Assembly (NCBI RefSeq): GCF_900188425.1
Contig: NZ_FZON01000026.1
Span: forward strand, 1 to 60,213
DNA from: Antarctobacter heliothermus
GTDB lineage: Bacteria; Pseudomonadota; Alphaproteobacteria; Rhodobacterales; Rhodobacteraceae
DNA: 60,213 bases
Reading direction: 5' to 3'
How positions within the stretch are numbered: the first letter of the stretch is position 1; each line of letters opens with the position of its first letter. Below, piece after piece: positions 1 to 60,213 of the stretch. Under the pieces are notes generated by a model. It was not told the origin of the DNA. It saw only the letters and a list, made by a program, of their open reading frames with translations, and did not search any database. Made by a program: the position numbers and the translations under genes.

Positions 1-236
1 GGGGCGAAGGATACCGGGCGGGCCGCACCAAGCTCACCGTTTCGATACTGCCGACGCCAGATCGTCAACAGCGATCGGCAAATGCCATGCCGCCGCGCCG
101 TGACCGAAACTTGCCGGTGGCCGACAAAACTTTCCTCGACAATCCGGAGCTTGTCCTTATCCGACCATCGCCGACGGCGAACGCCATCGGCCGCGGAGAG
201 AACTTCGATTTGAGGGCGGTAAATGAAATCAGACAT
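1..236 (-). CDS. tnpA: IS66-type transposase accessory protein TnpA, truncated by window edge
   Basis: The minus strand carries an open frame from an ATG at 236 that runs without a stop through base 1, so about 78 residues are visible. It begins MSDFIYRPQIEVL and contains RRRRWSDKDKLRIVEE, then a His-Gly-containing helix-turn-helix ending in LLTIWRRQYRNGEL. This layout (basic RRRW start, KLRIVEES, WRRQ after the second helix) is typical of the small HTH protein encoded first in IS66-family elements. In that family it is followed by TnpB and the DDE transposase TnpC, which would lie beyond the left edge. Function in transposition is inferred from family. An IS3-type OrfA is the main alternative. 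Confidence 0.7.
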   Translation of the reverse strand, partial: MSDFIYRPQIEVLSAADGVRRRRWSDKDKLRIVEESFVGHRQVSVTARRHGICRSLLTIWRRQYRNGELGAARPVSFA

Positions 237-424
237 AAGGTCGGACTTATCATCGGATCGTAGCCGAAGTCAGACGGCCCCCGCCGGAGCCTCACAATCA
301 AGCAGACCTGATCCCCTGACATGTCAGCCACCTATGAGAACACCCTTCCGCAACTGTCACAGATGTCGCTTTAGATTTCGTAAACCTCTAAATTTGCGTT
401 GAAATTCTGGCGCGTCAGAACAAA
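237..424. other. Non-coding stretch upstream of tnpA, probably holding the IS end
   Basis: No convincing gene is seen between the tnpA start and the terminator at 425-458. A perfect 12-base palindrome CTGACATGTCAG lies at 316-327. The outer end of the insertion element should lie here, but its terminal inverted repeat cannot be fixed without the other end. Confidence 0.4.
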
Positions 425-458
425 CAAAAACGGGGCGGCACAAGGCCGCCCCGTTTTC
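425..458 (-). terminator. Rho-independent terminator of the RTX/Hint gene
   Basis: A perfect 10-bp stem ACGGGGCGGC / GCCGCCCCGT (430-439 with 445-454) encloses the 5-base loop ACAAG. Read on the minus strand it is followed by a T-rich run. It lies about 75 bases past the stop of the 530-3781 gene. A T-run also follows on the plus strand, so it may act in both directions. Confidence 0.8.
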
Positions 459-529
459 TGGTCTTCCATTCCGGGCGCGAGGTACGCGACACCGGAACAG
501 CGCTGCATATTCCGTTCCGGGAAACCCGG

Positions 530-3500
530 TTATTTGGTCAAAAGCGCGGCTTCGTGCTTTTTCAGCGAGCGACGCGCCGAGGCATAGGCCTTGAGGCCCT
601 CTGCGTGCTCAAGTTCCGGGAAGAGCTCCAGGATCTCCTGGCGTTGCGCGTTGCCGATGCCCTTGAGGCTGTAGTCGCCGGGCTGGAAGCTTTCGGTCCA
701 GGCACCGTTCGACAGGATCACCTCATGGCCTTCGAACATCACATGGATGTAGGCAACGCCATTGGCCTCGACCTCATCAACCCCGTCCAGCCCGGTCAGG
801 TGCTTGGCCGCGACCAGAACCTCACGCTCTTCAAAGTAGAGCGCGGTCTTGTCGTTGGCCACGAGAACCCGGTGGTTGGGCGACACCAGCATGTCATGCT
901 CGGGCAGGTTGTTGCCCAGCGCGCCCTGCTGGATCAGGATCGGCTTGAAGTGCGGCTTGCGTGCCAGATCAAAGCCAGTCAGATCCTTGCGGCCCACCCA
1001 CTTGATCTCCTGGATGCCATTGTCGCGGGTGATCACCCGGTCGCCAACTTCCAGATCCTCGACCAGACGTTCGCCCTGCGGGGTTGCGATCAGCGTGCCG
1101 GGAGTAAAGCAGGGCACGATTTCCTCGATCTCGAAGAAGTCCATGGTGCCGGTGACAGCGCCCGACCCGTCGAGGAACTCGATGGTGCCATCCAGACCGT
1201 TGCCGTTGCTGTCGGCCACTTCGTTGACCAGCCGCCAATCGACGTCCTGCGCCCCTACGCCCGACAGATCCAAGATGTCATAGTCCTGGTTGGGCGGATC
1301 CTCGGGGTTGGCCTGATCGACAAAACCGCCCGAGCCGCCGTCGACTGTGTCGCCGATACCGTCTGCGGCGCTATCGACGATGATGACATCCCGATCGGAC
1401 CCGCCGTTGATGGCATCGTCGCCCGACCCGCCGTTCAGCGTATCGTTGCCTTGACCGCCGATCAGCACGTCATCGTCGTTGCCACCCATCAGGATGTCAT
1501 CGTCGATGCCGCCGTCCAGCGTGTCATTGCCGGAACCGCCTTGCAGCGTGTCATCATCGTCCCCACCGATCAGCGAGTCGTCGCCCAGGAAGCCCTGCAG
1601 CAGGTCGCGGTCGTTTTCGGTATTGGGGTCGATGTCGTCGGTCAGTTCCAGAGCGGCAAAGTTGGAGCCGTCCAGCGTATCATTGCCCTGCCCGCCATCC
1701 AACGAGTCCGATCCGTGCGAGCCGATCAGCAGGTCGTCGCCCTGACCACCCATGATCGAGTCGTCGTCGATGCCGCCATCCAGCGTGTCGTTGCCGCCGC
1801 CGCCGTCGATTGTGTCGGCATCGTCCCCGGTGGCGATGGAATCGTCACCCAGGTTGCCCTCGACATAGTCGCGGCCATCCTCTGTGTTCGGGTCGGCGGT
1901 AAAGCCAAGCGCATTCAGCGGTGTGCCGGGGGCAAAGGACGGGTCGTCGCCTTCATAGTCGGAGAAGGTGTCGGTGCCAGCGATGATCGTGTCGTTGCCG
2001 CTGCCGCCAAAGATGGTGTCCGCACCCTGCACGTCAAACAGAGAGTCGTCGCCCCCGCCCAGCGTGACATAGTCGTTGTCGATGCCCGGGTTGACGGTGT
2101 CATTGCCCCCACCTGCAGCGATTGTGTCAGCGTCGTCGCCGGTCTCGATCAATTCGTCCGAGGCGTCCCCGACAATATTGTCGAGATCGTCCAGCGGATC
2201 GGGATCCTGGTCGAGGCCGTTCAGCGGATCAAGCAACTGGTCGCCCGGCGCTACCGGGAAGACATCGGTGTCGATGCGCGGCGCGGCGTCCTCGGAAATG
2301 GTGATTGTCACCTCGGCAGTGGCAAAGCCACCGTTGCCGTCCGTCACTGTGTAGCTGAACGTATCGGTCCCGGTGAACCCGGCGTCGGGGGTGTAGGTAT
2401 AGCTGTCCCCGCCACCACTCAGCGCCACCGTGCCGTTGGTCGGGTCCGTGGCGATGCTGTCAAGGGTCAGCGGATCGCCATCAGGATCGCTGTCGTTGGC
2501 CAGCACGTCGATGACCACCGGATCGCCCTCATCGGTCTCAGCCATATCCGCCACGGCCACCGGCGGCGCGTTCGGATCGCCCACGGTGACAGTGATGACG
2601 CCAGTGTCGCTGCCGCCATCGGGGTCGGCCAACTGATAGGTAAAGGTGTCGGTGCCGATGAACCCGGCTGCCGGTGTGTAGTCGACAGTGCCATCGCCAT
2701 TCAGAACGGCGGTGCCATTGGCGGGGGGTGTGATGCTGGACACAGTCAGCAGAGCGTTGTCGCCGTCCGGGTCGTCATCATTGGCCAGCGGCGTGATGGT
2801 GACAGTTGTGCCGGAATCAGTCTCTGCCGTGTCGTCAAACGCGGTCGGCGGGATATTCGGGTCAACGTCGTCCGTAACGGTATAGGTGACGGTCGCCGTA
2901 TCGCTGGTTGTGCCGTCCGTGATCGTATAGGTGATCGTGTCGGTCCCGGTGAAGCCGTCATTCGGCGTATATGTCACCGTACCGTCGCCATTCAGCACCG
3001 CGGTGCCGTTGGTAGCAGGGGTGATGCCGGTCACGGTCAGCGGATCGCCGTCCGGGTCCGTGTCGTTGTCACGCGGGTCTATCGTCACAGGCTCACCGAT
3101 GGTGGTGCTTATCGTGTCGTCGACCGCATCCGGACCACTTCCGTCAACGTCCACTGTCGAAAATTCAATGTCCGAGATGATCACGCCCTGTTGGCTGACC
3201 GCGCCGTTGGCATACTCGATCTGAATGCTGGCAACTGGCCCTGCAATCTCGACCAGAACAGAGGTCGTGGCGTCTTCGAACCCGGTTTCGGGTGTGCCTG
3301 TCAGGTCCCCACCCGCGTTTGTGACCCCGGATCCCAGCGTCAGTGTGACCGGAACTGGATTGCCATCGGGGTCAAGCGCGGTGACGTTCACAACATCCTG
3401 GAAACCGCCGCCCGCTTCGGCAAAATCCCCGCCTGTGCCGGTGTCGATATCATTGATGCGGAACGAAACATTCTGCGCCGCGTCAGTATACAAGGAAGTG

Positions 3501-3781
3501 TCGGTGGCCCGAAAGTCGAGCACCGTGGTCGATGTATCGCTCGCCGCGCCCGTGCCCTCGCCAAACAGCTTCAGGAAAGACTGGTTCGAAAATGTCTCAT
3601 CCGGTGCGACGTAGCCGGGAGCATTGAATGTAAAGGCGCTGCTGCCCGCGCTCAATCCGTCATAAGAAATGTCGACGGCAACGCCGCCGGTATCAACGCT
3701 GGCAGAAACGCCACCGTCGGCATCAGCCACGTTGGTGCCAAACGGACCCAGTGCACCCCATTCCAAGACCAAATCAGCCAT
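530..3781 (-). CDS. Secreted cadherin-like/RTX repeat protein with C-terminal Hint domain
   Basis: This 1083-residue acidic, Asp/Gly-rich protein has a unique N-terminal region (1-215). Three tandem cadherin-like (VCBS/tandem-95 type) repeats follow at about 218-302, 312-400 and 407-495, each with NDxDPDGD and a TYTP..GFTGTDTF-like core. Calcium-binding RTX nonapeptides (GGxGNDxLxGG type) fill about 550-840. A Hint module starts at Cys891 (CFTPGTLIAT) and carries a VSPNH block and a late EVILSNGA block. The start at 3781 is preferred because AGAGGG sits just upstream; an ATG 33 bases earlier lacks this. No Sec signal is visible, which fits type I secretion. Calcium-stabilised surface or secreted function is family knowledge; Hint self-cleavage is inference. 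A long antisense frame here is an artefact of repetitive high-GC coding. Confidence 0.9.
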   Translation of the reverse strand: MADLVLEWGALGPFGTNVADADGGVSASVDTGGVAVDISYDGLSAGSSAFTFNAPGYVAPDETFSNQSFLKLFGEGTGAASDTSTTVLDFRATDTSLYTDAAQNVSFRINDIDTGTGGDFAEAGGGFQDVVNVTALDPDGNPVPVTLTLGSGVTNAGGDLTGTPETGFEDATTSVLVEIAGPVASIQIEYANGAVSQQGVIISDIEFSTVDVDGSGPDAVDDTISTTIGEPVTIDPRDNDTDPDGDPLTVTGITPATNGTAVLNGDGTVTYTPNDGFTGTDTITYTITDGTTSDTATVTYTVTDDVDPNIPPTAFDDTAETDSGTTVTITPLANDDDPDGDNALLTVSSITPPANGTAVLNGDGTVDYTPAAGFIGTDTFTYQLADPDGGSDTGVITVTVGDPNAPPVAVADMAETDEGDPVVIDVLANDSDPDGDPLTLDSIATDPTNGTVALSGGGDSYTYTPDAGFTGTDTFSYTVTDGNGGFATAEVTITISEDAAPRIDTDVFPVAPGDQLLDPLNGLDQDPDPLDDLDNIVGDASDELIETGDDADTIAAGGGNDTVNPGIDNDYVTLGGGDDSLFDVQGADTIFGGSGNDTIIAGTDTFSDYEGDDPSFAPGTPLNALGFTADPNTEDGRDYVEGNLGDDSIATGDDADTIDGGGGNDTLDGGIDDDSIMGGQGDDLLIGSHGSDSLDGGQGNDTLDGSNFAALELTDDIDPNTENDRDLLQGFLGDDSLIGGDDDDTLQGGSGNDTLDGGIDDDILMGGNDDDVLIGGQGNDTLNGGSGDDAINGGSDRDVIIVDSAADGIGDTVDGGSGGFVDQANPEDPPNQDYDILDLSGVGAQDVDWRLVNEVADSNGNGLDGTIEFLDGSGAVTGTMDFFEIEEIVPCFTPGTLIATPQGERLVEDLEVGDRVITRDNGIQEIKWVGRKDLTGFDLARKPHFKPILIQQGALGNNLPEHDMLVSPNHRVLVANDKTALYFEEREVLVAAKHLTGLDGVDEVEANGVAYIHVMFEGHEVILSNGAWTESFQPGDYSLKGIGNAQRQEILELFPELEHAEGLKAYASARRSLKKHEAALLTK

Positions 3782-4544
3782 TTTGCGACCCTCTTTCACT
3801 CTAAATGGGGGCATGCCCCGTGCGCAGTAGCGCCGACAATGCGCGCAGCACCGCCCAATTCATTTCGTGCTCGCCAAGTTGCATCGGTACGAAGTGATCG
3901 CGGTGTTCCCTGTCGCGTCAAAGCGCGAACAAAGATGCCATTTTGGCACGGACGGATTCTCCGTCCTCGCTTCACTTCGCATCTCAAAATGCGAGCGGTT
4001 CAGCGGCCGCCCCCGTGGCCTGCAGACTTCACCCCCCAGTTGGGCTTGAAGAAATTATTAAGGCGCGCCCCGCATTCCGAGAAGGAGAAAATTGTAGGAA
4101 CGGGGGCAATTCCGCCGCGCCCGCGCCAGATTTCAGCGATCCGGCCATGAATTCGCCGCGAATTGTTCGCGCAACTTGTTCCGAAATGGAAACACACATC
4201 CACAACATACGGTGTACTTATACAATTTCACCCCGAAATACAGCACAACATGAAATGCTTGGATGCATACTGTTCTGATTTCATGAACAATGATGCGGGC
4301 CGCATTTCTGTCTCACGCCTTGCCTTCTTGTCGCCACAATTCCGTCGGCACTGTCCGCGCCTAGGCACCAATCCTGCAACCCTTGCGCGATTGGTCAAAG
4401 CGGACACCAGACATGTGACGAGAAATTCGAATCATTCGAAGAAAATGTTGGTTATTGCCGCCCCTTTCCGGTCCGTTCTGGTCTGCCACAGCAATTCTGC
4501 GAAAAAGCCTTAGTTGCACACCTTGTCTGACTTACGCTGACGCC
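3782..4544. other. 763-base intergenic region between divergent genes
   Basis: No gene is supported. The stretch is more AT-rich than its neighbours, especially 4190-4300, and separates the divergently read RTX/Hint gene and the GSCFA gene, so it should hold both promoters. Short open frames here lack ribosome-binding sites and family resemblance. No clear hairpin-plus-T-run was found. Confidence 0.5.
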
Positions 4545-5606
4545 ATGCCCTATTCCGCCCTTCCGCCCCCCGCCTTCTGGAAGCGATGCCGCGAAAGCGC
4601 GGATTTTCGTCTTGATGCGATATATGACCCCAAGGTCACCCTGCGCCCCGGTCTCCGGGTGGCCACGGCAGGCAGTTGTTTTGCCCAGAACATCGCCACC
4701 TATGTCCGGGCCTCGTCGCTGTCACTGGTCGAGGCAGAGCCTGCTCCGGCATTGATGCGTGCTGACGTGGCCCGGCGGTACGGCTACGGTCTGTTCTCGG
4801 CCCGCTATGGCAATGTCTACACCGCGCGCCAATTGCGCCAATTGCTGGAGGACGCAGAGAACGCAACCCTGCACGACGCGGCCATATGGCGACGCGGGGA
4901 CGTCTGGATCGACGCATTGCGGCCCAACGTGGAACCGGAGGGCTTCCGGACCGAGGCCGAGCTTTGTGCCTTTCGCCGGGATCATCTGCGCCGGGTGCGG
5001 GCAATGTTCGATGAGACGGATGTCTTTGTCTTTACGCTCGGGTTGACCGAATGCTGGGCCGATCGCACCTCCGGTCTGGTCTTTCCGACCGCGCCGGGCG
5101 TGCTGGGCGGGCATTTTGACCCCGACCGCCATATCTTCGTTAACCAGGGCTTTGCCGACGTCCACGAGGATCTGACAGAGGCCATCACCCGTATGCGCCG
5201 ATGGAATCCGGACTTGAAGGTGTTGCTGACCGTCTCGCCCGTGCCTCTGACCGCCACCGCCAGTGGCGCGCACATCCTGTATGCGACCACTTATTCCAAA
5301 TCCGTGTTGCGGGCTGTGGCCGGAGAGGTCGCCGCGCTGGACCCGGACATCGACTATGTCCCGTCCTATGAGATCATCACCGGACCCCCCTTTGGCGCGC
5401 GGTTCTACAACGACAACCTGCGCACCGTCACGGCCGAGGGCGTGGCAACGGTCATGTCGGTCTTCTTTGGCGCGCATCCCGACCTGGGGGGCGTCCCGCG
5501 CCCCGACAAAGTGATCCTTGACCCCGAAACAGACCCCGCGCCGCAAGAAGACATCTGCGAAGAGGCTCTTCTGGAAGCGTTCGCCCCGCAGGAGACCACC
5601 CGTTGA
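4545..5606 (+). CDS. GSCFA-family protein
   Basis: This 353-residue protein carries the name-giving GSCFAQNI motif at 43-50, then FTLGLTECW and a VSPVPLTAT segment, the conserved blocks of the GSCFA family (an SGNH/GDSL-hydrolase relative found near polysaccharide genes). Ser44 in GSCFA would be the nucleophile-equivalent. The ATG at 4545 starts MPYSALPPPAFW; in-frame codons further upstream lie in AT-rich non-coding DNA. The 3' end overlaps the next gene by four bases (TTGA), pointing to translational coupling with the SGNH protein. With the third gene it forms a trio of esterase-fold proteins. A role in acyl modification of a surface glycan is inferred from family and context only. Confidence 0.8.
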   Translation: MPYSALPPPAFWKRCRESADFRLDAIYDPKVTLRPGLRVATAGSCFAQNIATYVRASSLSLVEAEPAPALMRADVARRYGYGLFSARYGNVYTARQLRQLLEDAENATLHDAAIWRRGDVWIDALRPNVEPEGFRTEAELCAFRRDHLRRVRAMFDETDVFVFTLGLTECWADRTSGLVFPTAPGVLGGHFDPDRHIFVNQGFADVHEDLTEAITRMRRWNPDLKVLLTVSPVPLTATASGAHILYATTYSKSVLRAVAGEVAALDPDIDYVPSYEIITGPPFGARFYNDNLRTVTAEGVATVMSVFFGAHPDLGGVPRPDKVILDPETDPAPQEDICEEALLEAFAPQETTR

Positions 5607-6415
5607 AACTGTGCCTGATCGGCGACTCGCACGCGGCAATGCTGATCGCCGCGCATCGGCAGAACCCGGCGGACGACGCTCTGACGGTCTTTGCCAAACC
5701 CGGACTGGTGGCCGAGGACATCGCGTTGACCGGCCCCCTGCTGCACGCCGTATCTGCGGACATGCACGCAAGGCTGGCCGCGATGGGCACGCCCGACACA
5801 CTGGACCTTGCCGACTTCGACGCTGTGGTGATTGCCGGGCTTGTACCATCGGCCTTTGCCGCCGTTCGGCTGCAACAGGCGCATAGTGTCTCTGGCTGGC
5901 CATCAGGAGAGATTTCCGTGGCCAAGGCGCTGACCGACATGCCCGCGGCCAAGACCCTCCCCCTGATGAGCCGCGCCGCCTATGTCGCCGCACTGACCGC
6001 GCTCAGCCAGACATCGCTGGCTGCGCGGATCGCGTCTGCCGCGCCCTGCCCGGTCATTGTAGTCGCACAGCCGTTCCCGTCGGACGCCTTGCTGGACAAG
6101 GACGGAACGTATCCCATCATGCGCCGCCTACTGCGCCAAGGCGACGGTACGGCGCTGGCCGCCGATTTGATCACGGCCCATCGCGCGGGGCTTGGCGCCC
6201 TTGCCGGCACCACCTATCTGCCGCAACCCGCTGACACCCTGTCCCATGGCTGCCTGACACAGGCTGTTTTCATGCGCGGCGGGCCACGTCTGTCGGATGG
6301 CTCCCGGCAGGACAGCGACGACGTGTTGCACGGCAACGCGGCACTGGGTGCGCGCCTGCTGAGCGATCTGCGGACCCGCCTGGCCCGACCCGTGCAAACC
6401 ACCTCAAATCCTTAA
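5603..6415 (+). CDS. SGNH/GDSL-like hydrolase
   Basis: The 270-residue product begins MKLCLIGDSHAAML: the GDS nucleophile block (Ser9) sits right at the N-terminus, as in SGNH hydrolases. A matching late D-x-x-H pair appears in SDDVLHGNAALG near residue 245, where the catalytic Asp/His dyad is expected. The start codon is TTG overlapping the stop of the GSCFA gene; a TTG coupled to an upstream stop is plausible and leaves the GDS block intact. No signal peptide is seen. It is likely an esterase or acetyl-hydrolase working with its neighbours. Substrate unknown. Confidence 0.75.
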   Translation: MKLCLIGDSHAAMLIAAHRQNPADDALTVFAKPGLVAEDIALTGPLLHAVSADMHARLAAMGTPDTLDLADFDAVVIAGLVPSAFAAVRLQQAHSVSGWPSGEISVAKALTDMPAAKTLPLMSRAAYVAALTALSQTSLAARIASAAPCPVIVVAQPFPSDALLDKDGTYPIMRRLLRQGDGTALAADLITAHRAGLGALAGTTYLPQPADTLSHGCLTQAVFMRGGPRLSDGSRQDSDDVLHGNAALGARLLSDLRTRLARPVQTTSNP

Positions 6416-6492
6416 TATTCCCGTCAGATCTCCAAAGGCTGCGTTAAGGGCCGCTTGCCAATTTCCCCTTAGTGGGAATTTGGAGAGAAGCT

Positions 6493-8511
6493 GTGGGAAC
6501 CGCCATTATCGTGCTGGCCGGGCAGAGCAATGCCGGCCGGATTGCCGGTGAAGTCCAGGATGCACTGGACGCCACCTATGGTGCCGGGAATTACATCTTG
6601 GTGCGCGCCTATTCGTCAGGGGCGCCGCTGACCAGCGCGCGCGACGGCAAGACCGACTGGCAAACCCCCGGCGAAATGCGCGCTGTCATCGTCGATGAAA
6701 CCGTGGCCGCGCTACGCGCGACACCGGACGGCTATGTCGCCGGGGTGATCTGGGTGCAGGGAGAAGGCGACACCGACATGTCCGGCACTCCTGCTGACTA
6801 CGCACCTGATTTTCATGCCCTGATGGGAGAGTTCCGCGTCGGGGTCGCCATGGCGTTGGGCAACCGTCTCACCGGGGTAGAGGATGCACCTGTCGTGATC
6901 TCTGGCCTGTCCGACAACGCACCAGCCGCCCCGGAGCGTCAGTATTGGGATGCCATTCAGGCAGAGTTGATCGACCTTGGCGCGGACAACCCCGGCATCG
7001 TCACAGTGCAACCCGACGCCGTCCTGACAGCCGCGCGCATCACACCCGCCCAGATGTTTGCCGACGGGCTACACTATTCCGATGCCGCCAGCGTGGCCTT
7101 GGCCGACAGTCTTGTTGCGGCCCTCGTCCAGATGGAAACGCAGGGCGGCGGTGGCGGACATAGTACCCAAGGCACCGCGGGCGCGGACCGGCTTGTGGGC
7201 ACCAGCGGTGACGACATCTTTACCGTGAACCACAGCGGTGACTCCATCGTGGAGGCGGACAACGCCGGCATCGACCTTGTGCGCGCCTCTGTCTCGTTTG
7301 CGCTGCGCGACTACGGCATGTCGTTGGAAAACCTCACCCTGCTGGGCACGGCCGACCTGAGCGGCACAGGCAACGGGGCGAACAACATTCTGACCGGCAA
7401 CAGCGGCAACAATGCGCTGAACGGCGCCTGGGGCGATGACGTCATCTATGGCATGGCGGGCGACGACACCTTGCAGGATACCAAAGGCACCGACACCCTG
7501 ATTGGCGGCACTGGGGACGACGTCTATTTCGTCGATGATGCAAACGACGTGGTGATCGAATACAAGGGTCAGGGCCACGACCTGATCAATTCGTTTGTCT
7601 CCTACCGTCTCTGGGCCGATGCCCCAGAGGTCGAGGATCTGATCCTGACCGGCAGTGACAATATCGACGGCGCAGGCAATGGCTATGACAACCACATCAT
7701 CGGCAACGCGGGTGCCAATTTTCTGGACGGCGCGCGCGGGCGCGACCTGCTGGAGGCGGGCGGCGGGGCGGATACGCTGATGGGACAGGCTGGTGCCGAT
7801 ACCCTGCTGGGTCAGGGTGGCGACGACGTGCTGTACGGCGATCATGAAGACGGCGCATCGACCACCTTTGCCGGGCAGGCCTTTCGCCTGTATCAGGCAA
7901 CCCTTGCGCGGGCACCCGATGCCAATGGCTATGGCTTCTGGACCGAACAACTGGCCGACGGGGCCAATTATTTCAACGTCATCACCGGCTTTGTCCAAAG
8001 CCCCGAGTTTCAGGCGACCTACGGGTCGCTGACCGACGATGCCTTTATCGAAATGCTGTACAACAACGTGCTGGACCGCGCCTCTGATCCGAACGGCAAG
8101 GCGGTCTGGCAGGCGTATCTGGACGATGGCGCCACGCGGGAATTTGTGGTGTCGCACTTTGCCGAAAGCCCCGAATTCCAGCGCATGATGCAACAGGAAC
8201 TGGAGGCATGGACCCGCGCGCTTGGTCCCGATGACGTGCTGGACCCGGGTGCCGGGGATTCCACGCTATCAGGCGGGGACCTGTCCGACAGCTTTGTCTT
8301 CAGACCGTCGTCGGACGGCACCCACATCATCACCGACTTTGAAGAATGGGACGTTCTGGATCTGGCTGCCTTTGGCTATGCGGACGCCAACGCCGCCCGG
8401 TCAGAATTCTACCAACATGGCGACGATCTGATTTTCGACGATGAAGGTGTCACCATTATCCTGCAAGACACCACCATGGATTCGCTCAGCGAACAGGGTC
8501 TGATGATCTGA
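6493..8511 (+). CDS. SASA-type carbohydrate esterase fused to RTX repeats and DUF4214
   Basis: This 672-residue modular exoprotein has an N-terminal sialate-O-acetylesterase-like (SASA/SGNH) domain at 1-215 with LAGQSNAG (nucleophile Ser12), WVQGEGD and DGLHYSD (Asp191, His194). RTX calcium-binding repeats follow at about 225-450. A DUF4214 domain spans about 460-565 (AFRLYQATLARAPDANG and the matching LYNNVLDRASDPNG). An acidic C-terminal tail may be the type I secretion signal. The GTG at 6493 is preferred over one at 6472 because GGAGA lies at 6482-6486. No Sec signal is present. It is probably secreted and deacetylates a carbohydrate; that activity is inferred from the fold. Confidence 0.85.
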   Translation: MGTAIIVLAGQSNAGRIAGEVQDALDATYGAGNYILVRAYSSGAPLTSARDGKTDWQTPGEMRAVIVDETVAALRATPDGYVAGVIWVQGEGDTDMSGTPADYAPDFHALMGEFRVGVAMALGNRLTGVEDAPVVISGLSDNAPAAPERQYWDAIQAELIDLGADNPGIVTVQPDAVLTAARITPAQMFADGLHYSDAASVALADSLVAALVQMETQGGGGGHSTQGTAGADRLVGTSGDDIFTVNHSGDSIVEADNAGIDLVRASVSFALRDYGMSLENLTLLGTADLSGTGNGANNILTGNSGNNALNGAWGDDVIYGMAGDDTLQDTKGTDTLIGGTGDDVYFVDDANDVVIEYKGQGHDLINSFVSYRLWADAPEVEDLILTGSDNIDGAGNGYDNHIIGNAGANFLDGARGRDLLEAGGGADTLMGQAGADTLLGQGGDDVLYGDHEDGASTTFAGQAFRLYQATLARAPDANGYGFWTEQLADGANYFNVITGFVQSPEFQATYGSLTDDAFIEMLYNNVLDRASDPNGKAVWQAYLDDGATREFVVSHFAESPEFQRMMQQELEAWTRALGPDDVLDPGAGDSTLSGGDLSDSFVFRPSSDGTHIITDFEEWDVLDLAAFGYADANAARSEFYQHGDDLIFDDEGVTIILQDTTMDSLSEQGLMI

Positions 8512-8541
8512 TCAGGCTCGGGGTCAGGGCGGTCAGCCGCC

Positions 8542-8982
8542 CTACCCGTCCAAGCGATCCTTCAGAAACTGGCGAATGTCCAACAGCGATTTTTCATCCA
8601 TCGAGACATAGACCAGCGCCATGTTCACCCGTTCGCGCACCATTTCGCCCGGAAAAGGCAGATAGCTGAGTTCCCGCGACCCGAAGGACGGTGAGGCGGT
8701 GCCCACCTGCCATTCGGTCTTCAACTCCACATCCACCAGTTTCAGTGCCGTATCGCTGCCCGCGCCGGGGCGCTCAAACGGCACCCCCGCCAGCCGCAGA
8801 TACGACGCCTTGTCGGCGGCCTGCACAAAGCCGTCGATGAACTGCGTGGCCAGCACCTGCAATTCAGCCGCCTGGTCCTCCGGCTTGAGATGGCTGTGCA
8901 GATGATCGTGGTCATGTGGGTGGTTGTGATCATGCGGATGGTGATGATGACCGATGTGACCGTTCACGATGTCATGGGGCAT
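8542..8982 (-). CDS. Small protein with extreme His-rich N-terminus; candidate metal chaperone of the gdmH operon
   Basis: This 146-residue protein has 14 histidines in its first 31 residues ([20 protein letters not shown]), alternating with Asp/Pro, as in nickel- or zinc-storage segments of HypB, UreE and SlyD-type proteins. The remaining ~110 residues form an unrecognised domain with [15 protein letters not shown] and [19 protein letters not shown]. The start at 8982 has an ideal AGAGGAGG site and overlaps the end of the upstream gene by 11 bases. It is the last gene of the riboswitch-controlled gdmH operon. GdmH is nickel-dependent, so delivery or storage of nickel for it is the natural hypothesis. 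It has no P-loop and is not HypA or HypB. Confidence 0.7.
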
Positions 8983-9361
8983 TGGCTGCCTCCTCTTGTT
9001 CAAAGACCGTCAGCGCGGTGTTCAGCGCATTGATCGCAGCCGGCAGTCCGCCATACAGCGACATCTGCCAGATCGCCTCGGCGATTTCCTCACGGCTCAG
9101 CCCCGTCTTGCGTCCGCCCGCGATGTTCACCGCCAATTGCGGCGCGGTCTGGCCGCCAAGGGCGGTCAGCGCGGCGATGGTGGCCAGATAGCGGTCGCGC
9201 AGCGGCAGGCCGGGACGCGCGTATTGCTGGCCATAGGCACAATCGACCACGGTTTGCGCCATTCCGGGCAGGAGGTGGCCATAGCGCTGATCCAACACCT
9301 GTTCCATGCCGGGGTTCAACTGTTCGGCCAGCTTGCGCCCGATTTCCAACGTCTCTGACAC
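8972..9361 (-). CDS. Carboxymuconolactone decarboxylase-family (CMD/AhpD-like) protein
   Basis: This 129-residue protein matches the CMD fold: [16 protein letters not shown], then [24 protein letters not shown], as in PcaC-type proteins. The CxxC pair of AhpD peroxidase relatives is absent, so a thiol peroxidase role is unlikely. It starts with GTG at 9361, five bases after the gdmH stop, and overlaps the His-rich gene downstream, so it is co-translated with both. A true carboxymuconolactone decarboxylase makes little sense here because no aromatic-ring pathway is nearby. Function in guanidine metabolism is unknown. Confidence 0.8.
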
Positions 9362-9366
9362 GTCTC

Positions 9367-10617
9367 TTACCTTTTTGTCCGGCCGTGCCAGCGCTTGCCT
9401 TCGAATTCGCCATGCGGAATGGCCACGGGCTTGTCGATATGCCGGGTGTGTTTGCCCATATTGCCGCTGGCCACAAGGCTGCCCAGCACGTCGACAATGA
9501 CCCGCGTACCCATCAGCGCGGTGATGTCCGACGTGTCATAGGGCGGTGACACCTCGACCAGTTCCATGCCGCAAATCCCCTCTGCCGCGACCTTGGACGC
9601 CAGCGCCAAGGCCTCACGCGGGAGGAACCCGCCCGGCTCCGGCCAACCGGTGCCGGGGACAAAACCACAGTCGATGCTGTCGATGTCAAACGACATGTAA
9701 ACCATGTCGACCCCGTCCCAAGCCATTTCCAGGGCCATCTCGGCGGTCTTGTCGATGCCCATCTTTTCCATGTCGCCCATGGTGATGATGTTTGTCTCGC
9801 GATCCCGCGCGACCTTGACCGCCTCACGCGGCACCTGCCATCCGCCGATACCGACCTGCACAAGGTTCTTGGCCGGAACGTTCGGCAGCAGGGTCGAGTG
9901 GAACCACGGCGTCGTGTGCATCCGCTCATCCAGATCCTTTTCCTGAATGTCGGCGTGGCGGTCGAAATGGACGATACCTATCTTTTTCGACGTACATTCC
10001 GAGATGCCGCGCACACAGGGAAAGCCGATCGAATGGTCGCCGCCGATCATCACCGGCAGAGAACCGGAGCTGAACACATGGCTGACAGCGCGGCTGATCT
10101 GATCAAAGGATTTTTCCAGATTGGCGGGAATGGTGAACACATCCCCCGCATCGCACAGTGTCATTTGTTCGCGCAGATCCACGCCCAGTTCATAGTTATA
10201 CGGCGTATACAGCGCGCTGATCTTGCGCAGCCCCTGCGGGCCAAACCGCGTGCCGGGACGGTAGGTGGTGCCGCCGTCGAAGGGGATGCCAAGGATCGTG
10301 GCGTCGTAGTCGCCGACCTCTGTCACGTCCTCGGCATAGGGTGCCTTGAGAAAGGTGTTGATGCCGGCGAAATGCGGCAGTTCGCCCCGCGCGAAGGTGG
10401 GGATGGATTTGTCCTCGATGCTGTCGGCCCCGGTCAGACCCATGCGCAGCGCCCAGCGGCGTTCTTCGTCCCAGCGGCCTTCGGGCAGATCCGCCTCGGC
10501 CTTCATCGACTTCCAGCCTTGCAGCTTGGTCAGGTCCGGGTGATGGGCGCGGCGATCCGTGCCGATCAGGTCGGCGGGATGGTGGGACCGGCGGCGGTCA
10601 GCGGGCGTGCAAAACAT
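9367..10617 (-). CDS. gdmH: Guanidine hydrolase (ureohydrolase superfamily, nickel-dependent)
   Basis: This 416-residue protein belongs to the arginase/agmatinase superfamily, with a long N-terminal extension (1-100). Metal ligands are all visible: His195 (GGDHS), Asp219/His221/Asp223 (HFDRHAD), Asp311 and Asp313 (SFDIDSID). The loop [16 protein letters not shown] with Trp325, and [10 protein letters not shown], are hallmarks I recall from cyanobacterial GdmH (Sll1077), whereas agmatinases carry GTGTPxxGG. GdmH hydrolyses guanidine to urea and ammonium. The start at 10617 has AAGGAG eight bases upstream and overlaps the ABC ATPase gene by 20 bases. Position behind a guanidine-I riboswitch and an importer supports guanidine over agmatine. 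No urease is present in the window. Confidence 0.9.
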
Positions 10618-11368
10618 GGGTGCGCTCCTTGAGAGTCTGAAAGGGGATGCCATCGTCGCGGGCATCGAAATCATAGGTGATCGTGGCAGCATTCTTTTCC
10701 GGGTCGGTCGCGTCCCAGACCGGCTTGTCAAAGGCCCAGACGCGGTCGCCCAGCTTGAACGCCTCGCCAAGATCGTGGGTGATCATGAAGATGGTCATGC
10801 CGCTTTGGTCCCGCAGTTCCTGCAGGAAATCATGCATGACAATCTTGGTGCCCGGATCCAGCGCGCCAAAAGGTTCGTCCAGCAGCAGTATCTTTGGCTC
10901 ACCGGCCAGCGCCTGCGCAATGGCCAGCCGTTGCAGCATCCCGCCCGACAGATCGGCGGGGTATTGATCCGCCACATGCTCCAACCCGATGCGGGCCAGC
11001 GTAGCGCGGGCCTTGGCGCGTTCTTCGGCCCGGTCGGCGCGGCTCAGCCGCCCCCAGAACGACGACCGGAACGCGCGCGGCGCAATCAGGTTGTTCAGGA
11101 CCGTCTGATGCGGCAGCACCGAATAGCGTTGAAAGACAATGCCGTGGTCGCGCCCCGGCTCGCGCGCCATCGGTGCGCCGTCGATGTGGATCTCACCGCG
11201 TGTCGGTTGTTCCTGCGCCAGCAGCAGCCGCAAAAAGGTGGTCTTGCCGCAGCCCGAGGCTCCGACGATGGACACGAACTGACCCTTGGGGACGCTGACA
11301 TCGATATTTTCGATGATGGTGCGTTTTCCATAGGTCTTGGACAGGCCCTTGATGGTGACATAGCTCAT
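10598..11368 (-). CDS. ABC transporter ATP-binding protein, guanidine import operon
   Basis: This 256-residue NitT/TauT-type ATPase has Walker A GASGCGKTT, signature LSGGMLQRLAIAQAL and Walker B ILLLDEPFGALDP, followed by a switch His in MITHDLGEA. The start MSYVTIKGLSKTYG at 11368 overlaps the permease stop by four bases (ATGA), and its 3' end overlaps gdmH. The protein would energise uptake by the permease and binding protein encoded just upstream. Guanidine as substrate is inferred from the riboswitch and gdmH. Confidence 0.88.
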   Translation of the reverse strand: MSYVTIKGLSKTYGKRTIIENIDVSVPKGQFVSIVGASGCGKTTFLRLLLAQEQPTRGEIHIDGAPMAREPGRDHGIVFQRYSVLPHQTVLNNLIAPRAFRSSFWGRLSRADRAEERAKARATLARIGLEHVADQYPADLSGGMLQRLAIAQALAGEPKILLLDEPFGALDPGTKIVMHDFLQELRDQSGMTIFMITHDLGEAFKLGDRVWAFDKPVWDATDPEKNAATITYDFDARDDGIPFQTLKERTHVLHAR

Positions 11369-12177
11369 AGCGCCTCTCCATCCCAAGGGAAGGCACGTCT
11401 GGACAGCAACCGCAGCGCCAGATCCAGCAAGAAGGCCAGCAGTGTGATCCAGACGACGTAGGTCAGGATCACGTCCATCGCCAAATATCGCCGCACCAGA
11501 AAGATGCGGTAGCCCAGCCCCTGATCCGAGGCGATGGCCTCCGCAGCAATCAGGAACAACCACGCGGGCCCCAGCGACAGCCGCACCGCCGCAATCAGGC
11601 GGGGCAGCACCTGCGGCAGGACCACATGCAGCGCGATGGCAGTGGAACTGGCCCCAAGTGTCTGTGCCTTGACGAATTGTTCGCTGGGCAGGTCAATCAC
11701 CCGCTGCGACATGTCGCGGATCAGGAAGGGCGTGATGCCAATGACAATCAGCGCCACCTTGGACACCTCACCCAGCCCCAGCAGGATAAACAGGACCGGC
11801 AGGATCGCCAACGGTGGCACCATCGAGACCACGGACACAAAGGGCGCAAAGCTCTTGCGCAAGTAGGGCAACATGCCAATGCCGATCCCGGTGATCAATG
11901 CCGTGGTTGCGGCGATCAGCACCCCCAGCGCCAGACGGCGCAGGCTGGCGAAGGTGTCGTTCCAGAACAGGATCTCGCCGGAGCGGCGGTCAGGTTCGGT
12001 CAGCAACCGTTCGGCGGTGGCAAGGATCGTCGTGGGCGCGGGCAACAGCTTGTCCTGCGGGTTCACCGCCAACCGCATGTCCGATCCGATCATATAGACA
12101 AGCAGTACCGCCAGAAAGGGCAGTGTGGCGAGCACCGTCGCCAACAGGGCACCCGGTTTTCGATTGATCCAGCGCAT
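11365..12177 (-). CDS. ABC transporter permease, guanidine import operon
   Basis: The 270-residue integral membrane protein has about six hydrophobic segments and the cytoplasmic EAA-type loop (KAQTLGASSTAIALHVVLPQ) of BPD_transp_1 permeases in the NitT/TauT/Ssu class. It starts MRWINRKPGALL and ends in an ATGA overlap with the ATPase. It follows the substrate-binding protein after a 96-base gap that contains a strong hairpin. The cognate ligand is inferred as guanidine. Confidence 0.88.
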   Translation of the reverse strand: MRWINRKPGALLATVLATLPFLAVLLVYMIGSDMRLAVNPQDKLLPAPTTILATAERLLTEPDRRSGEILFWNDTFASLRRLALGVLIAATTALITGIGIGMLPYLRKSFAPFVSVVSMVPPLAILPVLFILLGLGEVSKVALIVIGITPFLIRDMSQRVIDLPSEQFVKAQTLGASSTAIALHVVLPQVLPRLIAAVRLSLGPAWLFLIAAEAIASDQGLGYRIFLVRRYLAMDVILTYVVWITLLAFLLDLALRLLSRRAFPWDGEAL

Positions 12178-12239
12178 GGCGATCCTCGGCGGGCAGAGGC
12201 CCCGGATCAGGTCCGGGACACAAGTCGTCGTGGCAATAT

Positions 12240-12265
12240 GCGGCCCGCCTATGTCAGCGGGCCGC
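12240..12265 (-). terminator. Intra-operon hairpin after the binding-protein gene
   Basis: A perfect 9-bp stem GCGGCCCGC / GCGGGCCGC with the 8-base loop CTATGTCA lies nine bases past the stop of the binding-protein gene. No T-run follows, so it is more likely an mRNA-stabilising or attenuating hairpin, a common way to express more binding protein than permease. Confidence 0.65.
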
Positions 12266-12273
12266 GCGGAGGT

Positions 12274-13332
12274 TTACAACGCGCCGTCGGCCGCCATCTG
12301 CATGTAGGTGGTATCAAAGCGGAACCTGACGTTCGCCGGGTCGCCGGTGGTGGTGCCATCCGGGTAAGAGACTCCGACGAAATCCGCGCTTGGCGCGCCC
12401 TCACCCAGAATGCCTTTGTCGAACAGGAATTCGGCCACGTTGACCATGGTCGTGGGCAGCTCGGCCCCCATGGTGAACGTCACCGCGTCAGCCGGATCAA
12501 AGAACATCTCTGTCGAGTCCAATTGCGCCTTGTAGCCCGCCAGATCGGTGCCAGAGGCCTCTGCCATGGCGGTCAGGACCGCCTCATCGCCAGCGGCCAT
12601 CAGGCCCATGACCTCATACCAAGCTCCGGCCATGGCCTTGCCGAAATCGGGATTGGCGGCCAGCGTGTCGGTGTTGACCACCATCAGGTCGATGATCTCG
12701 CCGGGGATGTCGGAACTGTCGAACAGTTTCTTGGCGTTGGGCTCTTCGAGGATGGTCGAGACCAGCGGGTTCCATGTCACCACCGCCTCGACATCCGCTG
12801 TGGTAAAGGCGGCGATCATGTCCGCGTCCGAGGTGTTCAGCACCCCACCCAGATCGCGTTCCTGCAGGCCGACGCTGTCCAGCGCCCGCGCCAGCAGATA
12901 GTGCGAGACCGACAGTTCCACCAGGTTCACCGGCTTGCCCGCCAGATCCGCCAGGTCTCCGTCGCCCTTGACGATCACCGCGTCATTGCCGTTGGAAAAA
13001 TCGCCGACGATCAGCGCCGTGGTGTCCACGCCGCCGCCCGCCGGGATCGACAGGGTGTCCATGTTGGTGGCCGACACACCGTCAAAGGCCCGGGCCGTGT
13101 ACTGGTTGATCGACTCGACGTAATCGTTGATCTGCACGATCTCGACGGTGATGCCGTATTTCTCGGCCCACTTGTCCATGATCCCGGACTCGTCCAGATA
13201 TCCCCAGGGCATCCAGCCCACATAAATCGACCATGCGACCCGAAAGTCGGATTTTTCCTGAGCCGTGGCGGGTGTGGCCGCCGCCAGCGCCAGTGCCGCG
13301 CAGGTGGCCACAAAATGGCGTCTTGCAAACAT
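12274..13332 (-). CDS. ABC transporter substrate-binding protein, guanidine/urea-carboxylase-region type
   Basis: This 352-residue protein has a Sec signal (MFARRHFVATCAALALAAA..ATA) with cleavage expected near residue 24. The mature part resembles NitT/TauT-like binding proteins that databases often call putative urea transporter components found beside urea (now guanidine) carboxylases. Conserved pieces include FRVAWSIYVGWMPWGYLDESG near the mature N-terminus. The start at 13332 has GAGGGG upstream. It is the first gene behind the guanidine-I riboswitch at 13423-13530, so guanidine is the likely ligand. It acts in the periplasm. Confidence 0.87.
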   Translation of the reverse strand: MFARRHFVATCAALALAAATPATAQEKSDFRVAWSIYVGWMPWGYLDESGIMDKWAEKYGITVEIVQINDYVESINQYTARAFDGVSATNMDTLSIPAGGGVDTTALIVGDFSNGNDAVIVKGDGDLADLAGKPVNLVELSVSHYLLARALDSVGLQERDLGGVLNTSDADMIAAFTTADVEAVVTWNPLVSTILEEPNAKKLFDSSDIPGEIIDLMVVNTDTLAANPDFGKAMAGAWYEVMGLMAAGDEAVLTAMAEASGTDLAGYKAQLDSTEMFFDPADAVTFTMGAELPTTMVNVAEFLFDKGILGEGAPSADFVGVSYPDGTTTGDPANVRFRFDTTYMQMAADGAL

Positions 13333-13422
13333 GGGTGTCCCCTCATGCAACGTCCCGCCTTTGATTGCTGATCGAGGCACCGAGGCGGAACTTGAGAGAT
13401 CGGTGAAACCTCAACGCGCAGT

Positions 13423-13530
13423 GCTCTCCCGGGATTTTGCCCCGCCGTGTACCGGCAGGGAATTTGCCCCGTCGGTGGCATCTCTTGGACCAGACCCTCT
13501 GGGAGGAGAGACGAGGCGGAACCCTAGATA
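13423..13530 (-). promoter_or_regulatory. Guanidine-I riboswitch (ykkC class)
   Basis: Read on the minus strand, three conserved blocks of the ykkC/guanidine-I aptamer occur in order and spacing. CTAGGGTTCCG is at 13517-13527, CTGGTCCAAGAG at 13482-13493, and ACACGGCGGGG followed by CAAAATCCCGGGAGA at 13425-13450. These match the family consensus as I recall it (AGGGUUCCG, CUGGUCCGAGAG, ACGG-GGGAUAAAAGCCCGGGAGA). The aptamer ends about 90 bases before the binding-protein start at 13332. No intrinsic terminator with a T-run is evident in between, so control may be at translation or by another platform. It should switch on the importer and gdmH when guanidine is bound. Confidence 0.9.
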
Positions 13531-13698
13531 CCCTGCTGACCCCAGCATCGGGGGTGGGGCCGAGTTGTCACGCGGGTTGCATCAAACGCAGGCGGCGCAA
13601 TCCAGTATTGCCCAAATAACAGGCTCAATTTTTGTCCAATGGTGTGAAATGCGGCAGCGGGCATTGCGTACGACCTGCCGCGGGACAAAACTCGCCGC

Positions 13699-14481
13699 AT
13701 GACATATCCCATCGCCTCGCCGTGGTACGGCACCCAGCAGATCGACAACCGCATCTGGTGCCTGACGGAACCGCATGTGCATCCGATCTTTTCCGCCAAC
13801 ATCTTTCTTGTGCTCGGATCGGACGCCGACATGGTTGTCGACAGCGGCATGGGCGTGGCCCCCTTGCTGCCCGTGGTGGACTCGCTGCGCCCCGACCCGG
13901 ACAAGCCGCTGATCCTGTTCACCACCCATTGTCACGTCGACCACATCGGCGCGGCGCATGAGTTCGATACCCGGCTGGTGCATCCGCTGGAGGCAGATGA
14001 TCTGGCGAGCCCCACGCCCTACAGCCTGAACACCGCCGGCATCTCGGATGCGTTTCGCAAACTGTTTCTGGACGCGGGCTATGCGCCGCTTTGGCCGGAC
14101 CTGATCGACGCCCTACCCTACGCTGGCTATGACCTCGCCGCCTACACGCTCAAACCCGCCCCCGCGACGCGCATGGTAGAGGAGGGTGCCATAGTGGACC
14201 TGGGAGACTGGCAGGCCGAGGTCCTGCATCTGCCGGGCCATTCGCCCGGACAGGTTGGGCTGTGGCATGCAGACAGCGGCACGCTGTTCGGGGCCGATGC
14301 CATCTACGACGGGCCGCTGATCTATGACGGGCCGGGCATGGATGTTGCCGCCTATGCCGCTACGCTCCGCCGGATCAAGGCGCTGCCGGTGCAACGTGTG
14401 CTGGGCGGGCATGACCCGGTCTTTGGCCGTGCCCGCTGTCATCAGATCGTGGACCATTACCTGGCGCTCTGGCAGGCGTGA
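13699..14481 (+). CDS. Metallo-beta-lactamase-fold hydrolase
   Basis: The 260-residue protein has the MBL metal motif THCHVDHIG (HxHxDH) near residue 75, with later HLPGHSPG and a C-terminal GGHDPVFG histidine, as in glyoxalase II-like and lactonase-like hydrolases. It is divergent from the guanidine riboswitch operon and convergent with the operon ending at 14494. No signal peptide is visible. The 5' region back to 13531 holds the two promoters. Substrate cannot be told from sequence. Confidence 0.85.
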   Translation: MTYPIASPWYGTQQIDNRIWCLTEPHVHPIFSANIFLVLGSDADMVVDSGMGVAPLLPVVDSLRPDPDKPLILFTTHCHVDHIGAAHEFDTRLVHPLEADDLASPTPYSLNTAGISDAFRKLFLDAGYAPLWPDLIDALPYAGYDLAAYTLKPAPATRMVEEGAIVDLGDWQAEVLHLPGHSPGQVGLWHADSGTLFGADAIYDGPLIYDGPGMDVAAYAATLRRIKALPVQRVLGGHDPVFGRARCHQIVDHYLALWQA

Positions 14482-14493
14482 AACTGGCGCGGC

Positions 14494-15246
14494 TCAGGCC
14501 GCGTCGATCCGTTCCTGCGCCGGTTGTGTCAATGACACCTCGCGGCATTGGCCCAGAAAATCCACCGCGTGCCAGATCAGCGCGCCATCGCCCGTGCAAC
14601 TGAGCACCGGCTGTCCTTCGAGCAGCGGGTTGGTGCACAATTCGGCCAGACCGTAGGCGCCGTCCCAGCGCCCGAAGGCAAAGACATGCCGCAATTGTTC
14701 CTGCAAGGCCCATGTCCTCTGCCCAGCCTCCAGCGCCGCGATGGTATTGCGCGAGTTCTCTGCATCAGGCTGCCCGACGCCAAACACGAACCGCTGGCCG
14801 ATGGACACGATGAAGGCATGGGCAGACCCCGCCATCAAGTGCATCGCGCTAGCCGGGTGATCCGCCCGCCGGTTCCACAGTTCGGCATAGTCGCCGTAGA
14901 CCCCGGTCTCCATCATCTGGTCCGACCCGTTGAGTTCAAGCAGGCCGCTGTCCTCCGCCTCTGGTCGGCCGTGCCAATTGATCTCTCGGTGCCAGGTACA
15001 GACGTCGTCGCGCAAGGCCACAACACCGGCAAAGCCCTCGGCCCGCAACAGCGCCATCAGCGCAGCGTCAGGCAGATCCGCCAGAGCAGAGGCCCCGCGC
15101 ACGTCCGGCCGGTTGGGCGGAATCCGGATATCGGCGTAGAGCGATCCGCATTGCATCCAGTGCACGTTTGTCTCGCAGTCATTGAACGACGGCGATTTGA
15201 GCCAGGCGCGATGCCAATGTCCCTGAATATCCCCGGATGTGATCAT
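14494..15246 (-). CDS. Conserved protein of unknown function in ABC-importer operon
   Basis: I do not recognise this 250-residue family with confidence. Visible features are an N-terminal GHWHRAWLKSP, a VHWMQCGSLYADIRIP strand, CTWHREINWHG and a late VFAFGRWDGAYGL. It is rich in Trp/His pairs and predicted beta strands, which would suit a lipocalin- or nitrobindin-like barrel; that is a guess. There is no signal peptide. The start overlaps the stop of the isochorismatase-like gene by four bases, so it is translationally coupled to that enzyme and probably serves the same pathway. Confidence 0.7.
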   Translation of the reverse strand: MITSGDIQGHWHRAWLKSPSFNDCETNVHWMQCGSLYADIRIPPNRPDVRGASALADLPDAALMALLRAEGFAGVVALRDDVCTWHREINWHGRPEAEDSGLLELNGSDQMMETGVYGDYAELWNRRADHPASAMHLMAGSAHAFIVSIGQRFVFGVGQPDAENSRNTIAALEAGQRTWALQEQLRHVFAFGRWDGAYGLAELCTNPLLEGQPVLSCTGDGALIWHAVDFLGQCREVSLTQPAQERIDAA

Positions 15247-15857
15247 TCTGCTGCCATTTGGCGATTGCCCATCGCGCCGATGATCTCATCCGCGCTCAGA
15301 ACCGCCCCTTCCTGAAGGTATTCCATCGCGTTCAACGACGCCTGATGCGCCTGCGGCGAGGTGCCGCCAACGCAATCCGCCACCACGCGACAATAGTAGT
15401 CGCTCTGATGCCCGTCGGCGAAACTGTAGTGGACGCAGACATCCGTCATGCCGCCGACAAAGATCAGCGTTTCCGCCTTCAACCCACGCAGGAGGATCTC
15501 CATCTCGGTTCCAAAAAAGCACGAGTAGCGCCGCTTGGGCACATGGTAGTCGCCGGGCTTGTACCCCATCTCCTCAAAGGCAACCGGCGTGCCCGGATCA
15601 CCCTCCATGCAATGGATATCCTCGGAACCATCCAGTTCACGGCCATAGTCGATCCTGTCACGACGGTGGATTTCCTGGACAAACACGACCGGAATGCCAT
15701 TGGCATGCGCTGCATCCACAACGCCGCGTGCGCGCATCATGTTCTCGGCATAGCCTGGCATGTGCGGGATGCCGCCTTCGGACTTCAAGAAAGCGGATTT
15801 CTGGATGTCGATAACCAGAAGAACTGTGTTGCCGACAAGAGTGGGTTGGCGGGCCAT
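15243..15857 (-). CDS. Isochorismatase-family cysteine hydrolase
   Basis: The 204-residue protein has the expected catalytic triad: Asp17 in LLVIDIQK, Lys108 in HVPKRRYS and Cys141 in GGMTDVCVHY with the usual preceding cis-peptide region. Members include nicotinamidase, N-carbamoylsarcosine amidase and ureidoacrylate amidohydrolase; most cleave C-N bonds. The start at 15857 has GGAGG upstream. It lies at the end of a polyamine-type ABC operon, so hydrolysis of an imported amide or carbamoyl compound is inferred. Exact substrate is unknown. Confidence 0.85.
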   Translation of the reverse strand: MARQPTLVGNTVLLVIDIQKSAFLKSEGGIPHMPGYAENMMRARGVVDAAHANGIPVVFVQEIHRRDRIDYGRELDGSEDIHCMEGDPGTPVAFEEMGYKPGDYHVPKRRYSCFFGTEMEILLRGLKAETLIFVGGMTDVCVHYSFADGHQSDYYCRVVADCVGGTSPQAHQASLNAMEYLQEGAVLSADEIIGAMGNRQMAAE

Positions 15858-15869
15858 GATGCGCCTCCT

Positions 15870-16667
15870 TCAGCTGTTGGATTGATCCGCGCCCATCAGG
15901 CGCGGCAGGTCGCCCCAGCGGGCAACGGCGGAAAAGACAAGCACGGACACGGCGATAAAGGTGATCGCCGCCACCGCCATCGTTGGCGTGTAGCCGTTCC
16001 TCAGAGAGTTGAAGATTTGCAGGGTCACGGTCGCGTAGCCGGAGGCCGAGACAAAGAACATCACGATGAATTCGTTGAACGACAGCACCAGCACGAAAAA
16101 GAACCCAGAGATCGTGTAGGGGATCGTCTGCGGCAGGATCACGGTGCGGAAGGTGACGGATTCCGTTGCACCCATTGTGGCCGCCGCGTCCAGATGCGCG
16201 CGGTCGATGCTTTGCAACCCGATAGAGATCGTCACCATCGGCAGCGCCATCAGCAAGACCGCATGGCTGACCACCCCGGCCCAGAGCGCGCCAAGCCCGC
16301 CAAGAAAGCTCCAGAAAAAGCCAAGCCCGACGCCAAAGACAATCGGCGGCACGGCAAAGGGCATCGACCCCAGCGCCGCCAGCGTGCGGGACAGTTTCGA
16401 TCCCGTCGACCACAGCAGATAGGCCAGCGGCCAGGCCAGCAGAACCGCAAGACTGGCCGCGCCGACAGCGACAATCACCGAATTGCCCAGCGCCTGCGTC
16501 CAGACGGGTTCAGAGACAAAGAACTCGCCAAACCGGGCCAGCGTCGGGTCGCGCGGGGGGAAAAACATGCTGCGCCCACCGTTCAGTGCCGCGCCACAGA
16601 CCACCGCAATGGGCAGCGCCAGCAACAGCGCGCAAAACGCCATGTAAAGAGATCCGACAACCCGCAT
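15870..16667 (-). CDS. ABC transporter permease (PotC-like)
   Basis: The 265-residue permease begins MRVVGSLYMAFCALLL at 16667, where its ATG shares one base with the stop of the preceding permease gene (TGATG). It has about six membrane spans and an EAA loop of the form DAAATMGATESVTFRTVILP. It resembles PotC, the second permease of spermidine/putrescine-type importers. It pairs with the 16667-17644 permease. Substrate is undetermined. Confidence 0.86.
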   Translation of the reverse strand: MRVVGSLYMAFCALLLALPIAVVCGAALNGGRSMFFPPRDPTLARFGEFFVSEPVWTQALGNSVIVAVGAASLAVLLAWPLAYLLWSTGSKLSRTLAALGSMPFAVPPIVFGVGLGFFWSFLGGLGALWAGVVSHAVLLMALPMVTISIGLQSIDRAHLDAAATMGATESVTFRTVILPQTIPYTISGFFFVLVLSFNEFIVMFFVSASGYATVTLQIFNSLRNGYTPTMAVAAITFIAVSVLVFSAVARWGDLPRLMGADQSNS

Positions 16668-17644
16668 CAGCGCGCCTCTGCCCATGTGTTGATCCGGTGC
16701 CCAAGCGCCAGACAGACCCCGGCGGACATCAGCAGGATCACCGCCTGCGCGGCCCCGAAGGGCGCGTTCAGATTGGCGCCGCGGATGTTGGAATAGATCG
16801 CCACGGCAGTCGAATGCTGCGCCGGTGCGGCAAAGACGGTGACGGCAACGTAAGTGCCCAGCAAGAACACGAACAGCAGCAATGTTGTGCCAAACAGCGG
16901 CAGGCGGATCGCGGGCAGGATCACGGTGCGGGCCACGCACCACCCCCCTGCCCCCATGGTCCGCGCCGCCTCGGACTGTGAGCGGTCAAGCCGCGACAGC
17001 GCCGGATACAGCAAGATCACCGCATAGGGCCAGACGAGGTAGCTCATGGTCAGGATGGTGGCGAATTGCGAGGTCTTGAACTTGACGTTGCGCGGGCTTG
17101 CCAGCCCCCAGTCACGCAGCACCTGAAACCAGCCTGTGTCCTTCAGCCATTGGGTCAGGCCGGTGGATTTGAACAGTGCCGGCAGACCGGAGTTGTTGGA
17201 CAACAAGATGTCCCAACCCATGACGATAAACACCTCTGACAGCGACAGCGACGACAGGATGAACACCAGCCACGCCGCCTGCGCACGGCGCGACAGCCGG
17301 GACAGCAGCAACGTGAACGGCAGCGCCGTCAGCACCGCCAACAAGGAGGCGATAACCGCATACCAGAACGAAAAGCCAAGCTGTTGCAGGTAAAGAAAAG
17401 TCACATCATCGGGCCAGAGTGCGCCGACGAAGAACCTTTGGTAGTTGGCCAAGGTAAAATCCCAGACCCAGGCGGCCCCTTCGATCTTTCGGCCAAAGCT
17501 GATGACGAAGACCAGCAGGAACGGCACGACGCATAGCGTCACGATCACCGCCGTCAGCGCCCAGCTCAGCAGCCGCACGGCCGAGAGCGGTTTGGCTGCG
17601 CGCGCCGTTTCAGGCCCCGTTTCGATATGTTCGGCGACCGTCAT
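16667..17644 (-). CDS. ABC transporter permease (PotB-like)
   Basis: The 325-residue permease has an N-terminal cytoplasmic stretch, about six membrane spans and the EAA loop SEAARTMGAGGWCVARTVILP. It matches PotB-type permeases. It overlaps the ATPase gene upstream by four bases and the PotC-like gene downstream by one base, so the three are a tightly coupled unit. An unusually long periplasmic loop follows the third span (LFKSTGLTQWLKDTGW region). Confidence 0.86.
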   Translation of the reverse strand: MTVAEHIETGPETARAAKPLSAVRLLSWALTAVIVTLCVVPFLLVFVISFGRKIEGAAWVWDFTLANYQRFFVGALWPDDVTFLYLQQLGFSFWYAVIASLLAVLTALPFTLLLSRLSRRAQAAWLVFILSSLSLSEVFIVMGWDILLSNNSGLPALFKSTGLTQWLKDTGWFQVLRDWGLASPRNVKFKTSQFATILTMSYLVWPYAVILLYPALSRLDRSQSEAARTMGAGGWCVARTVILPAIRLPLFGTTLLLFVFLLGTYVAVTVFAAPAQHSTAVAIYSNIRGANLNAPFGAAQAVILLMSAGVCLALGHRINTWAEAR

Positions 17645-18717
17645 TCGGCAGCCACAGCCAGGGCTTCGTGCGCCGTGGGAGCGGGGAAGATGTGCAAGGC
17701 ATCCGGCGGCAGGCGGACCTCTGTGGTATCGCCGACCTGAAAAATCTTGCCGCCCTCGCCCGCCGCGTATTCCACCACCATCCGACCCAGTGCGGACTCA
17801 AGGTGGTATTCCCGGATCGGGCCAAGATCGCGTACGAAGGTGATCTTGGCGGGCAGCCGGTTTGCGCCGGGCTCCTCGTCCAGACAGGCGCGCTCTGGCC
17901 GGATCGCCACGCGCACCAGCGAGCGACCGATAAAACGCGGCTCAGCCACCAGATGCGTGGCCCCGATGCGGATGCCGCCCGGCACGGTCATCCCGTCAAA
18001 GAAGTTCGCCTTGCCGATGAAATCCGCGACAAAGGCGTTTTGCGGCTTGTGATAGATGTCCTGCGGTGACCCGACCTGTTCTACCCGCCCGTTGGACATG
18101 ACCACGATGCTGTCGGCCATGGTCATGGCCTCGCGCTGATCGTGGGTGACGACGATGGTGGTGATGCCCAACCGTTGTTGCAGCAGCCGCAGTTCCACCT
18201 GCATCTCTTCGCGCAACTTGGCGTCCAGCGCCGACATCGGTTCGTCCAGCAAAAAGACCTCTGGTTCCTGCGCCAGCGCGCGGGCTATCGCAACCCGCTG
18301 GCGCTGTCCGCCCGACAGTTGCCCGATCCGGCGATCGCCAAAGGCCGACAGTTGCACCAGATCCAACAGTTTGCCTGCCCGGTCCGCCGCCTCTGATCGG
18401 GAGACGCCGGAAATGTGCAGCGAATAGGCCACGTTGTCCCGCACCGTCAGATGCGGGAACAGGGCGAAACTCTGGAACACCATGCCGAACTTGCGACGGT
18501 GCGCGGGCAGATCGGTGATGTTGCGGTCCCCTAGCAGGATCACCCCGCCAGAGGGCGCCTCCAGCCCCGCCACCATCCGCAACAAGGTTGTCTTGCCACA
18601 GCCCGACGGCCCCAACAGCGCCGTCAGTTGCCCTTCGGCAAAGCTCAGGTTCACCAGGTCGACGGCACGGGTGCCGCCGAAGGTTTTTGAGATGCTCTTG
18701 AGAACAAGACCGGACAT
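17641..18717 (-). CDS. ABC transporter ATP-binding protein (PotA-like)
   Basis: The 358-residue ATPase has Walker A GPSGCGKTT near residue 40, signature LSGGQRQRVAIARAL, Walker B VFLLDEPMSALD and a switch His in VTHDQREA. A C-terminal extension (about 240-358) reads as a TOBE domain, typical of PotA/CUT1-type importers. It starts seven bases past the binding-protein stop. Together with neighbours it forms a full importer for a polyamine-like, amino-acid-like or heterocyclic cation. Confidence 0.87.
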   Translation of the reverse strand: MSGLVLKSISKTFGGTRAVDLVNLSFAEGQLTALLGPSGCGKTTLLRMVAGLEAPSGGVILLGDRNITDLPAHRRKFGMVFQSFALFPHLTVRDNVAYSLHISGVSRSEAADRAGKLLDLVQLSAFGDRRIGQLSGGQRQRVAIARALAQEPEVFLLDEPMSALDAKLREEMQVELRLLQQRLGITTIVVTHDQREAMTMADSIVVMSNGRVEQVGSPQDIYHKPQNAFVADFIGKANFFDGMTVPGGIRIGATHLVAEPRFIGRSLVRVAIRPERACLDEEPGANRLPAKITFVRDLGPIREYHLESALGRMVVEYAAGEGGKIFQVGDTTEVRLPPDALHIFPAPTAHEALAVAAE

Positions 18718-18723
18718 GACGGT

Positions 18724-19797
18724 TTACGCCCCGGCCAACATCTTGTCCCAGCTTTCCTTGATGAACGTTTCCTTGTCCAGATAGGCCTCATAGGCGGGCT
18801 TGATCGAGGGTGTGCCGGACACAAAGGCAAACTCTTCATCCGTCAGATCCGTCTTGGACTGATCGACAAGAGGCGCTGTGCCGATCTTGCGGCTCATGAT
18901 CGCCTGCGTGGCCGGATCGGACGAGAAGTTGATGAACTCTGCCGCCTCATCCGCCTTGTCCGACAGCGAGGACAGGCACCACGATCCATAATCCTGCGGG
19001 TTGCCCTCCTTGGGGAAGATCGGCTTGATCGGAAAGCCGTCCAGCGCCATCAGGTTGGCCACATCGAGGTAGTATTGCCCGCCGATCACGTCGCCGTTTT
19101 TCATCGACTGTTCCATCTGGCTTTCAGCCGACCACCAGAGCGCCACATTGGGTTTGATCTCTGCCGCCTTTTCGATGATCGCCAGAATGCCCTCGTCCGT
19201 GGCAAAGGTCGCCTCGCCGTCAAAGAAGGTCGCCGCGACAATGTCGAGGAACTGCGAGTTGTAGTTGCGCGACAGGCCCAGAGAGGACTCGTAGATGGTA
19301 CTGTCCCAGAACTCTGCCCAGCTTGCAGGGGCGTCTACCTCACCCGGATTGATGACCATGGCGGTGAACCACGACATGGCACCAACGCCCAACGGGCCCT
19401 CCGGGGCCTCGAACACGAAATAAGGGTCCAGGTTGGAGGCCGCCGGGATCGCCTTGAGGTTCAGCGGTTTGAGCAACCCGCCAATGCGGCTGGCCTTGAT
19501 CAGCGTGTCACGCGCATACAACGACAGGTCCGCAGGCACGCTGCCCGCCGCCGTCGCCTGCTGCATCGTCACCAGCCAGTCGGTCGAGTTGGGCTGAGTC
19601 ACCGACTCGACCGTGATGCCTGTCGCCTCGGTGAAGGCGGGATAGACGAATTCCTTGAAGCTGTTTTCAAAGTACCCGCCATAAGAGCCGATCTTCAGGC
19701 TGCGGCTTTGCGCGATCAATGGCGTCCCCAGCACGCTGGAGGCCGCAAGGCTGGCCGCGCCTGTCTTGAGCAAGGTCCGTCGGTTCAGTTTGATCAT
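18724..19797 (-). CDS. ABC transporter substrate-binding protein (PotD-like), Tat signal
   Basis: The product, about 357 residues, starts MIKLNRRTLLKTGAASLAAS: a twin-arginine signal with cleavage near IAQS. The mature part (KIGSYGGYFENSFKEFVYPAF, then the TWLV-like and YARDTL segments) belongs to the extracellular solute-binding family that includes PotD and related binding proteins. Two starts are possible. The ATG at 19797 sits ten bases from GAGGGG, while the ATG at 19806 would leave almost no spacer. The family is broad (polyamines, opines, thiamine, phosphonates), so the ligand is open. Confidence 0.84.
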   Translation of the reverse strand: MIKLNRRTLLKTGAASLAASSVLGTPLIAQSRSLKIGSYGGYFENSFKEFVYPAFTEATGITVESVTQPNSTDWLVTMQQATAAGSVPADLSLYARDTLIKASRIGGLLKPLNLKAIPAASNLDPYFVFEAPEGPLGVGAMSWFTAMVINPGEVDAPASWAEFWDSTIYESSLGLSRNYNSQFLDIVAATFFDGEATFATDEGILAIIEKAAEIKPNVALWWSAESQMEQSMKNGDVIGGQYYLDVANLMALDGFPIKPIFPKEGNPQDYGSWCLSSLSDKADEAAEFINFSSDPATQAIMSRKIGTAPLVDQSKTDLTDEEFAFVSGTPSIKPAYEAYLDKETFIKESWDKMLAGA

Positions 19798-20051
19798 GAT
19801 GGTCATTCCCCTCGTTCGCAGCCGATCCCGACCCAGCGAGGGATCCGGTGGAGGCTGCCCGTGATGACATCATGAACGCGCCGGTACGCACGAGCGGTCA
19901 AAGGAACTGACCGCAAAAGGACCATCCGTCCGTGAAACTGAACCTTTTTTGTGCAAACGCGCAGGACCGATGCGCTTTCTTAATCGCGGCAGATACCGCA
20001 TCGGCTTTTTCGCGCCAGCCTGCCCCCACACAAACGACTCGGAGAGGTTTC

Positions 20052-21131
20052 ATGGCACGCGCATCAATATCGGACGATCAAAAGGCCCTGACGGTAGAGG
20101 ACGCCACCCTGCCGGTGGTGGATCTGTCGGGCCTGTTCACCGGGGACGACGGAGACAAGGCGCGCGTCGCCGCAGAACTGGGCGACGCAGCGCGCACCTC
20201 GGGTTTCTTCTACATCACCGGGCACGGCATTTCGCAGGATCTCATCGACGCGGTCTTTGCCGCGTCCAAAGCGTTCCATGAGAAGTCCCGCAGCTTCAAG
20301 ATGAAATACTGGTCGGGGTTTACCACCCATCATCGCGGCTATGTCCCGTTCGAGGAAAACGGAGCGGACTTTCCCAAGTCGATCAATTTCAACGAAGCCT
20401 GGGACATGTCCTATGAGGCCCCCGCCGATCACCCCGACTATCTGGCCAGGTGGCGTATGACCGGCCCCAACATCTGGCCCGACATCCCCGGATGGAAAGA
20501 GACCGTTGGCGGCTATTACGATCAGGCCTTTGACCTTGGCCTGCGCCTTTTGGATGCACTGGCGCTTGAACTGGGGGTCGACCCCGAAGAGTTGACCCGC
20601 CACATCACCTTTCCCACGTCACAGTTGCGCCTGCTGCGCTACATCCCCAACGACATGCCCGCCACCAAGGAATTGGTGGGGATCGCGGCGCATTCGGATT
20701 TCGAGTGTTTCACCATCCTGATGACTGGCGCGCCGGGGTTGCAGGTGATGAACGCCGATGACGTCTGGATCGAGGCACCGCCGATCCCCGGCTGTTTCGT
20801 GGTCAATATCGGCGACATTTTTGAGACGTGGTCCGGGGGGCAGTTCAAATCGACCCAGCACCGGGTCGTGAACCTGGGGACAGAGCGATATTCCTTCCCG
20901 CTCTTCTTTGGTCTGGACTACCATGCGGTGGTGGAACCGCTGGAAAAGTTCCGCACGCCCGAAACGGTTGCGAAATACCCCGCCATGAAGGCCGGGGATC
21001 ACCTGATGCGCATGTCCGTGGGGGCCTTTCGTTACATGGCCGACGCCCGCGACAAGGGGGAACTGGTGCCAGACTACGACGTGCCAGAGGAAAACCCCTT
21101 CAAGCGGGAAGCAAAACAACCCGACCCATAG
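20052..21131 (+). CDS. 2-oxoglutarate/Fe(II)-dependent oxygenase, isopenicillin-N-synthase-like
   Basis: The 359-residue enzyme has the DIOX_N-type start (LPVVDLSGLF, ARTSGFFYITGHGI) and the 2OG-Fe(II) core with HSDFECFTIL (HxD), the distal His in STQHRVVN and the 2-oxoglutarate-binding RYSFPLFF (RxS). The ATG at 20052 follows GGAGAGG at 20041-20047. It is divergent from the PotD-like ABC operon across about 250 bases, suggesting joint regulation. The family hydroxylates or dealkylates small molecules. Acting on the imported ligand is inferred. Confidence 0.86.
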   Translation: MARASISDDQKALTVEDATLPVVDLSGLFTGDDGDKARVAAELGDAARTSGFFYITGHGISQDLIDAVFAASKAFHEKSRSFKMKYWSGFTTHHRGYVPFEENGADFPKSINFNEAWDMSYEAPADHPDYLARWRMTGPNIWPDIPGWKETVGGYYDQAFDLGLRLLDALALELGVDPEELTRHITFPTSQLRLLRYIPNDMPATKELVGIAAHSDFECFTILMTGAPGLQVMNADDVWIEAPPIPGCFVVNIGDIFETWSGGQFKSTQHRVVNLGTERYSFPLFFGLDYHAVVEPLEKFRTPETVAKYPAMKAGDHLMRMSVGAFRYMADARDKGELVPDYDVPEENPFKREAKQPDP

Positions 21132-21163
21132 GCATCGCCCCAAGGTACAGGACCGCGCCAAAG

Positions 21164-21619
21164 ATGAGACTTCGCAGCCATCCCGATTTCGACACGGATC
21201 CCCTGCCTCGCAGCGCAACGCTGCGGGGCTTTGCCCTGACACCACTGACGCCTGCCGAGGTTGACGAGGATTTCGCCGCCGTTACCGGCGCGGCCCATGT
21301 GTTGAAGAACATGTTCGGCCCATGGCCCGCGGGGCTGACATTGACGGAAAACCTGTATGATCTGGCCTGGCACGACCGTGAGTTCGCGGCGGCCCGTTCC
21401 TTTTCATGGATCGTGCGGGACAAGGACGGCGTCTATATCGGCTGCGCCTACCTCTTTCCCGAAATGGGGCGGCGCGGGGCGGCACACGGGTTTATCTGGA
21501 TCATTGACCTGGCGGATCGCGTGGCGTTGCTGGACCAGTTGCAGGCTGAATTGAGCGACTGGTTTGCCGCGACCTTGCCGCATCCCGTCGCGGTCGCGTG
21601 GCATAGGCCCACGGCATGA
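21164..21619 (+). CDS. Small GNAT-like protein
   Basis: The 151-residue product begins MRLRSHPDFDTDPLP. The core SWIVRDKDGVYIGCAYLFPEM, then AHGFIWIIDLADRVALLDQL, has the strand-turn-strand look of GNAT acetyltransferases, but the classic R/QxxGxG/A acetyl-CoA loop is not seen. It lies 32 bases after the oxygenase gene on the same strand. The ATG at 21164 is chosen because upstream sequence belongs to the oxygenase in another frame. Function unknown; the GNAT call is tentative. Confidence 0.6.
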   Translation: MRLRSHPDFDTDPLPRSATLRGFALTPLTPAEVDEDFAAVTGAAHVLKNMFGPWPAGLTLTENLYDLAWHDREFAAARSFSWIVRDKDGVYIGCAYLFPEMGRRGAAHGFIWIIDLADRVALLDQLQAELSDWFAATLPHPVAVAWHRPTA

Positions 21620-21631
21620 CAGTCTGACAGC

Positions 21632-22867
21632 CTAGAACCCGGCAGAGATCGCGCAGCGCGCGGGCTCTGTCCGTGCCACGACACGCCCGTTCGAGATCAC
21701 CGCCAGCCGCGCGGGCCGCAGCCGCAACGCCTCGATCGGATCTGGCGCGTCCAGCACGATCAGGCTGGCGCGCTTGCCCACCTCCAGCCCGAAATCCAGC
21801 CCCATGATCTGCGCGGGCGTGTCCGTCACCATCTGATAGGCCGCGCGCATCTGGTCAGGGGCGGTCATCAGCGCCACATGCAGCCCCATATGCGCCACCT
21901 CCAGCATGTCGCCCGATCCCAGCGGATACCACGGGTCGCGCACGCAATCCTGACCGAATGCCACCGTGACCCCCGCTGCGCGCAGTTCCGGCACGCGGGT
22001 CAACCCGCGTCTTTTGGGATAGCTGTCCATTCGCCCCTGAAGGGTGATGTTGATCAGCGGATTGGGGATCGCCGCCACCTGTGCCTCGGCGATCAGCGGC
22101 AACAGCTTGGCCACATAGTAATTGTCCATCGAGTGCATCGAGGTCAGATGCGACCCCGCCACCCGCCCTTGCAGGCCAAGGCGGATTGTCTCGGCGGCCA
22201 GCGTCTCGATATGGCGGCTGTGGGGATCATCGCTTTCGTCGCAATGCAGGTCGACGCGCAGGCCGCGCGCGGCGGCCAGCTCACAGGCCGCCCGGACCGA
22301 GGTCGCGCCCGCCGCCATCGTGCGTTCGAAATGCGGGATGCCGCCGACCACGTCAACGCCCGCATCCAGCGCGCGGATCACCTGCGCCTCTGCCCCCGGC
22401 GCGCGGTACCAACCGTCCTGCGGAAAGGCGACCAGTTGCAGATCCAGAACGTCACGCACGCGCTGTCGCACCTCCAGCAGCGCCTCGACGGTGCGGAAAT
22501 TCGGATCGGTCACATCCACATGGCTGCGGATCGCCAGCACGCCCTGCCCCACCGCCTGCCGACAATAGTCCAAAGCGCGGGCCACAATATCTTCGCGCGT
22601 CTGCTGCTGTTTCAGCTCGCCCCACAGCGCGATCCCCTCCAGCAGCGTGCCAGAGGCATTCACCCGGGGCCGCCCATAGCTGAGCGTCGCGTCCATGTGA
22701 AAATGCGCATCGACAAAGGGCGCGCTGATCAGTTTGCCCGTGGCGTCGATGACCTCCCCCGCCTGTGCCGTGATCCTCGGCTCTACGGCGGTGATGATCC
22801 CGCCCGCAATGGCAACATCCGCGCGGCTGCCATCCGCCAGCACGCCGCCCTTGACCAGAATGTCCAT
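21632..22867 (-). CDS. Cytosine-deaminase-family amidohydrolase; possible 5-methylcytosine deaminase
   Basis: The 411-residue protein aligns closely with CodA: metal ligands His55/His57 (DAHFHMD), His208 and Glu211 (DLHCDESDD), His240 (GSHLTSMHS) and Asp307, plus the NPLINITLQGRMDSYPKRRGLTR region. CodA has GHDDVFDPWYP; this protein has GQDCVRDPWYP, so Asp313 is kept and Asp314 is replaced by Cys308. The changed residue lies by the C5 side of the pyrimidine in CodA, and a Rhodobacter sphaeroides relative has been described as a 5-methylcytosine deaminase (from memory). The start at 22867 has GGAGG upstream. Confidence 0.82.
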   Translation of the reverse strand: MDILVKGGVLADGSRADVAIAGGIITAVEPRITAQAGEVIDATGKLISAPFVDAHFHMDATLSYGRPRVNASGTLLEGIALWGELKQQQTREDIVARALDYCRQAVGQGVLAIRSHVDVTDPNFRTVEALLEVRQRVRDVLDLQLVAFPQDGWYRAPGAEAQVIRALDAGVDVVGGIPHFERTMAAGATSVRAACELAAARGLRVDLHCDESDDPHSRHIETLAAETIRLGLQGRVAGSHLTSMHSMDNYYVAKLLPLIAEAQVAAIPNPLINITLQGRMDSYPKRRGLTRVPELRAAGVTVAFGQDCVRDPWYPLGSGDMLEVAHMGLHVALMTAPDQMRAAYQMVTDTPAQIMGLDFGLEVGKRASLIVLDAPDPIEALRLRPARLAVISNGRVVARTEPARCAISAGF

Positions 22868-22945
22868 GCCCTGCGCCTCCATCATCTGCCCTGTCGGTTG
22901 AAACCCTAGCAGAGGCCGCGTTGTGCCTCGACCGGGAAACGTATC

Positions 22946-23719
22946 CTACGGTGTCTCGAACACAGCCAGCATGGCCGAACGGAGCCGGTCAAGATCCTCA
23001 TCCACGCTCACGGTCGGATCGCAGATGAAAGGCGGCAAGACATCCACACGAACTGTACCGCTGCGCGGGATGAACGTGCCCCGTGGCAACAACAAGTCAG
23101 AGTCGCGAATGACAATTGGGCGGATGGTGCGGCCGGTTTCCCTGGCCACCAGAACCGCCCCCGCCTTGAACGTGCCCAGCGTGTCGGATCGCGCGCGTGT
23201 GCCTTCGGGAAACAGCACCACGGACCGCCGCGCGGGCATGGTCCGCACCGCCGCGCTGAGGGTCTCCAACGCAAGCTTGCCGCTCTTTCGGTCAATCTCG
23301 ACCAGCCCGGCGCCGGTGAACCCGGTGCGCAGCAAGGGGGTCTCAAACAGCTCTTTCTTGGCGGCAAAGGTGAACCATTTTTTGTCCGGCACCACGTCCA
23401 TCAGCACGAAGCCGTCCAGATGGCTGCGGTGGTTGATCACGATGAGGCTGTCGGTGTCGTCGCCCAGCGCCTGTCTGTCTGCCTTCGACATATCCGCCCG
23501 GATGCTGAGCAACCGCAAGAGCCGCGAACAGGCCCGTTTGACCAACCGCCAATACCACCCGGAAAAGCCCTTTCGCCGGGCGCACAGCAGCGGCACAAAA
23601 CCGATGAACCCGAAATAAAACGGCCCTAGCACGATCAGTGTCGTGCGCTTGAGGGCCCGAACGGGCAGCGGATCAATGGCCACCGTCGCAGCCTCGCGTG
23701 ATGCGGAACGTCGTGTCAT
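22946..23719 (-). CDS. 1-acyl-glycerol-3-phosphate acyltransferase-like (PlsC family)
   Basis: The protein (about 257 residues) has acyltransferase block I NHRSHLDG (HX4D) and block III LFPEGTRARS, with a hydrophobic segment near the N-terminus (TTLIVLGPFYFGFIGFVPLL). This is the PlsC/LPLAT fold that adds acyl chains to lysophosphatidic acid or similar lipids at the inner membrane. Start choice is uncertain: ATGs at 23719 and 23734 both lack a good ribosome-binding site. It is unrelated to neighbouring genes by function. Confidence 0.8.
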   Translation of the reverse strand: MTRRSASREAATVAIDPLPVRALKRTTLIVLGPFYFGFIGFVPLLCARRKGFSGWYWRLVKRACSRLLRLLSIRADMSKADRQALGDDTDSLIVINHRSHLDGFVLMDVVPDKKWFTFAAKKELFETPLLRTGFTGAGLVEIDRKSGKLALETLSAAVRTMPARRSVVLFPEGTRARSDTLGTFKAGAVLVARETGRTIRPIVIRDSDLLLPRGTFIPRSGTVRVDVLPPFICDPTVSVDEDLDRLRSAMLAVFETP

Positions 23720-23898
23720 GGGCCCCAGTCTCATGTTGCAGCCAAATCGGGCCTTTGGTCCATGACAACGATGGCGCCTGACTGGCAGCCGGAGATCATG
23801 ACAAGTGTCGGGCATGTCCGCTGTGACCAGCGTCAATGAGTCTGTGTGGGGCATCCGTCTTCACAAATCAATGGAAACCACCAGACCGTAGACCCGGG

Positions 23899-24771
23899 TC
23901 AGGTGAACTTGCGAAACAGCTTGGTCTGGTCAAAGATATCTTCCAATTCCTGCATCCGCCCCTTGGTGTCGTCCCAATTGAGCGTCTGAACTGCCGAGAT
24001 CATGGTTTCGACCAACAACATCGGCGTGGCCAGCGAATCCCATGCCGATGGCACGATGATCCGGCTGGTCAGGCTGATGTCCGCCAGCCGATGCACGGGA
24101 GAGCGCCACTGATCGGTGAACAGCACGATCTTTGCCCCCCGTGCGCGGGCCATTTCCGCCAGCTTCAGGGTGTTGTTCTCATACCGTCTGACGTCGAAAA
24201 TGATGAACACATCCCCCTCTGCAGCATTCAGCAGGTAGTGCGGCCATGTATTCGAGGTGGATTGTACATGCGTCAGATTGGGACGGATGACCTGCATATG
24301 CAGGAACATGTATTCGGCCAGCGTATGGGTGATCCGGCCGCCCACGATGTACAGATGCCGGTCCCGGTCTGCGGCCAGCGCGCAGGCCCGATCAAAGGCG
24401 GCGGGGTCGATATGGGCCAGAGTGTTGCGGATGTTGTCGATCACCGCGTCGGTAAAGCGGTTCAGGATATGTTCCGACGGGGCCGCCCCGGCCCATGTTT
24501 CGTGTTTGGCAATCGGTCCCTTGGCAATGGCGCCCAGCTCATCCCGCAGGTCGGTCTGAAAATCGGGATAGCCCTTGTAGCCCAGCTTTTGCACCATGCG
24601 CGCCACGGTGGGCACAGAGACATTGGCCCCCTTGGCCAGCGCCGCCAGGGGGCCCAGCCCGGAGGCGGGGTAGTTTTCCAGAATCGACAGCGCCAACTGC
24701 CGCTCCGCCCGGGTCATGTCATCCAGCTGCTTCTGGATGCGATCCGAAATGGTGCGGTCTTTATCCGTCAT
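23899..24771 (-). CDS. RpiR/MurR-family transcriptional regulator
   Basis: The 290-residue protein has an N-terminal HTH_6 domain (TRAERQLALSILENYP, then NVSVPTVARMVQKLGYKGYPDF) and a C-terminal SIS sugar-phosphate-type domain at about 120-260 (LYIVGGRITHTLAEY, VFIIFDVRRYENNTL). The start at 24771 follows GAGGTG. It is divergent from the eight-gene operon starting at 24890, and an 18-base palindrome lies between them. Regulation of that operon is inferred from position. The SIS domain may sense a phosphorylated or other intermediate. Confidence 0.88.
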   Translation of the reverse strand: MTDKDRTISDRIQKQLDDMTRAERQLALSILENYPASGLGPLAALAKGANVSVPTVARMVQKLGYKGYPDFQTDLRDELGAIAKGPIAKHETWAGAAPSEHILNRFTDAVIDNIRNTLAHIDPAAFDRACALAADRDRHLYIVGGRITHTLAEYMFLHMQVIRPNLTHVQSTSNTWPHYLLNAAEGDVFIIFDVRRYENNTLKLAEMARARGAKIVLFTDQWRSPVHRLADISLTSRIIVPSAWDSLATPMLLVETMISAVQTLNWDDTKGRMQELEDIFDQTKLFRKFT

Positions 24772-24817
24772 CGGCGGCACCTCATTTTGACCACAAATAT
24801 ACCAGAGCACACGGGCC

Positions 24818-24835
24818 TGTGATAAATTTTTCACA
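24818..24835. promoter_or_regulatory. Candidate operator palindrome between rpiR-type gene and TRAP operon
   Basis: TGTGATAAATTTTTCACA is an 18-base inverted repeat with a single mismatched pair (TGTGATAAA against TTTTTCACA). It sits midway between the divergent starts at 24771 and 24890, where a dimeric RpiR-type regulator would bind. AT content is much higher than in surrounding DNA. Confidence 0.55.
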
Positions 24836-24889
24836 ATTCTGTTGACAGACGGACGGCTTGGCAAGAGTTTTTCTCAGGTAGGGGGCGCG

Positions 24890-25651
24890 ATGAATCACCG
24901 TGACGATGCCTTGATGAACGATATGGTCGATGTGCGAAACGCGCAGGCGGCGTCGCCGGTCGTTATCGTCTGCGAACATGCCAGTGCGCATATTCCGCAG
25001 GCGTTTGGCGATCTGGGCCTAGCTGCCGACGCGCTGCACAGCCATGTGGTCTGGGATCCCGGTGCAATGGCTGTGGCGACAGAGATGGCGGCCCTGCTGG
25101 ACGCTGCGCTGGTTGCCTCGAAAACCTCGCGGCTTGTCTATGATTGCAACCGTCCCCCCGAAGCGCCCGACGCGATGCCCGCGCGCAGCGAAATCGTCGA
25201 TGTGCCGGGGAATCAAGGCCTGAGCGCGGCGCAACGGTCTGACCGTGTCGCCACCTACTATACCCCATTCCGGGAGGCGCTGGCGGCTGTGATTGCAGCG
25301 CGGACAGCGCCCATTCTGGTGACGATTCACAGCTTTACACCCGTGTACCACGGCAAGACCCGCGACGTGGAAATTGGTATCCTGCATGACAGCGATGCCC
25401 GCCTTGCAGATGCGATGCTTGGGCTTGCGGCCCACCACACCTCCCGCGCCGTGCGGCGGAATGAACCCTATGGCCCTGGCGATGGCGTCACCCACACTCT
25501 CAAGGAACACGCCCTGCCCCATGGATATCTCAACGTGATGCTGGAGATCCGCAACGACCTGATCGCCGATGAGGCTGCACAGACCGACATGGCTGCGACC
25601 CTTGCCGAATGGGTATCGCAGGCCCTCAAACAGGTTGAGGCCAAGGCATGA
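24890..25651 (+). CDS. N-formylglutamate amidohydrolase-family protein
   Basis: The 253-residue protein has family blocks VVIVCEHASAHIP, HVVWDPGAM, RLVYDCNRPPEAPDA, VPGNQGL and VTIHSFTPVYHGK. These are the metal- and substrate-binding segments of HutG2/N-formylglutamate deformylases. The start at 24890 follows an AGGGGG stretch. It is the first gene of the operon and overlaps the TRAP small-subunit gene by four bases. No histidine-degradation genes are nearby. In this setting hydrolysis of a gamma-glutamyl or other N-acyl amino-acid amide is more likely than formylglutamate. That is inference. Confidence 0.83.
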   Translation: MNHRDDALMNDMVDVRNAQAASPVVIVCEHASAHIPQAFGDLGLAADALHSHVVWDPGAMAVATEMAALLDAALVASKTSRLVYDCNRPPEAPDAMPARSEIVDVPGNQGLSAAQRSDRVATYYTPFREALAAVIAARTAPILVTIHSFTPVYHGKTRDVEIGILHDSDARLADAMLGLAAHHTSRAVRRNEPYGPGDGVTHTLKEHALPHGYLNVMLEIRNDLIADEAAQTDMAATLAEWVSQALKQVEAKA

Positions 25652-26169
25652 CCAGCCTGATGCGCGGCTTTGTCCGGGTCGTGGACAGCATGAACCGCCG
25701 CATCGGGCGGGTCATGATGTACGGCATCTTTGTGATGATGGGGATCCTGCTGTGGTCCTCGATCTCCAAGACGTTTTTTCTGCCCTCGCTCTGGACGCTG
25801 GAAATGGCCCAGTTCGCCATGGTGGCCTATTACATGCTGGGCGGTCCCTATTCGATCCAGATGGGATCAAACGTGCGGATGGATCTGATGTATGGCGAAT
25901 GGTCCGACCGCCGAAAGGCGCAGATCGACGCGATGACGGTGCTGTTCCTGATCGTCTACCTAGTCTTTCTGCTCTGGGGTGGCTGGGAAAGCCTGATGTA
26001 TTCGCTGAAATACGGCGGTGAGCGCAGCTCTTCGGTCTGGCGGCCCTACATGTGGCCGATCAAATCCATCATGGTTCTGGCCATCTTTCTAATGCTGTTG
26101 CAGGCGATCTCTGAGTTCTTCAAGGACATCCTGCGCATTCAGGGACACGACATGGGAGACAAGCTCTGA
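25648..26169 (+). CDS. TRAP transporter small membrane subunit (DctQ type)
   Basis: The 173-residue protein has four hydrophobic segments and the DctQ-type core (WTLEMAQFAMVAYYMLGGPYSI, VRMDLMYGEWSDRRKAQID). It is coupled by ATGA overlap to the upstream gene and by TGATG to the large subunit. Together with DctM- and DctP-type neighbours it forms a sodium-driven importer. The RMDLMYG segment is like that of DctQ proteins working with large binding proteins of the DctP-2 group. Confidence 0.88.
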   Translation: MTSLMRGFVRVVDSMNRRIGRVMMYGIFVMMGILLWSSISKTFFLPSLWTLEMAQFAMVAYYMLGGPYSIQMGSNVRMDLMYGEWSDRRKAQIDAMTVLFLIVYLVFLLWGGWESLMYSLKYGGERSSSVWRPYMWPIKSIMVLAIFLMLLQAISEFFKDILRIQGHDMGDKL

Positions 26170-27494
26170 TGTCTTATGAACTGATCGCCGCGCTGATGTT
26201 TTCCTCGATGATGCTGATGCTGCTGACCGGCCAGCGCGTGTTTGGCGCTATCGGGTTTGTCGCCGTGATTGCCGCCTTTTTCCTCTGGGGAGATCGGGGC
26301 GGGTTTGACCTTGGCTTTGCCGCCGCGATCAAGCTGATGAAATGGTATCCGCTGCTGACGCTGCCAATGTTCATCTTCATGGGCTACATCCTGAGTGAAT
26401 CGCGGATTGCCGACGACTTGTACAAGATGTTCCATGTCTGGATGGGCGGGTTGTCCGGCGGTCTAGCGGTGGGCACCATCGGGTTGATGGTGCTGATATC
26501 CGCCATGAACGGCCTCTCCGTGGCGGGCATGGCCATCGGGGCCACCATCGCCCTGCCCGAACTGCTCAAACGCGGATACGACAAACGCATGGTGACGGGG
26601 GTCATTCAGGCCGGGTCATCGCTGGGAATCCTTGTGCCACCCTCTGTTGTGCTGGTGCTCTACGCGATGATCGCGCGGCAACCTGTGGGGCAGTTGTGGC
26701 TGGCCGGTGTGGTGCCGGGGCTGATGATGGCAGCAATGTTCGTGATTTACATCGTGATCCGCTGCCGCCTGAACCCCGCGCTTGGCCCCATCCTGCCGCC
26801 CGAGGAACGCGCCATGCCGATGGGCGAAAAGATTCGGCTGCTGGGGGCCGGTCTGCTGCCGCTGTTCATTTTCTTCACCATGATGGTGCCATTCGTGAAC
26901 GGCTGGACATCGCTGGTCGAAAGCTCTGCCATCGGGGCGATTGCCGCCTTTCTGGCCGCCGTGCTCAAGGGACGCATGACGCGCGAGGTGTTTGAGACAA
27001 GCGTGCGCAAGACGCTGGGCATCTCCTGCATGTTCATGTGGATCATCCTTGCCGCGCTGGCCTTTGGGGCGGTGTTCGACGGGCTGGGCGCGGTCAAGGC
27101 GATTGAGTCGCTGTTCACCGAAAAACTGGGCCTCAGCCCGTGGATGATCCTGATCCTGATGCAGCTCAGCTTTATCCTGATGGGCACCTTTCTGGACGAC
27201 ACCGCCATGCTGGTGATTGTCGCCCCGCTGTATGTGCCGCTGGTGGGTGAACTGGGCTTTGATCTGATCTGGTATGGCGTGCTTTATACGATCACCACGC
27301 AGATTGCCTACATGACGCCGCCGTTTGGCTATAACCTGTTCCTGATGCGCGCGATGGCCCCGCCGGAAATCACGCTGCGCGACATCTACGGGTCTATCCT
27401 GCCGTTTGTTCTGGTGATGATTGTCGCACTGGCCACCATCATGGCCTTCCCGGAACTGGCCCTTTGGCTGCCGGGATACGTCTACGGAAATTAA
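26169..27494 (+). CDS. TRAP transporter large membrane subunit (DctM type)
   Basis: The 441-residue protein has about 12 hydrophobic segments and DctM hallmarks such as GMAIGATIALPELLKRGYDK and the FLDDTAMLVIVAPLYVPL loop, where TRAP large subunits bind ions and substrate. The ATG shares one base with the preceding stop. Length is normal for the family. Confidence 0.9.
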   Translation: MSYELIAALMFSSMMLMLLTGQRVFGAIGFVAVIAAFFLWGDRGGFDLGFAAAIKLMKWYPLLTLPMFIFMGYILSESRIADDLYKMFHVWMGGLSGGLAVGTIGLMVLISAMNGLSVAGMAIGATIALPELLKRGYDKRMVTGVIQAGSSLGILVPPSVVLVLYAMIARQPVGQLWLAGVVPGLMMAAMFVIYIVIRCRLNPALGPILPPEERAMPMGEKIRLLGAGLLPLFIFFTMMVPFVNGWTSLVESSAIGAIAAFLAAVLKGRMTREVFETSVRKTLGISCMFMWIILAALAFGAVFDGLGAVKAIESLFTEKLGLSPWMILILMQLSFILMGTFLDDTAMLVIVAPLYVPLVGELGFDLIWYGVLYTITTQIAYMTPPFGYNLFLMRAMAPPEITLRDIYGSILPFVLVMIVALATIMAFPELALWLPGYVYGN

Positions 27495-27558
27495 CAACCC
27501 AAGAGATCCCGGCCAAGGGACGCAATTTGAGAAGAGCTTCAACAGAGAGGACACGACC

Positions 27559-28596
27559 ATGACCACAAGACGCAAGTTCCTGACCACCGCCGGGATCGGC
27601 GGCGCAGCCGCCCTGGCCAGCCCCACCGTCGTCAAGGCGCAATCGGCCATCAAATGGCGCTTTCAGACCTATGCAGGCGGCGCATTGGGTGAACATGTGA
27701 CCAAGCCGGTCATCGACTACATCAACGCCAATTCCAACGGCGAGCTTGAGGTCGAATTGTTCTACGCCGACCAGATCGTCCCCACCGGAGAGCTGTTTCA
27801 GGCGCTGCAACGCGGCACCATCGACGGCGTGCATTCCGACGACGATTCCATGGCCTCGCCCACGCCGCTGCGCCAGTTCGGCGGCTATTTCCCCTTTGCG
27901 ACCAAACACATCCTCGACGTGCCCGTGCTGTTCAACCAGTACGGCCTGAAAGAGATCTGGGAAGAGGAATACGCCAAGGTCGGCGTCAAATGGCTGTCGG
28001 CTGCGGGTCAAGACCCCTGCAACTTCAACACCAAAAAGGAAATCACCAGCGTCGCCGATCTCGACGGGCTAAAGCTGTATACCTTCCCCACGGCGGGCCG
28101 TTTCCTGTCGAAATTTGGCGTGGTGCCGGTGAACATTCCCTACGAGGACGCCGAAGTGGCGGTCCAGACCGGTGAGTTGGACGGCATGGCGTGGTCCGGC
28201 ATCACCGAGGATTACACCGTCGGCTGGGCGGATGTGACCGACTACTTCCTGACCAACAACATCTCCGGCGCATGGATCGGGTCGTGGTTCGTCAATGAGG
28301 AACGCTGGGCCGAACTGCCGGACCACCTCAAATCCGTGGTGATGGCCGCGACAGAGGCCGGTCACACCTACCGCAACCAGTGGTACTGGGGCGGCGAAGC
28401 AGCCCTGCGCGCCAATGGCGACAAGCTGGCGCTGCGGTCGGTACCCGCCGCTGAGTGGGCAGAGGTCGAGGCCGCCGCCAAGGAGTTCTGGGAAGAAGTG
28501 GCCGAAGAAGGCGAAGTCCACCAGAAGATCGTCAACATCTTCAAGGAATACAACTCCGTCATCAACCAGGCGGGCGCACCGTACAACTTCGAATAA
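27559..28596 (+). CDS. TRAP transporter substrate-binding protein (DctP type), Tat signal
   Basis: The 345-residue protein begins MTTRRKFLTTAGIGGAAALA, a twin-arginine signal, with the mature part starting near AQSAIKWRFQ. The body (VTKPVIDYINANSNGELEVEL, then a conserved TRAP Arg region) matches DctP-type binding proteins. AGAGAGG precedes the ATG at 27559. It follows the permease genes in Q-M-P order after 64 bases and is followed by a hairpin at 28620-28642. It decides the operon's substrate, which I cannot name from sequence. Confidence 0.87.
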   Translation: MTTRRKFLTTAGIGGAAALASPTVVKAQSAIKWRFQTYAGGALGEHVTKPVIDYINANSNGELEVELFYADQIVPTGELFQALQRGTIDGVHSDDDSMASPTPLRQFGGYFPFATKHILDVPVLFNQYGLKEIWEEEYAKVGVKWLSAAGQDPCNFNTKKEITSVADLDGLKLYTFPTAGRFLSKFGVVPVNIPYEDAEVAVQTGELDGMAWSGITEDYTVGWADVTDYFLTNNISGAWIGSWFVNEERWAELPDHLKSVVMAATEAGHTYRNQWYWGGEAALRANGDKLALRSVPAAEWAEVEAAAKEFWEEVAEEGEVHQKIVNIFKEYNSVINQAGAPYNFE

Positions 28597-28619
28597 GCGC
28601 TCCTACAACACGACCATAT

Positions 28620-28642
28620 GCACCCTCGCCTTGCGGGGGTGC
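28620..28642 (+). terminator. Intra-operon hairpin after the TRAP binding-protein gene
   Basis: A 10-bp stem GCACCCTCGC / GCGGGGGTGC (one G-T pair) with loop CTT lies 24 bases past the binding-protein stop. No T-run follows. It probably stabilises the upstream message or attenuates read-through into the ligase gene. Confidence 0.65.
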
Positions 28643-28667
28643 TTCACCATGAAGAGGGCATGACCAC

Positions 28668-30032
28668 ATGGCTGGAAATCTGACGTTCGACGGTCTGAAA
28701 GAGGCCGTGGCAAGCGGTACAATCGACACCGTTCTGGCCTGTTTCCCCGATATGCAGGGTCGGCTGATGGGAAAACGGTTCCATGCGGTGAACTTTGTCG
28801 AGACCAGTTTCAAGGAAACGCATTGCTGCAACTACCTGCTGGCCACGGATCTGGAAATGGCCACGCCTGAGGGCTATGCCGCCTCCAGCTGGGAAAAGGG
28901 CTATGGCGATTACATCATGGCGCCGGACCTGTCGACCATCCGCCTGCTACCGTGGCTGGAAGGCACCGCCATGGTGCTGTGCGACGTACTTGACCACCAA
29001 ACCCACGCGCCTGTGCCTCATTCGCCGCGCCAGATGCTAAAGACCCAGATCGCCCGGCTGAAAACCCTGGGCTATGACGCCATGATGGCGACCGAGTTGG
29101 AGTTCTTCCTGTTCGAACAGTCCTTTGACGACATCCGCAAAGGCGGGTTCCGCGATCTGACCCCGATCAGCGGTTACAACGAAGATTACGCCATCCTGCA
29201 GACCACCAAGGAAGAAGGCGTGATGCGCCCGATCCGCAACCATCTGTTCGCCGCTGGCCTGCCGATTGAAAATTCCAAGGGTGAGGCTGAGACGGGTCAA
29301 GAAGAGCTGAACATCCGCTACGCCGAGGCGCTCGACTGTGCCGACCACCACACCATCGCCAAAAACGCCGTCAAGGAGATCGCATGGCAACACGGGCGCG
29401 CGGCCAGCTTTTTGCCGAAGTGGCACCATGACAAGGTCGGCTCGTCCAGCCATGTTCACCAGTCGCTGTGGCAGGACGGCGCGCCGATGTTTTTCGACAA
29501 GGACGCCGATCTGGGCATGTCGCAGTTGATGAAACACTACATGGCGGGCGTGATCGCCTATGCGCCGGATTACACCTTTTTCCTGGCCCCCTACATCAAC
29601 AGCTACAAACGCTTTGCAAAAGGCACCTTTGCGCCCACAAAAACCGTCTGGTCGGTGGACAATCGCACCGCCGGGTTCCGACTGTGTGGCGAAGGGTCCA
29701 AGGGTGTGCGCGTCGAATGCCGCATCGGTGGCTCTGACCTAAACCCCTATCTGGCGCAGGCCGCCATGCTGGCCGCCGGGATCAAGGGGATCGAGGACAA
29801 GATGGACCTGTCCCCGCCCACACGGGGCGACATCTATGAAGACGCCAAGGCGCAGGACATCCCGCAAACCCTGCGCGCCGCCACCGAAACTCTGCGCGGA
29901 TCGGCCTTTCTGCGTGAGGCGTTCGGCGACGCGGTGATCGATCACTACACCCGTTGCGCCGAATGGGAGCAGGAAGAGTTTGACCGCGTCGTCACCGACT
30001 GGGAAATCGCGCGCGGCTTTGAACGGGCATGA
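28668..30032 (+). CDS. Glutamine-synthetase-family ligase (probable gamma-glutamyl-amine/amino-alcohol synthetase)
   Basis: The 454-residue protein has the GS catalytic fold: DMQGRLMGKRF at the N-terminus, ATELEFFLFE (metal Glu), SSSHVHQSLW (nucleotide/metal His), NRTAGFRLCGEGSKGVRVECR and a late ATETLRGS. It lacks the adenylylation-loop context of GlnA. Such GS-like enzymes (PuuA, IpuC, Streptomyces GlnA4) make gamma-glutamyl amides from amines. Next to aldehyde and alcohol dehydrogenases and an amidohydrolase, this one likely glutamylates an imported amine or amino alcohol. It overlaps the next gene by four bases. Confidence 0.85.
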   Translation: MAGNLTFDGLKEAVASGTIDTVLACFPDMQGRLMGKRFHAVNFVETSFKETHCCNYLLATDLEMATPEGYAASSWEKGYGDYIMAPDLSTIRLLPWLEGTAMVLCDVLDHQTHAPVPHSPRQMLKTQIARLKTLGYDAMMATELEFFLFEQSFDDIRKGGFRDLTPISGYNEDYAILQTTKEEGVMRPIRNHLFAAGLPIENSKGEAETGQEELNIRYAEALDCADHHTIAKNAVKEIAWQHGRAASFLPKWHHDKVGSSSHVHQSLWQDGAPMFFDKDADLGMSQLMKHYMAGVIAYAPDYTFFLAPYINSYKRFAKGTFAPTKTVWSVDNRTAGFRLCGEGSKGVRVECRIGGSDLNPYLAQAAMLAAGIKGIEDKMDLSPPTRGDIYEDAKAQDIPQTLRAATETLRGSAFLREAFGDAVIDHYTRCAEWEQEEFDRVVTDWEIARGFERA

Positions 30033-30409
30033 AGGCCCTGCGCGCCACACCCTGCTTGCCGGTGGCGGACAGCGATGCCGCGCGGGCGTTTCTGCGCGAT
30101 TGTCTGGGGTTTGACGTCGCGCACCGGGACGACCGCAGCGCCTATTGCCACCTCGACACCGCGACGTTGCGCCTGATCAACGCCCCTCCAGATGCCGATA
30201 TGGATGATCCGGCCCGTCAATTGGTCTTGTACATCGATGTCGATAACGTAGAGGCGTTCCACACGGCGCATCAGACCGCGCTGGAGGCCCTGCCACATGA
30301 TCATTTTCGCGCCCCGTTTGACCAACCCTACGGACAGCGCGAAATGCATGTCATCCATGGCCCGTTTCTGTTCATTCTGGGCCAACCCGTCCACAAGGAA
30401 GCTATATGA
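30029..30409 (+). CDS. VOC-family (glyoxalase/bleomycin-resistance-like) protein
   Basis: The 126-residue product has the beta-alpha-beta-beta-beta pattern of VOC proteins: LRATPCLPVADSDAARAFLRDCLGFDV, then AYCHLDTATLRLINAPPD and a C-terminal YGQREMHVIHGPFLFILGQP. It overlaps both neighbours by four bases, so it is made in step with the ligase and aldehyde dehydrogenase. It may handle or bind a pathway intermediate. Specific role unknown. Confidence 0.8.
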   Translation: MKALRATPCLPVADSDAARAFLRDCLGFDVAHRDDRSAYCHLDTATLRLINAPPDADMDDPARQLVLYIDVDNVEAFHTAHQTALEALPHDHFRAPFDQPYGQREMHVIHGPFLFILGQPVHKEAI

Positions 30410-31773
30410 TCCGCTGTATCTCTCCCATTGATGGCTCGGTCTATGCCGAGCGTGACACACTCACCTTTGACACCGCCCGCGACGCGGTGAACCGTGCCAA
30501 GGAAGCGCAGACCACATGGGCCGCCAGACCGCTGGCAGAGCGCATTGCGCTGGTTCAGGCCGGCGTCGCAAAAATCGGCGAGATGAACGATGAGATCGTG
30601 CCAGAGCTGGCCCACCAGATGGGCCGCCCCGTCCGCTACGGCGGCGAATTTGGCGGTTTCAACGAACGCGCGACCTATATGGCCGACATCGCCCAAGAGG
30701 CGCTGGCCGATATCGAGATCGAAAACAGCGATGCCTTTCGCCGCGTGATCAAACGTGTGCCACATGGCGTTGTTCTGGTCGTGGCGCCGTGGAACTACCC
30801 CTACATGACCGCCATCAACACGGTCGCGCCTGCGCTGATCGCGGGCAACGCGGTGATGCTGAAACATGCCAGCCAGACCTTGCTGGTGGGCGAACGTCTG
30901 GCGGCAGCATTTCACGCAGCGGGCATTCCTCAGGATGTGTTTCAGAACGTGTTTCTGGACCACCAGACCACCACTGACCTGATCGCCGCGAAATCCTTTG
31001 GCTTTGTGAACTTCACCGGCTCTGTCGGCGGCGGCAAGGCGATGGAGCGCGCCGCTGCCGGGACGTTCACCGGCATCGGGCTGGAACTGGGCGGCAAAGA
31101 CCCCGGTTATGTCTGCGACGACGCCGATCTGGACGCTGCCGTCGACACGCTGATCGACGGCGCGATGTTCAACTCCGGCCAATGCTGCTGCGGCATCGAA
31201 CGGATTTACGTCGCCGAACAACACTTTGACGCCTTTTTGGCAAAGGCCGTTGCCATCGTGCGCGGCTATAAGCTGGGCAATCCGCTGGACGCCGAGACGA
31301 CAATCGGTCCGATGGCGCACAAACGCTTTGCCGATGAGGTCCGCGCCCAGACGGCAGAGGCGATCGCCGCCGGAGCCACCGCCCATATCGACACCTTTTC
31401 CGAGGATGATGGCGGCGCCTACTTGACGCCGCAGATCTTGACCAATGTCACCCACGACATGCGCGTGATGCGCGAAGAAAGCTTTGGCCCCGTGGTTGGC
31501 ATCATGCCGGTCAAGGACGACGCCGAGGCGATCCGTCTGATGAACGACAGCGACTTTGGCCTGACGGCTGCTGTCTGGACCCGCGATGCCGCGCGGGCCG
31601 AAGTGATTGCCGACCAAATCGAAACCGGAACGGTATTCATGAACCGCGCCGACTACCTTGATCCCGGTCTGTGCTGGACCGGGTGCAAGGACACGGGCCG
31701 CGGTGGTGGCCTGTCGATCATCGGCTATCACAACCTGACCCGCCCAAAATCCTACCATCTGAAGAAGGCCTGA
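30406..31773 (+). CDS. NAD(P)-dependent aldehyde dehydrogenase
   Basis: The 455-residue enzyme has ALDH motifs: PWNYPYMTAINTVAPALIAGN (cofactor region), FTGSVGGG, general-base Glu in LELGGKDPG and catalytic Cys in MFNSGQCCCGIER. Length is slightly short of the usual 480-500 but complete. It overlaps the VOC gene by four bases. In the operon it would oxidise the aldehyde produced by the iron alcohol dehydrogenase downstream. Confidence 0.9.
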   Translation: MIRCISPIDGSVYAERDTLTFDTARDAVNRAKEAQTTWAARPLAERIALVQAGVAKIGEMNDEIVPELAHQMGRPVRYGGEFGGFNERATYMADIAQEALADIEIENSDAFRRVIKRVPHGVVLVVAPWNYPYMTAINTVAPALIAGNAVMLKHASQTLLVGERLAAAFHAAGIPQDVFQNVFLDHQTTTDLIAAKSFGFVNFTGSVGGGKAMERAAAGTFTGIGLELGGKDPGYVCDDADLDAAVDTLIDGAMFNSGQCCCGIERIYVAEQHFDAFLAKAVAIVRGYKLGNPLDAETTIGPMAHKRFADEVRAQTAEAIAAGATAHIDTFSEDDGGAYLTPQILTNVTHDMRVMREESFGPVVGIMPVKDDAEAIRLMNDSDFGLTAAVWTRDAARAEVIADQIETGTVFMNRADYLDPGLCWTGCKDTGRGGGLSIIGYHNLTRPKSYHLKKA

Positions 31774-31777
31774 GCCT

Positions 31778-32923
31778 ATGTCTCTTACCGCAAACTGGTC
31801 TTACCCCACCGCCATCCGTTTCGGTGCGGGCCGTATCTCTGAAATCGCCGTGGCCTGCACCGCCGCCGGGATCACCAAACCCCTGCTGGTGACGGACCGT
31901 GGCCTGAAGGACATGGCGATCACCACCAAGACGCTGGACCTGCTGGAGGCCGCCGGTCTGGGCCGCGCGATCTTTGCCGACGTTGACCCCAACCCCAATG
32001 AAAAGAACGCCGAAGCCGGTGTGCGCGCCTTCAAGGAAGGCGGGCATGATGGTGTGGTCGCCTTTGGCGGCGGCTCTGGCCTCGATCTGGGCAAACTGGT
32101 GGCCTTTCTGGCGGGTCAGACCCGTCCCCTGTGGGATTTCGAGGACATCGGCGACTGGTGGACCCGCGCCGACGCCGACGCCATTGCGCCCATCGTGGCC
32201 GTGCCGACCACGGCAGGCACCGGGTCAGAAGTGGGCCGCGCGTCGGTCATCACCAATTCGGAAACCGAGCAGAAGAAGATCATCTTTCACCCCAAGTTCC
32301 TGCCCTCGGTGGTGATCTGCGACCCGGAACTGACCGTGGGGATGCCGAAATTCATCACCGCAGGCACCGGGCTGGATGCCTTTGCCCACTGTGTCGAGGC
32401 GTTCTGTTCACCGCACTACCACCCGATGTCACAGGGCATCGCGCTGGAAGGCATGCGGCTGGTCAAGGACTACCTGCCCCGCGCCTACGCGGATGGCACG
32501 GACCTTGAGGCACGCGCACAGATGATGTCGGCCGCCGCCATGGGGGCCACCGCCTTTCAAAAAGGTCTTGGCGCGATCCATGCCTTGTCGCACCCCATCG
32601 GCGCGATCTATCACACCCACCACGGCACCACGAACGCGGTCTGCATGCCTGCGGTCTTGCAGTTCAACAAACCGGCGATCACGGATGTTTTGGTACAGGC
32701 GGCCAACTACTTGGGCATCGACGGTGGATTTGACGGGTTCTGCGGGTTTGTCGACGATCTGAACGACAGCATGGGTATTCCCAAGTCGCTGGCCGGATTG
32801 GGGATCGAAAACCCCGATATCGACCGCATTGTTGCCGGGGCGCTGTCGGACCCCAGCACCGGCGGCAACCCAGTCGAAATGACCGCCGCAAACACGCGCG
32901 ATCTGCTGCTGCGGATCGTCTGA
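31778..32923 (+). CDS. Iron-containing alcohol dehydrogenase
   Basis: The 381-residue group III dehydrogenase begins NWSYPTAIRFGAGRI, has GGGSGLDLGK (NAD-binding), VPTTAGTGSEV and the metal-binding GTGLDAFAHCVEAFCS and ALSHPIGAIYHTHHG histidines. It starts five bases past the aldehyde dehydrogenase stop and ends the operon. It should convert a primary alcohol to its aldehyde. Its pairing with a GS-like ligase suggests the alcohol end of a gamma-glutamylated amino alcohol. Confidence 0.9.
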   Translation: MSLTANWSYPTAIRFGAGRISEIAVACTAAGITKPLLVTDRGLKDMAITTKTLDLLEAAGLGRAIFADVDPNPNEKNAEAGVRAFKEGGHDGVVAFGGGSGLDLGKLVAFLAGQTRPLWDFEDIGDWWTRADADAIAPIVAVPTTAGTGSEVGRASVITNSETEQKKIIFHPKFLPSVVICDPELTVGMPKFITAGTGLDAFAHCVEAFCSPHYHPMSQGIALEGMRLVKDYLPRAYADGTDLEARAQMMSAAAMGATAFQKGLGAIHALSHPIGAIYHTHHGTTNAVCMPAVLQFNKPAITDVLVQAANYLGIDGGFDGFCGFVDDLNDSMGIPKSLAGLGIENPDIDRIVAGALSDPSTGGNPVEMTAANTRDLLLRIV

Positions 32924-33113
32924 TACGGGACGGCCCCCGCGCCGTTTGACAGACCTCTGTCCCCCCGGCGCGGGGGGACAGCCTGCTCTGGCAGGGCCAA
33001 GTGATGCGGTAGGGACACGCGGTGCCGTATCGGCCGGCCCCCCGTATTGCGCAGGTGCAGCATTCTCCGTAGATCCGTTAGCGCTAACTAAAGTACCGCA
33101 ATCGGAGCACCCC

Positions 33114-33401
33114 ATGAGCACCCCGCAACTCGACAACGCCCAGATCGCCCAGGCCGCCTTTTTCCTCTGGCTGGAAGAAGGCCGCCCCGAAGGTCAGGAC
33201 CGCGACCATTGGTTTCGCGCGACCGAGGCGCTGACCGCCTCGGCCACGGTCGCCGCCAAACCTGCGCGCAAGCCGCGCGCCAAGGCCGCCGCCAAACCCA
33301 CCCGCGCCGCGACCGCGGCAAAACCCAAGGCAGCCACCAAGACAATGGCGGCCGCGAAACCCGCAGCCGCCCGCAAACCTCGTAAAAAAGCCGAAGTTTG
33401 A
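33114..33401 (+). CDS. Small DUF2934 protein with Lys/Ala-rich histone-like tail
   Basis: This 95-residue protein has a DUF2934 segment at about 8-42 (IAQAAFFLWLEEGRPEGQ, then DHWFRATEAL) and a C-terminal half made almost only of Ala, Lys, Pro, Arg and Thr in repeats like AAKPxRKPRAK, as in histone H1-like bacterial proteins. CGGAG precedes the ATG at 33114. It stands alone between the operon ending at 32923 and a convergent gene. DNA or RNA binding is inferred from the basic tail. Confidence 0.8.
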   Translation: MSTPQLDNAQIAQAAFFLWLEEGRPEGQDRDHWFRATEALTASATVAAKPARKPRAKAAAKPTRAATAAKPKAATKTMAAAKPAAARKPRKKAEV

Positions 33402-33467
33402 TCCGTCACAGAATCCAACTAAGGCTGGTGGGCGGCGCCATAGTCATCGGCCCGCCCGCCATTCCAA

Positions 33468-34634
33468 TCAGGACGCGACCGGCATGCGCCGCTCGACAAT
33501 CTCTGCCCACCAGGAACAGCCCGCCGGAATCGCCTCGTCGTTGAAATTGTACTCGGGGTGATGCACCATGGCAGTGTCGCCATTGCCGACCAGGATATAA
33601 GCCCCCGGCCGCTCTTCGAGCATAAAGGCGAAGTCTTCACCGCCCATGACCAGCGGGGCCTCATCGACATCGCCCGACACCGCGCGCGCCACGTCACGGG
33701 CAAACTCTGTCTGCTCGGGATGGTTGACCATGACCGGATACCCTCGGTGATAGGTGACATCCGCAGTGCCGCCAAAGGTCGTCGCCACACCAGCCGACAT
33801 CTCCTTGATCCGCTTTTCCGCAAGATCGCGCATTTCGGTCGACTGGGTGCGCACGGTGCCCTTTAGATGCACCCGTTGCGGGATCACGTTGAACGCCTTG
33901 GACGAGGTTTCAAAGCTGGTGACAGAGACCACCACCTGATCCACAGGGTCCGCATTGCGCGAGGCGATGGTTTGCAGCGCCAATACCAGAGTGGAGGCCA
34001 TGACAGTGGTATCCACAGTCTCATGTGGCTTGGCCGCATGGCCGCCCAACCCCTCGAGGGCGATCTCGAACTGGTCAGTTGCGGCAAAGAACGCGCCTTC
34101 GCGGATGGCAAAGCTGCCCACCGGCTTGCCCGGCCAGTTGTGCATTCCGTACACTTCCTGAATGGCCCAACGATCCATCATGCCGTCGTCGCACATTTCC
34201 TTGCCGCCACCGCCGCCTTCTTCGGCGGGCTGAAAGATCACCACGACGGTGCCGTCGAAATTCCGCGTCTCAGACAGATATTTGGTCGCGCCCAACAACA
34301 TGGCCGTATGGCCGTCATGGCCGCAGGCGTGCATCGCCCCATCGGTCTTGGAGGCATAGTCCAGCCCGGTCTGCTCATGGATCGGCAGCGCGTCCATGTC
34401 AGCGCGCAGGCCGATCACCCGGCCAGATCCGTTCTGTCGCCCCTTGATCACACCCACGACGCCGGTTCGGCCAATGCCGGTCACGACCTCGTCACATCCA
34501 AAATCCTTGAGTTTTTCCGCCACCAACGCAGAGGTGCGATGCGTCTCAAACAGGATTTCCGGGTTCTCGTGCAGGTCGCGCCGCCAAGCGGTGATTTCAT
34601 CCTGCAATTCGGCAAAGCGGTTCTTGACGGGCAT
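33468..34634 (-). CDS. M20-family amidohydrolase (hippurate hydrolase/HipO-like)
   Basis: The 388-residue metallohydrolase has DMDALPIHEQTG, HACGHDGHTAMLLGA (metal His), FQPAEEGGGGGKEM (Glu pair) and a late MGGEDFAFMLEERPG. These mark the M20D group, which removes acyl groups from N-acyl amino acids such as hippurate, indole-acetyl or N-acetyl amino acids. AAAGGAA precedes the ATG. It is the last gene of the minus-strand series that includes an FAD oxidase and argE. Confidence 0.88.
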   Translation of the reverse strand: MPVKNRFAELQDEITAWRRDLHENPEILFETHRTSALVAEKLKDFGCDEVVTGIGRTGVVGVIKGRQNGSGRVIGLRADMDALPIHEQTGLDYASKTDGAMHACGHDGHTAMLLGATKYLSETRNFDGTVVVIFQPAEEGGGGGKEMCDDGMMDRWAIQEVYGMHNWPGKPVGSFAIREGAFFAATDQFEIALEGLGGHAAKPHETVDTTVMASTLVLALQTIASRNADPVDQVVVSVTSFETSSKAFNVIPQRVHLKGTVRTQSTEMRDLAEKRIKEMSAGVATTFGGTADVTYHRGYPVMVNHPEQTEFARDVARAVSGDVDEAPLVMGGEDFAFMLEERPGAYILVGNGDTAMVHHPEYNFNDEAIPAGCSWWAEIVERRMPVAS

Positions 34635-34815
34635 GGAGTTTCCTTTCCGGTTTCAGGTCTGGGCCGTGTCCCGCGCCCCCGGTTCGGTTGGCGCGTCACA
34701 TGCAGACCGTGTCAGTCAATCAGGTGCAACGCGGCAAAAGCCGCCCCAAAGGTAAGTTGCCTTTTATCAGAGAATACGCGTCGCATCGGCGGGTTCAAGA
34801 CGACCGAGGCGGATT

Positions 34816-36159
34816 TCACAGGTTCGGTCCCGGGCGCAAAGGACTGCCATCAAAAAAGCGACCGATGCGAAAACGGCTGAGATCATGACCCGGGTCACCG
34901 CCCGTAGCCAGATCCAGCGCCACCCGGCCAAATCCCGGCCCCGCGCCAAAACCATGCCCGCACATGCCGGTGCAAACCGTCAACCCGGGCAGCGCCGCCA
35001 CGCGGTCCACCACCGGCACGATGTCCGGCAAGACATCTATCATGCCACCCCACCCCGCCTGCATGTCGATGCGGTCGAGGTCGGGAAAATGCGCGCCGAA
35101 CCGCTGCGTGACCTCGGCCAGTTTCGCCACGTTCGGTCCGGGGTCCAGAATGCGCAACCGCTCAAACGGGCTTTGCTCTGCCCCGCTCCAGTGACGCGGG
35201 GTCGAAAAGGCATCCGGCCAATTAGCAGGCTGCGGGCGCCGCAGACGCACGTCGAATTCCCCCGACAACGCCAAGGGCAGGTAATGCCGCAAATGGCGCA
35301 AGGCGTCAGGGCCAAGGGACAGTTCCGCAAAGGCCGACGGCGCCAAGGTATAGCCGCCGTCGGCGCGCGGGCGGAAGGCAAGTCGATCATCGACCGCCGC
35401 GACATCGACCACCCGGTGCACCGGGTGCGTCGCCATTGCCGTGGAGCGCACAGAAAGTTGGGGGATATCCACGCCATGCCGGCGCAGGAACAGAGACGAC
35501 CACGCGCCGCCCGCCAGCACCACCGCGCTTGTCCTGATCCGTCCGGCCTCGGTGGCCACTCCGGCGATCCTCCCCGCCTGCCGGTCCAACCCGCGCGCGG
35601 CACAGCGTTCAATGAGTGTGGCCCCCTCGGCGCGGGCCAACCGGGCAAGCTCGGGAACCGCCGCCCAAGGTTCTGCCACCATGTCGGTCGGGGTGTGCAA
35701 CGCGCCCATCCACGCGGCGCGCGGATAGCCCAGATGCCGCAACATGGCCGTGCGCCCCAACATCTCGCTGGACACGCCCAGACCGCGCGCCTCTGCCAGC
35801 CAGGCCTCAAAGGCCCCAAGCTCACTTGCCGTGCGCGCAAGATAGGTGACCCCGGTGGTCCGCGTCCCCAGCCGCCCATGGCTGGCCACATCCAGTTCGC
35901 GCCACAGATCTTGCGCCTCCAGCGCGATGGGGATCTCGGCCAGATCCCTGCCCTGTACGCGGATCCAGCCCCAGTTGCGCGAGCTTTGCTCCGCCGCGAT
36001 CCGCCCCTTTTCCAGCAGGACAACGGATAGCCCGCGCCGCGCCGCAAACAGCGCTGTACTGACCCCGATCACCCCGCCACCGATGACGACAAGATCCGCC
36101 GCCTCGGGCAGTTGTGCGGAAAACTCGACAGGGCCGTCGTCGCGGAATGGAAATGACAT
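34816..36159 (-). CDS. FAD-dependent amine/amino-acid oxidoreductase (DAO family)
   Basis: The 447-residue flavoprotein starts MSFPFRDDGPVEFS after AAGGAG, then has VIGGGVIGVSTALFAARRG (Rossmann GxGxxG), an SSRNWGWIRVQGRDLAE segment and a C-terminal GMCGHGFGAGPGFGRVALDLATG. This is the DAO family that includes D-amino-acid dehydrogenases, glycine and gamma-glutamylputrescine oxidases. With M20 hydrolases on both sides it may oxidise the amino acid or amine released. The substrate is not determinable. A repeat element separates it from argE. Confidence 0.84.
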   Translation of the reverse strand: MSFPFRDDGPVEFSAQLPEAADLVVIGGGVIGVSTALFAARRGLSVVLLEKGRIAAEQSSRNWGWIRVQGRDLAEIPIALEAQDLWRELDVASHGRLGTRTTGVTYLARTASELGAFEAWLAEARGLGVSSEMLGRTAMLRHLGYPRAAWMGALHTPTDMVAEPWAAVPELARLARAEGATLIERCAARGLDRQAGRIAGVATEAGRIRTSAVVLAGGAWSSLFLRRHGVDIPQLSVRSTAMATHPVHRVVDVAAVDDRLAFRPRADGGYTLAPSAFAELSLGPDALRHLRHYLPLALSGEFDVRLRRPQPANWPDAFSTPRHWSGAEQSPFERLRILDPGPNVAKLAEVTQRFGAHFPDLDRIDMQAGWGGMIDVLPDIVPVVDRVAALPGLTVCTGMCGHGFGAGPGFGRVALDLATGGDPGHDLSRFRIGRFFDGSPLRPGPNL

Positions 36160-36190
36160 GCCAACTCCTTGTTTGCGCATTGCGCAGACT

Positions 36191-36262
36191 TACAGCTTCT
36201 TCTTGGTCAAAATACCTCCGGGGGTGAGGCCGCAGGCCGAGGGGGCAGCGCCCCCTGCGCCC
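36191..36262. repeat. Rhodobacterales-type REP-like intergenic element
   Basis: Between the argE stop and the oxidase start lies CTTCTTCTTGG, AAAATACCTCCGGGGGTG, a GGCCGCAGGCC inverted repeat, then GGGGGCAGCGCCCCC (6-bp stem GGGGGC/GCCCCC). From memory, this order recurs at many intergenic sites in Rhodobacterales genomes. Only one copy is seen in this window. Confidence 0.55.
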
Positions 36263-36265
36263 GCC

Positions 36266-37438
36266 TCAGGCCAGACGCTCCAACAGGTGCTCCATGAACC
36301 TTTGCCCGTCCTGAAACTGGGCGAGGGTGATATACTCATCCGGCTGATGCGCCACGTTGATGCTGCCGGGGCCGCAGACCACCGTCTTGTAGCCCGCCTG
36401 CTGAAAGTGGCTGGCCTCGGTGCCGTAGCTGACAAAGTTCTCCGAATTGTCGCCCGTGATCGCGCGCACCAGCGCCTCGGCGGTGTTGTCGTCTTCCGGG
36501 GCAAAAGGCGGCAGTTCGAACTTTTCGATCAGCTCAAAACCGGTTTCGGGGCGGATTGCCTGCATCTCGGCATTCAACTCGGCCATCTTGTCCGTCGTCA
36601 GACGGCGCCATTGATCCAGCGTCTCACCCGGCACGACCCGGTAGCCAAGACCGAACTCACAGTCCTTGGCGCTGATATTATGCGCGGTTCCGCCATGGAT
36701 CATGCCGACGTGGACATTTGTATAAGGCGGATCGAACAAACCCGCCATGCCCACAGGGTCGGCCGCCTGAAGATCGGCGTTCATCTGGTTCGCCCAGTCG
36801 ATCATCTTGGCCGCCCACATGATCGCGCTGACACCGGTGTGCAGCAGAGAACTGTGCACCTCAAAGCCATGAACATGGACCCAGAAATTCACCCCGCCCT
36901 TGTGGCCGGTGACGGCCTTCATCATCGTCGGCTCCCCCACGATCACGTCCGAGGCGCGCGGCAGAACCTGCATCGCCTCGATCAAGGGCGGCGCGCCGGT
37001 ACAGCCGATTTCCTCATCGTAGGACAGGGCCAGTTGCAATGGCCGCGAGACGCCGCGTCTGTGTGCCTCGACCAGCGCCCAGATCGCCAGCGCGTCAAAC
37101 CCCTTCATGTCGGTGGTGCCGCGTCCGAACAATTTGCCGTCCTTTTCGGTCACGGCAAACGCGTCGAAATGCCAGTCCTGACCATCCACGGGCACCACGT
37201 CCGTATGGCCTGACAGGATCACGCCCCCCGTCTCTTGCGGCCCGACATGGGCAAAGATCGCCGCCTTTTGCGGGTCGTCGGGTTTGACGTGCCGATGCGC
37301 GTCAATGCCATGGCTGGCAAGATAGTCCTGCACCCAGTCGATCAATGGCAGATTGGTATCGCGGCTGACGGTGGGAAAGCTCACCAGTTTTTCCAGCAGC
37401 GCACGGGGGGACAGCACCTCGGGCAAGAGCAACCTCAT
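36266..37438 (-). CDS. argE: Acetylornithine deacetylase
   Basis: The 390-residue M20A peptidase-family enzyme has SGHTDVVPVDGQDW (metal His and Asp), GRGTTDMKGFDA, LSYDEEIGCTGA (catalytic Glu pair) and a late CGPGSINVAHQPDEYI. This is the ArgE layout; it releases acetate from N-acetylornithine. The start at 37438 has only a weak ribosome-binding site, but the upstream gene's stop is 28 bases away, so translational coupling is likely. A relaxed N-acyl amino-acid specificity is possible given its catabolic neighbours. Confidence 0.87.
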   Translation of the reverse strand: MRLLLPEVLSPRALLEKLVSFPTVSRDTNLPLIDWVQDYLASHGIDAHRHVKPDDPQKAAIFAHVGPQETGGVILSGHTDVVPVDGQDWHFDAFAVTEKDGKLFGRGTTDMKGFDALAIWALVEAHRRGVSRPLQLALSYDEEIGCTGAPPLIEAMQVLPRASDVIVGEPTMMKAVTGHKGGVNFWVHVHGFEVHSSLLHTGVSAIMWAAKMIDWANQMNADLQAADPVGMAGLFDPPYTNVHVGMIHGGTAHNISAKDCEFGLGYRVVPGETLDQWRRLTTDKMAELNAEMQAIRPETGFELIEKFELPPFAPEDDNTAEALVRAITGDNSENFVSYGTEASHFQQAGYKTVVCGPGSINVAHQPDEYITLAQFQDGQRFMEHLLERLA

Positions 37439-37466
37439 TGTTTTGCGGGCGGATGCACCATGCCTG

Positions 37467-38351
37467 TCATGGAAGCGTCAAGTCCGCAACCACCGGGTAA
37501 TGATCAGAGGGCCAGTCGCCCACCCGCCTGCCGCGAACCGCCCAAGGACCGGCCGAAACGGTCAAATCCGGGGTACTCGCTATGCGGTCAATCGGGCCGA
37601 ACAGGTGCAGGCCCCGGTTGAAGTGAAAGCTGGCAGAGCGTGGCTCGACCGCAGAAAACCCGCCGCCGCGCAGGATATCCACCGTCCGCCAACCGGACAG
37701 AGCATTCATGTCTCCCATCACCAACACGGGCACGCCCCGTGACAACACAGGAGCCATATGCGCCAGAACCGTCCGGGCCGCATGTCGCCGCCTGGCTGGT
37801 CTGTGGAAATGGAAATGGACGTTGTAGACGCGCAGACGTTGCCCGCGCCGATCCTCAAAATCCGCCCAGGACGAATAATATAGCCAAAAACCGCGCATCC
37901 TGCGCTCTTTCGCGATCACGTCGGGCGGTTCATGCAGGAACCATCCCTGGTCGATCACCCGCAGCCTGTCCGTCCGGTAGAAGATTGGCTGTCGTGTCGG
38001 AAAGCGTCGCCAGTCACCGCTGGCCGCCACGGCGTAGTCGGGGTTGCGCGCCAGAAGCCAGTCGCGCGCAAGATTGGTGCTGCGGTCGGCGTCCGGGCCG
38101 ATGCTCACCATCTCCTGAAAGGCCATCAGGTCGGCGTCTGCCTCCTTGAACACCGCGTCCAGCGCATGTTTGCGGACCTCCCAGTCCGCCACGGACCACG
38201 GTCCGTGTTCACGGGCCAGGTGGATAAAATGCACATTGTGGGTCGCGACCCGCAGGTGGTCCGGGGATCGTTGCGGAACAAGTTGCGGCACGGCCGGCGG
38301 CGATCCGCATCCGATCACCAGACCCATCACAAGGACAAGCAAAGCGCGCAT
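37467..38351 (-). CDS. Endonuclease/exonuclease/phosphatase-family lipoprotein
   Basis: The 294-residue protein starts MRALLVLVMGLVIGCGS, a lipoprotein signal with lipid-modified Cys15. The body has the EEP fold: VATHNVHFIHLA, MAFQEMVS (Glu metal ligand), VYNVHFHFH, VMGDMNALSG (GDxN) and a final WPSDHYPVVADL (SDH). It should sit on the inner face of the outer membrane or on the periplasmic face and cleave phosphodiesters. It overlaps no neighbour but lies three bases after the unknown gene upstream. Confidence 0.84.
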   Translation of the reverse strand: MRALLVLVMGLVIGCGSPPAVPQLVPQRSPDHLRVATHNVHFIHLAREHGPWSVADWEVRKHALDAVFKEADADLMAFQEMVSIGPDADRSTNLARDWLLARNPDYAVAASGDWRRFPTRQPIFYRTDRLRVIDQGWFLHEPPDVIAKERRMRGFWLYYSSWADFEDRRGQRLRVYNVHFHFHRPARRRHAARTVLAHMAPVLSRGVPVLVMGDMNALSGWRTVDILRGGGFSAVEPRSASFHFNRGLHLFGPIDRIASTPDLTVSAGPWAVRGRRVGDWPSDHYPVVADLTLP

Positions 38352-38354
38352 GCA

Positions 38355-38744
38355 TCACACCTTTGGCGCGGGCGTGTCGCGCAGCCATTTGCCATCGAAC
38401 CAGGACGTGTACCAATCCGGGCGCTCTGCCTCGATCAAACGCAGCAGGGCGGCGGCGGTGCTGTAGTCGTCCAGCCCGAGGCTGATGAACCCACTATCGC
38501 CTGAGGGCATCACAACCTGCATCTGAAACTTGCCGCGACGGGCAAATCCGGTGCCCCGCGCGTTCCAGCGGATATCCGGCACATGGCGGTCAAAGACCGC
38601 GCGGATCTCATCCGTCGGCCCGAATGGCAGGCTTGGGTTTTCGGGCACCAGTCCTGTCAGGTACGGGCCATCGTCAAGGCAGGGATCGTCAGGAGTTACC
38701 GGCGGCGGGCCGTCAAACCTGTAGATTCGGACCCCGCCCGCCAT
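38355..38744 (-). CDS. Conserved protein of unknown function
   Basis: I do not recognise this 129-residue protein. It begins MAGGVRIYRFDG, has an ordered alpha/beta look (FQMQVVMPSGDSGFISLGLDDYSTAAALLRLIE) and ends in a short WYTSWFDGKWL segment. GAGGGGGA precedes the ATG. It lies 18 bases after the dual ATPase gene and three bases before the lipoprotein gene, so it is part of the same transcript. There is no signal peptide or membrane segment. Confidence 0.7.
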   Translation of the reverse strand: MAGGVRIYRFDGPPPVTPDDPCLDDGPYLTGLVPENPSLPFGPTDEIRAVFDRHVPDIRWNARGTGFARRGKFQMQVVMPSGDSGFISLGLDDYSTAAALLRLIEAERPDWYTSWFDGKWLRDTPAPKV

Positions 38745-38762
38745 GCCCTGTCCCCCTCGCGG

Positions 38763-40607
38763 TCAGTACCCGCTGTCGGTGGTCAGTACCATGTGGCCGG
38801 GGCTGACCTCTTCATAGACCGACGGCTCTGGCTCATAGTCGACCGAATGGATCGGCGACGGGATCGGTTTGAAGTTCAGATCCTTTTCCGATTTGCGGCG
38901 GCGGGGGTCGGCGATTGGCACCGCCTTCATCAGGGCCTGGGTGTAGGGATGGCGCGGGTCTTCGAACACGGCGCGGCGCGGCCCCAGTTCGACGATCCGG
39001 CCCAGGTACATCACGCCGACGTTGTGGCTGACCCGTTCGACCACCGCCATGTCGTGGCTGATAAAGAGATAGCCCAGCCCCATGTCCACTTGCAGTTCCA
39101 TCATCAGGTTGATCACCTGGGCCTGAACCGACACATCCAGCGCGCTGACGGCCTCATCCGCGACGATCAACCGGGGGCGCAGCGCAAGCGCGCGGGCAAT
39201 GGCGATCCGCTGGCGCTGACCGCCTGACAGTTCGTGCGGGTAGCGGCGCATGAAACTGCGCGGCAGTTCGACCCTGTCAAACAGGCCTGCAACGTGATCC
39301 ATCACGGCGCTGCCGGTTTCCAGGCCGTAATTGTGGATCGGCTCTGCCACCTGATCGGCCAACTGGATCTGCGGGTTCAACGAGGCGAACGGGTCCTGAA
39401 AGATCATCTGCATGTCGCGCCGCGCCTCGCGCAGGGCGCCCTGCGACAGACCCATGATGTCCGTGCCATCTAGATCGACCTTGCCCTTGAGCGGTTCGAC
39501 CAGCCGCAGGATCGACCGACCGGCGGTGGATTTTCCGCAACCGGACTCGCCCACCAAACTCAGTGTCTGTCCCTTGTTCACGGTAAAGGACAGATCCTCG
39601 ACCGCGTGAACATTGGCGACCGTGCGGCGAAAGAAGCCGCCCTTGACCGGAAAGCGCGTCGTCAACCCCTCGACCGTCAGCAGTCGCTCATTTGTGCCGG
39701 GGATCGGCTTGATTTGCTGGTTGTCATGGCCGACCAGTTTCATCGGTTCGGGCAGGTCGGTGCCGGTCATCTCTCCCAGTTTGGGGACCGCCGCCAGCAA
39801 CGCCTTGGTATAGGGATGTTGCGGGGCCTCAAAGATCTCTTCGACAGTGCCTTCTTCAACCTTGTTGCCGCGAAACATGACGACTACCCGGTCCGCCATC
39901 TGGGCGACCACGGCCATGTCATGGGTGATGAACATGACCGCCGTGCCGGTTTCCCGTTTCAGACGGTCCATCAGGGCGAGGATTTCTGCCTGGATGGTCA
40001 CGTCCAGCGCGGTAGTCGGCTCATCCGCGATCAGCAGGCGCGGCTTGCATGCCATGGCCATTGCAATCACCACCCGCTGGCGCATTCCGCCCGACAATTC
40101 GTGCGGGTACTGCGTCAGGCGGCGTTCGGGTTCCGGGATGCGCACCTCGCGCAACAACTCGATGGCGCGCGCATCGGCCTGCTTGCGCGACATGCCACGA
40201 TGGACACGCAACCCCTCTGTCAGTTGCTTGCCCACGGTGAAGACCGGGTTCAGCGCGGTCATCGGCTCTTGGAAGATCATGCCGATCTCATTGCCGCGAA
40301 TGTCGCGCATGTGGCGCTGGTCCATGGTACGCAGATCGACAGATCCGCCTTCCTTGCGGTCAAACAGCAACTTGCCCCCGGCAATGTCGCCGCCGCCGTA
40401 TTCCACCAGCCGCATCAGTGCCAGCGAGGACACCGATTTGCCCGACCCGGACTCACCGACGACACAAACTGTCTCACCCGGCCCGATGTCGAAACTGACA
40501 TCCTCGACCCCCACCACAGGGCCGTCCTTGGTCTGGAACTCGACCCGCAGCTTTTCGATCCGGGCGATTGGTCCCTTGGTGGCTGTGTCAGGTGCCGTAT
40601 CCAGCAT
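38763..40607 (-). CDS. Peptide-type ABC transporter, fused dual ATP-binding protein (DppD-DppF-like)
   Basis: The 614-residue protein contains two ABC ATPase domains. The first has Walker A GESGSGKS near residue 55 and LSGGMRQRVVIAMA; the second has GESGCGKS near residue 350 and LSGGQRQRIAIARAL. Each is followed by an oligopeptide-type C-terminal segment. It works with the binding protein and permeases encoded divergently at 40861-44659, with about 250 bases between. Its start at 40607 has GGGGAG upstream. Confidence 0.9.
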   Translation of the reverse strand: MLDTAPDTATKGPIARIEKLRVEFQTKDGPVVGVEDVSFDIGPGETVCVVGESGSGKSVSSLALMRLVEYGGGDIAGGKLLFDRKEGGSVDLRTMDQRHMRDIRGNEIGMIFQEPMTALNPVFTVGKQLTEGLRVHRGMSRKQADARAIELLREVRIPEPERRLTQYPHELSGGMRQRVVIAMAMACKPRLLIADEPTTALDVTIQAEILALMDRLKRETGTAVMFITHDMAVVAQMADRVVVMFRGNKVEEGTVEEIFEAPQHPYTKALLAAVPKLGEMTGTDLPEPMKLVGHDNQQIKPIPGTNERLLTVEGLTTRFPVKGGFFRRTVANVHAVEDLSFTVNKGQTLSLVGESGCGKSTAGRSILRLVEPLKGKVDLDGTDIMGLSQGALREARRDMQMIFQDPFASLNPQIQLADQVAEPIHNYGLETGSAVMDHVAGLFDRVELPRSFMRRYPHELSGGQRQRIAIARALALRPRLIVADEAVSALDVSVQAQVINLMMELQVDMGLGYLFISHDMAVVERVSHNVGVMYLGRIVELGPRRAVFEDPRHPYTQALMKAVPIADPRRRKSEKDLNFKPIPSPIHSVDYEPEPSVYEEVSPGHMVLTTDSGY

Positions 40608-40860
40608 GTTGCGCGCTCCCCAGCTTCTGGAAACCAGAGGCTATGGGCTGAGCGCGCGCGCTGTAAAGACCCACTGTGCTTTTACGTCAGGCAAAGCTTG
40701 CATTTTGTGCATCTTCTGCTTTCGATGGGGACGGAGTGGGGTCTCCGGCGTATCGTTGTCAGATCAGCGGTTGCATTGGTCGCGAGAGCGTGCCGATTAT
40801 CCCACCATAAACAAAGGGACTGGAGGAGACAGCCGGTCCCGCCCAACATGGAGTGACACA

Positions 40861-42558
40861 ATGAAACTCAAGTCTCTATTGCTTGGGGCCGCTGCTGTAA
40901 TGGCGCTGGCCCCCGCCGCTTTTGCCGAGCGCGCCTCGGACGGCGAGGTCAAGATCCTGTATTGGCAGGCTCCGTCGATTCTGAACCCATTCCTGTCGGG
41001 CGGTACAAAAGACACCGAAGCCGCATCGTTGATTGTCGAGCCGCTGGCCCGCTACAACGAAACCGGCACGCTGGTTCCCTGGCTGGTTGACGAGGTTCCC
41101 ACCGTCGCAAATGGCGGCGTGAGCGAGGATCTGACCCAGATCACATGGAAGCTCACACCCGGGCTGCTGTGGTCCGACGGCTCTGCCGTGACCTCGGCAG
41201 ATGTGAAATTCACCTACGAGTACTGCACCCACCCCGAAGGCGGCTGCGCGCAGCTGACCAAATTCGAAGGCGTGACATCAGTCGAGACCCCGGATGACCA
41301 GACCATCGTGGTCACATTCGATTCCCCGACCCCGAATCCCTATGGTCCCTTTGTCGGCAACGAGAGCCCGATCCTGCAAATGGCCCAGTTCGAGAACTGT
41401 ACCGGCGCGGCGGCCTCGACCTGCACCGAACAGAACTTCAACCCCATTGGCACCGGCCCGTTTGTCGTCACCGAGTTCAAGACGAACGACGTGATCACCA
41501 TGGTCGCCAACACCAATTACCGCGATCCGGCAAAGCCCGCCTTTGCCAACCTGACCCTCAAGGGTGGCGGCTCTGCTGCGGCGGCGGGTACGGCCGTGAT
41601 GGAAACCGGCGAATTCGACTACGCCTGGAACCTGCAACTGGCCCCCGACGTCATCGCCAAGATGGAAGAAGGCGGCAAGGGTGTGCCAATTGCCGGGTTT
41701 GGCCCGCTGCTGGAACGCATCATGCTGAACAACACCAACCCCGATCCGGCGCTTGGTCCGGATGAGCGGTCGGTGATCCGTCCGCACCCATTCCTGTCCG
41801 ACCCCGCCGTCTACAAGGCGATGTCGATGGCCATCGACCGGCCGCTGCTGGTTGAGGTCGGCTATGGTCAGGCCGGTCGCGTGTCGTGTTCCTGGGTGCC
41901 CGCGCCTGCGGCCTTTGCCGTGGAGATCGAAGGCTGCGACGTGCAGGATCTCGATGGTGCCAACAAGATGCTGGATGACGCCGGTATCGTCGACACAGAC
42001 GGCGACGGCATCCGTGAAAAGGACGGCGTGCCGCTGTCGATCGTTTACCAGACCTCTGTCAACGCCGTCCGTCAGGACTTTCAGGCGCTGATCAAGGATT
42101 GGTGGGAGCAGATCGGCATGGAAGTCGAACTGCGTTCGGTCGACTCTTCGGTCTTCTTTGGTGGTGACGCGGGTTCGCCCGACACCTTCCAGAAGTTCTA
42201 TGCCGACGTGGAAATGTACGCCAACACCTTCAACGGCACCGACCCGCAGGCCTACCTCGGAAACGGACTTTGCGACAAGGCACCGCGTCCCGCAACCCAG
42301 TGGCAGGGTGAGAACATCAGCCGCTTCTGCGACGAGGAATTCGATGCCCTGCACAAGCAGTTGAGCGAGACCGCTGACATGGCAGAGCGTTCGCGCATCG
42401 GCAAGGAATTGTCGCGCATGGCGTTCGAGCGTGGGTCGATGATCCCGCTGGTCCACCGTGGCCGTCTTTCGGCGCATTCCAACAGCCTCGGCGGCGTCAA
42501 GCTGAACGTCTGGGACTCTGAGCTGTGGAACGTCGCCGACTGGTATCGGATGGACTGA
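40861..42558 (+). CDS. Peptide-type ABC transporter substrate-binding protein (SBP_bac_5)
   Basis: The 565-residue protein starts MKLKSLLLGAAAVMALAPAA with Sec cleavage expected after AFA. The mature part has SBP_bac_5 features: ILYWQAPSILNPFLSGGTKD, WKLTPGLLWSDGSAVTSADV and VYKAMSMAIDRPLL. The start at 40861 is fixed by GGAG and the signal peptide; the same frame stays open about 1 kb upstream only because it is antisense to the ATPase gene. It likely binds di/oligopeptides or a related compound. Hairpins follow its stop. Confidence 0.9.
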   Translation: MKLKSLLLGAAAVMALAPAAFAERASDGEVKILYWQAPSILNPFLSGGTKDTEAASLIVEPLARYNETGTLVPWLVDEVPTVANGGVSEDLTQITWKLTPGLLWSDGSAVTSADVKFTYEYCTHPEGGCAQLTKFEGVTSVETPDDQTIVVTFDSPTPNPYGPFVGNESPILQMAQFENCTGAAASTCTEQNFNPIGTGPFVVTEFKTNDVITMVANTNYRDPAKPAFANLTLKGGGSAAAAGTAVMETGEFDYAWNLQLAPDVIAKMEEGGKGVPIAGFGPLLERIMLNNTNPDPALGPDERSVIRPHPFLSDPAVYKAMSMAIDRPLLVEVGYGQAGRVSCSWVPAPAAFAVEIEGCDVQDLDGANKMLDDAGIVDTDGDGIREKDGVPLSIVYQTSVNAVRQDFQALIKDWWEQIGMEVELRSVDSSVFFGGDAGSPDTFQKFYADVEMYANTFNGTDPQAYLGNGLCDKAPRPATQWQGENISRFCDEEFDALHKQLSETADMAERSRIGKELSRMAFERGSMIPLVHRGRLSAHSNSLGGVKLNVWDSELWNVADWYRMD

Positions 42559-42569
42559 TCCTGTGAACC

Positions 42570-42618
42570 GGGGCGCACTCTGCGCCCCACCCGCAGGCCG
42601 GGTATGATCCCGGCCTGC
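42570..42618 (+). terminator. Two consecutive intra-operon hairpins after the binding-protein gene
   Basis: The first is a perfect 8-bp stem GGGGCGCA / TGCGCCCC with loop CTC (42570-42588). The second is a perfect 10-bp stem GCAGGCCGGG / CCCGGCCTGC with loop TATGAT (42593-42618). No T-run follows either. They lie between the binding-protein and permease genes and should protect or attenuate the message. Confidence 0.7.
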
Positions 42619-42654
42619 CCCCTCGGCCCTGTGCCGCAATAAATTGGGGCGCCG

Positions 42655-43662
42655 ATGCTCTCATTCGCGATGCGACGTCTGGTCCTGACGATCCCGACGC
42701 TTCTCTTCATCAGCTTTGTCATCTTCATGCTGCTGCAACTCGCCCCCGGCGATCCGATGGCCAACGTGCCGTTGACCGTCCCCGACGAGGTCAAGCAAAA
42801 GATGCGCGAGGCACTTGGCCTTGGCGAACCGCCTCTGGTGCAATACTGGAAATGGCTGGTTCAGATGTTCTGGGTCGAACCACAGGTCTTTATCGACTGG
42901 CTGTTTGGCACCAACATGACCGAAGGCGTCCAGCGCGTCATTTCCTGGCAGTCGCGGTCGCCGGTGATGGACATCATCATCCAGCGTATTCCGCAGACGC
43001 TGTGGGTTGTGGGCACCGCCTATGTCGTTGCCATCCTGATCGCCCTGCCCGTCGGCATCTATTCCGCTTACCGGCAATATTCGGTGTTTGATCAGGCCGG
43101 CACCTTTGTCACCATGATCGGCTTTTCGATCCCGCCCTTCTTTACCGGGCCCCTGCTGATCGTGATCTTCTCTGTCCAGCTAGGCTGGTTCCCGTCGATC
43201 TACGATACCACACTTCGGGTCACCGACTGGGCCAGCTTCAAGGTACAGCTGGGACAGATGATCATGCCGGTGCTTGTGCTGGCGTTGCAGATCACCGCCC
43301 AGCTGTCGCGGTACATGCGGGCCTCGACGCTGGACAACCTCAATCAGGACTATGTCCGCACCGCCCGCGCCAAGGGCCTGTCAGAGGCGATCGTTGTCAA
43401 TGTACACGTTGTCCGCAACTCCATGATCCCGGTCGTCACCGTGATCGCGTTGGGGATTCCTGCAATTTTCGGCGGCGCCATTATCACCGAGAACGTGTTC
43501 AAGGTGAACGGTATCGGCCAGCTCCTGATCACCGCACTCAGCGCCAATGACCTGCCAATGGTCATGACACTGACCTTCATCTTTGCCGTGCTGATCGTTC
43601 TCTTCAACCTGATCGCTGACGTCCTCTACGGCCTGCTCGACCCGAGGATCCGCTATGACTGA
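42655..43662 (+). CDS. Peptide-type ABC transporter permease (DppB-like)
   Basis: The 335-residue permease begins MLSFAMRRLVLTIPTLLFIS with the N-terminal span typical of DppB, then a long periplasmic loop, five more spans and the EAA loop DYVRTARAKGLSEAIVVNVHVVRN. It overlaps the second permease by eight bases. Forms the import channel with it. Confidence 0.9.
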   Translation: MLSFAMRRLVLTIPTLLFISFVIFMLLQLAPGDPMANVPLTVPDEVKQKMREALGLGEPPLVQYWKWLVQMFWVEPQVFIDWLFGTNMTEGVQRVISWQSRSPVMDIIIQRIPQTLWVVGTAYVVAILIALPVGIYSAYRQYSVFDQAGTFVTMIGFSIPPFFTGPLLIVIFSVQLGWFPSIYDTTLRVTDWASFKVQLGQMIMPVLVLALQITAQLSRYMRASTLDNLNQDYVRTARAKGLSEAIVVNVHVVRNSMIPVVTVIALGIPAIFGGAIITENVFKVNGIGQLLITALSANDLPMVMTLTFIFAVLIVLFNLIADVLYGLLDPRIRYD

Positions 43663-44659
43663 CAGCCCGCAAAACGATGTGATCGTCACCAAGGACGTGC
43701 CCTTGCAGGCCATCGAGGCGCTGCAGGACAAGGAACCGTCCAAGCCACCGCGATCGCGTGGCAAGGACGTCTGGGACCAGTTCAGGAAGCACAAGGGCGC
43801 GATGTTCGGCCTTGGCTTTCTGACCTTCATCACGCTGGCCGTGCTGATCGGTCCGTGGATCTATCAAGTCGATCCGCAAAAGATCGACATCCGCAACAAG
43901 GACTTTCGCCCGATCTATGTCGCGCTTTGGGATTCCGGGGCCAAGACCGGCTGGTTGAAGCCCTTTGGCTCGGACCAATTGGGGCGTGACCAACTGGCGC
44001 AGATGATCGCGGGCGGGCGCGCGTCGATGGCGGTCGGCTGGGCGGCGATGATCCTCAGCCTTGTGATCGGCACGGCCGTGGGCGTGGCCGCTGGCTTTTT
44101 CAAGCGGCTGGATGGGTTCCTGATGCGGACAACCGACCTGTTCCTGTCGCTGCCGATCCTTCCTCTAGTCCTGTTGGCGGTGACCCTGTTCCGACAACCG
44201 TTGCGAGCCAACTTTGGACCCGAGGGCGGCATGTTCATCCTGATCGTGACGATGATCGCCATCACCTCGTGGATGCCGACGGCGCGGATCGTGCGCGGCG
44301 ATATCCTGGCCATCAAGGAGCGCGAATTCATTCTGGCGGCCCGGTCCATCGGCACCACTCCGCTCAAGATCATTCGCCGCCACCTGCTGCCCAACGTCCT
44401 GTCCCCGATCATGGTGTCGGCGGCGCTGGGTCTGGCAACGGCGATCATCACGGAATCGGCGCTGTCGTTCCTTGGCGTAGGTTTCCCGTCTGACTTTCCC
44501 ACATGGGGCAAGATGCTGGCCGACGCCGTGGTCCGGATGGAGGAATTCCCCGAACGCGTCCTGCTGCCCGGCATCGCCATCTCGGTAACGGTTCTGTCGG
44601 TGAACTATGTTGGCGACGGGTTGCGCGATGCGCTGGACCCTCGAATCCGGGGCCGCTGA
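43655..44659 (+). CDS. Peptide-type ABC transporter permease (DppC-like)
   Basis: The 334-residue permease has a hydrophilic N-terminus (OppC_N region about 35-90 with WDQFRKHKGAMFGLGFL), the GSDQLGRDQLAQMIAGGR segment and EAA loop FILAARSIGTTPLKIIRRHLLP. It ends the operon: a strong terminator follows at 44688. The long polar N-terminus (about 45 residues) is longer than in E. coli DppC. Confidence 0.9.
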   Translation: MTDSPQNDVIVTKDVPLQAIEALQDKEPSKPPRSRGKDVWDQFRKHKGAMFGLGFLTFITLAVLIGPWIYQVDPQKIDIRNKDFRPIYVALWDSGAKTGWLKPFGSDQLGRDQLAQMIAGGRASMAVGWAAMILSLVIGTAVGVAAGFFKRLDGFLMRTTDLFLSLPILPLVLLAVTLFRQPLRANFGPEGGMFILIVTMIAITSWMPTARIVRGDILAIKEREFILAARSIGTTPLKIIRRHLLPNVLSPIMVSAALGLATAIITESALSFLGVGFPSDFPTWGKMLADAVVRMEEFPERVLLPGIAISVTVLSVNYVGDGLRDALDPRIRGR

Positions 44660-44687
44660 TCAGCGACTCTCTTGCGAAACAGGACAA

Positions 44688-44714
44688 GGGCGGCCATCTA
44701 TGGCCGCCCTTTTT
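44688..44714 (+). terminator. Rho-independent terminator of the peptide transporter operon
   Basis: A perfect 9-bp stem GGGCGGCCA / TGGCCGCCC with loop TCTA is followed at once by TTTTT. It lies 29 bases past the DppC-like stop. Confidence 0.88.
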
Positions 44715-44950
44715 CGTGTCTGAGGCGGCTGGAATAGCCAGATCCCCAAAAAAGGATAAGCCGGTGCCTGCCCTAGAGGTGCGCCGAACACGGCCTGTCG
44801 ACGGGCGGCCTATGCGGTCAATCCATTCCGCCCCAGCCAGTCCTTTCAGGAAATCGTTCCATGGAGCATTCCGCGCCATAAGGGTCATGTGCTTGCCAAG
44901 CGCCCGACGCCGCCTCATTTGGAACAAAATTCCTGTTTCCGGAGGCTGAC

Positions 44951-46000
44951 ATGTTTGAATCGCTGGGTTTCGAAGACCTGACCGCACCGCAAGTGGTGGT
45001 CTGGTTCGCGCTCATTCTTGGGGTCGGCTTTGGCCTGCTGGCCGAACGTACCCGCTTTTGCCTGCGTCGCGGTCTTGTCGGTGAGGATCGCCGGGCCGCG
45101 TTGGGTGTCTGGCTGACCGCTCTTGCCTTTGCCCTGCTGGGCACGCAGGCCGCCGTGGCCATGGACTGGATCAGCTTTGGCGATCACCGCTTTCTGACAT
45201 CTGACCTGCCGGTTGCCGCGATCCTGATCGGTGGCGTCCTGTTCGGCGCAGGCATGGTGCTGACCCGTGGCTGTGTTTCGCGGCTGACGGTCCTGACCGG
45301 GTCCGGCAACTTGCGGGCGCTGACCGTTCTGGCCGTCTTTGCCGTGGTCGCGCATGCAACGCTCAAGGGCGTGCTTGCGCCGATCCGCACCACGCTCGCC
45401 GAGGTGACGCTGCCGCTGGGTGAAACCACCAGCCTTGCCGCCCTGCCGGGCGGTGCCGCAGTCTGGACCGCGCTTCTGGCCGCAGCCGCCCTGGTCTATG
45501 CCGCGCGGTCGGGCAACCGCTGGCAGGCGCTGACCGGGGCCGTGCTGATCGGCCTGCTCGTCCCGCTTGGCTGGGTTGGCACCGGGTTCATCCTGTATGA
45601 CGACTTTGACCCGATCGCGATGGAAAGCCTCGCCTTTACCTCGACTTGGTCGGACACGCTGTTCTGGACCGTTGCCTCGACCTCGATCCCCGCGGGCTTT
45701 GGCGTGGGACTTGTCGGTGGCGTCTTGCTGGGTGCGTTTGCCTCATCACTGGCCGCAGGCCGGTTCCAGTGGCAGAGCTTTTCCTCTCCGTCCGAGACTG
45801 GCCGATACCTTGCAGGCGCATCGCTGATGGGTGTCGGTGGCGTGCTGGCGGGCGGCTGCACGGTGGGCGCGGGCCTGTCCGGTGTGCCGACCCTCTCCAT
45901 CGCCGCGCTGCTGGCGCTGGCGGCCATCGTCGCGGGCGCACTGCTGACCAACATGGTGCTGGCGGGTGCCCCGCGCGCCGCCTTGCACCCGGCAGAGTAG
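44951..46000 (+). CDS. YeeE/YedE-family sulfur-compound transporter
   Basis: The 349-residue membrane protein has about nine hydrophobic segments arranged as two YeeE/YedE (DUF395) repeats. Conserved Cys motifs are RTRFCLRRG near residue 36, LTRGCVSRL near 105 and LAGGCTVGAGLSG near 305. In the thiosulfate transporter TsuA such cysteines relay the substrate. It stands alone, with CGGAGG before the ATG and a terminator after it, so its exact sulfur substrate is unknown. Confidence 0.86.
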   Translation: MFESLGFEDLTAPQVVVWFALILGVGFGLLAERTRFCLRRGLVGEDRRAALGVWLTALAFALLGTQAAVAMDWISFGDHRFLTSDLPVAAILIGGVLFGAGMVLTRGCVSRLTVLTGSGNLRALTVLAVFAVVAHATLKGVLAPIRTTLAEVTLPLGETTSLAALPGGAAVWTALLAAAALVYAARSGNRWQALTGAVLIGLLVPLGWVGTGFILYDDFDPIAMESLAFTSTWSDTLFWTVASTSIPAGFGVGLVGGVLLGAFASSLAAGRFQWQSFSSPSETGRYLAGASLMGVGGVLAGGCTVGAGLSGVPTLSIAALLALAAIVAGALLTNMVLAGAPRAALHPAE

Positions 46001-46037
46001 CCCCAGACTTCGCCCCCCCTTCGGGCAGGAGGGGAAA

Positions 46038-46087
46038 GAGGGCATTGCCCGCGCCACCACTCCCGGCGCAGGCGATGCCCTCTTTTT
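46038..46087 (+). terminator. Rho-independent terminator after the YeeE/YedE gene
   Basis: GAGGGCAT and ATGCCCTC, extended by GCC/GGC, form a long stem around a 20-base loop, followed by TTTTT. It lies about 40 bases past the stop. Confidence 0.75.
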
Positions 46088-46119
46088 ATTGTGTCGGACG
46101 CGTTGTCAGAGGCGCGCCG

Positions 46120-47427
46120 TCACAGGTCGGGTCCGCCACCCTCACCCTCGGCGTGATGACGGATGCGCCGGATCATCAAAAAGACCACCGCCACCACTGG
46201 CAGGGTCACAAGGGCGGTCAGCATCCCCTTGCTGATCCCCAATATTTCCCCGACCGGGTACAGGAGATACCCCGCCAGCGAAACAGCGTAGTAGCTGATC
46301 GCCACAACGGACAATCCTTCGACTGTCTTTTGCAGTTGCAGCTGCAATTCGGCGCGTTTGTTCATGCTTTCCAGCAACTGCTGGTTCTGCGCCGAACGTC
46401 CCACCTCGACCCGCGTGCGCAGAAGGTCGGCGGCGCGAGTCGCCCGGTGGGTCATGCTTTCCAGCCGCCTCTCGGCGCTTTTGACCGTGCGCATGGCCGG
46501 ATCGTAACGGCGCATCATGAATTCGGAAAAGGTCTGCCGCCCCTGAAACCGTTCCTCGCGCAGCACCTCGATCCGCTGGCCTACAATGGCCTCATAGGCT
46601 CCCGTTGCCCCTAGCCGAAACGAGGTTCGCGCAGACAGGCTTTCCAGTTCCGCCGACACGTTGAGCAGGGATTTCAGGGTGTCTTCTTCCTGCCCGCCGT
46701 CTTCGGTCATGATCTGCATCAGGCGGGTCAATTCGGCGTCGATCTCGCCCAGCCGGGGTGAAATTTCGCGCACACGGGTAAACCCCAGCATCGACATCGC
46801 CTTGTAGGTCTCGATCTCGCACAACCGCTGCACGATGCGGCCAACGCGGCGCCGTCCGATCCCCTGCCGTACAAAGGCGGCAAAGCGCTGATGCCCGGCC
46901 GGATCAATGCGGAAATCCCCGGCGATCACCGCATCGCGGTCGATCACTTCGCTGACGGCAATGCTTTCCGGAACCATCCAGTCATTCAGGTTGCTGCTGA
47001 TGTCCAGATTGGCAGTTGGCCGTTCCTCGATCCGGATCATGGCAGAGGTCACGCGCACCCCCGGTGCATTGTTGAGCCAGTCCGTTGGAAACACGTCGAA
47101 ATCTGCGGGATCATAGGGCCGCTCACCCAGTCCCGACATAAAGACTGTGTAGGTCACAAATTCAGTGTGCTGTTCCCACTTGAGCATGTGCTGCCCGATC
47201 CGCCCCTGATAATGGGTCGCGCCGGGTTGGGGATGGGCCGTGCCGTGACGGTCCAGCAGATCAATCAGATGGATCAGATCCCGGCTGCGATCCCGCGAGG
47301 CCGCATCCCGGGGCTGCTTGATCGCAAGATAAATCGCCCGGCACGGCGCTGTCAGCGACGGAAAGGGACGCGCGTGCAGCTCATTGGCCAACTTGTAGCG
47401 CAGCGGGTGGTCCTGGATGGGTGGCAT
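46120..47427 (-). CDS. DUF3422-family membrane-anchored protein
   Basis: The 435-residue protein begins MPPIQDHPLRYKLANELHARPF, the hallmark start of DUF3422. A long helical middle (about 230-370) has an ESMTHRATRAADLLRTRVEV stretch. Two C-terminal hydrophobic segments follow (VVAISYYAVSLAGYLLYPVG and LVTLPVVAVVFLMI). The start at 47427 has CCGGAG upstream. The family is common in alphaproteobacteria; its function is unknown. It resembles CorA-like proteins only in having two terminal spans. Confidence 0.87.
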   Translation of the reverse strand: MPPIQDHPLRYKLANELHARPFPSLTAPCRAIYLAIKQPRDAASRDRSRDLIHLIDLLDRHGTAHPQPGATHYQGRIGQHMLKWEQHTEFVTYTVFMSGLGERPYDPADFDVFPTDWLNNAPGVRVTSAMIRIEERPTANLDISSNLNDWMVPESIAVSEVIDRDAVIAGDFRIDPAGHQRFAAFVRQGIGRRRVGRIVQRLCEIETYKAMSMLGFTRVREISPRLGEIDAELTRLMQIMTEDGGQEEDTLKSLLNVSAELESLSARTSFRLGATGAYEAIVGQRIEVLREERFQGRQTFSEFMMRRYDPAMRTVKSAERRLESMTHRATRAADLLRTRVEVGRSAQNQQLLESMNKRAELQLQLQKTVEGLSVVAISYYAVSLAGYLLYPVGEILGISKGMLTALVTLPVVAVVFLMIRRIRHHAEGEGGGPDL

Positions 47428-47569
47428 TGGACGGCTCCGGTCAGATGGCGCTATATGGAATGCTGCGCGTGCAAAGTAAAGACAAAAAGACACATGGTTT
47501 CAACACCTTATGTGGATACCACCGTATACCGTTCCGGCAAGGTGCCGTTACGGAAGGAAATTGAGGCGA

Positions 47570-47977
47570 TCACGTCCCGGACCGAATATATCGGGTGGAA
47601 CTGACATAGGCCTTGCGCGGACCATCGACCCGCCATTTCACCCGCCAGACCGGCCATCCTGCAAAGTCATACTCACCGTCATACTGATCGGGTGGACACC
47701 AATGGGCAACCGCGCCGCCCTGCGGCGGGATCTGGTGGAAAAAGCGCCCGTCCTCAAAGGACACGCTCAGATCTGCAGCCCAGCGATACCGGCGCTCTGC
47801 CAGAAACGGCCCCTGCCCCCCCAGCCAGACCTGTCCGGTTTCAGTATACAGCGCGCCGGTGCCCTCTGGCTGCCACTCTGCCGTGCCCTCAAACTGGCCC
47901 TCACTGCCGTCGTCCTGTCGGATGGACCGCGAAACATCCCACCTTCCAAGGAAATCTGCCAACGTTCGAAAGGTCAC
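47570..47977 (-). CDS. DUF6314-family protein
   Basis: The 135-residue product has RTLADFLGRWDVSRSI at the start, then GTAEWQPEGTGALYTETGQVWL, AERRYRWAADLSVSFEDGRFFH and a final CPPDQYDGEYDF, WRVKWRVDGPRKAYVSSTRY. This is the small DUF6314 family, probably a lipocalin-like barrel. A GTG at 47977 after AGGGG is chosen; an ATG at 48079 would extend it by 34 residues but lacks a ribosome-binding site and crowds the purB promoter. Function unknown. Confidence 0.7.
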   Translation of the reverse strand: MTFRTLADFLGRWDVSRSIRQDDGSEGQFEGTAEWQPEGTGALYTETGQVWLGGQGPFLAERRYRWAADLSVSFEDGRFFHQIPPQGGAVAHWCPPDQYDGEYDFAGWPVWRVKWRVDGPRKAYVSSTRYIRSGT

Positions 47978-48127
47978 AGGCCCCTGCTGCCGTTCGGCAT
48001 CGCACTGGCAAAGCTCCAAACTGTCGGGATCAGGGCAATCCGTCTCATCGCGTGCTCCTTGCAGGACATGTACAGCCATCGTAAAGGCAGCGCTTTGCCA
48101 GAGACAATGCACGAAAGGGTTTGCGCC

Positions 48128-49432
48128 ATGATCCCCCGTTACTCCCGCCCCGAAATGGTGGCCATCTGGAGCCCAGAAACCAAGTTCCGCATCTGGTATG
48201 AGATCGAGGCCCACGCCTGCGATGCCCAGGCCGATCTGGGTGTGATCCCCAAGGCCAACGCCGAAGCGGTCTGGAAGGCCAAGGATGTCGAATTCGACGT
48301 CGCCCGCATCGATGAAATCGAGGCCGTGACCAAACACGACGTCATCGCCTTCCTGACCCATCTGGCAGAGATCATCGGAAACGATGAGGCGCGGTTTGTC
48401 CATCAGGGCATGACGTCTTCGGATGTGCTGGACACCTGTTTCAACGTGCAACTGGTGCGCGCGGCAGATATCCTGATCGCCGATTTACAGGGCTTGCTGG
48501 CCGCTCTGAAACGGCGCGCGCTGGAACACAAGGACACGATCCGCATTGGCCGGTCGCACGGCATCCACGCCGAACCCACTACCATGGGCCTGACCTTTGC
48601 CCGTTTCTACGCCGAGATGGACCGCAACCTGAGCCGGATGCGCGATGCGCGCTCCGAGATTGCCACCGGCGCGATTTCCGGGGCCGTCGGCACCTTTGCC
48701 AACATCGATCCCGCAGTCGAGGAACATGTCTGCGACAAGCTGGGTCTGGTGCCTGAACCGATCAGCACGCAGGTCATCCCGCGCGACCGCCATGCCGCGT
48801 TCTTTGCCACGCTGGGTGTGATCGCCTCTTCGGTTGAGAACATCGCCACAGAGATCCGCCACATGCAGCGCACCGAAGTGCTGGAGGCCGCAGAGTTCTT
48901 TTCGATGGGGCAAAAGGGATCATCCGCGATGCCGCACAAAAAGAACCCGGTGCTGACCGAAAACCTGACCGGCCTCGCGCGTCTGGTGCGCATGGCGGTT
49001 GTGCCGGCGATGGAGAACGTGACGCTCTGGCATGAGCGTGATATTTCGCACTCATCGGTGGAACGCAACATCGGCCCCGATACCACCATCACACTGGACT
49101 TTGCCCTGTCGCGCCTGACCAGCGTCATCGACAAGCTGTTGGTGTATCCGCAGAACATGCTGGACAACATGAACAAGTTTCCGGGTCTGGTGATGTCGCA
49201 GCGGGTGCTGTTAGCGCTGACGCAGGCTGGTGTCAGCCGCGAAGATGCCTACCGGCTGGTACAGCGCAACGCGATGAAGGTCTGGGATCACCGCACCGAT
49301 TTCCGCGAAGAACTGCTGGCAGACGCAGAGGTACGCGCCGCCTTGTCCGAGAAAGAGATCAACGAGAAATTTGACCTTGGCTATCACACCAAACATGTCG
49401 ATACGATCTTTGCCCGCGTCTTTGGCGACTAA
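48128..49432 (+). CDS. purB: Adenylosuccinate lyase
   Basis: The 434-residue enzyme has the fumarase/aspartase-superfamily blocks VHQGMTSSDVLDTC, RSHGIHAEPTTMG (catalytic His) and the signature GQKGSSAMPHKKNPV with the catalytic Ser loop near residue 265. It acts twice in purine synthesis, releasing fumarate from SAICAR and adenylosuccinate. The ATG at 48128 gives the usual length; AAAGGG precedes it. Confidence 0.95.
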   Translation: MIPRYSRPEMVAIWSPETKFRIWYEIEAHACDAQADLGVIPKANAEAVWKAKDVEFDVARIDEIEAVTKHDVIAFLTHLAEIIGNDEARFVHQGMTSSDVLDTCFNVQLVRAADILIADLQGLLAALKRRALEHKDTIRIGRSHGIHAEPTTMGLTFARFYAEMDRNLSRMRDARSEIATGAISGAVGTFANIDPAVEEHVCDKLGLVPEPISTQVIPRDRHAAFFATLGVIASSVENIATEIRHMQRTEVLEAAEFFSMGQKGSSAMPHKKNPVLTENLTGLARLVRMAVVPAMENVTLWHERDISHSSVERNIGPDTTITLDFALSRLTSVIDKLLVYPQNMLDNMNKFPGLVMSQRVLLALTQAGVSREDAYRLVQRNAMKVWDHRTDFREELLADAEVRAALSEKEINEKFDLGYHTKHVDTIFARVFGD

Positions 49433-49439
49433 CTGACAA

Positions 49440-49460
49440 GGCCCGTCAAACAGGCGGGCC
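49440..49460 (+). terminator. Weak hairpin after purB
   Basis: A 6-bp stem GGCCCG / CGGGCC with a 9-base loop lies just past the purB stop. It has no proper T-run, so termination would be weak or Rho-dependent. Confidence 0.4.
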
Positions 49461-49563
49461 GAACACTTCCTTTCATCTGCGGTTCATCTTTCGCAACTTT
49501 GTTTTGGTCGGTTTCTGGTGGCGTGCTATCTTTTGGAATATTCGCAACAGGAGGACCTTGAAG

Positions 49564-49719
49564 ATGACGCTGAAGACCCTTTTTGCGGCGGCCGCATTTG
49601 CCCTGTTCCCGGCGCTGGCGATTGCAGCCTGCTCTGACCACAGCGAACAGGCCATGACCTGCGCCGACGGCACCACCTACGATGCCACCAGCAAAACCTG
49701 CGTGGTGATGTCCGGCTGA
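49564..49719 (+). CDS. Tiny exported cysteine-containing protein downstream of purB
   Basis: This 51-residue protein starts MTLKTLFAAAAFALFPALAI, a Sec signal ending near IAA. About 29 mature residues follow, with three cysteines in ACSDHSEQAMTCADGT and SKTCVVMSG. AGGAGG lies a little far upstream of the ATG at 49564. The mature part resembles a chitin-binding-like or knotted mini-motif (CxxGTxxDxxxxxC). From memory, similar mini-proteins sit after purB in other Rhodobacterales. Function unknown. Confidence 0.72.
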   Translation: MTLKTLFAAAAFALFPALAIAACSDHSEQAMTCADGTTYDATSKTCVVMSG

Positions 49720-49780
49720 ACTGGCAAGCATCGCGCCTGTATCAACTCACGAAACCGGGCGGCTTAGCGGCGGCCCGATT

Positions 49781-50434
49781 TCATTTGCCGGACCCTACTG
49801 AGACGCGTCCGGTGCCAATCGGCCCCCCCGGCCCGCAGACGACCTCTGACATGGCCAAAAGCATTTCCTCTAGCTTGTCGAGTTCGTCGATGGCCTTTTG
49901 CGGGTCCCGCCGGGCCACACGCGCGCGCGACATGCGCAAGGTACGCAGCATCCGCGCCATGCCCGGTGCCAGATTTTCGCCCAGTTGATCGCCGAAGTCC
50001 GCCACCAATTGTGCCTTTTCGGTCGACCGCAGGATGTCGCGCTCTGCCAGAAAAGCACTGACCATATCCCATATGCTGCGCGTTGACAGTCGGTCCTTGG
50101 ACAGCGCGGCGATGTCGGTGTCGAGGTTGCGCAGATCGTCCCCCGTCACGACGCAGATCACCGTGTCGGCCAATCGGCTGTAGGTCCGCAATTCCCTTGC
50201 GAATTCCGCACCAAGGCCGTCAGGCATGCGATTGTCGATCAGGATCAAGTCGGCGCTGCCCTGTTCAAGAAAGCTGCGCGCCTCGGTCAACGTGGAGCAT
50301 TCGTACAGCCGCAGGTCAGGACGCTCGCGTCCGACGCATCGTTTGATCATGTGGCGATCAAACGTATCGTCATCAATCACGAGGCAGCTCGATACCGCAT
50401 GCTCCGGAATGTCGCGCTGAACCGTCTGTTGCAT
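49781..50434 (-). CDS. Response-regulator receiver-domain protein
   Basis: The 217-residue protein has an N-terminal REC domain (SCLVIDDDTFDRHMI with the acidic pair; DLILIDNRMPDG with phospho-acceptor Asp; VICVVTGDD) at about 15-130. The C-terminal part (about 140-217) is helical, with LRTLRMSRARVARRDPQKAIDEL, and is not a known DNA-binding output. GAGG precedes the ATG. It is divergent from fliG, so a chemotaxis or motility role is possible but not shown. Confidence 0.83.
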   Translation of the reverse strand: MQQTVQRDIPEHAVSSCLVIDDDTFDRHMIKRCVGRERPDLRLYECSTLTEARSFLEQGSADLILIDNRMPDGLGAEFARELRTYSRLADTVICVVTGDDLRNLDTDIAALSKDRLSTRSIWDMVSAFLAERDILRSTEKAQLVADFGDQLGENLAPGMARMLRTLRMSRARVARRDPQKAIDELDKLEEMLLAMSEVVCGPGGPIGTGRVSVGSGK

Positions 50435-50627
50435 CTTGATACCTCACCATTCGCACCAGCGGCCAACCTGCGCGACCGACCCTAACGGAGGATTAACTCC
50501 AGGTCGAAATTTATGAGCAATTGCAATCGTTTCTCCAGACCTTTTGCTGTGACGGGCTTAACGTGTCGGAAACCTTGTCTCGTTACCCCTGTCCTTCGTA
50601 GCGAACAATTTGGTCGAGAATTCCCGG

Positions 50628-51683
50628 ATGTCAGCCCTTGCCGCCCTGCCCGCCCCAGCCGTCGTCCGCCCCGGCAAACAGCCTCTCAGCCGCAAGGCCA
50701 AGGCGGCCATCATCGTGCAGTTCTTGCTGAACGAAGGGGCTGATGTGCCGCTGTCTGCCCTGCCAGACGAATATCAGGCCGAACTGACGATGTTGCTGGG
50801 CAACATGCGGTATGTCGACCGAGAAACGCTGAATGCCGTGGTCGAAGAGTTCTCGAACGAACTCGAATCGGTTGGTCTTGCCTTTCCCGGCGACATGGCC
50901 GGCGCGTTGAATGCGCTGGATGGCAAGATCAACGCGCATACTGCCCATCGCCTGCGCAAGGAGGCGGGAGTGCGTCAGACCGGCGACCCGTGGCAGCGGA
51001 TCAATGCTCTGGATGTGGACCGGCTTCGCGCACTAGTGACATCCGAAAGCACGGAAATCGCCGCCGTCATGATGTCCAAGATCGACGTCGGCAAGGCCGC
51101 GCAGGTGCTTGCCAAACTGCCAGGGGACAAGGCGCGGCGGATTTCCTACGCGGTCTCGATGACAACCGGCGTGACCCCTGACGCGGTTGATCGGATCGGG
51201 ATCAGCCTTGCTGCCCAGATCGACGCTGAACCGCTCAAGGCCTTCAAGGCGCGCCCGGACGAACGGCTGGGTGCCATCCTGAACTATTCCAACACTGCCG
51301 TGCGTGAGGAATTGCTACAGAACCTTGAACAGGAAGATGCCGATTTCGCCGAAGCCGTGCGCAAGGCCATCTTTACCTTCGCCAATATTCCGGAGCGGCT
51401 GAACGCCATCGACGTGCCAAAGATCACCCGCGACGTGCCGCCCGACGCGCTTGCCACTGCCATGGCGGCGGCCTCGGCCGGATCGGATGAAGAACGGAAG
51501 GCGGTCGAATTCCTCTATGCCAACATGTCCAAACGCCTGGGCGAAAACATCCGCGAAGAGGCCGCCAATCTTGGTGAGGTCAAGGCCAGGATCGGTGAGG
51601 CCGCCATGTCCGCGGTCGTCAGCGCGATCCGCGATCTTGTCGCCGCCGGCGAGATCGAACTGGTCAGCCCAGAGGACGAGTGA
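50628..51683 (+). CDS. fliG: Flagellar motor switch protein FliG
   Basis: The 351-residue protein has the FliG architecture: N-terminal LSRKAKAAIIVQFLLNEGADVPLS, middle STEIAAVMMSKIDVGKAAQVLAKLP (the EHPQ-type region appears as ESTEIAAV), and C-terminal YANMSKRLGENIREEA, then EVKARIGEAAMSAVV (torque helix). Residue charges differ from enterobacterial FliG. The ATG at 50628 is taken because the upstream TTG has no ribosome-binding site. No other flagellar gene is in the window. Confidence 0.85.
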   Translation: MSALAALPAPAVVRPGKQPLSRKAKAAIIVQFLLNEGADVPLSALPDEYQAELTMLLGNMRYVDRETLNAVVEEFSNELESVGLAFPGDMAGALNALDGKINAHTAHRLRKEAGVRQTGDPWQRINALDVDRLRALVTSESTEIAAVMMSKIDVGKAAQVLAKLPGDKARRISYAVSMTTGVTPDAVDRIGISLAAQIDAEPLKAFKARPDERLGAILNYSNTAVREELLQNLEQEDADFAEAVRKAIFTFANIPERLNAIDVPKITRDVPPDALATAMAAASAGSDEERKAVEFLYANMSKRLGENIREEAANLGEVKARIGEAAMSAVVSAIRDLVAAGEIELVSPEDE

Positions 51684-51785
51684 CATGGCCCTGTCCGGTC
51701 CCCCACAGGACCGGGACGGCACCACCCTCTTGCCGCCCGCAGCCATGCCGCTTAGGTACGGCGCACGCAGGTTTCGGGACGGAAA

Positions 51786-52724
51786 ATGGGCAAGAGCAGC
51801 AAAAAGAAGGACGCGCCGGTGCACGGCGGATGGCGGGATCGCCTGTCCGACATGGCGCTGCGCGGCTTTATCGGAGCGGTCAACCTGCTGCCAGTGCGCC
51901 GCCGCCTTGCGTTTGTCGGCTGGGCCGTCCGGCGTGTCATTGCACGGCCTCTGGGCTGGTACGCGCGGGTCGAGGCCAATCTTGACCACGTCTGGCCCGA
52001 CACTCCGCGCGATCGGAAGCGCGCCATCGCAGAGGCGGCGATCGACAATCTGGGCCGCGCATTGATCGAGAATTATGACCCGCAGGAAATGCTGCGCCGG
52101 GGAGCGGCCTATCCGGTGACAGGCCCCGGCCTGCCCGCGCTGGAGGCCGCCCGCAAGGACGGCCTTCCGGTGCTGCTGCTGTCCGGTCACTACGGTAATC
52201 CCGTCTGCGCGCGCTGCGCGCTGGTGGCACGAGGCATTCCGGTGGGCGGATTTCTACGCCCTTTGTCGAACCCCTATTCGAACGCCCGCTACATCCAGAA
52301 TTACCGCGACGTGGCCGACCCTGTCTTTGTGCAAGGACGGCGCGGGCTGATGGATCTTCTCAAACACGTCCGCGACGGGGGCATTGCCGCCATGGCCTTT
52401 GATGTCTTCGAAAGCTCAGGCCCCGCCATCGACTTTCTGGGTCAGCCCGCGCCAACCACCCTGTCCCCCGCCGAGATCGCGCTGAAGACAAACGCCTTGC
52501 TGATCCCCTATTTCGGCATCCGACGCGCCGATGGCTATGGCTTTGATGCCGTCGTCGAAGAGCCGATACCGCACGGCGACGCGCTGGAGATGATGCGTGA
52601 GGCGACCCGCCGGCTGGAAGCACGGATCGAGGCCGATCCCGGACAATGGATGTGGACGCACAGGCGTTGGAAACCCAAGCGTCAGAAAAAGCGTCAGCGC
52701 AAGCGGGCTGCCGCCACGATGTGA
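51786..52724 (+). CDS. LpxL-type lysophospholipid/lauroyl acyltransferase with altered catalytic motif
   Basis: The 312-residue protein has the LpxL/HtrB layout: RRRLAFVGWAVRRVIARPLG at the N-terminus, NLGRALIENYDP, then LSGHYGNPVCARCALV, GGFLRPLSNPYSNA, GLMDLLKHVRDGG and a Lys/Arg-rich tail. Lipid A acyltransferases need HX4(D/E); here His135 is followed four residues later by Val140, so the acidic partner is missing. The 3' end overlaps a convergent gene by 31 bases. Either the enzyme is inactive, or another residue fills the role. Confidence 0.84.
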   Translation: MGKSSKKKDAPVHGGWRDRLSDMALRGFIGAVNLLPVRRRLAFVGWAVRRVIARPLGWYARVEANLDHVWPDTPRDRKRAIAEAAIDNLGRALIENYDPQEMLRRGAAYPVTGPGLPALEAARKDGLPVLLLSGHYGNPVCARCALVARGIPVGGFLRPLSNPYSNARYIQNYRDVADPVFVQGRRGLMDLLKHVRDGGIAAMAFDVFESSGPAIDFLGQPAPTTLSPAEIALKTNALLIPYFGIRRADGYGFDAVVEEPIPHGDALEMMREATRRLEARIEADPGQWMWTHRRWKPKRQKKRQRKRAAATM

Positions 52725-53389
52725 CCGTCGGCCGGGTCCTGAACCAACACAACCACCGGCGCGTCCGCGTCTATCATGACCGTGCCCTCATAGACGCCGC
52801 GCCCGTCCCAGCGCGCCACCACATCCCAACTATGCGCAATGTTGGTATAGGTCAGCGTGCGGCCCGCGTTTTCGCCCCGTGCAATCATCACCTGCTCTTG
52901 TGGCAGGTAGCGCACCACATGGATATCGCAGGGGCGCAGACCGCCCTGCGCCTCGGCACGGATGATGATGCTGTCGCCGTCTCGACTGACGTCCAGGTCC
53001 ACATGGGACGGCATGGCTGCGTGTTTGCGGATCAGTTTGGTCAGTTTCATCGGACGCGAGCCGACCACATCATCAACGCCGTTGACCACCATCTGCGGCG
53101 TATAGATCATTTTCCAGCCGCCGGTGCGGGCATAGGCCTTTTGCCGCCCGGTAAAGGCATGTTGGGCAAATTCGTCTTTCCAGCCGATGTAGTCCCAGTA
53201 ATCGACATGCAGGGCCAGCGGGATGACGTCGTCCCGCTCGCTCAACTCGGCGAGGATTTCGTCGGCGGGCGGGCAGGATGAACACCCCTGCGAGGTAAAC
53301 AACTCGACCACGACAGGAGAGTCCTGAGCGGCAACCGCCCCGGCCAGCGTGATCCAACCCGCCGCCATGTATCCCGCAACTCTGTGCAT
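52694..53389 (-). CDS. DUF1223-family secreted thioredoxin-like protein
   Basis: The 231-residue protein begins MHRVAGYMAAGWITLAGAVA, a Sec signal, and the mature part starts near AQDSPVVVELFTSQGCSSCP: a CxxC motif in thioredoxin-like context. Later blocks HVDYWDYIGWKDEFA and YTPQMVVNGVDDVVGS are diagnostic of DUF1223. AAAGG precedes the ATG at 53389. It acts in the periplasm or is secreted. Its redox function is plausible but unproved. Confidence 0.87.
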   Translation of the reverse strand: MHRVAGYMAAGWITLAGAVAAQDSPVVVELFTSQGCSSCPPADEILAELSERDDVIPLALHVDYWDYIGWKDEFAQHAFTGRQKAYARTGGWKMIYTPQMVVNGVDDVVGSRPMKLTKLIRKHAAMPSHVDLDVSRDGDSIIIRAEAQGGLRPCDIHVVRYLPQEQVMIARGENAGRTLTYTNIAHSWDVVARWDGRGVYEGTVMIDADAPVVVLVQDPADGHIVAAARLR

Positions 53390-53660
53390 GAAATCCAGCC
53401 TTTGTCCGTTATCCCCACTTCGGTCTATCCAAGCGCGTTCCCGAACACCAATCAAGGTTTTGGGATAAAGCGTGACAGAATGCGTCCCCGGCGACATGCA
53501 AGCCGGATAACACGGCCCAAAAGCCGATTGGCTGGGCATTGCCCGTCAAATTGTGTGCGATGGTATACAAAAACGACGCACCCCCCTTGATAGACTCACC
53601 GGGTTTCGGCATGAGAGGCGCAAGCAACCCCTTTTCGTCACCCCATCGGAGGCATTTCCC

Positions 53661-56420
<2,760 letters not shown>

Positions 56421-56442
56421 GCCGTTTGAATTGAGTGGGGAA

Positions 56443-56465
56443 AGGGCGCTTCGGCGCCCTTTTTC
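56443..56465 (+). terminator. Rho-independent terminator of acnA
   Basis: A 7-bp stem AGGGCGC / GCGCCCT closed by a TTCG tetraloop is followed by a T-run, 22 bases past the acnA stop. Confidence 0.92.
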
Positions 56466-56575
56466 TATGCCCGGCCACATACGGCGCTGAGGTGCTTTTG
56501 CGCACCGCGCTTGACTTGGCGTTAACCATTGTCAAAGTCGTTGCCCAGACATTCAGTCTTGGGGGACAAGCCATC

Positions 56576-57622
56576 ATGCCTACATCATTCAATTTTGAAT
56601 CGCAGGTCGGCATAGGCCCCAAGAACACCCCGGCTGTCGCCGATCCCACCAACATCGATGTCGAAATAACCGCCGTGGTGGACGACGGTTCGATCCTGCC
56701 CGGCGATGACATCACCCTGACGCAACTTGACTTCTTCCCTCCGCCCGAGTGGATCGCTGCGGGCCTGACCCCGGTAAACCAGGGGCCCGATCCCATGGGG
56801 TCCGGCTTGGACGTCTACACCGCCAATGCCTATTATTATGGAACGCGGGATTTCTTTTCGTCCACCGGCAACCAGACAGGGTTCATTTTCGGGGCGGATC
56901 CGTTTTTTTTCAACGAGTTCGAATTCCTGATTCTTTTCGACAACAACTTTGACTTTTCCGGCGCGGATTCCGTTCTGGTGAACGAGATTGAAAGCTGGAA
57001 CCAGTTCTCAACCAACTTGGCTCTGGTCTCTCAACCTGCCTGCTTTCTTGCCGGAACAGCCATCGCAACACCTGAGGGCACATGCGCCGTCGAAGACCTG
57101 CAGATCGGCCAGATCATCCTGACCGCAGATGGCACTGCGGTGCCCGTTAGATGGATCGGCAGACAGATCGTGGACAGCCGGTTCTCCAGCGGCAAGGCAC
57201 ATCCCGTCCGTTTCCGCGCCGGGGCGCTTGGCGATGGCCTGCCGCTTGCCGACCTGACCATCACCGCCGACCACGGCATGATCCTCGATGGGTTGGTGAT
57301 CAACGCCTCGGCGCTGATCAACGGCACAACCATCGACTGGGTGCCGCTGGCCGATCTGCCTGCGCAATTCACGGTCTACCACATCGAGACAGAGGTGCAT
57401 GACGTGATCCTCGCCAATGGCGCGCCGTCAGAGACCTTTATCGATTACCGTGATCGCCGCGCCTTTGACAATTACCACCAATACCTTGCCCTGTACGGCT
57501 GTGAGCGCATCATCCCCGAGATGCCCAGCCCGCGCATTTCCAGCGCACGCATGCTGCCGATGGCGATCCGCGACCGGATCAAGATCGGTGGACACCTGCA
57601 GAACCGTGCGGCAACAGCTTAG
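56576..57622 (+). CDS. Hint-domain exoprotein 1
   Basis: The 348-residue protein has a unique N-terminal region (1-155, acidic and aromatic-rich, with YTANAYYYGTRDFF) and a Hint_2 module from Cys156 (ACFLAGTAIATPEG). The module has TITADHG (T230xxH233) and VHDVILANGAPSETF (Asn281), the blocks seen in intein and Hedgehog autoprocessing domains. A conserved tail (FIDYRDRRAFDNY and CERIIPEM) ends it. No Sec signal is seen. It shares its Hint half with the next two genes. Self-cleavage is inferred from the fold. Confidence 0.84.
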   Translation: MPTSFNFESQVGIGPKNTPAVADPTNIDVEITAVVDDGSILPGDDITLTQLDFFPPPEWIAAGLTPVNQGPDPMGSGLDVYTANAYYYGTRDFFSSTGNQTGFIFGADPFFFNEFEFLILFDNNFDFSGADSVLVNEIESWNQFSTNLALVSQPACFLAGTAIATPEGTCAVEDLQIGQIILTADGTAVPVRWIGRQIVDSRFSSGKAHPVRFRAGALGDGLPLADLTITADHGMILDGLVINASALINGTTIDWVPLADLPAQFTVYHIETEVHDVILANGAPSETFIDYRDRRAFDNYHQYLALYGCERIIPEMPSPRISSARMLPMAIRDRIKIGGHLQNRAATA

Positions 57623-57829
57623 GACAAACCACAGCACCGCGCCACTGCATCCGGAACACGACCAAGTGGTCAACGCGATACCCGCGCCCGCCCGCCAACT
57701 GGCGCGGAAACCCTGGTTCGCGGGTGGCTGAGCACGCCCGTTTTCTATTGAAATTTAACGAATTCTTCGCCTATCAAAGACGACCCGAACGGATTTCACG
57801 CAACCAGAGACCAATTTATAGGGGCGACA

Positions 57830-58723
57830 ATGGGCAGTTTTTCGGCAACACACGCCATTACATACAACAGCGGTAACTTTGTCAGCCCAGTACAGGGCTT
57901 CACCGATACCATTACCGATGGCGATGCGGATACGACGTTCGAAACCGGCGACAGCTATTTTGCTGCCAGCATCGGCGATACATTGGTCTATCAGGGCACT
58001 GCCGTCGTGGATGGCGTGACTTGGCCGGTGTTTTCCTACCAGTCGTTTCCCTCCTTCTTCACCATCATCATGGATCAGGCACCGGTCGCCGTCCCGCCAA
58101 CACTGGGACCAGTATTTACGTCTGGCGATACCTTCAACAACGCCTGTTTCGCGGCAGGCACGCAGATTTCCACCCCGTCAGGCGATGTCGCTGTCGAGAC
58201 GCTGAAAATCGGTGACAGAATCCTGACTGCCGATGGACGCGACATTGCCGTGAAATGGCTGGGGCATCTCAGCTACAAGCCGATGCTTTGTTCTGCGGCA
58301 CACTTGCCTGTGCGCCTCCGCGCCGGGGCCTTGGGCAATGACCTGCCCCACAGCGACCTGACCGTGACCGCCGATCACGGCATGGTGCTGGACGGACTGG
58401 TGATCAATGCCTCGGCTTTGGTGAACGGCAGCACCATCGATTGGGCTCCCCTTGTCGACTTGCCCGACACGTTCACCGTCTACCATGTCGAGACCGAAAA
58501 CCACGATGTGATCCTGGCCAATGGCGCACCGTCAGAAACCTTCATCGACTACCGCGACCGCCGCGCCTTTGACAATTTTGACGAATATCTCAAACTCTAC
58601 GGCTGCGAGCGGATCATCCCCGAGATGCTCAAACCACGGATCTCGTCGCAAAGGCACATGCCTGCACCCTTGCGCACACGGCTGAACATAGCACGTGCTA
58701 CGGGCCACAGATCGGTCGCCTGA
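57830..58723 (+). CDS. Hint-domain exoprotein 2
   Basis: The 297-residue protein has an N-terminal region (1-105) unlike that of its neighbours, with TDTITDGDADTTFETGDSYF. A Hint_2 module starts at Cys106 (ACFAAGTQIST), with TVTADHG (T180xxH183) and NHDVILANGAPSETF. Its tail, FIDYRDRRAFDNF and CERIIPEMLKPRISSQ, matches exoprotein 1. It lies about 207 bases after gene 1 with no clear terminator between. The ATG at 57830 is preceded by GGGG. Confidence 0.84.
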   Translation: MGSFSATHAITYNSGNFVSPVQGFTDTITDGDADTTFETGDSYFAASIGDTLVYQGTAVVDGVTWPVFSYQSFPSFFTIIMDQAPVAVPPTLGPVFTSGDTFNNACFAAGTQISTPSGDVAVETLKIGDRILTADGRDIAVKWLGHLSYKPMLCSAAHLPVRLRAGALGNDLPHSDLTVTADHGMVLDGLVINASALVNGSTIDWAPLVDLPDTFTVYHVETENHDVILANGAPSETFIDYRDRRAFDNFDEYLKLYGCERIIPEMLKPRISSQRHMPAPLRTRLNIARATGHRSVA

Positions 58724-58873
58724 CCGACTGTTCAGGCCCCGCACGGTTTCCCCAACCCCAGTTCGTTGACGGATTGCAACGGGCAAGGGTAAGCTTGGTT
58801 CATTTCCTGACGTCGAGGCCGTGCTACGCGAGACGCATTGCACGACGTCCCAGTGACCGGGGGGACTTTTCCG

Positions 58874-59893
58874 ATGGCTGCAACCACTTCCGAAATCGAC
58901 GGGATCGTCATCAATGAGGTCAGCCTGAATACAGGCGCCTTCGACACCAACAACGACGGCGCGACGACCGGCGATTCCGACGACGAATTCATCGAACTGC
59001 ACAACACCTCCGGCTCGCCGGTAGATATATCGGGGTGGAGCCTGTGGGACGAAAACGCCCTCAACCATCTGTTCCCGGCAGGGACAATCATCCCTGCCGG
59101 CGGATACCTGACGGTCATTGGCGGGACAGCCGGGGATACCCCTCTTTTCTCGAGCTACCAGTTCTCCAGCACCAGCACGGTGTATTACGGCAGTTCGGAT
59201 TTCGTTCAGCTCTACAATCCCACGTCCGGTGAATTCATTCGGCTTCAGGTCAACAACGATTTCTCGACACCGGTCACCCCCAGTGGCGGGGCAGCCGCGG
59301 TTCAGGTAGGCACCACGGAAAGCGCAGTGCACGACCCCTTCGCCAGCACCTCGGCGCAGCGATCACCCGACGGGGATGAAACCTGGGTCGAAGGCGCGCC
59401 CACCCCTAGCGCGACCAATTGCTTTGCGGCGGGTACCTTGATCGCGACTGATACGGGCGAGGTTCCGGTCGAGTCGCTGCACATCGGGGACGAGGTTTTG
59501 ACGGCGGACGGGCGGCGCGTTCCAGTCAAATGGCTCGCGAGACAATCCCTGCCAAGGCAGGTCATGCGCCTTGCATCCCATCTTGTCCGCATCCGCGCCG
59601 GTGCCTTGGGCGACGGCCTGCCTTACAGCGACCTGACCGTGACCGCCGATCACGGCATGATCCTTGACGGCCATGTGATCAATGCCTCGGCCCTGGTGAA
59701 CGGATCGACGATTGACTGGGTGCCGATGCGGGAATTGCCCGACACGTTCACCGTCTACCATGTCGAGACCGAACACCATGACGTGATCCTCGCCAATGGC
59801 GCGCCGGCCGAAACCTTCATCGACTACCGCGACCGTCGCGCCTTTGACAACTATCAACCCGCAATATTCACCGGCGGTCCGTGTGCGGTGTGA
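58874..59893 (+). CDS. Hint-domain exoprotein 3 with lamin-tail-like (LTD) domain and odd C-terminus
   Basis: The 339-residue protein has an LTD domain at about 8-175 (IVINEVSLNTGAFD, DDEFIELHNTS, DISGWSLWDENALNHLFPAG). A Hint_2 module starts at Cys183 (CFAAGTLIAT), with TVTADHG (T257xxH260) and HHDVILANGAPAETF. The tail follows its paralogues through FIDYRDRRAFDNY and then breaks off into a short unrelated end of 12 residues; the CERIIPEM part is missing. GGGGGAC precedes the ATG at 58874. The broken tail suggests a recombination or insertion junction near 59868. Confidence 0.82.
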   Translation: MAATTSEIDGIVINEVSLNTGAFDTNNDGATTGDSDDEFIELHNTSGSPVDISGWSLWDENALNHLFPAGTIIPAGGYLTVIGGTAGDTPLFSSYQFSSTSTVYYGSSDFVQLYNPTSGEFIRLQVNNDFSTPVTPSGGAAAVQVGTTESAVHDPFASTSAQRSPDGDETWVEGAPTPSATNCFAAGTLIATDTGEVPVESLHIGDEVLTADGRRVPVKWLARQSLPRQVMRLASHLVRIRAGALGDGLPYSDLTVTADHGMILDGHVINASALVNGSTIDWVPMRELPDTFTVYHVETEHHDVILANGAPAETFIDYRDRRAFDNYQPAIFTGGPCAV

Positions 59894-60213
59894 TTTCGGG
59901 GCGCGGTCGGGTTTCTTGACCTTGCGTGTGGCAGGAAGGGCGATCACGCTGCCGACGTTCGCGTCATACGTGTGGGTGGATGTGTTCGCGGCGCTTTCGG
60001 GCGAACGCGGTGATGCATCCGCACACGGCGTTGAACGCCACCGGGATCGGTGGCGACGGTCGGGAAGCGCGGTCATACAGGCGGTTCGGATCAGGGGCCG
60101 GCCCAATGCATCCTGATGATTGTCGGCCATAGCATAGACCAGAAAGGCGCGGCGCTGCTTGCAAGCGCGAGCGTCATCCGGCGGCCGGAGAGAATGATCC
60201 GGGCGCCGGCACG
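59894..60213. other. Right-edge region without a recognisable gene
   Basis: Open frames exist on both strands but none has a ribosome-binding site or a family I recognise. The DNA differs from the regions after Hint exoproteins 1 and 2. It could be part of a mobile element whose body is past the window edge, but no terminal repeat or transposase motif is visible. Confidence 0.4.

Follow-up and report, generated by a model that had tools for sequence, protein, structure and literature searches.

A guanidine operon under Guanidine-I control has been described in Synechocystis PCC 6803, with the guanidine hydrolase GdmH (Sll1077) and an SsuA/SsuB-type ABC importer (available sections of PMC8390497, PMC12186494 and PMC12930504). 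The locus of Nitrospira inopinata also has a Guanidine-I riboswitch and a guanidinase (PDB 9fek), in this case together with an APC permease (available text of PMC11410670). According to the accessible parts of two reports, related nickel ureohydrolases need co-expression of HypA/HypB (PMC11399263, PMC11410670), and how the N. inopinata guanidinase is loaded with nickel is called unclear by the second of them, such chaperones being missing.

Here we analyzed a window of 60,213 nucleotides (the whole stretch of DNA) from Antarctobacter heliothermus (GCF_900188425.1, contig NZ_FZON01000026.1), which contains at 8542-13538, on the minus strand, a predicted guanidine nitrogen-acquisition operon of an already known kind. 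As in Synechocystis PCC 6803, Guanidine-I control is combined with GdmH and an ABC importer, and as in N. inopinata the riboswitch accompanies a guanidinase (63% identical) and no nickel chaperone genes are found nearby, the importer being of the ABC type rather than an APC permease. By contrast with Synechocystis PCC 6803, which has GhaA/GhaB, the operon carries no hypA/hypB-like gene and includes genes for a His-rich partner of GdmH and for a CMD-family protein, and neither HypA nor HypB was found in the genome. As read from its sequence, the operon has a guanidine-I aptamer at its head, followed by the tightly packed genes of the ABC importer, a GdmH-type guanidinase and a conserved partner protein (Table 1). 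It would be switched by guanidine, and very likely takes up this compound for cleavage to urea and ammonia.

Table 1. Features of the guanidine operon of A. heliothermus, with positions in the window.
Feature	Position	Strand	Basis
Guanidine-I riboswitch aptamer	13424..13538	-	Rfam RF00442
Probable guanidine-binding periplasmic protein of a NitT/TauT-type ABC importer	12274..13332	-	TIGR03427
Intergenic gap, 96 bases, inverted repeat	12178..12273	-	sequence read by eye
ABC importer permease	11365..12177	-	PF00528, 72.6 bits
ABC importer ATPase	10598..11368	-	PF00005, 116.5 bits
gdmH, predicted Ni-dependent guanidine hydrolase (guanidinase), 416 aa	9367..10617	-	PDB matches, key residues, tree
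CMD-family protein, between gdmH and the His-rich partner gene	8972..9361	-	PF02627, 53 bits
His-rich GdmH partner, 146 aa, candidate nickel maturation factor	8542..8982	-	gdmH-locus conservation, co-occurrence

Riboswitch and operon layout

The preliminary description had placed a guanidine-I aptamer on the minus strand at 13425-13527, and had proposed a covariance-model search. This search gave a match over the complete RF00442 model (1-107), with 76.2 bits against a gathering threshold of 63 and an E of 8.3e-12, which confirms the aptamer and its position but not its extent, as it runs a few bases further, to 13538. No further RF00442 match was detected anywhere in the genome at E 0.001. 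Folding of the 219-base leader showed no clear terminator or start-site sequestration as expression platform.

Homologous loci were compared in a set formed by the best 80 of at least 561 confirmed gdmH matches, which come from close relatives and do not represent independent events. The recurrent ORF clusters at these 80 loci, as judged by eye, correspond mainly to five core genes and their shadow frames. The riboswitch and HypA were surveyed in 49 genomes from this set plus the genomes of the class sample described below, many of which are drafts or metagenome assemblies, so that absences weigh less there. In the 43 other genomes with a checkable position, all the over-threshold Guanidine-I copies (43/43) are on the strand of gdmH, 2.7-3.5 kb upstream of it.

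The close packing of the genes noted before was borne out, with the ATPase gene overlapping those of the permease and GdmH by 4 and 20 bases, respectively, and with the gap between the binding protein and permease genes, where an inverted repeat was read by eye, as the only long one.

The predicted guanidinase and its importer

The best PDB matches of the 416-residue protein were Sll1077 (7esr/7oi1, 548 bits) and the N. inopinata guanidinase (9fek, 537 bits), the next solved ureohydrolase reaching 170 bits. Identity over the aligned part of around 350 residues was 65% and 63%, respectively. The motifs HFDRHAD and GTGWPEPGG were confirmed, and the six metal ligands (H195, D219, H221, D223, D311 and D313) are present. 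The residues published for guanidinase classification, Thr105, His222 and Trp313 in N. inopinata numbering (available text of PMC11410670), correspond to T118, H234 and W325. In all, ten of ten key residues, E355 included, agree with those published for metal binding and specificity, and they are unchanged at the 80 loci of the set (80/80, the best of at least 561 matches). In a phylogenetic tree, from which the weakest own-genome paralogue (L005) was omitted, a branch with 100/100 support separates 15 guanidinase rows from 6 other ureohydrolases, whose long outgroup branches were flagged. The protein falls on the side of the two characterised guanidinases, whereas guanidinobutyrase, guanidinopropionase and proclavaminate amidinohydrolase are on the other side together with three paralogues from the same genome, so the phylogeny that had been proposed to check the enzyme upholds its assignment. 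We conclude that it is, by these sequence criteria, a GdmH-type guanidinase, for which nickel-dependent guanidine hydrolysis is predicted.

Family models yield only generic names for these genes. In NCBIfam the enzyme matches agmatinase models below their cut-offs (TIGR01230, 167.4 bits against 174.3), and the binding protein matches TIGR03427, "putative urea ABC transporter substrate-binding protein", with 524.9 bits against a cut-off of 333.9. The family is named for urea, but the gene context points to guanidine as the probable ligand; a homologue of this protein is found at 75/80 loci of the best-match set. These data suggest that in Alphaproteobacteria the labels "agmatinase family protein" and "urea transporter" are wrong for such genes.

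The small genes downstream of gdmH

The CMD and His-rich genes that had been assigned to the operon are both present, but only the second is a constant partner in the class. The CMD gene was found at none of the gdmH loci of the set (0/80, the best of at least 561 matches), and within the genus it is present at 2/6 gdmH loci and absent at 4/6, which rules it out as a functional core member; by this distribution, it is a recent lineage-specific accessory insertion.

The partner gene lies downstream of gdmH at all 79 assessable alphaproteobacterial loci of the same best 80 (at the 80th, a contig edge falls inside gdmH), starting before the end of gdmH at 47/79 and within 200 bases at 78/79, with partner start codons that were chosen by script and are uncertain for L082, L093 and L103-L106. 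The L096 assembly has an in-frame stop inside gdmH, and its distance of 1198 bases between both genes is an artefact. An apparent in-frame fusion of the binding protein to the partner in G401 (L128) was rejected, as their reading frames differ and a deletion or misassembly lies next to them.

Co-occurrence was then scored in a class sample of 385 genomes and a phylum sample of 398, which share two genomes (A. heliothermus and G143), with gdmH counted only at E 1e-100 and fragments excluded. In the class sample, gdmH was found in 11 genomes and the partner in 13, including all these 11, where it is beside gdmH; the other two carry N-terminally truncated copies with no gdmH within 1.5 kb on either side. 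In the phylum sample both genes were found in the same 7 genomes, adjacent in 7/7. The partner was absent from the four actinobacterial gdmH loci (0/4), which means that it is not required by every GdmH.

The partner consists of a His-rich, low-confidence N-terminus and a conserved alpha/beta core, predicted with block-mean pLDDT values above 90 from residue 41 onward. At E 0.001 no match was found in Pfam or NCBIfam, nor for the core among PDB folds with Foldseek; nothing was found under E 0.41 among PDB sequences, and the best Pfam E of 62 family members was 0.016, to an unrelated family. Thus, neither sequence nor fold in these databases relates it to UreE or to another known chaperone family. 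COMM domain proteins were the top Foldseek rows with the first model, a lead only and not significant (E 0.17-0.6, TM-score 0.2-0.4), and the kinship was discarded since the rows became weaker with the better model. No description of the partner was recognised in the literature surveyed; the founding GdmH paper (10.1038/s41586-022-04490-x) may contain one.

In 62 divergent rows, the segment before the core has a median of 38% His, and the seven invariant positions are all within the core. None of them is His or Cys, and Asp57 is the only invariant residue among the possible core ligands. The tail is nearly lost in two rows (L020, 3 His in 12 residues; L023, 1 in 9) and short at loci L103-L106. 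Hence, the conserved function of the partner cannot lie in storing nickel in its tail.

We infer that the partner is a candidate maturation factor dedicated to GdmH, with nickel as the probable metal, and would stand in for GhaA/GhaB; the reading of the whole locus as a guanidine nitrogen-acquisition operon with such a factor is the one that we consider reasonably probable. The flexible, His-rich N-terminus of the partner would bind Ni2+, and docking of the conserved core on GdmH or on an assembly intermediate would serve to pass the metal on. Alternatively, in the same guanidine operon, the partner could belong to GdmH as a subunit, either structural or regulatory, acting on hexamer stability or activity gating, with the His tail as an incidental metal buffer. 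Conservation of the core and not of the tail, the two rows almost without His, and the gene overlap at 47 of the 79 loci, which would suit synthesis at a fixed ratio, all fit this possibility. We regard it as rather unlikely, as at least four His are kept before the core in 60/62 rows, and the N. inopinata guanidinase produced recombinantly in E. coli forms an active hexamer in the absence of a protein of this kind (available text of PMC11410670).

Nickel supply and the role of the partner

HypA (PF01155) was not detected in the operon or in the A. heliothermus genome at E 0.001, in a search that gave matches in 7/14 control genomes, over the cut-off in 4. In the 59 other gdmH genomes surveyed, HypA was not found in 38 and was over the cut-off elsewhere in the genome in 19. 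HypB, searched for in the A. heliothermus genome only, was not found either, the three PF02492 matches at E 0.001 being CobW, UreG and MeaB; UreG reached 73.6 bits with the NCBIfam hypB equivalog, whose cut-off is 121.2.

Urease alpha, UreE and UreG are encoded on another contig than the operon, in such a way that the pathway can close within the genome. The operon had been called self-contained; its assignment to guanidine nitrogen acquisition stands, and "self-contained" is too strong because the urease and its accessory genes lie elsewhere. As a counterpoint to a dedicated chaperone, the nickel could come from the UreE and UreG that this genome encodes.

It could accordingly be proposed that UreE/UreG load GdmH, or that nickel is acquired unaided, the partner just storing or detoxifying this metal. 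The presence of UreE and UreG, the four actinobacterial loci without partner and the N. inopinata enzyme, for which no nickel chaperones were found (PMC11410670, available text), are in line with this proposal. However, a general buffer would be expected also without gdmH, and not one untruncated copy of this kind was found in the samples of 385 and 398 genomes; the low-His members also speak against storage, so we consider it improbable. That guanidine is the ligand of the RNA only, and that the enzyme truly acts on a substituted guanidine (e.g., methylguanidine) or a different guanidino compound, is suggested by the cleavage of dimethylguanidine and metformin by related nickel ureohydrolases (PMC11399263, available part) and seems very improbable given the 63-65% identity to two guanidinases over around 350 residues, the specificity pair Thr118/Trp325 and the mere 132-135 bits reached by the metformin hydrolase chains among PDB sequences.

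In the maturation-factor reading, guanidine binding to the leader RNA would switch the operon on, the importer would take guanidinium into the cell, GdmH would cleave it to urea and ammonium at its nickel site, and urease would free the remaining nitrogen from urea. The partner would do in Alphaproteobacteria what the HypA/HypB-like GhaA/GhaB do in Synechocystis. There is about an even chance that it founds a new family for enzyme-dedicated nickel delivery, with an unseen fold, that replaced the HypA/HypB-like pair for the guanidine hydrolase in this class.

The operon thus offers a specific, small and conserved protein as a candidate answer to how a guanidinase is loaded with nickel without HypA/HypB-like chaperones in Alphaproteobacteria. 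This protein is a good candidate for the so far missing factor that would equip the enzyme with its metal. It also indicates a riboswitch-controlled use of guanidine in many Alphaproteobacteria, above all in roseobacters.

UreE and HypA/HypB combine a flexible His-rich segment with a compact domain, and their genes adjoin that of a nickel enzyme. The partner differs from them in that it matches none of the sequence families in Pfam, NCBIfam or the PDB and that no fold match was significant. It has the same anatomy, with a flexible His-rich segment beside a compact domain and a gene adjoining that of a nickel enzyme.

The guanidine operon and its hydrolase

Six genes are closely packed on the minus strand 3' of a Guanidine-I aptamer (see table). 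The preliminary description had proposed a riboswitch-controlled operon for guanidine uptake and hydrolysis, and this proved right, with the riboswitch above threshold in the covariance-model search and the enzyme grouping with guanidinases; the operon itself is a further example of an already known type.

Features of the guanidine operon
Feature	Position	Strand	Basis or context
Guanidine-I riboswitch aptamer	13424-13538	minus	76.2 bits, curated threshold 63
Binding protein	12274-13332	minus	TIGR03427 match
Permease	11365-12177	minus	downstream of riboswitch
ATPase	10598-11368	minus	downstream of riboswitch
Ureohydrolase (gdmH)	9367-10617	minus	similarity to solved guanidinases
CMD-family protein	8972-9361	minus	between gdmH and partner
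His-rich protein (partner)	8542-8982	minus	last of tightly spaced gene run

The operon end is convergent with a plus-strand gene (6472-8511), whose 679-aa product contains RTX repeats and DUF4214 and weakly matches a SASA-type esterase. Also on the minus strand are encoded a 1094-aa protein with Big_9, cadherin-like, RTX-repeat and Hint_2 regions (530-3814), and an isochorismatase-family hydrolase adjoining a second ABC importer (permease, TOBE-domain ATPase and binding protein; 15243-19806).

Among solved structures, the closest relatives of GdmH were Sll1077 of Synechocystis (7esr/7oi1; 547.7 bits, 65% identity in the aligned part) and the Nitrospira inopinata guanidinase (9fek; 537.0 bits, 63%), with a guanidinobutyrase ranking third at 170.3 bits. 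Thr105, His222 and Trp313 have been published as residues classifying guanidinases, and Glu344 and six metal ligands are also given for the N. inopinata enzyme (PMC11410670). All ten equivalents are present (T118, H234, W325, E355, H195, D219, H221, D223, D311 and D313), and none differs in any of 80 related loci, the best 80 of at least 561 confirmed matches, all alphaproteobacterial according to their record titles. In one metagenome-assembled genome, an otherwise conserved gdmH carries an in-frame stop (locus L096, 7001-8242). A 100/100 branch split 15 guanidinase sequences from 6 other ureohydrolases, including three paralogues from the window's genome, in a tree where the tool flagged long outgroup branches and from which the weakest paralogue (L005) was excluded. 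The curated agmatinase model scored 167.4 bits, below its cut-off of 174.3.

Riboswitch, importer and CMD gene across genomes

A whole-genome search at E 0.001 gave no second Guanidine-I match in the window's genome. Over-threshold matches were found in 50 of the 59 gdmH genomes surveyed, a count that leaves out two genomes without gdmH (G401 and G161), and in 43 of 43 genomes reached via mapped loci the riboswitch lies 2.7-3.5 kb upstream of gdmH on the same strand.

The binding protein belongs to a family whose name refers to urea (524.9 bits, cut-off 333.9), but guanidine is its likelier ligand, given the neighbouring GdmH-type enzyme and the riboswitch. Urease alpha, UreE and UreG are encoded on another contig, so that the urea produced should be usable. 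Importer homologues occur in 75 of the best 80 loci, being merely 44-56% identical and 3-5 kb upstream in L096 and L097; the other five (L086 and L103-L106, three with SAR116 titles) have none and keep both gdmH and the partner. In L103, the one of these five examined and one with a SAR116 title, a DctPQM TRAP transporter lies 3' of both genes instead of the ABC importer (8863-11732), and is a candidate guanidine importer.

The CMD gene, which overlaps the partner start by 11 bases, looks like a recent insertion: it sits between gdmH and the partner in the window's genome and in G002 (89% identical), is missing from four other loci of the genus, and was found in none of the best 80 gdmH loci.

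A conserved His-rich partner of gdmH

The partner was found in 79 of the best 80 gdmH loci, the remaining one (L102) stopping inside gdmH. Its start precedes the gdmH end in 47 of the 79, and is at most 200 bases from gdmH in 78 (433 in L061). Of the 385 genomes in a class sample, 11 had gdmH and 13 had the partner, among them all 11 with gdmH, where the two are adjacent; in a phylum sample of 398, sharing the window's genome and G143 with the former, both were adjacent in the same 7 genomes. An earlier set of 61 genomes had the partner in 9, with gdmH alongside in every case. Distant versions (31-33% identity) lie 3' of gdmH in Sinorhizobium fredii NGR234 and GR64, and the partner was absent from the four actinobacterial gdmH loci examined.

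In the two extra carriers, G161 and G401, the partner copy lacks part of its N-terminus and no gdmH lies in the stretch fetched, and G003, one of the 9 carriers in the set of 61, has an additional broken copy near a contig end with no gdmH in view. The partner seems to decay where gdmH is missing. G401 retains the riboswitch although gdmH is lacking there: at its locus (L128, contig C49), the Guanidine-I riboswitch is accompanied by truncated forms of the binding protein and the partner, the latter with a His-rich tail at its C-terminus, and no permease, ATPase or gdmH is seen between the two genes, reflecting either a deleted operon or a misassembly.

The N-terminus of the partner is variable and mostly His-rich (median 38% His in 62 sequences), with H29 and H31 nearly invariant, and the core of around 110 residues contains all 7 invariant positions, none of them His or Cys. 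In a second AlphaFold2 model (mean pLDDT 85.0 overall, with block averages over 90 from residue 41 onward), the predicted fold consists of two helices, a run of beta-strands forming long hairpins and a final helix at the C-terminus. At E 0.001, neither Pfam nor NCBIfam gave a family match (best Pfam E 0.016 for the 62 members); no PDB sequence matched below E 0.41, and no fold among PDB or viral structures at E 0.001.

Nickel loading of the guanidinase

The GdmH relatives MefH and DmgH are reported to require Ni2+ and co-expression of HypA/HypB, and nickel chaperones are described as activating GdmH (PMC11399263). For the N. inopinata guanidinase, nickel loading was called unclear in the published account, because no HypA/HypB-like chaperones were found (PMC11410670). 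HypA was not found in the window's genome by a search positive in 7 of 14 control genomes, and the three PF02492 matches there correspond to CobW, UreG and MeaB. Among 59 other gdmH genomes, HypA was undetected in 38 and matched in 21 (19 over the cut-off), with coordinates placing all 21 matches either on a different contig or 20 kb or more away from the operon.

A simple storage role for the partner is disfavoured, since two of the 62 sequences are almost devoid of His and the core conserves neither His nor Cys. Being mostly His-tailed, encoded with the enzyme, apparently lost without gdmH and located in the operon place of HypA/HypB, the partner is most simply taken as a candidate GdmH maturation factor, which presumably carries nickel. 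The novelty lies in this conserved partner, which makes the question of guanidinase nickel loading testable. Genes similar to sll1077 are often in operons with hypA and hypB, and that of Synechocystis includes the HypA/HypB-like chaperones GhaA/GhaB (PMC8390497, PMC12930504), whereas the alphaproteobacterial gdmH loci have the His-rich partner in that place.
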